From Musa acuminata AAA Group (Eukaryota > Streptophyta > Magnoliopsida > Zingiberales > Musaceae): a DNA stretch of 64,000 bases. A program made the position numbers and the translations under genes. The stretch lies in contig NC_088339.1 of assembly GCF_036884655.1 (NCBI RefSeq), forward strand, positions 29,048,501-29,112,500. Reading direction: 5' to 3'. Shown here one piece after another: positions 1 to 64,000 of the stretch (the first letter of the stretch is position 1; every line of letters begins with the position of its first letter). The notes beneath the pieces were generated by a model. It searched no databases, was not told the origin of the DNA, and saw only the letters and a list, made by a program, of their open reading frames with translations.

Positions 1-839
1 ACCGCCCTTTCCCTCTCGATCTTGATAGGGTATATCATGGATTAGCCCACGAGGACACGATCCCCGCAACCCGAGTGCGGCGCCTGAAGAGGAAGACGGA
101 GCGCCACGTCGGATGCGTCACCAGAAATCCAAGATAATAGTTGTCCTCCTCCCGCGACAACATCTGCCGCACCAAGCAGCGTCACCGAGTAAGGACCGCT
201 CCGGGAAGTTTGGAATGGCACCGCATCAAGTCGTCCCACATATCCCCGGATGACGGATGCTCGCAGGTACACTCAGTGCTCAGGGGGTCAACTGCCTCGC
301 AAAGGCCGTATACGACCAACCCCCAGGAGCTACAATAAAAACCTCTTGCCAATATCTGACAGGGGGCATCCGAAATATTAGCAGACCACTGACTTGAGCT
401 TTTTAGGGGCTTAAGCCAGGATCCCCCCATCTCGACTTAGGCCTGTGCGCAAGAATCCGGTGGCAACAAAGGTGGACGGGCTCGCAGAAGAGGTGCATCC
501 CCACCAAATCCGAGCTCGACTCGATCAGGTGAAACCTTCATCCCCAAGACAATCCTGGACGTCGCCAGTCGGACCAAGCCGTACTAACCACGTAGCCACG
601 ACCTTAGGTTCATAGAACATTTTCGCACTAGGAGGAGGGTCGATGTCGCAGGATCACTTTGCGACCGACAAAGAAGCTCGCCTCGTCGAAGAACCACCGA
701 CGACCCACAACACCCACTGGCCCAGAGGGCAGCCGCCTGTCGCTCATGGGGACGCAGGCATTGTGACGCAGACGCCGGATCGCTATTAGCGGCTATTCAA
801 CAACCTTAGGCTCCCCCCCCCCCCTACCCCGGAGACACC

Positions 840-2160
840 TTGGGACCCTCGGTCATCTCGCCCGAGGCGTTCCTCAGTCTTGCGAAGCAAGTACAAACAT
901 TGGCAATGATGATGCAAACAGTCGGCCCACTTATCTCGCAACTCATGTAGTTAGTGGCTCCTCCCCCCACCCTACCCACTTTCATCTCACAAGCACCCAA
1001 TATCCCCCCAATCGACCCAGTGTCACAAAACCCAAATCATAATGAGATTGAGGAACAGGTCGAGACTAAAGGCCTGAGAATGTCGCCCGACCGCAGCGCG
1101 CCTACATCTTGCCAGGTCACCCTACCATTTCCCGAGCCCAATACCATATCATCAGACTCGGTTGATGACTCGTTTAGAGTCCAGCTATCCATAATAAACC
1201 ATTGCCTAGACGAGTTCCAGTGAGAATTCCTCAAGTCCTGAGGCAAGACCGGAGAAAGCAGCGCGTGAGGATCTCCTTTCGCTTAAAAAATCTAGGATAA
1301 GCCCGTGTCGCTCAACTTTTGACTTTCGGCACTAGAGATCTACAATGATAGTTCTGATCCAACGGAACACGTTGCCGCGTTCCGAGCCCAGATGTCCCTC
1401 TATGGCACTTTCGACGCTCTGATGTGCCGAGCGTTCCCCACTACTATAAGGGGACCAACACAGACATGGTTCAACCAACTACAGCCAGCATCGATCTCAA
1501 CCTTTGACCAGCTTGCGAGAGAATTCGAACATAACTTCTTGGCCAGTATGCGGCCCAAATCCTCCATGACCACGCTCCTCACCCCTCCTTGATCATATAA
1601 GTGTTTCTAATGGGTCTACGACCCTCAAGGTTCTTTTAGTCTCTAATCGAGAGGCCCCCCGTGACCATCCCTGAGATGCTCCACCGCACTAATTAGTACA
1701 TTGCTGCTAAGAATTTGTTGGCCGAAAAGCGAGAGGACAACAAAAGGCCACGAGTGTTGTAAGCTTGAGGAACGATCTCGGGCCCACCTACGACGCAACC
1801 CCGAAGAAGAACCGAGCATCCCAAGATACCACTCCCAATGCCCCCTCCTATGCCCTTGAACACTTCTCGCACCAAAATCTTTCTCCAGATCAGGGAGAAG
1901 GGACTCCTATGGGAACCCAACCCATTGAAAACCACTCATAAAGATCAGTCTAAATATTGTAGATTTTACCGAAACTACGGTCATGACACGAAGGATTATC
2001 ATGACCTCCGGAATCAGATCGAGGAGCTAATCTAGAGAGGACATCTCGGGTGCTACCTTCAAAAATTGAGAGAAGCATCTCCACGCCCCAACAGCCCGAT
2101 CAAGAAGCAGATTAACATCATTTTTGGCGGGCCAGCTTCCGGAGGCAGCAATGCCACAGC
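840..2160 (+). pseudogene. Retrotransposon gag remnant
   Basis: A gag-like N-terminal stretch is readable at about 862-950 (ending in a stop), followed by open pieces at 954-1223 and 1392-1592. The 1392-1592 piece reads like a retrotransposon gag domain (a segment with TWFNQLQP and then FDQLAREFEHNF). A nucleocapsid-like segment at 1838-2035 has the order Cys-x2-Tyr, Gly-His, Asp-Tyr-His-Asp-Leu-x-Asn-Gln-Ile-Glu-Glu-Leu, typical of plant gypsy gag just before the protease. Stops and frame changes between the pieces show that it is not functional. Confidence 0.75.
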
Positions 2161-2181
2161 ACGAAAGGCTATGCACGTAGC

Positions 2182-4160
2182 ATGATGGAGAAACGATCGA
2201 GATTGGAGCCCGGGTCCCAAATCACCTTCAGAGTAGAAGAAGCCAAGTTCCCGAACCACGACGACGCACTGGTGGTCTCGGTCCGTATTGCCAACGCACG
2301 AGTGAAGAGAGTAATAGTTGACACCGGAAGCTCCGCCGACGTGCTATACTTCGAAGTTTTCAAAAGGCTGGGTATCACAAAAGGAGATCTCACACCACTG
2401 GCATCATCACTCACGGGATTCATGGGGGATTTCGTTTCTCCACTGGAGACTACCTTGCTCCCCATTACCATCGGGGAGGAACCAAGGACCGAGACGATAA
2501 TGACCACCTTCATAGTGGTCGATTTGCCTTCTGCCTACAACGTCATTCTCGACCGACCAACCCTCAACAAGCTGAAGGCAGTTATCTCCACCTACCACCA
2601 TGCCTTGAAGTTTCTGACTTCCTCTAGGGTTGGAGTGGTCCGAAGCGACCCAAAAGAATCCCGACAATGCTATCTGACGGCAGTTACTATGCCGAAAAGG
2701 CCACGACCCATCCAACCTCCCCTGGACCCCCGCAATGACTTCAAAACACCACGACACTCGGAATCGACGGAGCAATTGGTCGAGGTCCTCCTGAGAAGAG
2801 GTCGACCCGACAAGGTTGTTAAAGTTGGGATGACATTGCCAGAAGCGGACCAAATACAGCTTGTCAATTTTTTGAAAGAAAATGCTGACGTATTTGTGTG
2901 GTACCCGGAGGACATGCTTGGGGTCAACCCACAAGTCATGCAGCACCACCTAAACATCTGCCATGAGGCACATCCCATAAAGCAAAGGCCGAGAAAATTT
3001 GCTCCAGATCGGCAAAAGGCGATCGATGACGAGGTGGACCGCCTCATGGGCGCAAGGTTTATATCCGAGGTGAGATATCCTCGGTGGTTGTCAAATATAG
3101 TCTTAGTTAAGAAGCCGAATGGAAGCTGGAGGATGTGTGTCGACTATACTGATTTCAACCGAGCATGCCCCAAAGATTGCTATCCACTCCCGAGGATAGA
3201 CCACCTTGTGGACGCCACTGTAGGACACGAACTCCTCACATTCATGGATGCATTCTTGGGCTACAACCAAATTCAAATGGCACCATAAGACCGAGTGCAC
3301 ACTGCTTTCATCACTGACAAAGGGGTATACTGTTACAAAGTGATGCCCTTCAGCCTGAAGAATGCTCGAGCAACATATCAGAGAATGGTCAATAAGATGT
3401 TCAAGTAGCAACTCGGGAAAAATATGGAAGTCTACGTCAATGACATGATTGTCAAGAGCAGGTCGGAAAGCACGCATCTGACCGACTTGGCTGAAACCTT
3501 CCGTACCCTCAGGCAATTCAACATGCGCCTTAACCCTTCGAAGTGCACTTTCGGGGTCGGTTCCGACAAATTCCTCAGATTCATCATCCACCAAAGGGGA
3601 ACAGACACCAACCTAGATAAAATCTGGGCCATAATGGAAATGCAGTCCCCACGATCGGCCAAGGAAATACAGCAACTCACCGAGAGGCTAGCGACACTCA
3701 ACCAATTCATGTTGCACTCTGGAGACAAATGTCTTCCTTTCTTCCGAGCCCTACGCCAAGCTGACGTATTTACATGGACCCTAGAGTGCGAGCTGGCCTT
3801 TGAGAATATGAAGGCGCACCTTAGATGACTACCATGCCTTGCCTCGCCTAAACTGGGCGAGACCCTTGGCCTATACTTAGCAGCTTCAGAACAAGTCGTT
3901 AGCTCGGTGTTGGTTCAGAAAGCACGACAAGCTGTCTACTATGTTAGCCACGTCCTTGCCGGGCTCGAGGAGCGATATTCCCTGATCGAGAAGTTGGCGT
4001 TGGCACTGATAAAAACATCTCGAAAGCTACGACCATATTTCTAAGCTCACACGATAAAGGTGATATCCGACCAATCACTCCGACAAATCCTCTCCAAATT
4101 CGACACATCGAGAATTCTGTTATGATCGAGCTCGGAGAATTTTGTTAGAATTGAGTCGGC
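2182..4160 (+). pseudogene. Retrotransposon pol remnant: protease, reverse transcriptase, RNase H start
   Basis: The longest open piece (2182-3288, 368 codons) has the aspartic protease motif VDTGSSADVLY near 2320-2352 and then the RT fingers and palm: PRWLSNIVLVKKPNGSWRMC, then YPLPRID. A TAA stop at 3286-3288 interrupts it. RT continues through SLKNARATYQRM and the catalytic-site region at 3430-3444, which reads VYVND where an active enzyme has YVDD, so one catalytic aspartate is replaced. A further stop lies near 3406. RNase H-like sequence (YYVSHVL, then EERYSLIEKLALAL) runs to about 4100. Integrase is absent. The gene is inactive. Confidence 0.85.
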
Positions 4161-4167
4161 ACTAAGA

Positions 4168-4171
4168 GGGG

Positions 4172-4211
<40 letters not shown>
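4168..4211. repeat. Homopolymeric G tract
   Basis: There are 44 bases of almost pure G (one A near its start), exactly where retroelement similarity stops and the next repeat begins. It produces a spurious poly-proline ORF on the minus strand. It may be real, or it may be an assembly or sequencing artefact at a junction. Confidence 0.8.
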
Positions 4212-4212
<1 letters not shown>

Positions 4213-6235
4213 GAATTAGTGTAGCGGATGAAAACATCGATTTTGAAAGATCTTCATTTCGATTACAACCGATCTCAGAAGATATTAACTTGAAAGCATA
4301 GTGAGAGTAAGAAATTAGTTTGCAATGTAAAGTAGATTGCAATAAAGATAAATAGCAAAATAGAAATGCAAACCGATTTATAGTGGTTCGGTCATCGTGA
4401 CCTACATCCACTCCTAATTCCTCTTCACTCGAGGCCATCAACTTCCACTATCAATCTTCTTTCAATGGGCAAAGATCAACTACCCTTTTATACTCGATTC
4501 TCCTTTTAACAGGTTTAGGAGAGAACATTTACACCCCCACTTACTCCTCTCTTAAACCACAATAATACTTAGAACTTGAAAGGAGTTCTCACAAGATTAC
4601 AACAACGTTTTTGTACTCGATGCCATGATGTGCTCGAGTAGTCCACCTCGACCAAATAGTACCTCAATGGTACACCTCGGTCAAACAATGTTCAAGTTGT
4701 GCACCTCGGGCAAACAGTGCCTCATTGGGGCACCGCGGCAAAATAACGTCTGAGTGAAGCACCTCGGCCAAACAGTGCCTCAATGGTGCACCTCGGTCAA
4801 ATAGTGCCTGATTTGTGCACCTCGACAAACAGTGCCTCAATAGTGCACCTCGGTCAAACAGTGCCCGAGTTGTGCACCTCGGCCAAACAATGCCTCACTG
4901 GTGCACCTCGGCCCAAAAGTGCCTTAATGGTACATGTCGGTCAAACAGTGCCTGAGTTATGCACCTCAGCCAAATAGTGCCTCAATGGTGCACCTCGACC
5001 CTCGGCCAAACAGTGTTTCAATGGTGCACCTCGGCCAAACAATGCCTCGTTAGTGCATCTCGGCCAATCCAATGCCCGAGCCACGCCTCGCGGCCAATCT
5101 AATGCCCAAGTCGCATCTTGGCCAATCCAACGCCCAAGCCACGCCTCACGACCAGTCTATTGCCCGAGTTGCATCTCGGCTATTCCAACGCCCCGGCCAT
5201 GCCTCACAACCATTCTAATGCCCAAGTCGCATCTTGGTCAATCCAATGCCCGAGTCACGCCTCGTGACCAGTCTAATGCCGAAGTCACATCTCGGCCAAT
5301 TCAATGCCTGAGCCATGCCTCGCGGCCAGTCTAATGCCTAAGTTGCATCTCGACCAATCCAACGCTCGAGCCACACCTCACGGCTAGTCTAAGGCTTGAG
5401 TCGCATCTCGACCAATCTAACGCCCGAGCCATGCCTCGCAGCCAGTCAAATGCTTGAGCCACACCTCATGGCTAGTCCAATGTTCGAGTTGCATCTCGAT
5501 AAGTCCAACGCCCGAGTTACATCTCGGCAAGTCCAATGCCCAAGTAGTGTTGCTTGACTAGTCCATCTCCCAAATAGAAGCTCACAATCAACCGACGATC
5601 GAACCACCACTCCTTGTACGATAGCCAACCCAGCCAACAAAAGTCACCAAGCCATGCCCCGAGCCCCCCCGCGCCCCCCCACCCCTCATGTGGAACCCGG
5701 GGCACACCTCTTTGGGGGTGAGAGAATGATAGGGCATATTTTAGCATTGCCCACGTGGACCCAAGCAAGCAGACACAACGATGCAGACGTGGAACCTCAA
5801 GTACGATGTAATGCCCAGCACACACGTGGCGGGCAGCCACTTGTGCCCCCTCCGTACGAACGACATCATCATGGTACAACTATCTCGGAAAGCTCAGGGC
5901 GGTGCCACGCGACACCGATTCGTGTAGTCGATCAGCGCTTATACAGAAGCTTAAGTCGACCGTCGCTTGAGGAGCCGACCACAGTAAATTGACCCCGTAC
6001 GACCAACTCATCCCCACAAGTATAAAAGCTAACGCTCCTTAATCAGGAGGGAGAGGCACTTCAAACACAGAAACAGAACTCTCTAAGAGAGAAGACCATG
6101 CTCGAAGGACAATGCTCGAACCATCGGACACTCGCCCTCACCTCCCGAGCGTAAAAGTTCACTGACAATGTGTATACTGAAATACATCAAGCGACGAATG
6201 AAGTGCCAAATCACAACACACACATTTTAAAAAAA
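4212..6235. repeat. Repeat unit A of a two-copy ~2 kb element
   Basis: The first ~420 bases (4233-4660) are nearly the same as 6262-6665. They are followed by short tandem units and a tail with the words GGAACCCGGGGCACACCTC and ATACATCAAGCGAC that recurs in unit B. Unit A carries an extra stretch at about 5860-6110 with a TATA-like TATAAAA at 6021-6027, resembling an LTR promoter. It ends in an A-rich run at 6227-6241. No protein is recognised. It may be a non-autonomous retroelement or an LTR-derived repeat. Confidence 0.75.
4630..5540. repeat. C+G-rich short tandem repeat array in unit A
   Basis: Two related arrays lie side by side. From about 4630 to 5050 an imperfect ~29-base unit repeats with the core CACCTCGGCCAAACAGTGCC. 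From about 5050 to 5540 a longer unit alternates GCATCTCGGCCAATCCAA with GCCTCGCGGCCAGTCTAA. The units share the word CTCGGCCA, so the second array probably evolved from the first. The ORFs over this stretch are repeat translations, not genes. Confidence 0.85.
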
Positions 6236-7893
6236 AAAAAATATATTTAGATAAATTGACAGCTCGTCGGTTTTGAAAAATCTTCATTTCGATTACAACC
6301 GATCTCGGAAGATGTTAACTTGAAAGCGTTTGAGAGCGTAGTGAGAGTAAGAAATTAGTTTGCAATGTAAAGTAGATTACAATAAAGGTAAATAGCAAAA
6401 CAGAAATACAAACCGATTTATAGTGGTTCGGTCATTGTGACCTACATCCACTCCTAATTCCTCTTCACTCGAGGCCACCAGCTTTCACTACCGATCTTCT
6501 TTCAACGGGCAAAGATCAACTACCCTTTTACACTCGATTCTCCTTTTGACAGGTTCAAGAGAGAACATTTGCACACCCACTTACTCTTCTCTTAAACCAC
6601 ACTAACACTTAGAACTTGAGAGGAGTTCTCATATGATTACAACAACGTTTTTCTACTCGATGTCATGATGTGCCCGAGTTGTGCACCTCGGCCAAATAGT
6701 GCCTCAATTGTGCACCTCGGTCAAACAGTATTCAAGTTTTGCACCTCAGCCAAACAATGACTCATTGGGGCACCGCAGCAAAACAAGACTCGAGTGAAGC
6801 ACCTCGGCCAAATAGTGCCTCAATTGTGCACCTCAATCAAACAGTGCCCGATTTGTGCACCTTGGCAAACAGTGCCTCAATGGTGCATCTCGGCCAAACA
6901 GTGCCCGAGTTGTGCACCTCGGCTAAACGGTGCCTTACTAGTGTACCTCGGCCCAAAAGTGACTTAATGGTACATGTTGGTCAAGCAGTGCCCGAGTTGT
7001 GCACCTTGGCCAAACAGTGCCTCATTGGTGCATCTCGACCAATCCAACGCCGGAGCCATGCCTCACGGCCAGTCTAATGCCCAAGTCGCATCTCGGCCAA
7101 TCCAACGCCCAAGCCACGCCTCGCGACCAGTCTATTGCTCGAGTTGTATCTCGGCTAATCCAATGCCCGAGTCATGCCTCGTGACTAGTCTAATGCTCGA
7201 GTCGCATCTCGGCCAATTCAATGCCCGAGCCATGCCTCGCGGCCAGTCTAATGCCCAAGTCGCATCTCGGCCAATCCAATGCCCGAGCCACACCTCGCGG
7301 CCAGTCTAAGGCTTGAGTCACATCTCGGCCAGTCTAACGCTCGAGCCACGCCTTACAGCCAGTCAAATGCCTGAGCCATGCCTTGTGGCCAGTCCAATGT
7401 TCGAGTTGCATCTCGGCAAGTCCAACGCTCGAGTAGTGTTGCTTGACTAGTCCATCTCCCGAATAGAAGCTCACAATCAAACGACGATTGAACTACCACT
7501 CCCAGCACGACAGCCAACCCAACCAACAAAAGGCACCAAGCCATGCACCGAGCCCTCGCCATGCGGAACCCGGGGCACACCTCTTTGGGAGGGAGAGAAT
7601 GATATGGCATCTTTTAGCATCGCCAAGCAAGTAGACACAACGATGCATATGTGGAACCTCAAGTATGATGTGGCGCCCAGCTCCTCTGGCGACAAACACA
7701 GAACTCTCTCTCATTCCACCAAAAGCTAATTTAAGCTTCGGAGGGGTCAAGTCGAAAAATCCCTCTCTCGAATCCTATCCAACCGAACACTCGCTCTCAT
7801 CTCGAGCGTAAAGGTTTACTAACAATATGTATGCTGAAATACATCAAGCGACAAATGAAGTGCCAAATCTGACCACACACATACATTTAAAAA
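6236..7893. repeat. Repeat unit B of the two-copy element
   Basis: This is a second, shorter copy of unit A in the same orientation. The conserved head is at about 6262-6665, the short tandem arrays at about 6670-7430, and the conserved tail ends at about 7890 in another A-rich run. It lacks the TATA-containing stretch of unit A. It abuts a tRNA-Leu-like fragment at 7896, so insertion into or next to a tRNA-derived sequence is possible. Confidence 0.75.
6670..7430. repeat. C+G-rich short tandem repeat array in unit B
   Basis: This array has the same two repeat classes and the same order as unit A (CACCTCGGCCAAACAGTGCC type, then CGCGGCCAGTCTAATGCC type), with a different number of units. The head and tail of the 2 kb element are conserved while the array length differs, as expected of a minisatellite inside a dispersed element. 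Confidence 0.8.
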
Positions 7894-7895
7894 AA

Positions 7896-7942
7896 TCGGA
7901 CCAGAGGCTAAAACTAGCGTCTTAGACCACTCACCCAAACTG
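7896..7942 (-). pseudogene. tRNA-Leu-like 5' fragment
   Basis: Read on the minus strand this resembles the 5' half of the tRNA-Leu at 59870-59948: acceptor start, D-arm word GAGTGGTCTAAG, anticodon arm and part of the variable arm. It has several substitutions, and its 3' part (T arm) is missing where repeat unit B begins. It is not functional. Confidence 0.55.
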
Positions 7943-8382
7943 CCATCAATGTTGGTAGCTTCTCTTGTTATTTATAAATATGAAAATAGTATAATTTGAC
8001 GTCATATAACAATATTCTCTACTTCTTTATAGTAACCCTCTCTGAAGCTTCTGATGCAGAATCCGAGAGTAACGCAACTCAGAAGCCTCTAAGAAGAGTC
8101 TGTTGCTTAAGGGCTAAGGATAAGGAAATGTCGAACATCACATCGATCCTTCTGCCATAAGGAATTGTCATATGGATTCTGGTATACTTGAAATATACAT
8201 TTGGTGCGAAATTGATGCTGTGGTGCAATGCATCGCTTTGATGAACCGATTTGTGAATTGAGATATTGACATAAGTGCTTTTCTCTCGATCAAAAGTATT
8301 CCAGAGACTGCCAATAACTGAAAGAACATTTAAGTGCCTGACAAGACACACTGAAAAAATAAAAAGGATAACAATTAATTAA

Positions 8383-8385
<3 letters not shown>

Positions 8386-8429
<44 letters not shown>

Positions 8430-8457
8430 GCGCCTTAGACCACTCGGCCAAACTGTC
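8386..8457 (-). pseudogene. tRNA-Leu pseudogene lacking the anticodon loop
   Basis: On the minus strand the acceptor stem (GACAGTT with AGCTGTC), D arm, variable arm and T arm (GTGGG TTCAAAT CCCAC) are all intact. The anticodon stem-loop is about seven bases shorter than in the duplicate at 59870-59948, removing the anticodon. It is 72 bases long against 79. It cannot decode leucine codons, although its internal A and B box promoter sequences remain. Confidence 0.85.
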
Positions 8458-9028
8458 TCTATTGACAATTTTTCTCTTAAAATTAAATATAATCACTCTA
8501 TTTACTATCCTAAATGCACGATATTATCCTCTTCTTTGTAGTTGCAACGGCAGGACGAAAAGATTACGGTCATTCATCCAAGGGCATTCTACCCAGACCA
8601 GGGCAAGAACCAGAGACATGCAACAGACCACTTGTGTGTAGCGGATAGATATGCTTTCCTTTCTTGTAACAGCAACTCTCTCCGGCCAAAACGTAGCGGG
8701 GAACAGAATGTGAAGTCTGAGAGGGAAATGATAACTCCGGCTTTCCATCTTCTACTCCCACTTTCTTGTTTCTTCTCCTCTAAAAAGAATTCTACTTTGG
8801 ATAGTGGATTCCTGCTCTCTACATCATTGTTCCAACTTGGATTCAAAGATTGCAATCATTTACTTCACCTATGTAACACGATGATTGACTGATGTTTTCC
8901 TCAGAAAGGACAAAAAAGATCATTGTCCATTGTGAGAAAGTATTATTCTGTAATGCAACGTTCCTAGTCAATGAGCATGACATCAAGTAGAACAGATACA
9001 TATTAAAATGTATATGTAAAGCGGAAGG

Positions 9029-9205
9029 ATGAAAGTAGCTAAAGGTTTCTTCGAGTTCCACACCATTCTTGATGGTGTTCTTGCTGGAACTGTGGAACAC
9101 AATCTATATTGGCTTCTCAGGAATCGACACAGTAATTCTATAGCATGGCTGAAGGACATGCAAGTCCAAGGCGAAGGGGAGGTTTACAGGTCACTCTGCT
9201 TTTAA
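9029..9205 (+). CDS. Unrecognised 58-residue ORF (copy 1)
   Basis: An ATG-initiated frame of 58 codons begins MKVAKGFFEF and ends EVYRSLCF. It looks like ordinary protein rather than random translation: balanced composition, with an aromatic stretch NLYWLL. The same frame is open in the duplicate at 60414-60590 with three amino-acid replacements (K5Q, G16R, S37T) and one silent change, which argues against strong constraint. No family is recognised. It could be a genuine small protein, an exon of a lost gene, or chance. Confidence 0.3.
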   Translation: MKVAKGFFEFHTILDGVLAGTVEHNLYWLLRNRHSNSIAWLKDMQVQGEGEVYRSLCF

Positions 9206-10627
9206 CCCTCCTCTCTTTCCAAAGAGTTGGCCCCTCACGGAAGCAAAGAATACTTTTGGTGGTAAAATCCCATGTTGACATCCAACTATTCATGGCTTGG
9301 AATTGGTGCAAACAGTTCTCGTCGGTGGCGGTCAAAGGATCCACAACTTTTGTATTCCTATTAGGGATGACCGGGGATAATATTGGTGGTAGAACCCACT
9401 ACAATGGACGGATATATTCTACTGCTTTAAAGAGAGGAGCATCTACCAGCTTCCTTCAATCACCTGCGAGGACTGTGTCTCTTAGCATGCAATGTTGGTA
9501 GCTACCAGTTTCATTTTAGTGTTTACCGTCCAATATCATTACTTCATAAACATTTTGATCATGTAAGATCGACAAAATTTGAGAGGCTCTGCACGCACTT
9601 TGTTCGAACGAATCAACATTTACTGTAAGAGCAAGAACAGATGCAGATTAGAGAACATGATTACTAGTTATAATACATACACTGTAATTGAAACTGAGGG
9701 TCAAACAGCGCCTCCAAAAGGCAGAGGTAAATTGTGTCGATGATAAGGTCTGGAATAATCAAGTGAACAAAAGAAACCACAAGGTTAATGATGAGGTAGA
9801 CATCTCTCGGCGATGTGCAGCAGATGTTCTTTATAATGCAGGAATATAATGCAGGACCTGCTGCTTTATCCTCCACATCTGACTGCATGTCAAAAGCAGA
9901 TATCCAGTGCTCTCGAGATCCAAGATGAACCACTTGCGCATGCAATTGGACTGCCTGCTTGGGTGATTAACAGATTAAAATCACGACAGTGGCGAGATGA
10001 CAGTCGACTACAAGAACAAAGTGTGCAAGCTCTATCATCAAGAGACGTGATTCCAGGTAAGGAAAGAATCTGACGAGCTGCTGCCATAGACACATTTGCA
10101 TGTACACAAGGTCTGCGATGCAGGACAGCACAGTGCAACATGGACATCCATAGAGGATTCTACTTCTCCGACATTAAGAATGTCTTATGAATTTAGCTGC
10201 ATCTTTTTGTCTGACATTTTTACTGTAGAGGATCTAATAGTCAAAGATATTATACATGATGTGGACATGGAATCCTGAACCCTTTAAACCTTATTCTTTT
10301 CCACCATTTCTTTTGACCGGGTATCTGTCAAAGACAAGAATCCGGTGGGACCATAATGAAAAGGTTGCATACGGTGCACAAAGAACTCTCCGAGTCAAAA
10401 CGCTTTACCCATGTCTGGAGCAATGGTGCCCTTCTCTTAAATCCGACATCGTATAAGGTTGATGATCCTAATTCCAGTTCAACTAATAGATCCACTTAGG
10501 GATTCGAACGATCAAGACTACACCACCTAAAATCTATGGAGATGGGAGATCTCCGGTTTAATTGCTGATGCACTCGTACCCACTAGTTTCTAGTGAAGGC
10601 TGTACCTGAAGGCCACTGCCAACCTTG

Positions 10628-10636
10628 TATATAAAT
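10628..10636 (+). promoter_or_regulatory. TATA box of exonuclease-like gene, copy 1
   Basis: TATATAAAT lies 76 bases upstream of the ATG at 10712, a usual plant spacing for a short 5' leader. The duplicate has one substitution here (AATATAAAT). Confidence 0.55.
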
Positions 10637-10711
10637 ACGGAACCAACACTCCGTCTCTTGGCCAACCTTGAGCCATTTCCCTCTGGCAGTTCAGAGCTAC
10701 GCAGATCAGCC

Positions 10712-12579
10712 ATGGACAATAGGCATGACTCTGAGACTGTTAGGTACACCACCAATCCTTCTTCACGTACACTCATCTTTTATGCATCATGCATGTGCAC
10801 GTTCCTGTTTCTTTTCCTAATGGTCATACTTTATATTGTGTTATTTGAAGTTCTTTCGTATATTTCTAATCTGGCTATTAAATGCGGTACGAGCAGAAAC
10901 AAATGCGCAGCATGTTTCAGGCAATACAACAAGGTGGAGCATCTGGTGGAACATATGAGGGTTTCATTTCACTCGGTGCATGAGCCAAAGTGTGGGGTAT
11001 GCCAAAAACACTGCAGGTTTTTTGAATCTCTCAGGGAGCATCTGATAGGTAAGCGATGTCTGAAGTTGAAAGCAGCTCTCATCGCTCGACATTTGTATTC
11101 TAAGGATCAGATGATATCTTTGTTGAAGGACCACTGCCGAAGATTGAATGTGCCAGGGTATTCAGACCTCGAGGATGTAATCTATGCCTCAACATCTTCG
11201 AAAGTCCAAATGCTCTTAGGACTCACCGTGCATCATGCCAACTCTCTCGCGATGCTTCGGTGAGTGACCTAAATGATAGAAATCATCTCAAAACAGTGCA
11301 TCATCTCCTTAAAGGAAGAAAGAAGAACTGTCATGCAGGGCTGTGTTTCATGTTCTCATGTTGTTTTTCTTTGTATGGTCTGAATTAAGTAGGAGTTGGA
11401 GATTTTATATGTGAGAATAAGATTCTTTCCAGAACTGTATAGGTGAGAATTTGATGTACTTAATGGATCATCTGTTGCTTCTCTCGAGTCTCCAAGTGCA
11501 TCTTAATCATAGTCCATAATTATAGTCGAGCCAGCATACCCATTATTATCTTCATTCTTCTTTCAGGGGCTTACCTCTCGGATGTCGAGGATGAGCTTGC
11601 AAGACACGTCGGGTTACGGCACGCGAAATCAAGGTTCCCAGGTAGTTGCTTTGGCTTGCAAGATGGTCGGAGGAGGAAGCGATGGATCACTAGACCTGTG
11701 TGCCAGGGTCTGCCTGATCGGCGAGGACGAGAACGTTATCTTCCAGACCTACATCAAGCCCCAAATACCGGTCACAAACTATAGGTGCCTTTGTATGCCT
11801 TCTTTATTTCCTGTACTTCTCTGAACAAACTCGGTGATCAACATGGAACTCCTTATCACACGAATAGGAGGAGCACCTAATACTTCAAATCGGTCCAGGT
11901 ATGAAACGACAGGGATAAGACCTGAATACTTGAGGGACGCAATGGCGCTGAAGCAAGCACAGAGGAGGATTCAGGACTTCCTTAGCAACGGAGAACCCAT
12001 CTGGAAGATACGCTCTCGGGGTGGAGAGGCAAGAATCCTCGTAGGGCACGGTCTGGATCACGACCTCGAGTGCCTTGGAGTTGAATACCCTGAATTCTTG
12101 ATCAGGTACCAGCTGTATCCAATCTGAGTTTCAAGCGATCATCTTTCTGAGCAAGCGATCATCTCTCTCTCCGAGCGCATGCAGGGACACAGCAATCTAC
12201 CCACCGCTGATGAGGACTAGCAAGCTCAGCAATTCGCTCAAGTATCTGACACAAGCCTACCTCGGGTGAGTGAACGAACACAAGTAAGGTTCATTTATCA
12301 TGCTTCAGCTAGCACGCACTTGTTCACGTATACATATAATTCATCCGCAGATATGACATTCAAACTGGAACGCAAGACCCGTACGAGGACTGTGTGGCTG
12401 CGATGAGGATTTATATCAGGATGCGATCACAGAATCATCCGCGCGACTACGCCTCAGGCTGCGGCGAGAGCCGCAACAATTACCCAGCGTGGAGGCAACG
12501 GGAGCTGGAGAAGATGACACCTGATGCGTTACTGGAGCTCTCGGCATCCGATTACTACTGCTGGTGCCTGGACTCTTAA
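10712..12579 (+). CDS. C2H2 zinc-finger / DEDDh exonuclease-domain protein (REX4-like family), copy 1, 7 exons
   Basis: My splice model has exons 10712-10743, 10897-11048, 11129-11259, 11567-11784, 11899-12105, 12185-12265 and 12351-12579, all with GT-AG introns and matching phase. It gives 349 residues. The N-terminus has three Cys/His clusters: C14-x2-C17 with H30; CGVCQKHC with H; and GCNLCLNIF...THRASC. From about residue 130 an RNase D/REX-type exonuclease fold follows: VALACKMVGGG, ETTGIRPEYLRDAM, LVGHGLDHDLECLG, then QDPYEDCVAAM. It ends SDYYCWCLDS. The Exo I motif normally has Asp-x-Glu, but Ala135 and Lys137 stand there, and the Exo III histidine is Gln. Plant relatives (Arabidopsis At3g27970-type, from memory) may share this loss, so the protein is probably a non-catalytic nucleic-acid binder. 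Confidence 0.85.
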
Positions 12580-13601
12580 GCAAGTCGTGAAAGATGGTGC
12601 ATGCATGTATCCTACGTCTGCAGGACTACGAGCAATCTTATCTAATCTGCTGTACTTAGAAAAGACTGAAGGGAGTAGATTATGTAAGAGTTTTATAGAT
12701 TGCTAGGAGTCGCAACTCATGCAACTCTGTAGCTTTAAAGGTGTGCAATGAAGTCATTAGTATGCTATTGACTGCTACAGATGATTTACTTTATAATAAG
12801 TGTGTAGTACATACATGAGTATGCTATTGACTGCTGCATGCATGCGCATCCCTTGTTTTCATATTTATTTGAACAAATCAAAATTTCCATTTTTTTAAAT
12901 ATAATTAATCGATTTAATCTTCATTGCATTGTGCAAATTCTATAGCTTAAATACTGTAGTGCTTTTAAAAGGATGCTATGATGTGTCTAAAGGTGCCATA
13001 CCTTTTTTCATAAAACGTATATTCTTAAATAACATTCGTTGTTTTCAAATGCTGTAAAATGATACTAAACAAAGAAGGCTATAAATTTTATTGGACCATT
13101 GGAAATTTAATGAAAATAAAAGATAATCAATCAAATCATTAGCTGGTTGATACATAGAACAACTTAAAAATAAAAGAGAGATTTATGTGAAAATATCGAG
13201 TTTCAAACTTCACTAATTACAGCACCGTAACCATCTTATCTCTGGTAATTAATCAATTCATGATAATTAGTGTCATTATTATCAAAGTCAATCTGCACGA
13301 TGGAGAGACCAATTAACCATAAACGTATCGGACGGAAAGTTTGAATTGAACGGTCGAGATTAGTTGTCTGTTTGACGAACTTTCCAATCATTTCGAGTAG
13401 CTGACTAAGCCATGTCACAGTAGCATGGTGAAATGGATTGAAGAATCCTTGTTTCTACAAGATTGTGATACGCCATGAGCCACGTCAACCATACGGCGTT
13501 AGCATGGTTGTCCCACCATGTCAATATGGCATTAGTGTAACAGTGACGGCTACCGCGCAACGGCAAAATAGCGGAGGATTAGAAGAGGGCCAAAAGTAGC
13601 A
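12580..13601. other. Intergenic, no gene seen
   Basis: This is A+T-rich sequence between the exonuclease-like gene and the NFD6-like gene. The phrase AGTATGCTATTGACTGCT occurs twice (near 12759 and 12816), a short direct repeat in the 3' region of the upstream gene. The last ~150 bases before 13602 become richer in G+C and probably hold the promoter of the next gene; no clear TATA box is seen. Confidence 0.6.
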
Positions 13602-16600
13602 ATGGCGACGGCGATTGGCGGCGCTCGAAGAGCCCTCGCAGGCCGAGGGATCCCTTCTTCTCTGATCTCCGGTGCCGCAACTTCGAGAGCTTTCCCATCT
13701 TCTTCTGCTCGAACTCGGGCCTGCTCTTGGCTCTCGCGCCGCAAGCTTCCTTCTGGAATCTCGAGGTACTGCTACTCCGCATCTTTCTCCATCGTCTTCG
13801 ATCTTATCCCATTCATTTATTAGTTTTAACTGAGAACTTGGGTGATCTGATCTGGAGAAGTTTACATCTTTTGTACTTACTAATCTACTCTTTTCATGTG
13901 GAAGCGCTCACTAGTAAAATAATTTTTGGATCATCGACGCATTCAATTTTTTTCAGAATTAAGAACTTCAAAGTTTTGTTTTTCTTTTTTTTTTCCTCTC
14001 GTTTTGCATCATCTTTCTTTTTATTTGAATATTTTTTGTGGCTTCTTGTTTTATTGTTGGATTGTGTGTGGCAAAAGTGGTAGCTTTGTTATTGTAATGT
14101 GAATGGTATGCATTACTGACGAATTAGGTTCCGCAGGTCCGCGGTTGAGTTGGGTTGTGCACAGTCTTTGATGCCTTTTCACAGCGTTACTGCTACGGCA
14201 TTGCTCACTTCTATGCTCTCCGCAAGGCCTGGAAGCTGGACTTGGCTTTCAGAAGGTAATCCATTTATCCTCTCTTCTTTTCTGTAGCTCATCATAATTA
14301 GCAAATATTATATGATAATTTGCCTGTTTTACTTTAAAACATAATTGGTATGATTCCATGAATTCGATTGAGAGGCTACGAGGGTATCACTTGTTGTAGC
14401 AAAAGTGTTTATTTTGCTTTATGTTTGCTTAGGTTAGTTCTGGTTAGTTTACTTGTTTTAGCTTTGTCCAAAATGTTAGGACAGATACTTCAAATCTAGC
14501 AAGTTTAGATCTTTCTTTATATTCTTCCGAACTTCTGAAGTCCCACACATACTTTCAGATCCTAATTTAGTTATGAATTGGAACTGAACTCAAAGATGTT
14601 ATCTGTGTTTTCCCCTTTGTGTTTATAGAATATTTTAACACAACATACTTGTTTGTTTTAGTTTTCTTGTAATTGTATAGGTAATAGGTCCATCAGGACT
14701 TCTGTTTGTTTGTTTTTATTTTCTGTTTGCAGGTCTACTATCACATTATTTAACTTTCAACAGAAAAATCAACTAATTATAGACAAAAATTTTAGGAGAA
14801 AAGGTAGGTTGGGATATATTTTCAACCACAAACTTTTAACTTCCCTAGCTACTGTTTGATCAGTTACATTGGAGTTTGTGGTTTTTTCTGTTTGTAAGAA
14901 ATAGGTCCAGTGTAATATTGTTTTTATTATTCTAGTAATCTTTAGAACTCTGATTTTGGGTTTGAGAGTTTGTTCTTTGGTTAAAGAAGTTTATGGGCAT
15001 ACCAAAGAAAAACTCTCAATCCCAAAACAGAGTTCTAAAGATTACTAGAATAATAAATCCTTTTAACCCCCTTATTTGTTGGTATGGTATGCCCATAACC
15101 CCCTTATTCATTGGGTTTGAGAGCTTGGTATGCGCATATATTTTCTTTTAACCCCCTTATTCGTTGAAGTGTTTTGCCTGAATTTTGAAAAATAAAAAAC
15201 TTAATTTAGTTTTCCTCTATGACATTTCGAAAACCAAACAAAACAGATATGCTTTGTGGCCATCACATGCTTCCATTACAGAGTGCTTAAACTTGTTTGT
15301 TTAAGTACCATGTTATATTTATTTGAGTCCTGCTGATCCTTTGATAGATTGTGGCATTTTTGTCGGAACTCAAATGAAAGAAAAGTGTTAAACTCTTGTT
15401 TTTATTTTGCATGCTGTTGGTGCATTTGGTTCAGGGGTATTAGAAAAAAGAAAAAAAGAATAAAGGAGGATTAGTATCTGACAGGCACCAATAATCATAC
15501 TTGATAGAGGGGTTCTTGTATTGTTTGTTGCTCATATTTGTCCATATAATATAAGGTCAAATAAGGATTTGCTGTAGCTTGATTGATATTTTGGAATTTC
15601 TGATATATGTACTGTGATAAAAGTTGAGTGTGCCAGCCCATATCTTTTTGAACTGTTGTCTCTTCTCTCCCTTGTTTCGCCTTATCTTTTCATTAATTCT
15701 TTGTCGTTCATCCCTGATTTGTTATGGGAATCTATCCAGCAGTGTACTTTTAGCTTCATCCATGCTTGTCAACCTTTGACTCGGTGAAATGTTGTGCCAT
15801 GCCTCATCAATTTATTCAATTTCTGAGTCATGTGCTAGGGATCCTGTATAGAAGTATTTACAGAATCAGGAACAAGTTCGAGGTGAATTGTATAGCATAA
15901 AATTTCAATATGAAAATGCCAGGTCAAGCAAACTGGATCATGGTGGATTGAGTTATTTTTGAAATAATCAGATATTAATTTTGTTTGGTACTGACTGGTG
16001 TTAGTCAGTCTTTTGGGGGTTTCGAGGCCCATCTCTGTGACGAACAGCCAGATCAGATCGGACCAAGAATACTATGGACCTTATTAAGTGAGAAAGTTGA
16101 TATGTATCCACCTGTTATATGATTTGCATGGTATAGCCTTCACTAGCATGCATGGCATGTGTGGAACTATGTTTCATGGTGATAAGCAACACTTGGTTTC
16201 TGTCTGCTATCATTGGCAGTGCCTTTCTGTATCTCTTCTACAACATCATTCATTGGTCATTTCTGTAGGCCATGGTTTGCTTAAGGTTATAAATTAGTGT
16301 TATTGTTATCATTGTACTTATTTGGCATGCGCTTCTTCTATTTTCCAATAACTTCATCACGAATTTGACTCTGTTGCTTTAGGAAACATTTTTCTAATGT
16401 TCCTAACCCAGCATTGTTCTTATGAACAGTCATTTATTTTGTTGCTTAACAAACAAGACAATGAGTGACTTCTGCTGGTTTAGATCATATTTACTCATGT
16501 TAGATTCCAAATATATCTACCTTGCTGAGTTTTTTTTTCCCTCTTGAACAATGCATCACCTTATGTTATGAACCTTTGTTATCATCGCTTGAACATGTAA

Positions 16601-16696
16601 ATCATCTGGTTGTGTTAGTGAAATGTTGGCTGATATTTTATTTGCTTTGCATATGTAACATGATAACTTTATGTAGGATTTGCAACGCCTCTATGA
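13602..16696 (+). CDS. NFD6: NFD6-like small organelle-targeted protein, 3 exons
   Basis: Exons 13602-13765, 14128-14255 and 16677-16696 give 103 residues. The first exon encodes an Arg/Ser/Ala-rich N-terminus with no acidic residues (MATAIGGARRALAGRG), typical of a mitochondrial presequence. Exon 2 encodes the conserved plant block VELGCAQSLMPFHSVTATAL with TSMLSARPGSW after it, which I recognise from NUCLEAR FUSION DEFECTIVE 6-like proteins. The third exon adds only GFATPL and a stop. It is chosen because the acceptor and phase fit, but this family is often alternatively spliced at the 3' end, so that exon is less certain. The second intron is 2.4 kb and contains a hairpin at 14924-15057. 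Confidence 0.7.
14924..15057. repeat. Near-perfect inverted repeat (hairpin) in NFD6-like intron 2
   Basis: Arm 14924-14980 is the near-exact reverse complement of 15001-15057 (a few mismatches and one indel over ~57 bases), separated by ~20 bases. The following 120 bases repeat the words TTTTAACCCCCTTATT and GGTATGCCCATA several times. A foldback transposon or a recent local inversion would explain it. Confidence 0.85.
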
Positions 16697-19460
16697 CGTC
16701 AGAGATAAACATGAAACAAATGCCGTGCCGAGGATTGCTGGGTTTGTTTATTGATCAATGTGCTTACTAGAAGGCACCATTGCTCTAAACGATGATCTTG
16801 GATCTTCTCTCTTCTAAAAGAAATGTTATGTTGGATTTCAATTCTTGCACAGCAGAAATATCTCAACTGTCCCTTTCCGGTCTTGTATTATGAAAGTGCG
16901 TCGCAACCTCCTGGCATAGTCATTCTTATAGTGGTTGAAACTTCTTATCATATTCTCAGGAATATCCATCTGCAGCTGTTTTCCTTTTTGTTATCCGTTT
17001 CACGTTTCGATCACTTTTTCTAGACGCGTGTTTTTATTATTCGGATGCGCAAATGTTAACACAGCATTGCTATTTAAGGTGCTGTCATCTGACCAAACAA
17101 TATGATGTTTCTAAGTTAGGTAAGCAGTCGATTGCTATTTTGTGAGTTTGTCAGCCATCAAACCTTTAATTCAGTCAATCTAGTTGTTTGATTGGTTATA
17201 AAAGTCGAGCTTGTCGGAGTTTTGGTTTCAGATCTTTTTTTTCCTACTTGGGATATGTCGAAACCATGTTAGTATCATGCACCTCAACCATGTAAGGTGT
17301 TTTGTGCTTGGAGAAGGATGATTAAAGTGCATTGCATCAATTATCCAAAACCCTAGGATAGATGTTGAGTTAATAATTGAAGAGAAAAATGTAGTAAACC
17401 TCATGCTGATTCACACTTCTTGTCTAATATTGTGCAATTCTGCTGTTGAGATAAATAGTGTGCGACCACAAACTTACGATGGACCCATTTCTTCGGATTC
17501 CTTCAGCAAAACATGCAGGTAGAAAGCAGCATCCAACTACAGTCAGACTGATCTGAGTGCTTACAAGATGTTGCAACCAATTATATCACCTCTCAACTGG
17601 ACAATATATTCTTAGTTCATGTGTTGTTGTGGTCATCAGCATCGATTGAATATTGACGAGATTGAAGCTTTGACATTTCCGGAGGATCATCCAAATTCAT
17701 TTGAGATGAATGATAGTTTGATTAGATGTAAACCAAATTTTTATTTATTTGTCGATTGGATCAATCATATTACTCTGATTTATAGTTTTCAATACTTCCA
17801 AGTGCGACCAAAATGAATCAGAATTTCTAGAAAGATGAACAAATCAAGTCAAACCATGCATATTAAGTCAACAAATGGATCATTACTTTGTGTGTATTTG
17901 GTCCAATACCCACAAAGTAGTCAATTGCAATTGATTTTTTTCTCTGCATTAAGTCCGATTGGGAATCGCTTGACCGACCAAAACACCGGCCTTGTCACTC
18001 CCAAAAGATGTAATCTAGATTTCGAAGTATGCACGCAGTGAATCGCCCTTGCTTGATTCTTCCACCACTAGAATGTCGGCGAATTAAGCTTACTATTCCT
18101 CGACTCGAATGTGAGGTTCCGAGCGGAAGTGACATACCATTGACAACATGTCGACGCGTGAAGGCAATGGGCATAGTTGATAATTGGTGGCTGATGGGGC
18201 TTCACATGTTGTCATCTACAATTATCAGCAGTCCACAGTTGGTACTGAGATGGGGACATGATGATTAACACGTTTTAGAGACTCCAATAATTGAGCTGAA
18301 GAATCGTACAATCGTGGATGATTTGATTGTTCCGAAGGCTGATAATAATGATGCTAATGCTGATGTTTCATCTAACTGCTAAGGCATACAGTTATCAAAG
18401 ATTCCTTTAGAAATAGAAATATTAACTCTCATGTGAATCTTTCGATGTTCAAGTTAGTAATTCATGATTACGAGTGGTTCAAAATTATCTCTTTTTTTTA
18501 TATTAAAAATAATTTTTTATATTTAGTCAAAAAAAGGATAATATTTTACGATGAGGTAATCCTTAACCACCTCTAATAATCTATTCTATTTTTACTCTTT
18601 TCTCCACATAACTAACAAAAAGAGGATAACTTGTAATCATTTGTATTATTCTTATTTACATGGGCAAATCGATGGGATAGTCTCTGTCTCTTCTTTTAAT
18701 CTAAAATATCATACAAAAATCATATAAAAATTATATATTAGATGACGATCGACTAAAAGCCTTTCAGTCTTGTTGCCAAAATAATTCGTAAGGCATGACG
18801 AGGGTTTGAACGCTCGAATCGAGTAAAAGGATTCAAATACATGCACACACACCAAACTTGACTGAATTCTCCATGCCCGCTTCTCTTGAAATTATTGCTC
18901 CTTTATGCATTCTTTCCTACTGTTTACAGTACGAGAGACTGATTCCAGTCTTTATTCGTTGCATCTCCCCGTATTATGGGTTGACTGCTGCGTTCATTGA
19001 GCTTCCCAGTATCCGAGTTCGGAAGCTGTACCGAACCGAGTCTACTGTCGAGAGAGAAACGTGGGATAAGATGACTATTCCAACTTGGTTTGTCCTGTTC
19101 ACCGGATGAGATGACTCTTCCTCCGTGAAGCACATACACATGGAGGAGAACTCCACCGGGCTCCGGCCATGGGCACAGCTGTGAGTCTTAAGAGCCCCAA
19201 TCAAGTTGTTGGCAGTTTACTTCATCGAATGAATTTATTAGATGTTCCATCGTTGCCCATCTTCGTTAAGATTTGAGTTCGATCTCTATCGAAGAAGACG
19301 TCAGCTGCATGGATTCAAGATGCACATTATTCTCTCGTGTTGTCATCTTCCCAATCCCGCCAGCAGACCACAGATTTCATTCCTCCTCCTCCTCCTCCTC
19401 CTCCTTTACTGGCAAAGAGCTGTTGGTTGGGCCCACGCGAAACACGACTCCTCCGCCCAC
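16697..19460. other. Intergenic, no gene recognised
   Basis: About 2.8 kb holds only short ORFs without recognisable domains. The first part is probably 3' untranslated or downstream sequence of the NFD6-like gene. From about 18400 it is strongly A+T-rich. A (TCC)n run lies at 19381-19404 in the presumed promoter of the bHLH gene. Confidence 0.5.
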
Positions 19461-19467
19461 TATATAT
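19461..19467 (+). promoter_or_regulatory. Probable TATA box of the bHLH gene
   Basis: TATATAT lies in the context CCCACTATATATTCACC, 144 bases upstream of the chosen ATG at 19611. The position fits a plant core promoter; the assignment rests on position and sequence only. Confidence 0.5.
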
Positions 19468-19610
19468 TCACCAGGCGCTATGAATCATCATCATCAGGCC
19501 AACGGAGGTTAAGACCTTCATTTGGCTGCTGCTGTCGGTGTTGGCTGGTGGCAGACAAGGTGCGTGCAGAGAGTTGCAGAGATAATTAATTGCCAACAGG
19601 AAGAGAGACC

Positions 19611-20739
19611 ATGAGGAACTGTCACCGTGGTCGAGCAGATCTTAAGGTGGAGAGGAAGATGGCGGAAAAATATAGGAGACTGCACATGAAGACCCTGTAC
19701 TTGAAGCTTTCCTCCATCATTCCCGCGGAACACAGAACCACGGCAAAGGTAAGCATCTTGCTTCTTCCTGCGCTTCTATTTCTTTCTCGGATGTTTTATC
19801 TCCATCAGAACCCTACTGCCTGATGAATGGGTTTCTCTCTCTTTCTTCTTTCTCTTACATGATTTGATTGATCGCAGAATGCGTCATCGACATCATCCAC
19901 GTTGACATTCCTTCCGATCACAAAGTATTCTTTAACTAATAATTGATGGACAAAATAATTGCAGTAATCGTATATCCTGAGATAAAGCCCAAGACTTGTC
20001 TACTTTTCTTCCATCATCTGTGATACAAGAATTGCTATCGAGTGTATCGCATCCTGCAACTTCTAATCTTAAACCTATTATGTTACAGGATGCAATGACA
20101 AAGCAAGACAACTTGGATCAAGCCACATCTTACATCAAATATCTTCGTGCAAGGATCGAAAAGTTGAAGCAGAGAAGGCTCGTGCAGACCAGCGCGGTCA
20201 GAAATGAGATGGGAACGGGCTATCTATTGCCAATCATTGAAGTAAAATACCAGGATCTGAACCTGGAGATACTTCTGATAAGTGGTGTGAACAAGAGCTT
20301 CATGTTCCATGAGGTGATCAATGTTCTCGAGGAAGAAGGTGCCGAAGTCATCCATGCTAGCTTCTCAGTCGTCGGTGACAAGATCTACCACACAATACAT
20401 TCGCAGGTGATCACGATCCTTCTCTCTTTGCTCTTTACTAGTTTGGGCAGCTCGAGCTAAGGCAGATGATGATTTATGTCCAGGCAAGGGATTTTGTTTA
20501 TAGGATCAGGACACCTTACCTTACCTAGGTTAATGAAATCCTTCCCAAAAAAACATGGTTTTTTTGTGTTTGCAGCTACGACTCCAATCGATCAGGGTGT
20601 GTCGGTCTTCCTGTTAGCCTACAGCATTTAACCTACATGTGTGATGAGCTGTTATTACCTGTGTTTGCAGGCTGTCAGCACCAGAATTGGCTTGGAGGCT
20701 TCGAGGGTATCTGAGAGACTGAAGGAGCTGGTTAAGTAA
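19611..20739 (+). CDS. bHLH transcription factor (bHLH162-like subgroup), 3 exons
   Basis: Exons 19611-19748, 20089-20406 and 20671-20739, all in phase 0, give 174 residues. The basic/helix 1 region reads LKVERKMAEKYRRLHMKTL, the loop is at SSIIPAEH, and helix 2 is QDNLDQATSYIKYLRARIEK. A C-terminal ACT-like segment (YLLPIIEVKYQDLNLEILL) is followed by the last exon, AVSTRIGLEASRVSERLKEL. The basic region lacks the full His-Glu-Arg DNA-contact pattern, so DNA binding may be weak or non-E-box. The start is the ATG followed by RNCHRGRADLK, because upstream sequence in frame lacks an ATG. Exon 3 and the 3' flank are duplicated in inverse orientation at 29977-30045, beyond the viral insert. Confidence 0.85.
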
Positions 20740-23700
20740 TCATCTAGGAGACATGGTTTTCCAGATTCCTGAGGACATATGGACGTGTACCATGCACTTT
20801 TTTTAAGACTGCTATTGATATGGATCGGTTTCGTCGGAGGAGGAAGAAGAAGATGATCCCACCACCACGAACAGACGTACTGCTTTCCTCTTTCCTTTTT
20901 TTGAGTTGAGATTGATGCTTGGAGCTTGCACGATTGTTGTACCCTCTGTAGTCTGCAGACTATTGACTAATGGAAGCTTCTCTTGTTTCAGTGGCATTTT
21001 AGTTCTCTTAAACACGTTCTTAGCGCTCGTATGGGAATCTTCCTCGTACTCACCAAACATTTTCTTCGACCGTGTCGGCGATCCGACAACCCTTCAATAG
21101 AAAACTGGCGGCAGAATGAAACCCTTAAATAGAAAACTTTTAGTCATCAAATGCTCCGTGTTACGTCGTTTTACCATCACCGACGGTGAGCGGATTCCCC
21201 TGCATCTTCTTCGTCGCTACCCCGGGAATCGGGACATCAAATCGACGGCGCTTCCTCACGTGTGAGTAAAATACTGCCTCCTGGATTTGGATATAGTCAT
21301 CTTCTTCCAAATCTAGTTCTTCTATTGCTGCAGCTGTTGAGATATAGGGCAAAGTGTTAATAGTCGTTAAGTTTTTGTAAAACGTAACCGTGTTACCTTC
21401 AATCCTAACTCCTCCTTGCATTGCCCTTATAAAATTACATCCTATTATCATTTGAATATCATCCCCAAGCTTCATTGAGAACACATAGGTGTAAGGAATC
21501 CTGAAAGTGTTGTTCCCAATAGTCATTTTGCCTCCCCTTAATTTTTTGTTCGCTGTCGTTTTGGAGGTGATCCCACTGAAATGCACCACATAAGGGTTTT
21601 CTTCTATTGCAGCTTTTGGTACAGCCTTCTCGTCTATGCAACAAGTGGTAGCACCTGTATCTAGTATAGCATTAACTTCAAAAGGGGGAATATTCAGAAT
21701 TTCCATATGCACCTTTAAGTTGAAGAGCATATTCTTAGATCTTCTTGATCCTCCCGTTTCCTTTGTTTCCATAGAGAGGATTTTCTGAGTTTCTTCCTCC
21801 AAGAGAACAAGGGCCTCTTCATTTTCTTCTTCTTCTTCGCTTTCTTCAGTTTTTCTTTTTCCAAGCCTTTGTATTTTTTTCAGGAGATCGGCCTTCTCTA
21901 GCCTTAACCGATCTACTTCCAGTACTTCCCCTTCCAATTTGTCATATTTTTCCTTTAGCTCTACCACTTCGTTTTGTAAACGGAGGTTTTCCTGAGCTAT
22001 GGCTATAGATTGAATATGCATTTCTTCTAGCTCCTTGGCATTTTGTCGTTCAAATTCAATCGCCATTTCGAGCCTCCTTATTTCTACTTCGCAATGATTA
22101 ATAAAGTCTTGTTGTGTTTGAAGCAAGTTTCTAGGTTCATACCTTGGGGGTTCCTCCATCATGACGGGGGTCCTTTTGTCAAAGTAATATATGCTACACA
22201 TTCCACACGAAGTGATCTTGCATAAGGGACAATGTCTCCTATGCCTTCTTTGCGACGTTCTCTTGCAGATTTGCACTCTTCCAATCCTGGCGGTAGTTCT
22301 GTGTTGATTTCCCATATGTGTCTGCATTCAGCTTGTTCTTGGGAAACTTGTATTCTTGCTCTGTATCCTGTTTTAGGTCCTATCCACCAAGTTCTACTAT
22401 CTTCTATTAGAGCGAAAATTTTATGGGTGAAGGAGTGAATACCATGCTGTAGATCTTCTATGTCCTCTCCTTCAGAAATTGAATAAATTGCGTCGCTTTG
22501 GTTTTCTCCTTCTTGTACAGATAGTATTTCGTATTCATCTGGAATATCCAACTGTTCAAATATAGCAACTCTTTTGATATTCTTTCGGTCACTGGGGCAC
22601 TCTCTTGCAAAATGCCCTTCTTCTCCACAAAGGTAACACTTACATTTCTTATTTCTTATCAAGTGCTTTCTCTTCTCAATCCTTGCGTGGGATGAGTGAG
22701 GTTTACCTTTATAGGTCGTTGATCTTCTTACCCCATATTTTCTTTCAGGTTTGTTGTAGTATCCTGGGATAGAAATTTCACTGCAAAAGGACAGGTCCTT
22801 TAATGCTCTTCTAAATGCAGCATCTTTGCATTCAGCTTCTAAGTATTTATAGGAGAAGAGTATTCTCGGGATCACTCCTATAGTGTTTCCCCTATACTTT
22901 GCTTCAAATGCCTCTTTGATTCTCTTTCCTAGCTCCCCTGGCATTTTGGACCATAGCTTTTCAGATAATTCAGGGCCCAAGAACATCCTTCCTGTTTTGG
23001 ATGCCAACCTCATATAATCATTTAAGAATTGAATAATATATTTGAGGTTAGTATAGGATAACCTTTCAAGGTCTCTGTAGGCTTCTTCTTGCGCTGTTGT
23101 GGATCCCTGGAATGGATCTTTTAGTATGAAGATCGTCCTTAGTTGTGAGAGGATATTTTGTGTTCCTCCCGTTCCGTCTCCATTGGCTAGAAGTAATTGG
23201 TATTCTTCTGGATAAGCCATTCGCCATTGGATCCATGCCAATTTTTCAGCTTCCCCGAGCAAATTTTCAATAAACTCCATTTTTGCTAGAGGATCTGTAA
23301 ATCCTTGTGAAGATACCAAGTTCTTCGTTATTGATTCCCACCTCATAAATACTTCATCAAACATTCCCAATTGGGATGGGATTATAAATATTGCTCCCTG
23401 CTGCTGAAAGACTGAAGGGGGGTTCCAGGCTTCTGAAAAGTTCTTTGCCTTGAACCTTGGTTGTCTTGAATGCCCTTCATATTCTGGCCTTTGGCTTATG
23501 GATTCTATATTCACAGCCGGAGGGTAATTTACTGGTCCCATAGTTGAGTCCGCCGGTGGCCTGTAATTTGACACAGCAGATGATGAATATACCTGATGAG
23601 ATAATTTTGCTAACTGGGGGTATTCCATTACTAGTTCTTCTTCCAGTCCTGCTGCAATTAATTCCCTCTGAGGCTTTCGAGGGTACGGCATCTCTACTTT

Positions 23701-24684
23701 CTCTGAGATATGGGTATCTTGAAAATAGGAATTCAGGCCTTCGCGTAGTTCTTCTGCTTCATCTTCACTACTACTTGATAATTGAATATTGACAGCTATT
23801 GTGTGGCTTCGTATTTCTTCTTCATCACTGAATGTTTCATCATCCACAGTGTTATAGTGGATCCTGCTGGATGTCGATGCTGCTTTATAATTATCAAAAC
23901 TGATCGAAATCCTTCCGTCAATTAGGTTCCTACTCCTGAGCTCAGCAGGTTGCATGGGGATTGAGACTTGCATCGGTCTAATCATCCAGTCTCTCCCTCT
24001 GATTTCTGTTGTGGAATAACCTCTACCTGGTAGAGCCCTTATGCCATGGCTTGTTAGGTAATCCACCACCCCTGAGATTTCATAAGCAAAGGCGACATTC
24101 GGGGTATTTGAAAGCCGCCCTACCATTCCTCTGGTAATTAATAGATTTGCTTCTCCATTCTGCCATGTGTCATATCCACGGGTTAGTATAGAGAGTTGTA
24201 TATTGCGGTAAAAATCTCCTACCGTCATCATAGTATCTGGTACAACATAGACCAGTTGACTTCCTCTGGTCAAGTCTACTTCCATGGTAGCAATGATGGA
24301 CCTATCATCGGCCCATCTGTTGTCCCGGAACACTAATAGTGCTAGTGTCCCTTCTTCCTGCCTGTGGAGTGTCTGAATCCTTGTTTGTAGGATTCCAAGA
24401 TGAATATATCTCATCCCGCTCCTAATTAGTTGGTCAAAGCTTTGTTCTTGTATGAAGGCCCTGTCTTCTTGGTTATTGGTGACCAACATAGCTTCTTCCG
24501 ATCGATGCGTGTAAACCCTGTGGTGTGCATCGTCCCTCCTTGAGTGATACAGTATTTCAGCTGGTGCTATTGCAGCTCTTTCCCTCATGGATAATTGTAG
24601 CTGTGCCTGAGGGTCTATTTGTTGCTCCAGAACTTGTATGTTTGGGTTTGGGTTTCTGGAAATTAGTTGTCCCAGTCGTCTTCT
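20537..24684. repeat. Left arm of ~4.15 kb inverted repeat (host bHLH exon 3 + virus)
   Basis: The sequence is the reverse complement of 26031-30179: paired coordinates sum to 50716 over the host part and the protease part, and to 50715 past about 22275 because of one single-base difference. It contains, left to right, part of bHLH intron 2, exon 3, its 3' flank, and then viral polyprotein sequence on the minus strand. The left limit falls at the word AATCCTTCCC near 20537, inside bHLH intron 2. Confidence 0.95.
20740..21160 (+). other. bHLH 3' flank, left copy; host-virus junction zone
   Basis: Downstream of the bHLH stop this is ordinary plant 3' sequence, repeated in inverse at 29556-29976. 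A minus-strand 82-codon ORF (20812-21060) is present identically in both arms but is only the mirror of the 3' region. Recognisable viral protease sequence begins at about 21300 (minus strand). The bases between about 21100 and 21260 are richer in C+G than the virus, so the exact junction lies there but cannot be fixed by eye. Confidence 0.5.
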
Positions 24685-24786
24685 AGCGTTGAATATTCTC
24701 CTCTGGTTTCTCCTGTAGTTTCTGATCTGATCTTCTATAAGAGGAGTTGACGTGGATACCTCTTGGGTTCGCGTCCTGGAAGTCAT
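21161..24786 (-). pseudogene. Badnavirus ORF3 polyprotein, 5' half, left arm (frameshifted)
   Basis: From ATG 24786 the frame runs leftward through movement-protein and coat-protein regions and a CCHC knuckle (CYLCGEEGHFAREC, near 22595-22635). It then breaks: relative to the other arm one base is missing near 22275, so the 875-codon frame ends at 22159. The continuation, with a second Cys/His-rich cluster, a Glu-rich coiled-coil segment and the aspartic protease motif DTGATTC (about 21650), is open in another frame down to 21161. Reverse transcriptase is not present here; host DNA follows. The start ATG overlaps the ORF2-frame stop, as is typical for badnaviruses. The single-base break leaves this copy unable to give the whole polyprotein. 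Confidence 0.9.
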
Positions 24787-24932
24787 CCTTTTGCTTCCTG
24801 AAAGATCTTTATAGGATCCTTAAAAACCAGGATTTTTCCTTTCGTCTCTTTAGGCCTTTCTGAAGGACCCAGGTTGAGATTTGCCAATTTGGTAATAAGT
24901 TCGTCTGGTACTACTTGGGATTGTATTATTTT

Positions 24933-25169
24933 TTATTGTTGCAATTCCCGTATTGTTTGTAGTTCTGTCCGTATTCCTTTTATGTCTTCAGCAATTTGTA
25001 TCAGAAGTTGTATCTGAACGTTATGCTGCTTGATTACGGCTACCTGATGGCTGAGAGTTCCAGGGAAATCACTTGTTTTGAGAAAACCAAGTGATGGAGG
25101 TTCAATGGATTCAGTAGCTTTGAGGGCCTCTTTGTAGGATTCGGTGCCCCTAGAGGATATATGGCTCAT
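24933..25169 (-). pseudogene. Badnavirus ORF2, truncated by an in-frame stop
   Basis: The ORF starts at 25169, its ATG overlapping the ORF1 stop (ATGA), and is open for 78 codons to a TAA at 24933-24935. After that stop the same frame stays open up to a TGA overlapping the ORF3 ATG, which is where badnavirus ORF2 normally ends. The early stop is therefore a lesion, not the natural end. The product in the family is a small virion-associated nucleic-acid-binding protein with coiled-coil character; the visible part is rich in Gln, Glu and Ile. Confidence 0.8.
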
Positions 25170-25597
25170 CCAAAGATCTGTTTCTCTATTTTGGATAATA
25201 GAATTTCAATCCTTTGGAGTTTTTGATCTAGGTCTTGTGATAATCGTAGGGTCTTCTCTTCAATAAGTTTGGGTTGCTTAGATATTTCTAACACTAATTT
25301 CTGTACCTCGGATTGGGTGAGGGGCTTATTTTCAATGAATAAAGAGGATAGCGTTTTTACTGAAGATTCGAGATTTCTAATCCTCTTTTCAAGGTTATGG
25401 TTTTCTTCAAGCAAGAGTTTGAAGTTTCTCAGGTTTACTCGGCTTGATAGGCAGGTTCTGTCATAAATAACAGAGATGTTATGAGCTAGTTCTTTCTTAG
25501 TGGGTTTTGTGGTCTCTGCTAGATTCAGATAGTCAAGATGAGAGGTATGCGAATCTGTATACCACTTTTGAATAGCTTCTTCCCAAAGTTTAGACAT
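25166..25597 (-). CDS. Badnavirus ORF1 protein (143 residues, intact)
   Basis: The ATG at 25597 follows the long leader, and the ORF is 143 codons long, normal for ORF1 of the genus. It starts MSKLWEEAIQKWY and has a coiled-coil-like central part (LEENHNLEKRIRNLESS). Its stop overlaps the ORF2 start by the ATGA arrangement used for leaky-scanning translation in badnaviruses. The function of ORF1 in the family is poorly known; virion association has been reported. It lies in the single-copy spacer between the two inverted arms. Confidence 0.85.
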   Translation of the reverse strand: MSKLWEEAIQKWYTDSHTSHLDYLNLAETTKPTKKELAHNISVIYDRTCLSSRVNLRNFKLLLEENHNLEKRIRNLESSVKTLSSLFIENKPLTQSEVQKLVLEISKQPKLIEEKTLRLSQDLDQKLQRIEILLSKIEKQIFG

Positions 25598-25802
25598 ATA
25601 CTAAATATGCATTGTTTTGGATCTACTTACGTTCTTAACCCTGAGGGCTTGCGTCAAAGGTCTTACTGAGGTTCCCTGACCAGATTGCCTTCCTCGGGCT
25701 CCTCACAGGTTTAGATTGTAAGAGATATCATTATCAAGCATATTTTAGCATAAATGTCATGATAGTTTGGTTGGAAACTATATCAAAATAGCATACAAAC
25801 TA

Positions 25803-25814
25803 GCTCTGATACCA
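25803..25814 (-). promoter_or_regulatory. Viral minus-strand primer binding site (tRNA-Met)
   Basis: On the minus strand TGGTATCAGAGC is complementary to the 3' end region of plant initiator tRNA-Met and is the conserved primer site of plant pararetroviruses. It lies in the leader upstream of ORF1, as expected. Only this copy is present: the right-hand leader copy ends at 32411, before reaching the site. Confidence 0.9.
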
Positions 25815-25858
25815 AAAGAAACGGAAGACGACCAAAAAGAAACGGAAGACGACCAATG
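25815..25858 (-). repeat. Short tandem duplication beside the primer site
   Basis: The word GAAACGGAAGACGACCA occurs twice in tandem with a period of about 21 bases, directly beside the primer binding site. The right viral end at 32411 stops at the GGTCGTC of this unit. Confidence 0.75.
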
Positions 25859-25866
25859 ATTTGTAA

Positions 25867-25984
25867 GAAATGATAAGCACAAAGAACTATAGAAAGCTTA
25901 AAATGCTTACAAAGGATTGGACTTAGAAATGATAAGCACAAAGAACTATAGAAAGCTTAAAATGCTTACAAAGGATTGGACTTA
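25867..25984 (-). repeat. 59-base tandem duplication in viral leader, left block
   Basis: A 59-base unit beginning GAAATGATAAGCACAAAG is present twice head to tail. The same duplication is in the right leader copy (about 32274-32391), so it was already in the viral genome that integrated, or both leaders derive from one molecule. Confidence 0.9.
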
Positions 25985-26126
25985 GACTTCTTCTCAAGTA
26001 AGACTCTGGTTTTTCGACCGATGTCTTGCAAGAAGACGACTGGGACAACTAATTTTCAGAAACCCAAACCCAAACATACAAGTTCTGGAGCAACAAATAG
26101 ACCCTCAGGCACAGCTACAATTATCC

Positions 26127-29100
26127 ATGAGGGAAAGAGCTGCAATAGCACCAGCTGAAATACTGTATCACTCAAGGAGGGACGATGCACACCACATGGT
26201 TTACACGCATCGATCGGAAGAAGCTATGTTGGTCACCAATAACCAAGAAGACAGGGCCGTCATACAAGAACAAAGCTTTGACGAACTAATTAGGAGCGGG
26301 ATGAGATATATTCATCTTGGAATCCTACAAACAAAGATTCAGACACTCCACAGGCAGGAAGAAGGGACACTAGCACTATTAGTGTTCCGGGACAACAGAT
26401 GGGCCGATGATAGGTCCATCATTGCTACCATAGAAGTAGACTTGACCAGAGGAAGTCAACTGGTCTATGTTGTACCAGATACTATGATGACGGTAGGAGA
26501 TTTTTACCGCAATATACAACTCTCTATACTAACCCGTGGATATGACACATGGCAGAATGGAGAAGCAAATCTATTAATTACCAGAGGAATGGTAGGGCGG
26601 CTTTCAAATACCCCGAATGTCGCCTTTGCTTATGAAATCTCAGGGGTGGTGGATTACCTAACAAGCCATGGCATAAGGGCTCTACCAGGTAGAGGTTATT
26701 CCACAGCAGAAATCAGAGGGAGAGACTGGATGATTAGACCGACGCAAGTCTCAATCCCCATGCAACCTGCTGAGCTCAGGAGTAGGAACCTAATTGACGG
26801 AAGGATTTCGATCAGTTTTGATAATTATAAAGCAGCATCGACATCCAGCAGGATCCACTATAACACTGTGGATGATGAAACATTCAGTGATGAAGAAGAA
26901 ATACGAAGCCACACAATAGCTGTCAATATTCAATTATCAAGTAGTAGTGAAGATGAAGCAGAAGAACTACGCGAAGGCCTGAATTCCTATTTTCAAGATA
27001 CCCATATCTCAGAGAAAGTAGAGATGTCGTATCCTCGAAAGCCTCAGAGGGAATTAATTGCAGCAGGACTGGAAGAAGAACTAGTAATGGAATACCCCCA
27101 GTTAGCAAAATTATCTCATCAGGTATATTCATCATCTACTGTGTCAAATTACAGGCCACCGGCGGACTCAACCATGGGACCAGTAAATTACCCTCCGGCT
27201 GTGAATATAGAATCTATAAGCCAAAGGCCAGAATATGAAGGGCATTCAAGACAACCAAGGTTCAAGGCAAAGAACTTTTCAGAAGCCTGGAACCCCCCTT
27301 CAGCCTTTCAGCAGCAGGGAGCAATATTTATAATCCCATCCCAATTGGGAATGTTTGATGAAGTATTTATGAGGTGGGAATCAATAACGAAGAACTTGGT
27401 ATCTTCACAAGGATTTACAGATCCTCTAGCAAAAATGGAGTTTATTGAAAATTTGCTCGGGGAAGCTGAAAAATTGGCATGGATCCAATGGCGAATGGCT
27501 TATCCAGAAGAATACCAATTACTTCTAGCCAATGGAGACGGAACGGGAGGAACACAAAATATCCTCTCACAACTAAGGACGATCTTCATACTAAAAGATC
27601 CATTCCAGGGATCCACAACAGCGCAAGAAGAAGCCTACAGAGACCTTGAAAGGTTATCCTGTACTAACCTCAAATATATTATTCAATTCTTAAATGATTA
27701 TATGAGGTTGGCATCCAAAACAGGAAGGATGTTCTTGGGCCCTGAATTATCTGAAAAGCTATGGTCCAAAATGCCAGGGGAGCTAGGAAAGAGAATCAAA
27801 GAGGCATTTGAAGCAAAGTATAGGGGAAACACTATAGGAGTGATCCCGAGAATACTCTTCTCCTATAAATACTTAGAAGCTGAATGCAAAGATGCTGCAT
27901 TTAGAAGAGCATTAAAGGACCTGTCCTTTTGCAGTGAAATTCCTATCCCAGGATACTACAACAAACCTGAAAGAAAATATGGGGTAAGAAGATCAACGAC
28001 CTATAAAGGTAAACCTCACTCATCCCACGCAAGGATTGAGAAGAGAAAGCACTTGATAAGAAATAAGAAATGTAAGTGTTACCTTTGTGGAGAAGAAGGG
28101 CATTTTGCAAGAGAGTGCCCCAGTGACCGAAAGAATATCAAAAGAGTTGCTATATTTGAACAGTTGGATATTCCAGATGAATACGAAATACTATCTGTAC
28201 AAGAAGGAGAAAACCAAAGCGACGCAATTTATTCAATTTCTGAAGGAGAGGACATAGAAGATCTACAGCATGGTATTCACTCCTTCACCCATAAAATTTT
28301 CGCTCTAATAGAAGATAGTAGAACTTGGTGGATAGGACCTAAAACAGGATACAGAGCAAGAATACAAGTTTCCCAAGAACAAGCTGAATGCAGACACATA
28401 TGGGAAATCAACACAGAACTACCGCCAGGATTGGAAGAGTGCAAATGCTGCAAGAGAACGTCGCAAAGAAGGCATAGGAGACATTGTCCCTTATGCAAGA
28501 TCACTTCGTGTGGAATGTGTAGCATATATTACTTTGACAAAAGGACCCCCGTCATGATGGAGGAACCCCCAAGGTATGAACCTAGAAACTTGCTTCAAAC
28601 ACAACAAGACTTTATTAATCATTGCGAAGCAGAAATAAGGAGGCTTGAAATGGCGATTGAATTTGAACGACAAAAGGCCAAGGAGCTAGAAGAAATGCAT
28701 ATTCAATCTATAGCCATAGCTCAGGAAAACCTCCGTTTACAAAACGAAGTGGTAGAGCTAAAGGAAAAATATGACAAATTGGAAGGGGAAGTACTGGAAG
28801 TAGATCGGTTAAGGCTAGAGAAGGCCGATCTCCTGAAAGAAATACAAAGGCTTGGAAAAAGAAAAACTGAAGAAAGCGAAGAAGAAGAAGAAAATGAAGA
28901 GGCCCTTGTTCTCTTGGAGGAAGAAACTCAGAAAATCCTCTCTATGGAAACAAAGGAAACGGGAGGATCAAGAAGATCTAAGAATATGCTCTTCAACTTA
29001 AAGGTGCATATGGAAATTCTGAATATTCCCCCTTTTGAAGTTAATGCTATACTAGATACAGGTGCTACCACTTGTTGCATAGACGAGAAGGCTGTACCAA

Positions 29101-29555
29101 AAGCTGCAATAGAAGAAAACCCTTATGTGGTGCATTTCAGTGGGATCACCTCCAAAACGACAGCGAACAAAAAATTAAGGGGAGGCAAAATGACTATTGG
29201 GAACAACACTTTCAGGATTCCTTACACCTATGTGTTCTCAATGAAGCTTGGGGATGATATTCAAATGATAATAGGATGTAATTTTATAAGGGCAATGCAA
29301 GGAGGAGTTAGGATTGAAGGTAACACGGTTACGTTTTACAAAAACTTAACGACTATTAACACTTTGCCCTATATCTCAACAGCTGCAGCAATAGAAGAAC
29401 TAGATTTGGAAGAAGATGACTATATCCAAATCCAGGAGGCAGTATTTTACTCACACGTGAGGAAGCGCCGTCGATTTGATGTCCCGATTCCCGGGGTAGC
29501 GACGAAGAAGATGCAGGGGAATCCGCTCACCGTCGGTGATGGTAAAACGACGTAA
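26127..29555 (+). pseudogene. Badnavirus ORF3 polyprotein, internal part, right arm (no natural start, no RT)
   Basis: This is an open frame of 1142 codons. The arm begins inside ORF3, so the natural start codon and the first residues are absent; 26127 is an internal methionine. Order: movement-protein region, coat region, CCHC knuckle (CYLCGEEGHFAREC), a second Cys/His cluster (CKCCKRT then CPLCKITSCGMC), an acidic coiled-coil stretch, and aspartic protease (AILDTGATTC). It ends at a stop in or near host-derived sequence. Unlike the left arm it has no frameshift in the second Cys-rich cluster. It lacks RT and RNase H, which lie 600 bases further on behind inverted host DNA. Family knowledge gives the polyprotein roles; the truncation is seen directly. 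Confidence 0.9.
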
Positions 29556-29976
29556 CACGGAGCATTTGATGACTAAAAGTTTTCTATTTAAGGGTTTCAT
29601 TCTGCCGCCAGTTTTCTATTGAAGGGTTGTCGGATCGCCGACACGGTCGAAGAAAATGTTTGGTGAGTACGAGGAAGATTCCCATACGAGCGCTAAGAAC
29701 GTGTTTAAGAGAACTAAAATGCCACTGAAACAAGAGAAGCTTCCATTAGTCAATAGTCTGCAGACTACAGAGGGTACAACAATCGTGCAAGCTCCAAGCA
29801 TCAATCTCAACTCAAAAAAAGGAAAGAGGAAAGCAGTACGTCTGTTCGTGGTGGTGGGATCATCTTCTTCTTCCTCCTCCGACGAAACCGATCCATATCA
29901 ATAGCAGTCTTAAAAAAAGTGCATGGTACACGTCCATATGTCCTCAGGAATCTGGAAAACCATGTCTCCTAGATGA

Positions 29977-30045
29977 TTACTTAACCAGCTCCTTCAGTCT
30001 CTCAGATACCCTCGAAGCCTCCAAGCCAATTCTGGTGCTGACAGC
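29977..30045 (-). pseudogene. Inverted duplicate of bHLH exon 3
   Basis: Its 69 bases are the reverse complement of bHLH exon 3 (20671-20739), including the stop and the adjoining acceptor site (GTTTGCAG). It is orphaned: no exon 1 or 2 lies upstream on the minus strand. It was carried along with the inverted repeat. Confidence 0.95.
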
Positions 30046-30159
30046 CTGCAAACACAGGTAATAACAGCTCATCACACATGTAGGTTAAATGCTGTAGGCT
30101 AACAGGAAGACCGACACACCCTGATCGATTGGAGTCGTAGCTGCAAACACAAAAAAACC

Positions 30160-31961
30160 ATGTTTTTTTGGGAAGGATTGGAGATTAAGAATCAAGACTT
30201 CGTGGTTGAGGACAAACCCCTTAGACATTTAACACCACAAGCAAAGGAAGCCTTCTCAAGGCATGTAAAAGCACTACTGGAAATAGGGGTTATCAGACCA
30301 AGCAAAAGTAAGCACCGTACTACTGCTATAATTGTTAATTCAGGAACCACGGTGGACCCCATAACAGGAGCTGAAAGAAAGGGGAAGGAAAGGATGGTTT
30401 TTAATTACAAAAGGCTCAACGACATCACCGAAAAGGATCAATACAGCCTTCCTGGTATCAATACCATCCTTAAAAAGGTCAGCAATAGCAAAATCTACTC
30501 AAAGTTTGACCTAAAATCGGGCTTTCACCAAGTTGCCATGCACCCTGATTCCATTGAATGGACTGCATTTTGGGTTCCTGAAGGACTATATGAATGGCTT
30601 GCAATGCCATTTGGTCTCAAAAATGCCCCTGCTATATTCCAAAGAAAAATGGATAGCTGCTTCAAAGGTACTGAACAATTCATTGCAGTATACATTGATG
30701 ATATTCTTGTCTTCTCAGAAAACGAAAAGGAGCATGGGCAACACCTCACTAAAATGTTAGAAATATGCCAAGAAAACGGCCTTGTCTTAAGCCCAACGAA
30801 AATGAAAATTGCAGTAAAGGAGATTGAATTTCTTGGAGCAGTCTTGGGGAACTCCAAAATCAAGTTACAGCCCCATATTATTAAAAGAATCACAGAATAT
30901 CAGGAAGAAGACCTTACTACCAAGAAAGGCCTCAGATCATGGTTGAGAATTCTAAACTATGCAAGAAGCTATATACCCAACCTGGGCAGGCTTCTAGGCC
31001 CATTATATTCAAAAACAAGCCCCACTGGCGAGAAAAGGCTGAATGAGCAAGATTGGAAATTAATCAAAAAGATTAAGAGCCTGGTACAAAATCTCCCTGA
31101 TCTAGAGGTACCTCCTGAAGACTGTTTTATAATACTTGAAACAGACGGATGCATGGAAGGATGGGGAGGTATTTGCAAATGGAAAAAACAAAAATATGAC
31201 CCCAGAAATACTGAGAAGGTATGTGCCTACGCCAGCGGAAAGTACAACCCAATCAAGTCCACTATAGACGCTGAGATGCATGCAGTCATGAAAACCCTGG
31301 AGGCATTAAAGATTTACTTTCTTGATAAAAAGGAAATTATGATCAGAACTGACTATCAAGCAATAATAAGCTTTTTCAACAAGTCCACTCAGAACAAACC
31401 ATCTAGAGTCCGATGGATGGCCTTTGTAGACTACATCACTGGAAGCGGCGTTGAAATCAAATTTGAGCACATCGAAGGAGATAGTAACATTCTAGCCGAC
31501 TCTTTATCTCGACTAATAAATATTTTGGTTGCAGGATGGCCGAACGAATCATTACTCCTTCTCCTAGAAGCCACTCAGGAGGTTCAAGCTAAACCAAACC
31601 TCAGGGCCACTGCACACCTGAATCAACTAATAAACCAGGCGACCTCCTCCTGCAATACCAACAAGAAATGGATAAGCTCAGAGCCAAGACACGTGAAGGA
31701 CTCACATTTGATGAAATTGGACTATCTGAAAGAAGACTTGGAGCAATTCAAAAGGAAGCCTCCCTACAAGCATGTGAAGCATTACAGCAATTCATGGACA
31801 TCCACCTAATCAAGACTAAAGAATATCAAAGAAGGAGCGGTGGAAAAGACAACTGGTACAAGGACTGGTTACCAGTTGTCCTCCAGCAGCAACAACAACT
31901 GGAGAAGGCTCTATCTCTGGCAAAAGACGTCTCACAAAGGACAACTAGCTTTAGCCTTTAG
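30160..31961 (+). pseudogene. Badnavirus ORF3 3' part: reverse transcriptase and RNase H, chimeric start, frameshifted end
   Basis: Viral sequence starts at about 30180, in the linker before RT. The open frame begins at an ATG (30160) lying in the inverted host intron, so the first ~7 codons are host-derived. RT shows VIRPSKSKHRTT, FDLKSGFHQV, MPFGLKNAPAIFQ and the catalytic YIDDILVF, all intact. RNase H follows (ETDGCMEGWGG, DAEMHAV, RTDYQAI). The frame ends at 31809, but from about 31593 the better protein-like reading moves to another frame, open to 31961, so a frame change between about 31590 and 31620 breaks the C-terminus. Protease and coat parts are not joined to it. Confidence 0.85.
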
Positions 31962-32411
31962 AGGTCCTGCAACAGCTGGAGCATCTACTTTTCTTAGCCG
32001 CCAAGTAAAAACAAGTTGCGTGGGGTAGAGCACCTGTTTTTCTTAGCTGTCAAACGAGTTGAGCCCCGGGGAGCCGCTCGTAGTGTCATCAATAATTGTA
32101 CTAAGGAATATCCTTTCCTTCAGTACGAAGTCTAGAAATATATTAGAAGAAGAGATAAGAATGCGATGGGGCCCAATGAGTACCCGGTTCTATCCTCTTC
32201 CTCTATATATTCTCTAGCTTAGTCTCTTGCAAGACATCGGTCGAAAAACCAGAGTCTTACTTGAGAAGAAGTCTAAGTCCAATCCTTTGTAAGCATTTTA
32301 AGCTTTCTATAGTTCTTTGTGCTTATCATTTCTAAGTCCAATCCTTTGTAAGCATTTTAAGCTTTCTATAGTTATTTGTGCTTATCATTTCTTACAAATC
32401 ATTGGTCGTCT
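31962..32411 (+). promoter_or_regulatory. Viral intergenic region, promoter and leader start
   Basis: A TATA box (TATATAT, 32204-32210) follows a GC-mixed upstream region with a TGCGATGGGGCC stretch. The presumptive transcript start is about 25-30 bases downstream. The leader continues with the 59-base tandem duplication to 32411, where viral similarity stops before the primer site. The left block begins its leader at the word TGCAAGAC (32228 here), close to the predicted transcript start. Confidence 0.75.
32274..32391 (+). repeat. 59-base tandem duplication in viral leader, right block
   Basis: Two head-to-tail units with core AATCCTTTGTAAGCATTTTA and period 59 match the left block at 25867-25984, with one visible substitution (AGTTCTTT against AGTTATTT). 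Confidence 0.9.
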
Positions 32412-33714
32412 AGTTCCCGGTGGGCGACTGGCGGCGGCGATCCTGGCCCAGGCCCGGTTGTCTCGGAGGCCCAGTTGACAAGGTGGACGTTGAGCCCACA
32501 TACATTTCCCAGCCCGAACTGCTTCGAGAAGAACTCGTCAACGGACTCTAATAGTTTCGTGCATAAATAGCTTATCTATCATAATATTATAAACATAATT
32601 GCAAATCAGTAATATATTTTCACAGTATATTCACGTTCGATGGATCGGAGGAAAATTAATGTCGCTAACTAAAAATGGCACAATATTTGAAATTAGGCAT
32701 TTAAAATTTTAATAAATATATAGTGATATATTAATCTGTTCACAAAATAGAAGAATTTATTTAAAATAAATAAATAAATATGTTCCCAAACATAACAGTC
32801 TAAAAATACAAATGTGATTCACGCTGAAGTTGATCGACTATTAACGGTTGACTACAGAGGTAAGTGTGTTAGGATCAATCTTTGCTGCTGCATTTTTTAT
32901 GGAATTAAAAGAACTTGTATATATTTATTCGGTCTCCTTTGGAATGACACAAAGTGTGCCGCTTATTAAGGGGAAAAGAAGGATCGACACTTGCCCTCTT
33001 TGTTCTCGCGTTCGGAATGGCCCAATATTGCGGAATGAAGATGTCAAAAGTTACAGCCAGAGGAATGTGGTCTCGGAATTATCCTCTACAAGTGTCCCCT
33101 TCTGATTTGATATCTTTCTCGACTTAAATCTTCCCCCAATCTTTGTAGAAATCTTTGCATCATTAATGGTCGATCAAGGTGCCTGAATGTGGAATCACAC
33201 ATGGTAGATATCTTTAGATTACTTATAATCTTCACCAGGGCCGTCATTATAGCAGGCATGTACGAATCTTCCATTTCTTGTGGGGATGATGGCATATCAT
33301 GAACTCACTAAAATTAGTTTGGCTCGCAAAAGAGAAAAAGAATAAAGGCTTGTTTGATTCATGAAGAACAGTGCAGTCAGCGCTGCTGTTCCATCTTAGA
33401 TATAGTTTTGTTTTAGCTTATCATTTTATTAGTCTCGAGTGCAAACACAATGACAAAGGCCACCAGCATCACATCTGCAGTCTCTTTCAGATGACTGCCA
33501 CAAGCATGCTAAGATAAGGCAGGAAGGTCAATGTCTCAGATAAAACGAGGGCGGAAGGTGGATGTAAGTCTGCAGTCAAAGGAGAGCCTAGAAGGAAATC
33601 TGAAAATACGGCAGAAGAAGAAGAAGCAGAAGAGGAGGGATTTAGATGTGTCTTGTGATCATGGACTCTTGATGATAGATAGAAAGGTGGGAAATATATA
33701 AAACAGGCTTTGAT

Positions 33715-33754
<40 letters not shown>

Positions 33755-34069
33755 CTGCAGGCAACCCATGTGCTCACATGGAAACATAGAGAGAGAATGT
33801 ATGCGTGTGTGAGAGAGAGAGAGAAGAGGGGAAGAGAGAGAGAGTGAGAGACAAACACAGAGTAGAATAGCAGCGACAAGAGGGGAGAAGTGGAAAGAAG
33901 AAAGTCTTTATAGAAAGAAGAGGAAGTAGCCTATTGCGTGAGGGGAGGAGAAGATGCGGTAGAGGAAGAGGCGAGAGTAGAAGAGAAGAGAAGCTTAAAA
34001 AGATCCCATCTTTTTGGCTTTGCGTGGTAGCCTTAGAGGCGGCAAAAGAGTGAGTGAGGGGAGAGAGAG
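32412..34069. other. Virus right flank and kinase promoter region, no gene seen
   Basis: Host sequence resumes at 32412 (C+G-rich for ~130 bases, then A+T-rich). No coding frame with a recognisable domain is present. From 33715 to 33850 there are several (GA)n runs, frequent in plant 5' regions, and the purine-rich strand continues up to the kinase start. The minus-strand ORFs here are translations of those repeats. Confidence 0.55.
33715..33850. repeat. (GA)n microsatellite cluster
   Basis: A run of GA dinucleotides at about 33718-33747 and further shorter runs to 33850 lie about 250 bases upstream of the kinase ATG. This may be 5' untranslated or promoter sequence. Confidence 0.85.
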
Positions 34070-37000
34070 ATGAAGGAAGGGGGCGGAGATGGGTTCGTGA
34101 GGGCGGACCAGATCGATCTGAAGAGCTTGGACGAGCAATTGGAGCGGCACCTCAGCCGGGCATGGACGATGGAGAAGAGGAAGGAGGAGGAGAGGAGGGA
34201 GAGGCGGAGGGAGGAGTGGGAGATCGACCCATCGAAGCTGCTCATCAAGGGGGTAATCGCCAGGGGCACCTTCGGCACCGTCCACCGTGGGGTCTACGAC
34301 GGCCAGGACGTCGCCGGTAAAAAGAGAGAGGGAGAGAGGAGGAATTCCGATGGATATTTGCTCTTCTCTGTCCAATAATGCTTGCGTTTTACTGCCGAAA
34401 ATTGATCTTTTTGGCGATCGATTAGGGCTTTTAGCTCCATCGATTTTTCTCGTTTCGTGATTTCCTTCTAACTCTTCGAGACATCCCCTCTTTGTCTGCA
34501 TCGAATCTACTGAATTCAATTTCTTCGAAAAATTCCTTCTTTTTTTTCTCTAGATTATTATTATTATTATTATTATTATTATTTTGTGTAATCCATTTAG
34601 ATTTGTGCTCTTTCTCTCCGTATCCTGCTGAATCTGTTCTTATTTTCGACGATGCACCGACTCTGCTTGTTCCTTTTACGTAGTGATAGGGGAAAAGTAT
34701 GCCTACTTGTCTCTTCATAAGTTTGGAGAAGATTCAAATGCAAATTTCCATTGGTGATACCATGATCTTTCTGTTTACGTCTCTGCTCTTGTGTTTGCTG
34801 GGTGATATGCTTTACCTTTTGGGGTTTGGTACGCTCCGGTTGGGCTTATAAAGGTTAATGTTCATTGATGTAGCCACAAGCCTGCCTGTGACTTCACATG
34901 TTGGGTGGAGTGTTTTCCGTGACACTTGTTGCATCAGTTGTTTTCTCCCTTGTACTTCATGTGAACCGAACTAAACAACTATTACTGGTTTGACGTGGGC
35001 GTTGGTCTTGTGATATCTAAAGCAGAACGGAAAGCTGTAGCACTGACAAATGATGACGAAAAATGGTTGATATGCTTTGTACTCCGGGGTGATTGAGTTT
35101 GGCATTGTGTGGTTTTGATGCATGGTAGTTCATCTGTTTCAGCATTAGCAGGCACTTAAATATGTAAAACAGACTAATAAAAGTTGTATTTTGCTTCAGA
35201 ATCATTCTCTGGGGTTTACCTGAGTGAGCACCGGAAACCACATCCCTCTTGCTCATTTGTTTTGATGCAAGATTTTTTTTTTCTGAGTTTTGCATGTTGA
35301 CCATGGATTTGAAGACGACTATGCATTCGGTGTGTATGCTGCACTTCTTTTGCTGGTTGTTAAAGGATTTTTTTCTTTTTTTATTGCTTTCAGTGAAGTT
35401 GCTGGACTGGGGTGAAGAGGGAAACAGAACGGAAGCTGAAGTTGCGGCACTACGGACTGCCTTCTCTCAGGAAGTCTCGGTTTGGCATCAGCTTGATCAT
35501 CCCAATGTGACTAAGGTAAAGATAGTTATGTAAAGGTACAATATTATATCTGTAACGAATTCAAAACTTTAATCCAAGTCGTGCACTTTTCCTGTCCATT
35601 TGCTTGATGTTTTTAGTTCTTCTATGTTGCCTTCAGAAAGATTGGGTTTACAAGGTGTCATCTGGTTGGAAATCTTCTCTGTATTCATCTTTTTGAATAT
35701 GGTTATCTACTAATTCTTCTTGTTTGTGTAGCATTTTGTCATTTTAAACTTCTTTTATTTGCAGTTTATTGGTGCTGCCATTGGTGCAACAGACCTTAAC
35801 ATACAAACAGAAAATGGTCATCTTAGCATGCCAAGCAATATTTGCTGTGTTGTTGTTGAGTATCTCCCTGGCGGTGCACTGAAATCATTTCTTATAAAAC
35901 ACCACAGAAGAAAAATAGCTTTCAAAACAGTCGTCCAGATGGCTTTGGATCTTGCAAGCGGGTGAGAGTCGGTCTTAAGTTCTTTGATTCAGAAGCTCTT
36001 AGTTCACCACATATTTTTTCTGCTTGAATGTATAAATACTTTCATGCTTCTGATCCCTGATAAAGAGCTCTTTGCAAAATAAATCTGTTTGTGCAATTTG
36101 CATCTCTATCTGTAGGTTAAGCTATCTTCATTCCAAAAAGATCGTGCACAGGGATGTGAAAACAGAAAATATGCTTCTAGATAGGACAGGAACAGTAAAA
36201 ATTGCTGACTTCGGCGTTGCTCGTATTGAGGCTCAAAATCCTAATGACATGACGGGTGAGACAGGAACCCTCGGTTACATGGCACCAGAGGTATAAGATC
36301 CCTTTTGTGATGTTAAACACCATCATTTTTTTCTCTATTTTCTTTCCAGTACTTTTTTCAGCAGCATGAACTGTTTGTGGAGCTGTCATAATCAGTAAAG
36401 ATCAACTCATCTAGATTGTGTGTTGTATCAATACATTGCTCCTATGTTGAAATGCTGTCTTGAAAGAAAGATTTGCTTATGATAAACATGCAATGATATG
36501 CTATGGTTTTTGTACTTTTTGAGTTCATGGCATTAAGATAACATATTAGGTTGTCTTAACTTAGATGCTTGTAACAAGGAAATAATTAGGCACATATATC
36601 AATGAGAAAGTTAGTTTATGGCTGGATATACAGATCAGGGTTTTAAATACTGGTCCGTACCGATGATACATCGTAAAACCTTAAAAATAACTTCACCTAT
36701 CATGCCAGGGCGTATCGATCGGTATGCCTCGGTAACGGTCAAAATCCGAGGCGGTATCGGTCGGTATGCCTCGGTACCAGTCCAAAACATTGGTACCGCT
36801 CGGTAGAGGGCGGTTCGCGTATCAACATCCTCTTGGACCGATACATATCGCCCGTATCGAGCGATACACATTGAAATTGAGAACCCTGATACAGATAGAA
36901 TGCTGGACATATGTTGTCTGCACTGTGTATGATTGCTTGCTAGTAAAGAAAAAGTCAATCTGACAGAAATCATACTAAAAGAAAGCTTCTTCTGAATTTT

Positions 37001-37690
37001 GTTTGGAAACTATTAGGTTTGTTGATAAAAAAAGATTCATCTAGACATACACACTAACAAAATGATGGACAAAATGGAGAAGAATCGAAATGAAGCTTTC
37101 ATTGGGATAGAAGAATGAGAGAAAAGGGAGGTGAAATGAATGTGGCTCAGTTCAAGTACAGCATAATCTGTTCTTTGTTAAAGATTACATTTCAGTGACA
37201 TGAGGGTTTGTCTTAATTACTCCATCGTCTTGTTTAACCATGAAGCAGTAACATGGTACTGACACATTTGCAGGTCCTTAACGGCAACCCTTATAATCGA
37301 AAATGTGATGTTTATAGCTTTGGTATCTGCCTGTGGGAGATATACTGTTGTGATATGCCGTATCCCGACCTTAGCTTTTCCGAGATCACATCTGCAGTCG
37401 TGCGGCAGGTATGCATTTCTCCCCAAGCCCAACAGCTACGGTGCTGGTAGGACCACAACTGATCATCCTTAAATTCGCAGAACTTGCGACCAGAGATACC
37501 ACGCTGTTGCCCGAGCTCTCTGGCAAATGTGATGAAAACCTGCTGGGATGCAAACCCTGACAGACGACCGGAGATGGATGAAGTGGTAGCCATGTTGGAA
37601 GCCATTGATACATCAAAGGGCGGAGGTATGATACCTCCGGATCAGCAACAAGAATGCTGTGGGTGTTTCGGCAGGTATCGAGGCCCTTGA
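34070..37690 (+). CDS. Raf-like serine/threonine(-tyrosine) protein kinase (plant MAPKKK group C), 6 exons
   Basis: Exons 34070-34316, 35394-35515, 35765-35961, 36116-36290, 37274-37408 and 37481-37690 join in frame to 361 residues. A charged N-terminal coiled-coil-like stretch (about 30-52) precedes the kinase domain. Visible motifs are the glycine loop [11 protein letters not shown] (64-74), VAVK with Lys84, catalytic loop HRDVKTEN with Asp202, DFG at Asp220, GTLGYMAPE ending at 247, and [12 protein letters not shown]. All catalytic residues are present. The C-terminus is [11 protein letters not shown]. The sequence closely follows the Arabidopsis At3g01490-type kinase family as I remember it. 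Such kinases are soluble and act in stress and stomatal signalling; the exact role here is inference. Intron 4 (984 bases) contains a MITE-like element. Confidence 0.9.
34553..34583. repeat. (TTA)n microsatellite in kinase intron 1
   Basis: About ten ATT/TTA trinucleotides in a row are flanked by a poly-T run. Confidence 0.9.
36634..36890. mobile_element. MITE-like element in kinase intron 4
   Basis: The ends ATCAGGGTTTTAAAT and (reverse complement) ATCAGGGTTCTCAAT form terminal inverted repeats. Both flanks read ACAG, a possible target duplication. The interior is a mosaic of GGTAC, GGTATCGG and CGATAC words rich in C+G, unlike the A+T-rich intron. Part of it (about 36784-36860) is the reverse complement of the element at 45377-45611, so the two belong to one family. 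Confidence 0.7.
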
Positions 37691-39176
37691 TCAGCAACAA
37701 GCCATTGGTCTGGGGATGTTTAAACTTGGAAGAGACAGAGCAATGTGCACAATCAATTGCAAATGTCAGATGCGGAGCTGAGATATTATAGCAATGCATC
37801 TAGAGTATGTTCTTCATGTTTGTTGCTATTTATGTGACGATGTAAAGACATTCATCTTCATGTGTATAACCTGGCTTCTCACTTGTACTCTGTTATGCCC
37901 CCCTGCGCATTAATATTCTTCTATGTCCTATCTTGTGTGGACATGAAGAAGCACAAGGCTGCATCTTGATATGCATTGCAGAGAGAAGTGGCAGCTGATA
38001 ATTACTCATGTAACGACTGTCAGGCAGACAAAGGTGGACGTGTAGCATTTACCATTCAAGTATTCTGTGTCGCCGAGCATCCTGCTAGTTTGATGGTGCT
38101 CATCGATGATGAGAACGACATAATAACTTCTTTCAGAGGCTCCGAAGGTGATCGGAAATGTTATCGCTGTCTGTGTATGGATGTTGTTGGCCTTCGGCAG
38201 ACAGGAGGAGCTCACCATATTTATGGCGGCCTCCTGCCACAGATGGCCTCGAACGGTGAAGTCGGCAGAGAACAAAGTGGAGACATGGCCAGAGATGGTA
38301 CTCTAACGCGAAGCCTCTTAACGGTGAAGAAGGCAGATAACAAAGTGGAGACATTGCCAGCATGCGGGCGGTGGTGGGTAGGTCCGGCCAACCCTCGAAT
38401 GCCCACAAGACATGGCAGAGGCACGTGCATTCCAGCATCAAGCCAACTTGACAGCTCCAAGAACCTTGTCCGAACGACATGACGAATACACGAGCATAGA
38501 CGAGGCTCTCTCGTCAACCTCGACCATTTCGTTTTCACGACCATATACACAAGATATATTTAAGCTGGAGAAGCTTGCTTAACCAACCTGCATATAATAA
38601 ATACAGCAGCGTCTCTGCCCCCCCTATCATGCATGCATCAAGCAAAACGTCGAGCACATAGAAAATGGCTCTGCTACAGCCACAGTAGATGTTTGGAAGC
38701 TTCATTTCACTCCCATGCATTCCTTACCCCTCCTTGGGATTATTACAGAGCAAACCAAGAGCCATATGCTTGCTGTTTGTTCTTCCAAGGCCTGCTGCTT
38801 TCCTGCGTCGCTTAACTAATCTTGATGTGGTGAGGGAAAGATCAATGAACCACGATGCTGGTTACAGCCTTGTGGGTGTTCATCACTATTGTTCCTCCAG
38901 ATTCTGCCTCTACTAAGCTGATTCCAACGCATCATGTTTGTCAATCAAATAGGTTGTGAATCAATCAAAGCTTCATGTCAATCTTCTTCCGTGGATAGAC
39001 TCCTAAAATATCTGCTAGCTCTCATGGTCATGAGCACTGGAGCTTCTACTTAACATCATTATAGACAATCAAACCTATCTATAAAACTACTTAAAAACAC
39101 ATGACAATATAACAAGTTCATAAATTGACTGAAAATTACTATAAATAATTGACTATGTTATCAGCGGCTGCCATAA

Positions 39177-39180
<4 letters not shown>
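37691..39180. other. Kinase 3' region and intergenic, no gene recognised
   Basis: The sequence to about 37950 is probably kinase 3' untranslated sequence. A 168-codon ORF at 37976-38482 has no recognisable domain. It includes an imperfect tandem repeat (AACGGTGAAG..GGCAGA at about 38253 and 38319, period ~66), so I do not call it a gene. Confidence 0.5.

Positions 39181-39237
<57 letters not shown>
39181..39237. repeat. (TA)n microsatellite
   Basis: More than 25 AT dinucleotides in a row. Confidence 0.95.
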
Positions 39238-39238
<1 letters not shown>

Positions 39239-41250
39239 CCCTGACAACATCATGCAAGTATGTTACTGAAATCATAAAGTCTTCAGTTTTCTGGTTCAGA
39301 GCAGTCCTATTAAAGCACTAGCAACATGATACAGGCTGATCGACAATCAAATATTGAAAATACTTGCATCTCAGATCTTCTCAATCCTATTGTAGAAGCT
39401 AAGCAAGATAATGCAGATGCCTTCTTTCACAGTTCCAAATATAGGCCTTTGCTGATTGCAAATTTGACATTTTTGTTTTAATAGAAAACTAATACAGGAT
39501 CACCGACGTTTGGTCATTCCAAAGGTAAGCATACATATTCCAATGAACAGACATAAAGAACATAAAATGCAGCAGAAAGCGAGTTTCCCAATTTATATGA
39601 CAAGCATGTATTCATCAAAGGGAGCTGAATTGCACAACTACAGAGAATGTTGTTAAGCACTACAAGAGCTTACTCCACGGAAAGTTGAATTTGACTGAAA
39701 AACCATAAAGATTCTACTTGAAGAAACACTATAATTCCAAAAACAATGGATCTTTATTTAAAGTCTTCTTGTAGATGTTCACAAGAGGTCTTTGCAAAGG
39801 CTTGCCATACTTAAAACAGCCAGTTAATTTAGCAATACCAGACTACAAAAATCATCATCTCAACATGTTTTATAAAGAATGATCCTTTGAGTGAAACAGC
39901 TTCCTCAAATTTCTTGTGGAAGATAGGTACTGAAAAAATGATAGTCTCCTCTTGGTCTTTCAGCCACAGATGAGGGCCTTTTCAGGTACCTAAAACAAGC
40001 CACTGGCCAACAATATACAAACATGAACGTGAATGCTACTTAACTTTGTATCATCAAGAAATTAAACAAAAGTTAGATTTCATAACAAAGTGTTAAAAGC
40101 AATGCAGAGCAAAGCAGAAGACAAGAATCTGTTAAGCCACAGTAAACTCAAATGACTGTGCACTGGTCTCGCATTACTAAGATACATCATAGTCACTATC
40201 ACGTGACATACTGAGCTATTATTACTAGGAGAAATTTCTTATTCATTGACGTATATATGTATAGAAGCGACAGTATCAGAAGGCAATGCTATGTATACAT
40301 ATCATATACACGCCAACTCTTGCATTAGCAAGCTAGCGTTCTAAATATATATGAACCGTAGGAAACTCTTCTGCTTAGCTGTGTTATCTAAAGATGCACG
40401 CAAACATAACCCTTGTACTCACTAGTTTCTTCAGCTTAGCGTTCTAATTAAGAGTCTACACATGCTATGCAATGCTTGGGATTAAAGATGCAACTCACAT
40501 GGTGTTCGACTGAATTCCTCTCATCTGGTTTGCACTAAGACCATGCCAATCCTTGACCATTTAGTAGGGAAGGCTAATGAGATCGAACCATGCTGCAGAC
40601 ATTAAAGCAGAGTCAGACTCTCTTTTCCAAACTTATACTGACGTGCCAGAATTATCCCATCTCTTTTGCTACGACTTCCTTCCATCATTTGTGCGATTCC
40701 ACGATGATCAACTTCTGTACTTTACGGAATCATATAGCTTTCTAGTAATGAACTAGAAAGAAACCTTCTTTTAAGGAACAGCAGCTATACGAAACCCTAT
40801 CTTTTCAAGAACGTCCGATCCTGAACCCTCTCTTGTTGCATTGTCGTTAACGCTCTGCCGAACTTAAGACCCAGACGACGCACTGTTCCTCTTATTCTCC
40901 GTTCTCTCCGTTCCTAGTGATTAGCCACAAAATCTCTCGATTCCTTTATCCTCTGTCTGTGCACACATCCATCATCGGAACCGTTAAGCGTACGCCGGAA
41001 CATTGGGACAACTTCCTCCGATCGAGCTCTGTCTGCATCTGGCGGAGCCTGGTCCTCAACTTGGCTCACAAGCCAGCTCCGAATATCCTACTAGAGATGA
41101 TTCAGCACGCTTCGGATCTACTCCTGCAGCTCCTGATCGGTAAGATGCGCGAGATACGACGCCTCTGCCGGCGCGGCCTCCCTCCCGCCAAGCGCAGCGG
41201 CCACCGCCTCGACCTCCGGCGCCGGGTCGTCGTCTCTCCCTGGGATCGGG
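39238..41250. other. Intergenic and POP1 upstream region
   Basis: This stretch is A+T-rich, with no coding frame that I recognise. From about 40860 the sequence becomes C+G-rich. A 135-codon frame (40917-41324) overlaps the beginning of the POP1 similarity in another frame and has no family resemblance; it may be 5' untranslated sequence. Confidence 0.5.
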
Positions 41251-43144
41251 AGCATCTCCTTCCAATCATTTTGAAGAGGATCCCTCTCCCATCTCCGCCG
41301 TTGCTCCTCCTCCTCGAACCCTAAACGTGCAGAAGTTCGCGGAATCCCGAGCTGCCGAGCTTGATTCGCTCCACTCCATCATCTCCACCCGACTGAACCA
41401 CGACTTCCGGATTCGCCGCGACAAGCGGAGGCGAACCACCGGCCACAGAGCCTCCACCAAGAATCATGGCCGCCCCAAGAGAAGGAAGCTGGGGTTCGAG
41501 GGTGGAATCCTGCCCGAGGTTGAAGAGGTTCAGACGACCAAGAAGGTGTCCCGCAGGACTCGTCGGAGGATGGAGTTCCGAAGCAATCCGTCTTACCGGC
41601 TTTTGTACCGCGGGAGATGGTACGAAGAGGTTGAGGACTCATCTGTGGCATGCTAAGCGGTTCACGATGGTGAAGCACTGGGATTTTACCTTCCTCTGGG
41701 GCTTCATGGCAGGTAAACGTCCTGTCTAATATACTGTATCTCCTTTGGTTTCAAACATTTTGGGTGGGGAAGACACAATTTTGGCAAATTTTGTGTTCTG
41801 CTGCACTTCTATTGTTGTTGAGATGCTAATTTTTCAGAGAAAATCATACTAAAGTACCAGAAAGAAACAATATGAGTGAGGTTACATTTGAAAAACCTAT
41901 AGTTTGGAGTGACATGAAGTTCTTAGAAAGAAACAATATATATTCCTTAGGTTTATGCAGGAGGCTGCCAAACTAGATGAGGATACGTTTAACAAGGATA
42001 AAGCATGGTGGAAAAAGTGGTGTAAATCTTTTCTAGTTGTACAATCATCAGACTTGTGTAGAATTAAACTATGTAACAGAAGCAGAAGGCCAGCTTCTTT
42101 TCATGTTGGAAACTAGTACCCGTACATTCTGCAGTTTATTTGAGGAAAGATGATCGAATCATTTTTTATTTTAGAATAATGTTATGGTGTGAATCAAAGT
42201 TCTGCTTAGAGTTTCCTTGTTGAGCCAACTGCATAGTGATAGACATGGTTTCTCTGTATTCATGTTCCATATAGAACTGTGTTTGTTACTTGAATATTCT
42301 ATCGTTACTTATCAGTCTCACTATTATTAATAGGACATGCTCATGAATTTCATCTGATACTGAGTTTTTTGAAGTTTAATGGAGTTTCTTAAGATATACG
42401 TTTATATTATGGTTTTATGCAGAGGACAAGGTTCAAGGGCTGTATTGAAGTGGTTCAAATATGGTGCACTCTTGCATGATGCTAGTTATTGTCTTCCCAT
42501 CCAAATAGAGGGTCCAGAGGATGGCATTTTCTTTCTTTTTATGAATTTCGGCTGTTAAATCCATCCATCTCATTTCCATTTACTTCACATGATTTTTTCT
42601 TTTACTGAACATTGCTTCTACAATTAACTCCTTTAAAAAGATTTTACCCCTTCTTTGTGTTCAGGACTCCATATTGGTTGTGTGGAGAATGGTTTTGTTC
42701 CCATCGCCTTATGTACACCTTCAACTGCTTCAGAAAAACTATCTAACCAGGTTGCTCATGGAGTTTACTATGGAAAAGCTATGGTAGGTTGTAATTTTTG
42801 TGAGCATGATTGATTCAGTTCCAAGGGGTCCATACTTGAAAGAATTATAACAGTGGCTTTCTGCAGCTTTATCATATTGAAACTTCAGTTATTTACATGT
42901 GGCAACCCTTCCTAAGAGATAGTGATCATGTTAATGCTGAGAAAGATGGAGTTTCCAACAGTTCTGGCAGCACTCATAAAGATGAGTGTAGTTTGCCAAT
43001 TAGAAAAATGTGGATATGGATACATGCTGCTTCTTTCAATGAAGGATTTGGTGTAATAGATAATGCACGTCAAAAACCGGTACCGATAAGCAACTTCTCT
43101 TCTCTCGTCTCTCGTCTCTCTCTCTCTCTCTCTCTTCTCTTTTT

Positions 43145-43573
43145 CTGGTGCCCTAGTACAATAAACTATATGTTGTCTCTATCCTGTTCTTTTAATTAGA
43201 TATACCTGTTTATAGATGCATCCATATCCTATGATGTAATGTCATCCATGTGTCCTGTTTGTTTGGTTCACTTAGCAATTGTGCTACCAATGTTCAAATG
43301 AAATGCCGTTTTGTCTTTCTCCTTTTTTTTTCTTATTCAGCAGATGCATTTGTTGTCTGGTGCCCTAGTACAATAAACTATATGTTGTCTCTATCCTGTT
43401 CTTTTAATTAGATAAACCTGTTTATAGATGCATCCATATCCTATGATGTAATGTCATCCATATGTCCTCTTTGTTTGGTTCACTTAGCAATTGTGCTACC
43501 AATGTTCAAATGAAATGTTGTTTTGTCTTTCTCCTTTTTTTTTTTTCTTATTCGGCAGATGCATTTGTTGTCC
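43145..43573. repeat. ~212-base direct tandem duplication in POP1 intron
   Basis: Units 43145-43356 and 43357 to about 43573 both begin CTGGTGCCCTAGTACAATAA and both end GATGCATTTGTTGT, with only a few differences. A (TC)n run precedes the first unit. Confidence 0.95.
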
Positions 43574-45376
43574 TTGGAATAACTTTGTCGTTCCAAACAG
43601 AGTAATGCTCTTAGGCATATTTGTTGAGTACATGTTAACAGTTGCATGATGATAAGAGCACAGAAAATGACAGGTTGTAGTAAATAGAAATACTCTATTG
43701 TTTTAGCCATTTAAGAATGGAATTATCTGTCTTTGTTGGGACATCCGGGTTGGTTAGTGCAATGTTGCATAAGTGACAGATCTCAGGTTTGAGTCCACGT
43801 GTGAGTATCATATATGTTGTTAGATGTAATAAAGATTTCTTCCAATTTTTGTTTAAAAAAAAGAATGGAATTATCTCTATTTGGACTGGTCAGAACTTTT
43901 TTATTTCTTGGTCACTTAAAACTTTGTGTTATACTAAAAGACACCAAATTTGCTGTATTCTTGGATTGCTAACAATACATAATCTTCGGTGGCTAAAATT
44001 TGAAGTGGATATGTGAACCAACTTGAATTTCTAATGGCATTCATGAAAACTGTATTTTCAATTTTTCAGATGCATGAGTGTGGTGTATATGTCAGATGCT
44101 TTACGCTTGAGGGGAAAATTGCAAGATTAGAAGTTATGGGGTCCAAGGCAACAAAAATAATAAAGAAGATTCTACATCCTGTATCCCAGTACGTTTTTGT
44201 GTTGAATCTATCAATTATTTATCAATTTAATCTTTGCAATGAGTACAGTACGTCGTACATTCTTTGCAGGTCATGTAGTAGTGCAGATAATTCTCTATTA
44301 AATCAATCAAGTCTTACACCTTGCAGCAACTCACAAGTTCAGAAATCTATTCTCCTTTGCCATGCGGAGAAACTTCCCTCCTATGCAATTTTATCTTTAA
44401 CAATTCATGATCCACGAGATTTGCCATCTAGCAGAACTGAAGTTACAGATAACGAGCTTTCTACCATCCTTGAGGGTTATTTTCAGGGAGAAGATTCATT
44501 GTGGTCAAGACCTGAAACCAATGGCATTTTCCTCTCTGATAGTATAAGTTTGTGGGATTGCAGCAATAACTTAAATCCTCCTGTTCCAGAAAGCATTATT
44601 TGCCAAGAGAAGCATGATAGGCGCTTAAAGGACTTCTACCTTGAGCCTTCCAGTCATGCAGGTGCTCAACTGAAGTAAAAGATGGTCCAAGCTGAACCTG
44701 CCTTATTTTGCTTCTTAAGCATGCTGACTATGGTAGCTTCTGTATGGGGTGAGATTCTACCTTACTATCATTTTCCTGCTATGGTAATCATATCATCCTT
44801 ATCTAGATGACGTCCGTGACAGATGCATGCTATTTTATTTTCTCTTACACAATGTTGTATCTATATGTGCTTTTTTCAAAATAACCCTTGTCCTTTGCCT
44901 TGTTCTGAAGGCTATTTTGCTTGTGGTATTAACTTTTAGTGGCCAATTCAGTTCTAATTTCAGATCTCTGGCAGGTGGTCTATTATCCTACCACTCAGTT
45001 GGGTTAAGACATTTTGGACTTTGTTGGTTTCGCATGGGTGTCATGCAATTGACTTGAGAGAGAGGCGGTGGGTTGCATCAAATGTAAGTGAATGATATGC
45101 ATTTGCTTAGGATTCTTGGTAATATTGATAATAAGAATAAGCTGGCTTTTCATACTTGTAACAAATAAAAGGGATTCAAGTTATTACTTGAGTTTGATGC
45201 AGATGTTCACTCAAGGTTAGAGTCATGGAAATAGCCACTTTGCTTGCAGGGTAAGGGTTGCGTGCATTTTCCTTTTGAAACTCTGCACTAAAGGGAACCT
45301 TGTGCACCAGGCTTGCCCTTTTTTAATGTTTCTATCAACCTGAAGCAAACATTAGTATATTGAGCAGCATTTGTCG

Positions 45377-45611
45377 TTTTAATCATGGTATGCAATTTCG
45401 AATGGTACCGTCCGGTACGGGCGATATGTATCGGTCCGACGACATACCGGTACGCGGACCGCCCGCTACCGGACAGACCGTGCTACAGTGCTACAGTAAG
45501 AGGAAATCGTTCGGTAAGCCCTGGTGTACCACTCGATATGTCGGTACCGTACCGTACCAAGTCAACCTCGAAACACCGGTACGATACGGTATTGCATACC
45601 TTGATTTTAAT
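45377..45611. mobile_element. MITE-like element in POP1 intron
   Basis: The ends TTTTAATCATGGTATGCAAT and (reverse complement) ATTAAAATCAAGGTATGCAAT form terminal inverted repeats of ~20 bases. The interior is full of GGTACCG/CGGTAC words. A stretch (GGGCGATATGTATCGGTCC, then GCGG/AACCGCCC) matches the element at 36634-36890 in opposite orientation. Confidence 0.75.
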
Positions 45612-46433
45612 TGTGTCACAAATTTGATCTTTTTTTTTTCTCTCATAACAATTCTCAATCTCTTTTTCCTTCCATTTCAGCTAGAGAAGTTCTTTATCAA
45701 AGTTTTGCTCACTCTGTTTTATCAACAAAATCTTGGCCACCACCTAGTCATTTCTACATTCATTCGGATATATTTATGCTTACTATTATCATTTTTTTAA
45801 TATCTATTTTTCCTCGGTTTTAACTTTGTGACCGAGTATGATAAGATCTCTCTTGTTGCAGAGTGGCTTACCATCTTCTCTGTTTGATTTTCCTGATTGC
45901 ACAGCATACTCATCTTTCATGGCTGATGAAGCTGCTACATTGGATACTGCATCTGTGCTCCATCCTCTTGCAGTGAGACCTTCAAGAGTTCCAATACCTT
46001 CCCCATGGAATAGCATAGTATCTACAGTTATTAAAGGACCAAACATCTTAAGAGGTTTTATGACGATGGATGCTCAGACTTCTTCTGGAATAATTCCTGA
46101 AAATTCCATTTTAAATGTGGACTCCAAAGATAAAACTTCATCACCTGAGCGTCAAGCCGCTGTAGTATTTCCAGATTTTATAGCAAGAACATCCAAAGTC
46201 TTGGACTGGTATTTGAAAAAGATTGGTTGCAGAAACTTGCTTTCATTACCTGACGTACAAATAGCGGAAAACAGTACACTTGATTGGGTCAAAATTAGTG
46301 CCAATGTGATGCATGCTTGACAGCAAACTTTGCTTTGTAAGACTTATGCTTCATGCATATAAGAAGGGTGTTTTTGAAGATGGGGCAATCGTTGTGAACC
46401 AAATTTGACAGACCTATCACGATGGACATCCAG

Positions 46434-48525
46434 GTTCATATATCCAAAAAGCTCCCTCTTTTCGTTCTAATGCTAATTACTTGGGAAGTTATTATTTTTG
46501 GTGCAAAATCACCAGTATCACTAGTGACAATTTCAGACTTGGAAATTCATGGTATTGTTCATGATTTAATGAATGCTCCCATATTGTCTACCATAAAAGG
46601 TTCTCTATCCTGTAGAATTTTCTGTTATTTGTTGAATGTTATCATGCTGATCTTGGTGACACTTCCAGCCAATCTATATCTTCTTCTCTGGACCCAATGT
46701 AGAAATTGGAAATCAGATGCCCTGCATCCAAATATGTGAACCTACACATTTGAAATGCATGTGATTATAAAAGTTCTGCAATTCTTATGCAACAACTTAA
46801 ACAGTCCTTTGCTTTCATTCTTCAGTTATCTTGTCCTATATGTTTACTTGTATGAAAATTTGATAATCACCAATTTCACAGGATAGAACATGTAGTTCCA
46901 GAGCAGCAACATTTGTTGCAGCAAGTATTTCAGTTCTCATGCATCTTTTACGAGACTGATTACTCTTTACTTTTTATTAATCTGTGGAGATCATGTGTTG
47001 TTGATCTTTTTGCCAGTAAAGATGTAAAAATAATTGATGAGATTCTCGAAATTATGTTTGAGATGCATCACACGCCTATTCCTGAAACAAATTTACCCCG
47101 TCTTATCTTATTTGCAATAGTTTTGAGTCTGTTTTTTGCTAATTTGCTGTTGGTTTTGTTTTCCATGCTGCGGTGTCAGTTAACTAATATGAATGCTTAC
47201 ATCAACAATTAATTGCATGATCTTTCAGAACTTCCAAGCATAATCCATTAACAGGCCCTCCTTATAAAACATCATCTTTTCCTTATAAAATAGAAATACT
47301 TTTCTTATTTCGTACAGATTTCACTGATAATATTATGCTACTAGAATATGAAAATTATTTCTTTGATGGTTGCTTTATCCTGTGATTTACTCTATCATGG
47401 TTCCCTCCTTGACACCGTACAATAGGAGGTACAGATATGACTGCTGATATGTTTGATTCCAGGATAGTCTATTGGATTAGATTGTTTAATTGTGAATAAC
47501 AATTTTATTTTAGAGATTTGTCGTACCAATTTCCGCTTCAGTTGTGTTGGGTCTGCTTGTTTTCAGGTTTCGGCCGCCGGTTGCTGATGCCGCCCGGAAA
47601 GGACTCGACATGGCGTCTTCTTCGCTACTCTCAGCAGCTTGAATACCTTGGAGAAGTATTCTTCCACCTCCCTTCCGTTCTCTCTCTCTCTTGCTCTCTT
47701 CCTTGTTCGTTATTTAAATTTACTACTTCTTGTGATGATACGGACCGGTATTTGAATTGATAAGACAAACTCGTGCTATTAGTGTATCTTAGCAAAGATA
47801 AGATACACACTATTAGTCATTGATTCTTCTAGATGATCCTTATTAGTGTATCTTAGTAAAGATCCCTTGGTATGGAACCTTCTGATATTCGAGGAAGATC
47901 TATATTTCGTTCCATCTTTGTAATCTTATTCTAAATGCATTCCCCTTTGCATCTGAGTTGGAATTCATAACTGGGGAATTTTTCTAGACTAATACTCGGA
48001 CCGGTTCTTTTAATCGTGCATCATCAAGTTGAGGTTTCATATCAATCTGATGCTGTTGTTCTGCACTTTTCTACTAATGTTCAATATGAAATGTAATTGT
48101 TCACTCCCCCCCCCACGCCCCCTCGTGCAGAGACACTTCACACTTCTGCGCTCGTGGGTCCGACGGCATTAGGTCGAACTCGAGGGTGGGGGGGGGGGGG
48201 GGGCGGGGGACGTCCTGCGTCCAGTTGTTCGAATCGCATCTGGTTGATATATGTTCACTAGAAATGGGTTCAGGTGAAAGCGAGGCGGGCCATTAAATAA
48301 TCAATTATATCCCTTCCCCTCCGACCCGTCACTTGGGAGCGACGCGACAAGTCATTTTGTTATCATTCCCTGGCAATAATCCTTTCTTTTCTTCTTTTTG
48401 TTTTTGCGGAAAAGACCCTCAAGTTTTAGGTAATTTTGTCTTCCGCTTTCTCGTCTTTTTCTTTTGCCCTGTATCCCCAAGCAGCGCCCGACGCCCACTT
48501 TGCTCCCTCGTCCTCCTACCCAGGG
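46434..48525. other. Between POP1 remnant and PWWP gene, no gene recognised
   Basis: The expected last POP1 exons were sought here and not recognised. A short hairpin (GTGTATCTTA...AAGATACAC, 47778-47806) and a partial direct repeat of it (near 47842) are present. C and G homopolymer tracts flank a C+G-rich stretch at 48107-48207. The final 200 bases are presumably the PWWP promoter and leader. Confidence 0.5.
48107..48207. repeat. Poly-C and poly-G tracts flanking a short C+G-rich segment
   Basis: A C-rich run at about 48107-48125 and a long G run at about 48187-48207 bracket ~60 bases, so the ends could pair as an inverted repeat. Length in homopolymers may be unreliable. Confidence 0.75.
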
Positions 48526-51081
48526 ATGGAAACCCTAGAGGCCACCGAGCCCATGTCCGGCGAGTCGCCGACCCAACCCCAAAGCTCGGGTTCCCCCCAA
48601 CCGCCACTGGCTCCATCCGAGCGGCGACTCCTCGAATCTACGTATCTTGCGGACGCTGCTGCAGACGGCGCCTCCGTCGCGGCGAACTTGGCTCCGGTAA
48701 CCCCCTCCGGAACCGAAGCTAAGGATGATGTGGATGCGCATTTTGGCAACGGGGGATTGGGTCTAGGATCGGTTACCGGCGAGTCACCGGAAGGAATCCC
48801 TATCGCCGTCGGCGATCTCGTGTGGGGGAAGACCAAGAACCATCCCTGGTGGCCGGCGCTGGTTTCCGATCCCTCCCGCGCGCCCATCGATGCCAAGAAG
48901 GCCCACCTGAGCGACGTCTCCCTCCTGCTGGTCTACTGCTTCGGCAGCGGTGCCTTCGCCTGGTGCGAGCCAGCCCAGCTGAAGCCCTTCGTCGAGGACT
49001 TCCATTGCATGACGAGGCAGAGCAGCTCTAAGAGCTTCGTCGCAGCCGTCGAGGGCGCCTTGGATGAGATCAGGCGCCGCCTCCAGTTGGAGCTCACTTG
49101 CGGCTGTGTTCCGCCGGAGGCCGGAGGGAAGACTGCTGAATGCCCAGCCGGGAGGCTTCCGATCTCGAACTTTCAGCCTTTGGAGTTCCTCGAGCATCTC
49201 CAAGACGTGGCTTGTGACGTTACGATGGCCGATGTGTTACAAGTTGCAGCTTTGAGAAGTTGGGTGATCGCTTTCGCCAAAGGATGGACTGCTGGTTTGC
49301 CTGGGTACCACCCTCGCCGTGAGATAATGGAGCTGGTGGACAAGATTGATCTTGACGTGCCACCAGGAGACCTCGGCGATGGCAATGAGGAGGGAGATGG
49401 CGAATGTTGGATCACCGGGAGCAGGTTCAGAAAAGGTCTCAAAACATCAGAGGATAACTTGCACAAGAGGCAGAAAAAAAGGAGCATGGCTGCACTGATC
49501 GCTGGGATGGAGTTGGATACAGTTGAGCTCAGCGATGGTGATGAATTTACAGTGGAGGAGAAGGTAAAGGGCGTGAAGAACCAGATGATCAAGAAGGTGA
49601 AAGATATGGATGCGGATGATTGTGGTGTTGAGGCCCAAGAAGATACTGGCTCAGGTAGACGGGAGCGGAAGAAGAGCAAGTACTTGTCACCTCCTTACAC
49701 TTGCTTGGGTGCATATACCAACACTCTTGACTCACCGAGGAGTGGTGAGGTGAAGTCGCCTAGGAAGGCTGCTGAAGCCTCTCGGGCTCTAAATTCTGAT
49801 ATCTCATCCTTATTGAGGTGCGACTCGGAGTCCGTTGAGAAGGAAGAGGATACTAGTAATCCTGGTTTTGGAATTGAGAGCACTTCTGTCAATGACATTC
49901 TTGCAGAATTACTTTGCACGGCAAGAAATCCACTTCATTTAAAGTGGAACCGATCAGCAAAGATGATTAAGAGCTTCTTCATTAAATACAGAAGCTCAAT
50001 GTACTCAAGTGGATCTGACTTCCTAACCTACCAGAAGCACCATAATGAATGCTGTCAGGTGAGTATAGAATCTCCAAACAAGCTGATTGTCAATAATAGT
50101 TCTGAACTGGGAAAATCCGAGGGGGGATGGAAGGACAAGAAAGATGCTACTGATTTGCAAGTAGAGACAGGCCTAGCTCCTGATTCAAGAAGTTGTTCTG
50201 AACAATGCAAGGTTGGGCGGAAGAGGAAGATGAGAAAGAATGAAGATAACAATGTAACACCAGCAGATTTGGAGCCTCAGGTCATAAACATTCCAGTGGA
50301 AAGAAAAAACATAAAGAGCAAAGTTGTAGCTACTGGAGAAAGTGTAGTTCTGTGCCCTGCGCCTGTTAATTGTATGCAACCAGCTGAAGTTGGAAACAAG
50401 ATGAATAAGAAGGGTAAGGGAGTTACTAATGGGCAAAAGGCTGTGGACCCTGTCCATAATCTTTCAGAGTGTTCGCAAGATGGCAACTCTAAACGGAAGA
50501 GGAAGAAGAGCAAACGTGCAAATGCTGATGTACCCTTGGTTGATTCGATCAGGGGCATCACAAATACTTTGGAGAAAGTCAAATCTGAGCACACGAGGAA
50601 AGATGATGAAACTTGTTACAGTTACCCTGGAGCTCTTCTCTTGACTTTTGCCTCAGGAGTTCCTTTGCCCTCCCAAAGCGAACTAATTTCTACTTTTCGC
50701 AAGTATGGAGTTGTGATAGAATCAGAGACGGAGTTGCTAAAAGAGACCAGCAGTGCTCGTGTTGTGTTTGCCAAAAGCACTGATGCGGAAAAAGCCTTCA
50801 ATAGCTCAGATAAAACTGGTGTCTTTGGGCCACCATTTGCAAACTACCATCTCCACTATCTACCTCCGATTGCATGCACTCCTCATCCAATACCTCCTCT
50901 TCCTTACATAAGGGAGAGTCTCGAGAGGATGATATCTACTCTGACTACTACTACGTCAGTGAAAGAGACAGGGCCATCTGATGGGATGAAGCCTGCTGCA
51001 AGGGAAAATTTAGTTGGAGACATGGAGGGCCTCCTGAAGAAGGTGAACACAATGCTAGACGGGGCTGCTGCTGGTACCTAG
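48526..51081 (+). CDS. PWWP-domain chromatin protein (plant PDP-like), single exon
   Basis: The ORF is 851 residues with no intron. The start chosen is the ATG at 48526 (METLEATEPMSG); the frame is open further upstream but has no ATG there. A PWWP domain lies at about 95-165: VGDLVWGKTKNHPWWPALV, then LLVYCFGSGAFAWCEPAQLK. The middle is long, Lys/Ser/Glu-rich and probably disordered, with basic clusters (KRKMRKNED, KRKRKKSKR) that look like nuclear localisation signals. Near 700-780 there is an RRM-like segment (ALLLTFASGVPLPSQSELI, ARVVFAKSTDAEKAF). Plant PWWP proteins of this type bind methylated histones and join PRC2-related complexes; the specific partner here is not shown by the sequence. 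Confidence 0.9.
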   Translation: METLEATEPMSGESPTQPQSSGSPQPPLAPSERRLLESTYLADAAADGASVAANLAPVTPSGTEAKDDVDAHFGNGGLGLGSVTGESPEGIPIAVGDLVWGKTKNHPWWPALVSDPSRAPIDAKKAHLSDVSLLLVYCFGSGAFAWCEPAQLKPFVEDFHCMTRQSSSKSFVAAVEGALDEIRRRLQLELTCGCVPPEAGGKTAECPAGRLPISNFQPLEFLEHLQDVACDVTMADVLQVAALRSWVIAFAKGWTAGLPGYHPRREIMELVDKIDLDVPPGDLGDGNEEGDGECWITGSRFRKGLKTSEDNLHKRQKKRSMAALIAGMELDTVELSDGDEFTVEEKVKGVKNQMIKKVKDMDADDCGVEAQEDTGSGRRERKKSKYLSPPYTCLGAYTNTLDSPRSGEVKSPRKAAEASRALNSDISSLLRCDSESVEKEEDTSNPGFGIESTSVNDILAELLCTARNPLHLKWNRSAKMIKSFFIKYRSSMYSSGSDFLTYQKHHNECCQVSIESPNKLIVNNSSELGKSEGGWKDKKDATDLQVETGLAPDSRSCSEQCKVGRKRKMRKNEDNNVTPADLEPQVINIPVERKNIKSKVVATGESVVLCPAPVNCMQPAEVGNKMNKKGKGVTNGQKAVDPVHNLSECSQDGNSKRKRKKSKRANADVPLVDSIRGITNTLEKVKSEHTRKDDETCYSYPGALLLTFASGVPLPSQSELISTFRKYGVVIESETELLKETSSARVVFAKSTDAEKAFNSSDKTGVFGPPFANYHLHYLPPIACTPHPIPPLPYIRESLERMISTLTTTTSVKETGPSDGMKPAARENLVGDMEGLLKKVNTMLDGAAAGT

Positions 51082-54000
51082 TTTGAGAATGATAGTATGG
51101 TTCTAACATCTTTTAGCTTAGGCATCAGTGATCGGCCCTGCTTTATCAGGTTGTTGAATGATGACCTATAAGTGGGATCAGTACCACTTGCTTTATTTAG
51201 GTTGCTGAATGTAAGTGTAATTGTTATTAGTACCGTCAGTACGACTTGCTTGATCTCGTTTGCTGAACATTGACATGTTGACCTTATGCATAGCTTAGTT
51301 TAGATCATCTGTGTGCATTATAGACTATTTCTTCTCACTGTTTTCTGCCAGATAATGGATAACCTCATCCGCTTTGCGCATTGTTGTTTGGGGTTTGTTT
51401 GACCTGCTTAGTTTATTGTGTTGTTAATTTGTTAAACCTAGTTGGTTGTTATACCTGTGATGAGAACCAAAAGATGGTCAACTCAATCATACATCCTTCT
51501 GAATATAAATACAATGAAATATTCGAGATCATCTATTTCTCTCTTTATTATTGTAGCATGTTTGCTTTTATGGCTAATGAACAGGATGGAGGCAGCGACC
51601 TAGCCGACTGGGGTTGGATATATGAATGTGGATTATCAAACTAGTAGAAGGAAAGAAAAACAAAGTTTAATAGCGTTATTTTGTTGCAGATGGAGGAGCT
51701 GAAAGCTTGATTTTTGATCAATTTCTGTGGGACATTTGAATGAAATGATTGTGAAGTTTATTTGAACTTCATGGATTGGATTTAACTTGTGATAAAAACA
51801 TTTTATGTCATGTGGTTCTAGGCCTAGTATATCCAACTCATTAGATCAGTGATATGCTAGAATTGACAGTGACAAAATAGTTAATACAGGTTCCTTATTG
51901 TATTGTTGCTCTCTTTTTCTTGCAAACTTAATATGTTGTTGATAGACCGAAGATGGATAGCTGGTCATCAGATAATAGAAATAAATCCAGTCATCTATCT
52001 ATACATCATTGTACCAACTGTGAACATCTCTTTTTTTTATATATGTCCTGCATCCGTTTGAGTTGGTTTGATATCTGTCCTGTACTGCTGTTGATAACTT
52101 TTTTAACATTCCCTAATGTAAGAGAAGAGCTAGAAATGTGAGTTTCCTTGTCATGGCCAAATTGCATCCTGAAGTTGGTCCAGAGCTTCGATATCTGTCG
52201 TATGTGTTGCTTGATCACTGTGCCACTGCTCCCCTCCATGTGCTGCTGTTTTTAGTGGTTTCATGAGAGTATGATCTTAATTATTCTGGCTTAATGTTTT
52301 GAATGGATTGCTTTAATTTTGGTACAAATTTCATTGCTTCAATCTCTATTTTCCCGAAATTTGTTGCCTTTGCACTCTGGCAGTGTTTTTGGGTTCTCTG
52401 TTACGTGTACCCATGCAATACTTGACATTTCTTGACATTTTATGATAGGTCTCGGAGCTCTTGTTCTTTCACTTTGGTAATCTGCGCTTCTTTATATATT
52501 GTTGACGCAGATCCACTTGTGATCAATTATTGGGGACGGGAGACTTGTGGCAGTCACAGACTTGTGTTATTTAATGAAGGAATCGTTCGTGTGATAGTTA
52601 GTGCATACAATATCCTTTTGTGCGCTTCGGTATGTATTTAAGATTAATTCTAATATTTTACCATTCCACTGTGCAGGTGGACGGGTGGATGTTTGTCTAC
52701 TAGTGGCTATGAATGTGACTGACACCCAAGCTACAATATTTGTGTTGATTGAGGTGAGCATTTATGCATATCCCATTGTGGTTGGTCAACTGGTAATACT
52801 GGACAATTTGATTATAGAGCAGCTAAGTGTAATCGATTTATAAGTTATAATTGTGAAGGAGAGGGGCGGTTTAAGATAACTCGTTTGCTACTACTAAGTA
52901 AAGTCAAATAAGAGAGGTATCGTAGGCACTCACTCAAAGAAGCACGCTGGGCATTACCCACAACAACTTTCTTCCTTTTTTAATCTTTTCTTTATTCTTT
53001 TTTATTTTGATGGTAGAGAGTGATCGAGCCCCGCTATGTTCCACTTTGCGGTCGGTCCCCCTGGACCCACATCTGGTGTCGGCCTGTTTGTATAACAGAG
53101 CCCGGATTGCGCCGCGTACGCCTCGAAGGTCACGATCAAGAAGGGGAACGCCGTCGCCCTTCTGGGCCGGGGGTATGACGCGATCTCTGATCCTCTTCCT
53201 AGATGGCGATCGTTTTGGAGTCACGGGTCTGATTTTGGTGCTTGGATCATCTGATGGATCACTTTCGGGTGGGTGGTTCATCGGACTCGATGGTGCTTCC
53301 CTCCCTTGTTCCCTTCTTTTCTTCGTCTTGAGTTGATTCTCCTCTCCGTTCTTGAGATGGACCGTTTCTTCTTTCTCGAGATGGATTCTTTTCTTCTTTG
53401 TTGAGATGGATGATGTCCGTTGGTGATGTTTCCCTCCCTCCTTCCTTCTCTTCTCTTGTCCTTCGTTGAGATAGGATCGTTTTTTCTTTCTCTTTTCTTC
53501 TATGCAAAGATGGATTCTTCTCTTCTTTTTCTCGAGACGAATCCTCGTATTCTTTCTTGAGATGGATCTCATGATCTGTTGATCTTGGGTTACTTACTTT
53601 TTAGCTTTTAAGCATCAGGGTTTTCTTTTCTGGATGTTCTGCTCTTCTGGTTTCTGTTATTTTGATGCAGTTTGTTTCTTGAATCTTTCATCGGAACATT
53701 TGTTTTCTAATTCATGGTTTTCTTCTTTACATGATCATCTTACGAGCGAGCCGCATGTGCTTTTCGTTTGTTCTTAAATCTGAAGGTTAGAGATCATGAA
53801 TTTTATTGATTTCCCGATTGCATTTTGTTTCATCACCATTTGTTGACAATTACGTAGATGCAACTGGAGCTTAACAATAAAGACAAATGGAGATTAATGC
53901 TGGTTTAATCCATCGCACAAGATCTGACAGTTTCTTATATTCGTAGATTCATTCAATACTGCACATCAGTGACCTTTTTTCTTTTGCCGTGTCTGATCAT

Positions 54001-55640
54001 GCCAAATTACTATCACCAGCATTGTCATATAGATGTTTCCTGTCTCCTTTAATTCTTTGTCTATTCTTCTCTGTTTTCATGCTATATCTTTGTTGATAGC
54101 TTCGTTGTTTGAGTAACGCTCCTCATTCAGCATCCTTTATCAAGAGAAAAAAAGGGGGACTTCTTGGAATTAATCCTTTCAATAATTTTAAGATTCTAAA
54201 CTTTTGACTCCTTGGTAGTTTGACCCCCCTACCTACCTACCGAAGACACAATGTTCTAAAATGGGCGTGTTGACACATTAGAAGAAAATTTCATGGACAT
54301 TTCCTGTCTCCATTTCTTTAATGGTTTTTTGCATATTCTTCTCTCTTTTCGAGCCATATCTTTTGTTGATACTTTAGTTGATTGTACGAGTACTTGGATT
54401 CCAAGATACATTCAACACTCTGCATATTATTAGGCAAAAGAACTAAACGACCAGTGATCTCTTTCCACCTTTATTTTAAAACTCTTTTTTCCACTTTAAA
54501 ACATTAGAACTCCAATACTTGTTGCTTTGTGACTGCCCCATGTCTTGAACCCTAAGACACATTATAAGAAGTTTCAGATGAGTCCTGCTACTTGGACTAA
54601 CTTTCCGTTCCAATTATTTCTCCGTCAGATGGCATTCTCATGATTCTGACACGTGGAGTCAGGTTTGTATGGGAGGTACTCTCTCGAGAAACTTGTTGGG
54701 ATGGAACTTTAAGCGGAATACTTTAGTATAGTATAGGAATAAAGCGCAACCAAAGATTGCAGCACCAACCCATGCTAATTTAATTTCATCACACGTCTAT
54801 AATCTTCATTTTATGGTTGGTGTTCGACTAGTGTATATACAATATTGGTTATATGCATTCTTTATTCAATTTATGCATCTTTTCTAAACAAATATTTGAT
54901 TTTTACAGAAAAGAAGCATTAACTATACAAGCAAGTCAGAGATAGATTCTGGGAGGTGGTACGACATCATTTTAGTTGGTTAAAAAAAGACGAGAAGGCA
55001 GCCTGAATTAGTGGCGTAAATAAATGCACTAGAGCAGAATAACAGTAATGGGTACCCAAGTCCTAAATTAACTGGAGAAACCGGATGGTTGAGATAGACT
55101 GGAAGGGATTTCACCTAATAATGGAGTAAGTTGGTCGTGCACATTACTTCGGTGTACATTTTCTTCTTTTATTAACACATTTATATAATTAGCTGCTCTC
55201 TGGATCATACGAATGTCTTAAGGAGGCTGTGTTTATGAGTCATTATTCTCATTCTCATTTTCATTTACAATTATTATTTACTTCATTTGCTGAAAGGATT
55301 TTGGGCCTCGTTTGGTTCTCAAATCCCAATGTAAGCATACGTGGGTGCTAGCTCAACCCATTCCAATCATCCATAGTTGACCGAACACCCTCGCTTGTTA
55401 ATCCTGTTTTCGTTAGCTCTCAGAGACATATATTATGTCACCTGGATGTTTTGTGCTTTATCAGGACTTCTATAGCACACACCCATGGATGAATCTCTGA
55501 ACCCTTAAACCCTGCATATATTTTTGTTATCACCTTCGGTGTTGCTCCGTCCACTTCAAACAATTTTGGAAGGAATAAATTAAGCAGTACTCACTTCTGG
55601 GCGATCCATTCATCAATTTGTTCTTCTAATACATAAAACT
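51082..55640. other. PWWP 3' region and long gene-poor stretch
   Basis: After the PWWP stop there is probable 3' untranslated sequence, then A+T-rich DNA with short ORFs only. At about 53000-53340 a C+G-rich island on the plus strand looks like a promoter or first-exon region, but no conserved protein is readable. From 53340 to 53570 an imperfect repeat of GAGATGGAT(T)C followed by a pyrimidine run occurs about six times. The minus-strand Lys/Arg-rich ORF 52934-53572 is the translation of that repeat. Confidence 0.45.
53340..53570. repeat. Imperfect short tandem repeats (GAGATGGATTCTTTT type)
   Basis: About six diverged copies of TTGAGATGGA / CTCGAGATGGATTC followed by TTTCTTCTTT occur at spacings of 25-60 bases. 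Confidence 0.6.
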
Positions 55641-55672
55641 GCAAATGTGTGTGTATAATATATATATGTATT

Positions 55673-55718
<46 letters not shown>

Positions 55719-55721
55719 CAA
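55641..55721. repeat. Compound (TG)n(TA)n microsatellite
   Basis: A (TG)n run at about 55671-55694 passes directly into (TA)n to 55720. Confidence 0.9.
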
Positions 55722-58398
55722 ATCACTAAGCAACTACTATATTTACAATATCAGAGCGCTGTGGGCTTCAAAATTGTGGTAATAATAACCTCTCTGCATC
55801 TGCACCGGCTTCACCAGACGTTTCAAATTTGAGGTCCTTTCAACCCTGATGCATGATGCAGTTGAAGCGTCTAAATTTGACTGGATCTTCCAATCAGGAC
55901 TTCTTGTATCCAAGTCCTCACAAACATCAAGAAAATTTGACTGGATCTTACCATTTTCTTTTTTGAATTTTCAGTTTCCACAAGCGTCTAACTTATTTTT
56001 TTTCTGGCTTGTTTTGTTCTTTGTAGGCAGTCCAAATCTCGAGTGCCTGAAGATCGCATGCCACCCTAAGGGAGTACAGATATGGTTAGTACAACTTGAG
56101 CTTGAAGCCGAAATAAAAGGAAATACTTAGAGATTTGGATGGTCCACTTGCTTCTGTCGGAGGAAGTTATTCATGTTCTAAGTATTTCCATATTAGTCAA
56201 ATTTAGAAGACAGTTCAATGAGTCATCAGTGTTAATCAGCACCAAGACAGAAAGTTTCCAGCACTCCAATCGAAGAAACTTTTTCTTTGATAATTGTAGT
56301 CCAATCAAATATGATCTGCAACTTTAAAACTAACAATGTAATTTTCATTTTATAGAAACTTCTTCGTGATTCCAAACCAAAAACAAAGCCAGAATTAAAT
56401 GTAATATTTGTTGCCAGAAGAAAGTTTGTTGCCATTTGTGCGGCCTATATTTTATGGAAGAATAAATGAGAATATAACCATTAATTAATTTTCCTGTACT
56501 AAAAATGAGAATATAACCATTAATTAATATGTTCCAATGAAATCAATGCAAAAGCATTTATTTAAGTCAGCAATGTTCTCTGCCTCATTTCCCTTAAGGA
56601 AATACATAATTTCACAACACAAAGAGTTTCTTTGGATCCTTTACCGCTACCATCACCATGAAAGACTACCCCACCAAAAAAAAAAAAAAAAAAATACACA
56701 CACACACACTTTAATACAACAAACAACTTCCCTCTTTCATAGTCTAGACCTAGTGGTGCATTTTGTCAGGTCATAAGCAACATCTGTGCAATACATATCA
56801 TTTCCAAGAGTATATAACACACGAATATTCATACAACATCACTAACAACCTTAAGGCTCATAAATTTCCATAATGCAGAAAATGTTGAATAGTCATTGAA
56901 GTAAGTTATACTCGTATAAAAAATAATCACTTGATATAGTAAAAGTAAAACAACCCCTTTTTTCTTAGTTACCACTATAAATTTCGCAATACCATCAAGT
57001 GGCATCAAATGCCAACGTTGTCAGGACTTGTTTCATATACCAGCGCTGAAGGCAATATATTTTTCATGTGTTCAAAGTTGCTACCATTAATAGTTGAAAG
57101 TATGGACATCTCCTTGTCAAAAAAGCTCATGCAAGTAACCGACGAAATAAATCAGTATATCTCAAAAAAAAAAAAAAAAAAGCAGAGTCATCCTGCACTG
57201 AGACAGCATTGGATTATAATGGGCCATCACAAACAAGAAAATCTGTCATTCTTTCATTCAAATCGTAAATGCTCAGAACACATATCTCAAAAGATAAAAA
57301 AAGCCAACAAAAAGTAATCAGCAGAATTAAAGCATCCCGGATGAACAAGCACAAGCCATCCTACGGTACATAGAAACTCAAAATTAAAGCTAAGATACTC
57401 AATGAGGCATCGCAGCACATATTTTTTGCTTTGGTACAATTAAAGTGATAACATGCAAAAATGCTATTCGATCATAAAAACTTAATTACATTATACTTAG
57501 AACAATTTTTACCAACTTCATTGCTGACTTTTCAGTGATCCAACAAGTAATAATCACTGAAGCAAATATATCATAGAGAAAAGACACTGTTGAAAGCAAA
57601 ACAGAAGATCTTGGTTAAAGCTAATTCGATAAGTGGAGTTAAGGTTCTTCTTTGGTTAGAAAACAAATCAGAAACAAGAACATCACAGTAAGAAAATTAT
57701 GGACAAAAGGAATTCGGTTCTGAATCTTTTTGTTTACATATGTGTTAGTATGGAGAAGAAGGTGGCAGTCAATACTGCAACGAGAATATCTAAAGCAGAT
57801 AGCAGCAAAAGTTGTTATTCACAACTCTCCATGACGGTGCACAAGTTGAACTGTGGGGTTTTGACCGTACGACAACCAAACATGGAGCACAATGATACAG
57901 TTACAATCCACAGTCATAAAAGGTTTAGTAAATATTGAACCTTAATATGCAAAAAGACTATAATTTTGTCTTTAGTCTGGCAAAAGATAAGAAACTTCAT
58001 TAGTTGACAATACAAAAAATAACAGCATGTTTGGTTAGTAACAGCCTGAATCCACGTTTCCTCCAACTCCAATCACTAAAACCAATTCCTCTAGTCAGAT
58101 GGCAAACCGACAGTATTTTGTTTCATCGATCCCATAAAGTATCTTATCTTCTGCCAGACTACGAATGTGAAAAACTGATGCATCTTTGTTCGATGATCAT
58201 CAACCAACAAAAAGCAAGTTAAAATGGCCTTTGATTTCAGATACTCCAAATTATACAAGAGTCTCTTTACTCATCAAGATTTCACTCCCCGATCATAAAG
58301 TTTACACCAAAACTCCACGATCAGTCCAAGAAAATGAATCAAGCAACATCTTTAAGAACAAACTAAAAGAAAACACAAACCAAGAAGAGTATACCTAG
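55722..58398. other. A+T-rich stretch, no gene recognised
   Basis: Only short ORFs without domains are present. Poly-A runs at 56678-56694 and about 57163-57181 and an (AC)n run at 56695-56709 are seen. Transcribed UTR or intron of a minus-strand gene with its 5' end near 58960-59070 is possible but unproven. Confidence 0.4.
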
Positions 58399-58960
58399 AC
58401 GAGCACCTGAAACGGAGCTGCGGAAAACCAGAATCAAGAAAGAATAAACAAAGAACGAGCAAATACCTAGGTAAGCAACTGAAAACAAGATGCGGAACTT
58501 AGGGTTCCTTCTTTCTGTCCAGATCGGCCGCCCTTCCTCTCAATCTCAAACAAGAATCAAGAAAGAACAAACACAGAAACGAGCGATTACCCACATGATC
58601 AACTGAGATGCGGAACGTAGGGTTCCTTCTTTCTGGCCCGAATCGACCGCCCTTCCCTCTCGATCTCAAACAAGAACCAAGAAAGAACAAACACAGAAAC
58701 GAGCGATTGCCCACACGAGCAACTGAAAAGGAGCTGCGGAACGTAGGGTCCCTTTTTTGGGGTCCAAATCAACCATACTTCCCTCTAAATTTCAAACAAG
58801 AACCAAGAATGAACAAACACAGAAACGAGCAATTACCCACACGAGCAACTGAAAACGAGATGCGGAACAAAGGATTCCTTCTTTCTGGCCTGAATCGACC
58901 GCCCTTCCTCTCGGTAGGTAGCAAAGAAAGAAACGAGCAATCGCCGGAACAGAATGGATA
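58399..58960. repeat. ~120-base tandem repeat, about four units
   Basis: Units with the shared phrases GAGCAACTGAAAA, GATGCGGAACGTAGGGTTCC, TCTCAAACAAGAACCAAG and AACAAACACAGAAACGAGC begin near 58478, 58602, 58720 and 58846 (period ~118-126). A degraded further unit lies at 58399. The 77-117-codon ORFs across it on both strands are repeat translations. Confidence 0.9.
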
Positions 58961-59683
58961 AGAACGAAAGCAAGAAAGAAGGCGAAGAAAGGTCACCTTC
59001 CTCGACAAGAAGCTCCCATCCAAATCCCCACCTTCGCAAAGGATCCCGCGTCCTTCTTCTTCTCAAACCCCTTAGGCGATCGCTGATACTATTAACTACC
59101 CCACCGGAGATGTTCGCGCCGAGTCACCCCTGTAATATTACAGAGTGACGATGTGTCCCCGACGAACGCCGTTGCGCGTGCGAGTAGGACCATATTACAG
59201 GGCGACGATGTGTCCCAGACCAACATTGTTGCGCGTGCCGCGGGTCCCACTGGAATCTGTTGTAACTTCCACATCACCCGATTCTGTTGTAACTTCCACA
59301 TCACCCACGTGGACGCTGCCTGGAATCCTTCTGCGGGCGCGGTGAGGGAAAGGAACAATGACATCTGTGGTTCGGGATCGCCGGTCGCCTCTGGCACGCA
59401 TGGGAAAAGGAAGATAAAAAGTGAATACCCCTTATTGATATGCCATAGAAGGCAAAGTATCGGGATGAGATTCGAGCTTTAGTCCACGTCGGTTTCATCT
59501 TTTTCAATAATGAAACCCTTTTTTCTGAATGACCAATTAAATTACATATCGAATAATTCTATACGGGTCTCAGACGTAGTAAATATATATCAACGGGTTT
59601 GGGCGAACGTTTCCCTTGAAGTGACTACAAGGCTTAAGCAGCCAAGTGAAAAGCATCACGTGACATTTAGTACTAATCGAAAT
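58961..59683. other. C+G-rich region with small duplications, no gene recognised
   Basis: Two small direct duplications lie here. A ~57-base one has core GACGATGTGTCCC (59149 and 59204) followed by GTTGCGCGTGC. A 27-base one has TCTGTTGTAACTTCCACATC (59256 and 59283). The minus strand at 58960-59070 could hold the first exon of a gene reading leftwards (an Arg-rich frame with a GT donor), but this is weak. Confidence 0.45.
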
Positions 59684-59866
59684 CAATCCTTATGCCATAA
59701 GGAATTGTCATATGGATTCTGGAATACTTGAAATATACATTTGGTGCGAAATTGATGCTGTGGTGCAGCAATGCATCGTTTTGATGAACCGATTTGTGAA
59801 CTGAGATATCGATATAAGTGCCTGACAAGACACGCTGAAACAATAAAAAAATTACTAAATAATTAA

Positions 59867-59869
<3 letters not shown>

Positions 59870-59907
<38 letters not shown>

Positions 59908-59948
59908 AAGCCTAAATCTGGCACCTTAGACCACTCGACCAAACTGTC
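59870..59948 (-). tRNA. tRNA-Leu (UAG anticodon)
   Basis: On the minus strand there are 79 bases: acceptor GACAGTT paired with AGCTGTC, anticodon stem CCAGA/TTTGG around loop TTTAGGC (anticodon TAG), long variable arm as in class II tRNAs, and T arm GTGGG TTCAAAT CCCAC. The A and B box promoters are inside. The D stem is weakened (GTC with GGT, two G-U pairs), whereas copy 1 has the strong GCC/GGC stem but no anticodon. It is likely transcribable, but folding quality is less than perfect. CCA is not encoded, as normal for a nuclear gene. Confidence 0.65.
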
Positions 59949-60413
59949 TTTATTGATGAATTTTCTCTTAATATTAAATATAATGACTCTATTTGGTATC
60001 CTAAATGAACTAGCGGATAGATATGCTTTCCTTTCTTGCTTACCTCTGTTTTGTAACAGCAGCTCTCTCCGGCCAAAATGTAGCGGGGAACAGAATATGA
60101 AGTCTGAGAGGGAAATGATAACTCCGGCTTTCCATCTTCTACTCCCACTTTCTTGTTTCTTCTCCTCTAAAAAGAATTTTCTTTTGGATAGTGGATTCCT
60201 GCTCTCTACATCATTGTTCCAACTTGGATTCAAAGATTGCAATCATTTACTTCACCTTTGTAACACGATGATTGACTGATGTTTTCCTCAGAAAGGACAA
60301 AAAAGATCATTGTCCATTGTGAGAGTATTATTCTGTAATGCAACGTTCCTAGTCAATGAGCATGATATCAAGTAGAACAGATACATATTAAAATGTATAT
60401 GTAAAGCGGAAGG

Positions 60414-60590
60414 ATGAAAGTAGCTCAAGGTTTCTTCGAGTTCCACACCATTCTTGATCGTGTTCTTGCTGGAACTGTGGAACACAATCTATATTGGCTT
60501 CTCAGGAATCGACACAGTAATACTATAGCATGGCTGAAGGACATGCAAGTCCAAGGTGAAGGGGAGGTTTACAGGTCACTCTGCTTTTAA
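60414..60590 (+). CDS. Unrecognised 58-residue ORF (copy 2)
   Basis: This is the same frame as 9029-9205, starting MKVAQGFFEF. It remains open with no indels despite three replacements. No domain or family is recognised. Coding status is unproven. Confidence 0.3.
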   Translation: MKVAQGFFEFHTILDRVLAGTVEHNLYWLLRNRHSNTIAWLKDMQVQGEGEVYRSLCF

Positions 60591-62014
60591 CCCTCCTCTC
60601 TTTCGAAAGAGTTGGCCCCTCACGGAAGAAAAGAATACTTTTGGTGGTAAAATCCCATGTTGACATCCAACTATTCATGGCTTGGAATTGGTGCAAACAG
60701 TTCTCGTCGGTGGCGGTCAAAGGATCCACCACTTTTGTATTCCTATTAGGGATGACCGGGGATAATATTGGTGGTAGAACCCACTACAATGGACGGATAT
60801 ATTCTACCGCTTTAAAGAGAGGAGCATCTACCAGCTTCCTTCGATCACCTGCGAGGACTGTGTCTCTTAGCATGCAATGTCGGTAGCTACCAGTTTCATT
60901 TTAGTGTTTACCGTCCAATATCATTACTTCATAAACATTTTGATCATGTAAGATCGACAAAATTTGAGAGGCTCTGCACGCACTTTGTTCAAACGAATCA
61001 ACATTTACTGTAAGAGCAAGAACAGAAGCAGATTAAAGAACATGATTGCTAGTTATAATACATACACTGTAATTGAAACTGAGGGTCAAACAACGCCTCC
61101 AAAAGGCAGAGGTAAATTGTGTCGATGATAATGTCTGGAATAATCAAGTGGACAAAAGAAACCACAAGGTTAATGATGAGGTAGACATCTCTCGGCGATG
61201 TGCAGCAGATGTTCTTTATAATGCAGGAATATAATGCAGGACCTGCTGCTTTATCCTCCACATCTGACTGCATGTCAAAAGCAGATATCCAGTGCTCTCG
61301 AGATCCAAGATGAACCACTTGCGCATGCAATTGGACTGCCTGCTTGGGTGATTAACAGATTAAAATCACGACAGTGGCGAGATGACAGTCGACTATAAGA
61401 ACAAAGTGTGCAAGCTCTATCATCAAGAGACGTGATTCCAGGTAAGGAAAGAATCTGACGAGCTGCTGCCATAGACACATTTGCATGTACACAAGGTCTG
61501 CGATGCAGGACAGCACAGTGCAACATGGACATCCATAGAGGATTCTACTTCTCCGACATTAAGAATGTCTTATGAATTTAGCTGCATCTTTTTGTCTGAC
61601 ATTTTTACTGTAGAGGTTCTAAAAGTCAAAGATATTATACATGGTGTGGACATGGAATCCTGAACCCTTTAAACCTTATTCTTTTCCACCATTTCTTTTG
61701 ACCGGGTATCTGTCAAAGACAAGAATCCAGTGGGACCATAATGAAAAGGTTACATATGGTGCACAAAGAACTCTCCGAGTCAAAACGCTTTACCCATGTC
61801 TGGAGCAATGGTGCCCTTCTCTTAAACCCGACATCGTATAAGGTTGATGATCCTAATTCCAGTTCAACTAATAGATCCACTTAGGGATTCGAAGGATCAA
61901 GACTACACCACCTAAAATCTATGGAGATGGGAGATCTCCGGTTTAATTGCTGATGCACTCGTACCCACTAGTTTCTAGTGAAGGCTGTACCCGAAGGCCA
62001 CTGCCAACCTTGAA

Positions 62015-62021
62015 TATAAAT
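62015..62021 (+). promoter_or_regulatory. TATA box of exonuclease-like gene, copy 2
   Basis: TATAAAT lies 76-82 bases upstream of ATG 62097. Compared with copy 1 (TATATAAAT) a T-to-A change shortens the TATA run to AATATAAAT. Confidence 0.5.
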
Positions 62022-62096
62022 ACGGAACCAACACTCCGTCTCTTGGCCAACCTTGAGCCATTTCCCTCTGGCAGTTCAGAGCTACGCAGATCAGCC

Positions 62097-63962
62097 ATGG
62101 ACAATAGGCATGACTCTGAGACTGTTAGGTACACCACCAATCCTTCTTCACGTACACTCATCTTTTATGCATCATGCATGTGCACGTTCCTGTTTCTTTT
62201 CCTAATGGTCATACTTTATATTGTGTTATTTGAAGTTCTTTCGTATATTTCTAATCTGGCTATTAAATGCGGTACGAGCAGAAACAAATGCGCAGCATGT
62301 TTCAGGCAATACAACAAGGTGGAGCATCTGGTGGAACATATGAGGGTTTCATTTCACTCGGTGCATGAGCCAAAGTGTGGGGTATGCCAAAAACACTGCA
62401 GGTTTTTTGAATCTCTCAGGGAGCATCTGATAGGTAAGCGATGTCTGAAGTTGGAAGCAGCTCTCGTCGCTCGACATTTGTATTCTAAGGATCAGATGAT
62501 ATCTTTGTTGAAGGACCACTGCCGAAGATTGAATGTGCCAGGGTATTCAGAACTCGAGGATGCAATCTATGCCTCAACATGTTCGAAAGTCCAAATGCTC
62601 TTAGAACTCACCGTGCATCATGCCAACTCTCTCGCGCTGCTTCGGTGAGTGACCTAAATGATAGAAATCAGCTCAAAACACGGCATCATCCCCTTAAAGG
62701 AAGAAAGAACAAGTGTCATGAAGGGCTGTGTTTCATGTTCTCATGTTGTTTTCTTCGTATGGTCTGAATTATGTAGGAGTTGGATCTTTAATATCTGAAA
62801 TAAGATTCTTTCCAGAACCGTATAGGTGACAGTTTGATGCACTTAATGGATCATCCGTTGATTCTCTCGAGTCTCTAAGTGCATCTTAATCATAGTCCGT
62901 AATCATAGTCGAGCCAGCATACCCATTATTATCTTCATTCTTCTTTTAGGGGCTTACCTCTCGGATGTCGAGGATGAGCTTGCAGGGCTCATCGGATTAT
63001 GGCACGCGAAATCAAGGTTCCCAGGTAGTTGCTTTGGCTTGCAAGATGGTCGGGGGAGGAAGCGATGGATCACTAGACCTGTGTGCCAGAGTCTGCCTGA
63101 TCGGCGAGGACGAGAACGTTATGTTCCAGACCTACATCAAGCCCCAAATACCGGTCACAAACTATAGGTGCGTTTGTATGCCTTCTTTATTTCCTGTACT
63201 TCTCTGAACAAACTCGGTGGTCAACATGGAACTCCTTATCACACGAATAGGAGGAGCACCTAATACTTCAAATCGGTCCAGGTATGAAACGACAGGGATA
63301 AGACCTGAATACTTGAGGGACGCAATGGCGCTGAAGCAAGCACAGAGGAGGATTCAGGACTTCCTTAGCAACGGAGAACCCATCTGGAAGATACGCTCTC
63401 GGGGTGGAAAGGCAAGAATCCTCGTAGGGCACGGTCTGGATCACGACCTCGAGTCCCTTGGAGTTGAATACCCTGAATTCTTGATCAGGTACCTGCTGTA
63501 TCCAATCTGAGTTTCAAGCGATCATCTTTCTGAGCAAGCGATCATCTCTCTCTCCGAGCGCATGCAGGGACACAGCAATCTACCCACCGCTGATGAGGAC
63601 CAGCAAGCTCAGCAATTCGCTCAAGTATCTGACACAAGCCTACCTCGGGTGAGTGAACGAACACAAGTAAGGTTCATTTATCATGCTTCAGCTAGCACGC
63701 GCTTGTTCACCTATGCATATAATTCATCCGCAGATATGACATTCAAACCGGAACGCAAGACCCGTACGAGGACTGTGTGGCTGCGATGAGGATTTATATC
63801 AGGATGCGATCACAGAATCATCCGCGCGACTACGCCTCAGGCTGCGGCGAGAGCCGCAACAATTACCCAGCGTGGAGGCAACGGGAGCTGGAGAAGATGA
63901 CACCGGATGCGTTACTGGAGCTCTCGGCATCCGATTACTACTGCTGGTGCCTGGACTCTTAA
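62097..63962 (+). CDS. C2H2 zinc-finger / DEDDh exonuclease-domain protein (REX4-like family), copy 2, 7 exons
   Basis: Exons 62097-62128, 62282-62433, 62514-62644, 62950-63167, 63282-63488, 63568-63648 and 63734-63962 give 349 residues, the same length as copy 1. All splice sites are conserved. Differences include LNMF for LNIF in the third Cys/His cluster, RAAS for RDAS, LQGSSDYG for LQDTSGYG, VMFQ for VIFQ, GGKARI for GGEARI and LESLG for LECLG. The same Ala and Lys replace the Exo I acidic residues (VALACKMVGGG). Both copies keep open frames, so both may be expressed. Copy 2 has the altered TATA box. A role in nucleic-acid binding rather than cleavage is inferred. Confidence 0.85.
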
Positions 63963-64000
63963 GCAAGTCGTGAAAGATGGCGCATGCATGTAGCCTACGT

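Follow-up and report, generated by a model that had tools for sequence, protein, structure and literature searches.

A palindrome of viral and host DNA lies partly within a bHLH gene in the Musa acuminata DNA analysed here, a stretch of 64,000 nucleotides which is referred to as the window. Both arms contain the tail of the host gene joined to badnaviral DNA, they enclose a viral loop, and a third viral piece directly abuts the right arm. The features are as follows, arm 1 being the left arm and arm 2 the right arm:

19611-20739, plus strand: bHLH gene (bHLH36/162-like), with exons 19611-19748, 20089-20406 and 20671-20739; 174 aa
20537-24687, no strand assigned: left arm, host DNA at 20537 to about 21262, then virus on the minus strand
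20537-21262, plus strand: host part of arm 1, with the end of intron 2, the last exon, the stop codon ending at 20739 and about 520 bp of 3' flank
20537-21876, no strand assigned: outer 1,340 bp of the arm, free of differences, mirrored at 28840-30179
21263-24786, minus strand: viral copy A, with the ORF3 N-terminus, coat, zinc knuckle and protease; the ORF3 start, at 24786, is in the loop
24688-26027, minus strand: loop, with the leader, ORF1 (25166-25597), a frame in the ORF2 position (24933-25169) and the ORF3 start
26028-30179, no strand assigned: right arm, virus on the plus strand to about 29453, then inverted host DNA at about 29454-30179
26127-29453, plus strand: viral copy B, an open frame with coat, zinc knuckle and protease
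29454-30179, minus strand: antisense host copy, with the copy of exon 3 at 29977-30045
30180-32411, plus strand: viral segment C, with reverse transcriptase, RNase H, 3' region, a TATA motif at 32204 and the first ~190 nt of the leader
32222-32411, plus strand: leader repeat, an inverted copy of 25847-26037 (98.95% identical)

The spliced frame of the bHLH gene is open, with GT/AG borders at both introns, and the encoded protein is 98% identical over 100% to P0121 from Musa acuminata and 93% identical to Mb02t15280 from M. balbisiana, whose tag suggests that the locus may lie on chromosome 2. Arm 1 begins inside intron 2 and includes the last exon (20671-20739). The junction between host and virus follows at about 21262/21263, ~0.5 kb past the stop codon, a position placed within several bases by the loss of similarity to the badnaviral protein P0039. 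The plus-strand orientation of the gene and the presence of its last exon in both arms, which had been proposed in a first-pass annotation, are borne out by the spliced frame and by the antisense copy of exon 3 in arm 2.

Self-BLAST of the window returned 20537-24687 against 30179-26028 as an inverted match with 99.47% identity over 4,152 aligned columns (21 mismatches and 1 gap, E = 0). Each arm is made of ~726 bp of host DNA (end of intron 2, last exon and 3' flank of the bHLH gene) and 3.4 kb of virus. This match is far beyond chance, and the palindrome is confirmed as real in the assembled sequence. The arms annotated earlier, 20537-24684 and 26031-30179, agree with the self-comparison within a few bases. 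Similarly, the loop, expected to span ~1.35 kb with leader, ORF1 and ORF2, measures 1,340 bp (24688-26027) and holds a leader, an ORF1 of the DUF1319 type and a 78-aa frame in the position of ORF2.

Elsewhere in the window, a direct repeat of ~3.97 kb (8652-12617 and 60037-64000; 97.6% identical, 51 kb apart) runs off the window end and probably represents two copies of a repeat element. tRNA-like calls are found shortly before each copy (8385-8457, and 59869-59948 as tRNA-Leu). Positions 4237-7434 are densely filled with repeats, some of them in tandem, that have diverged to mostly 75-85% likeness, and two open frames at 2182-3828, whose reverse transcriptase matches fall below the Pfam cut-off, probably belong to a degraded retroelement. 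An open frame of 881 aa at 48436-51081, in which a PWWP domain was recognized (E 8e-18), is probably a host gene, and the plus strand is purine-rich at 33500-33999 (GC skew 0.58, AT skew 0.45).

The arms had been annotated as holding the movement, coat and protease region of the virus. Coat domain, zinc knuckle and protease were recognized by Pfam, while the movement region is assigned from its position only, no movement domain having been matched in the arms by Pfam. The first ~33 codons of ORF3 are located in the loop. A single-base difference relative to arm 2 splits the frame of copy A, and the open frame of copy B runs on into host DNA and stops at 29555. In the loop, ORF1 matches DUF1319 (Pfam, E 1e-53), the 78-aa frame gave no Pfam match up to E 0.01, and the leader carries at 25803-25814, on the minus strand, a 12-base primer-site motif which we take to be of the tRNA-Met type. 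The leader of copy A starts at a site matching 32225, ~21 bases after the start of the TATA motif at 32204, and this start may be close to where pregenomic RNA would begin. By eye, a unit of ~21 bp is present twice in tandem at 25813-25857, beside the primer-site motif, and segment C ends inside sequence matching the first of these two units.

The viral pieces show the hallmarks of the genus Badnavirus, with a DUF1319 ORF1, a primer-site motif in the leader and a polyprotein containing coat, zinc knuckle, protease, reverse transcriptase and RNase H. The coat piece (231 aa) is 98% identical to P0241 from M. acuminata subsp. malaccensis and 94% identical to P0242, an unnamed ENA protein. Among the named viruses compared, it shares 72.7% identity with Aglaonema bacilliform virus, 72.6% with Taro bacilliform CH virus, 47.1% with banana streak UM virus (BSUMV) and 46.2% with banana streak UI virus (BSUIV). 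For the reverse transcriptase piece, identity amounts to 77.8% with fig badnavirus 1 and to 61.9-63.1% with BSUMV and BSUIV, again among the named viruses compared. Over 466 aa, segment C shares 93.8% identity with an unnamed ENA protein. In a tree of 26 reverse transcriptase pieces, which contained neither clade 1 banana streak viruses nor named clade 2 sequences and in which BSUMV and BSUIV stood for clade 3, the window sequence fell among the badnaviruses, where two ENA proteins were its only strongly supported companions; BSUMV and BSUIV formed a separate long branch apart from it. A scan of IMG/VR, from which records near the window's genome may be left out, gave 17 pattern matches with the coat piece, 0 of which were confirmed. 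The virus is an endogenous badnavirus of banana (BEV), probably of clade 2. Clade 2 sequences in Musa were concluded to be endogenous only, without known counterparts infecting Musa, by Chabannes et al. (PMC7814968). In DH-Pahang, 118 BEV loci have been reported, and three of the eight types in Table 1 of that survey have loci on chromosome 2 (Rao et al., PMC10707546).

The differences between the arms are unevenly distributed. In the arm alignment, from which nine further gap columns beyond the inner edge were dropped, all 22 of them (21 substitutions and 1 indel) are located between 21877 and the inner edge, i.e., in the inner 2.8 kb, and the outer 1,340 bp, which covers all the host DNA and about 614 bp of virus, has 0 differences. 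If the differences were placed uniformly, the probability of an empty outer stretch would be 1.9e-4, the stretch having been picked out after the fact, and that of so long a run anywhere would be 0.004. After one inner-edge site was dropped, 20 substitutions could be scored in the coding frame. They comprise 16 nonsynonymous and 4 synonymous changes, about 14 of 20 being expected to be nonsynonymous without selection from the frame's own rates (0.67 for transitions, 0.85 for transversions). Using P0241 as reference, or P0242 where P0241 ends, 15 of the 16 nonsynonymous changes were polarized, eight to arm 1 and seven to arm 2. Because these numbers reveal no visible selection and divide between the arms, the viral differences look neutral, and both arms appear to have decayed as pseudogenes in the plant after integration. 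An origin of the differences in two variant viral genomes is disfavoured, since 16 of the 20 scored substitutions are nonsynonymous.

The polarized changes occur in blocks: most of those assigned to arm 1 are found outward, and most of those assigned to arm 2 inward. This arrangement may point to more than a single exchange event, or P0241 may be a recombinant. Eleven of the 15 polarized changes are C:G to T:A (contexts: 1 CG, 5 CHG and 5 CHH), which fits methylated DNA, though the changes are few. The CpG observed/expected ratio is 0.40-0.52 in all viral parts vs. 0.69-0.91 in host stretches; low viral CpG may be inherited from the virus and is no proof of methylation. With substitution rates of 4.5e-9 to 1.3e-8 per site per year, rough dating gives 0.29-0.83 My for the inner part, 0.19-0.56 My for the whole arm and at most about 0.09-0.25 My for the outer part.

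A segment of the virus is missing where arm 2 meets segment C. In the arm, viral sequence stops in the linker that connects protease with reverse transcriptase; it is taken up again in segment C, at LEIKN. The protease piece matched 41 of the 120 listed proteins, and P0039, the closest relative spanning both sides among the proteins listed, has 43 residues (about 129 nt) between the matching ends. Other relatives that span protease and reverse transcriptase also have unmatched residues at this linker, in varying number. Since 43 residues of P0039 fall between the end of the arm and segment C, copy B and segment C can be read as one former viral copy, in which 726 bp of inverted host DNA look to have taken the place of ~129 nt of virus. 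Short matches, seen by eye, occur at the arm edges, AGA at the inner edge and AA at the outer edge, the latter assuming an intact viral codon there. The uneven divergence of the arms and the loss of ~129 nt of virus at the meeting point of host insert and reverse transcriptase are newly recognized here; segment C, too, is not mentioned in the first-pass annotation.

On balance, we lean towards a rearranged BEV locus beside the bHLH gene, in which head-to-head viral copies were later reshaped by one-sided repair and which now constitutes a latent, mostly quiet hairpin source. In the proposed mechanism, copy A on the minus strand would have stood head to head with a copy made of B and C on the plus strand. 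After a break in copy B between protease and reverse transcriptase, the protease end of B would have invaded copy A and used it as repair template. Synthesis would then have proceeded through the protease of A and across its junction with host DNA, reaching 726 bp into the bHLH gene, before the new end was joined to the reverse transcriptase side at a 2-bp match, with about 129 nt of virus being lost. A viral inverted repeat would thereby have been lengthened into a virus-host palindrome. Repair copying from A predicts identical outer parts of the arms, as seen.

The same structure might also have arisen by one-step inverted duplication of the host-virus junction, through fold-back or template switching, with the outer 1,340 bp subsequently homogenized by gene conversion. 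This scenario, which we regard as rather unlikely, would account for the 2-3 bp matches at both edges and for arms that otherwise form a single continuous match, and conversion between arms formed in one step would likewise yield an identical outer part. However, it leaves unexplained why segment C starts only ~43 codons after the viral end of the arm, and it requires that a distinct conversion tract extended as far as the outer edge. An assembly artefact, in which two haplotypes or copies were joined in inverse orientation, appears quite improbable. The arm divergence of 0.5% does fall inside the allelic range, and endogenous badnavirus loci are numerous in M. acuminata, as illustrated by the count in DH-Pahang (PMC10707546). 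Nevertheless, the 1.34 kb loop is unrepeated in the window apart from a 191-bp leader stretch, the flanks of the arms differ from each other, short sequence matches are present at the inner and outer edges, and arm 2 meets the reverse transcriptase near the corresponding viral position. A simple hairpin-read artefact, in particular, is disfavoured by the 22 differences between the arms together with the non-repeated loop and the differing flanks.

Under the favoured reading of one-sided repair and a quiet locus, the palindrome retains the potential to form a hairpin RNA. That a transcript across both arms would yield a near-perfect dsRNA of ~4.15 kb, as suggested by the first-pass annotation, follows directly from the structure of the arms, the predicted stem of 4.15 kb containing 22 flaws. 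Dicer-like enzymes would process any such RNA into siRNAs against endogenous family copies and the bHLH tail. As bHLH exon 3 and the 3' flank are part of the predicted hairpin, the bHLH mRNA would itself be a target, a consequence not noted in the first-pass annotation. The loop, segment C and the rest of the window on either side contain none of the 21-mers of arm 1.

A consensus-only search without chance control placed four plus-strand AATAAA motifs (22100, 22482, 23269 and 25338) ahead of arm 2, in the interval from the left virus junction to the loop end, a few such motifs being expected in 4.8 kb of AT-rich DNA. They count weakly against a hairpin produced by read-through from the bHLH gene. 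Seven variant polyadenylation-type motifs were found besides, and the bHLH 3' flank contains one variant only (21115). The TATA motif at 32204, the only one preceding a viral leader, is directed to the right and not towards the arms. A viral promoter driving the hairpin was rejected for this motif only, since it faces outward, and ten other TATA-type motifs on both strands at 20401-33000 were not taken as promoters. As for a leftward gene facing the arms, a scan of five of the six minus-strand frames of at least 100 aa at 33-39 kb gave no Pfam match for any of the five, a search which spliced genes would escape. ENA contigs were rejected as evidence of expression: P0135, the ENA protein of the bHLH gene, runs into an unspliced intron, so its contig looks genomic and the viral ENA contigs are unusable as RNA evidence. 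Our best guess is that the palindrome would be mostly methylated and quiet, with at most mainly 24-nt siRNAs; for strong production of 21/22-nt siRNAs, transcription running on from the bHLH gene or another promoter would be required.

Three other views of the activity of the locus have to be weighed. An inert fossil, producing no RNA and no siRNA and having no effect on the bHLH gene, shares its structural part with the best explanation and is a possible alternative that we hold to be less probable. Neutral decay in both arms, the split frame of arm 1 and the missing viral segment all speak for it, while transcripts of fold-back inverted repeats form a described class of plant siRNA sources (PMC6256188). 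Conversely, an active natural hairpin, in which read-through from the bHLH gene or another transcript would give abundant 21/22-nt siRNAs defending against a badnavirus, seems improbable, even though the geometry of the arms and the orientation of the bHLH gene suit it. It has precedents in the rearranged pararetroviruses of tomato with 22-nt siRNAs and the inverted repeats of soybean (PMC10377300), including a soybean CMV inverted repeat with siRNAs from its repeated part only (PMC6256188). The AATAAA motifs before arm 2 argue weakly against such activity, as does the outward direction of the leader-associated TATA motif. Antiviral use today, as envisaged in the first-pass annotation, does not agree with a virus which fits the endogenous-only clade 2, whose counterparts infecting Musa are not known according to PMC7814968. 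In addition, the coat piece is 46-47% identical to those of BSUMV and BSUIV, clade 1 banana streak viruses being outside this comparison; from this protein identity, matching of siRNAs to banana streak viruses is improbable, and defence against today's banana streak viruses is unlikely. If RNA is made, silencing of related endogenous copies, and perhaps of the bHLH gene, would be likelier than antiviral defence. Finally, the repair-made fusion of a bHLH tail with a viral inverted repeat might constitute a newborn self-targeting regulatory locus, silencing both endogenous viruses and the bHLH gene, a bold proposal to which we give little credence.

If siRNAs confined to the arms exist, the locus would be an example, in a monocot, of a rearranged pararetrovirus that confers heritable RNA-based silencing and in which one hairpin reaches a host gene as well, and the contrast between stem, loop and segment C offers an internal control within a single locus. 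Even if the locus is silent, the uneven divergence of its arms is a readable record of an endogenous virus growing into a palindrome, maybe by one-sided repair. With its host-gene tail and informative history, the locus merits small-RNA mapping.

Among known systems, the clade 2 BEVs of Musa are alike in being badnaviral, endogenous and found in Musa, with a relative in M. acuminata 98% identical over the coat piece. As far as the excerpted texts go, the BEV surveys report PCR products, Southern blots and locus counts (PMC7814968; PMC10707546), and the words "inverted" and "small RNA" are absent from the main text of the latter. Among the titles and abstract openings listed by full-text literature searches, none described a locus of this kind in Musa. 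The endogenous banana streak viruses (eBSV) of Musa balbisiana resemble the present locus in their rearranged, inverted and duplicated viral pieces; they are described as belonging to clade 1 and the B genome and as able to yield infectious virus (PMC7814968; PMC10377300). While an infectious eBSV holds all viral genes and makes a whole genome possible, here ~43 codons between protease and reverse transcriptase are absent. The banana palindrome thus differs from eBSV in that part of ORF3 is missing, the frame in arm 1 is split and the arms carry host DNA.

Closer parallels are provided by silencing loci of other plants. In soybean, an inverted repeat of a 3.4 kb sequence from CMV RNA1 gives siRNAs from the repeated part only; as described, it derives from an RNA virus and has viral arms and a spacer of plant origin (PMC6256188). 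In maize, a read-through hairpin of ~4 kb was proposed for Mu killer. Silencing by Mu killer was tied to short antisense RNAs, and it was in plants failing to silence that read-through transcripts were seen (PMC3440606). Mu killer is likewise a partial inverted duplication beside a gene, derived from a transposon and not from a virus (PMC3440606). In tomato, transcriptionally competent siRNA areas, which are rearranged endogenous pararetroviruses with inverted repeats, produce 22-nt siRNAs and cause target cleavage (Valli et al. 2023, as summarized in PMC10377300). The banana locus is TSA-like in structure, being a long near-perfect inverted repeat of pararetroviral DNA. Judging by the same summary, the host exon in its arms is an extra feature compared with the tomato areas. 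Hairpin-type loci are of a kind already known in tomato and soybean and proposed for maize Mu killer.
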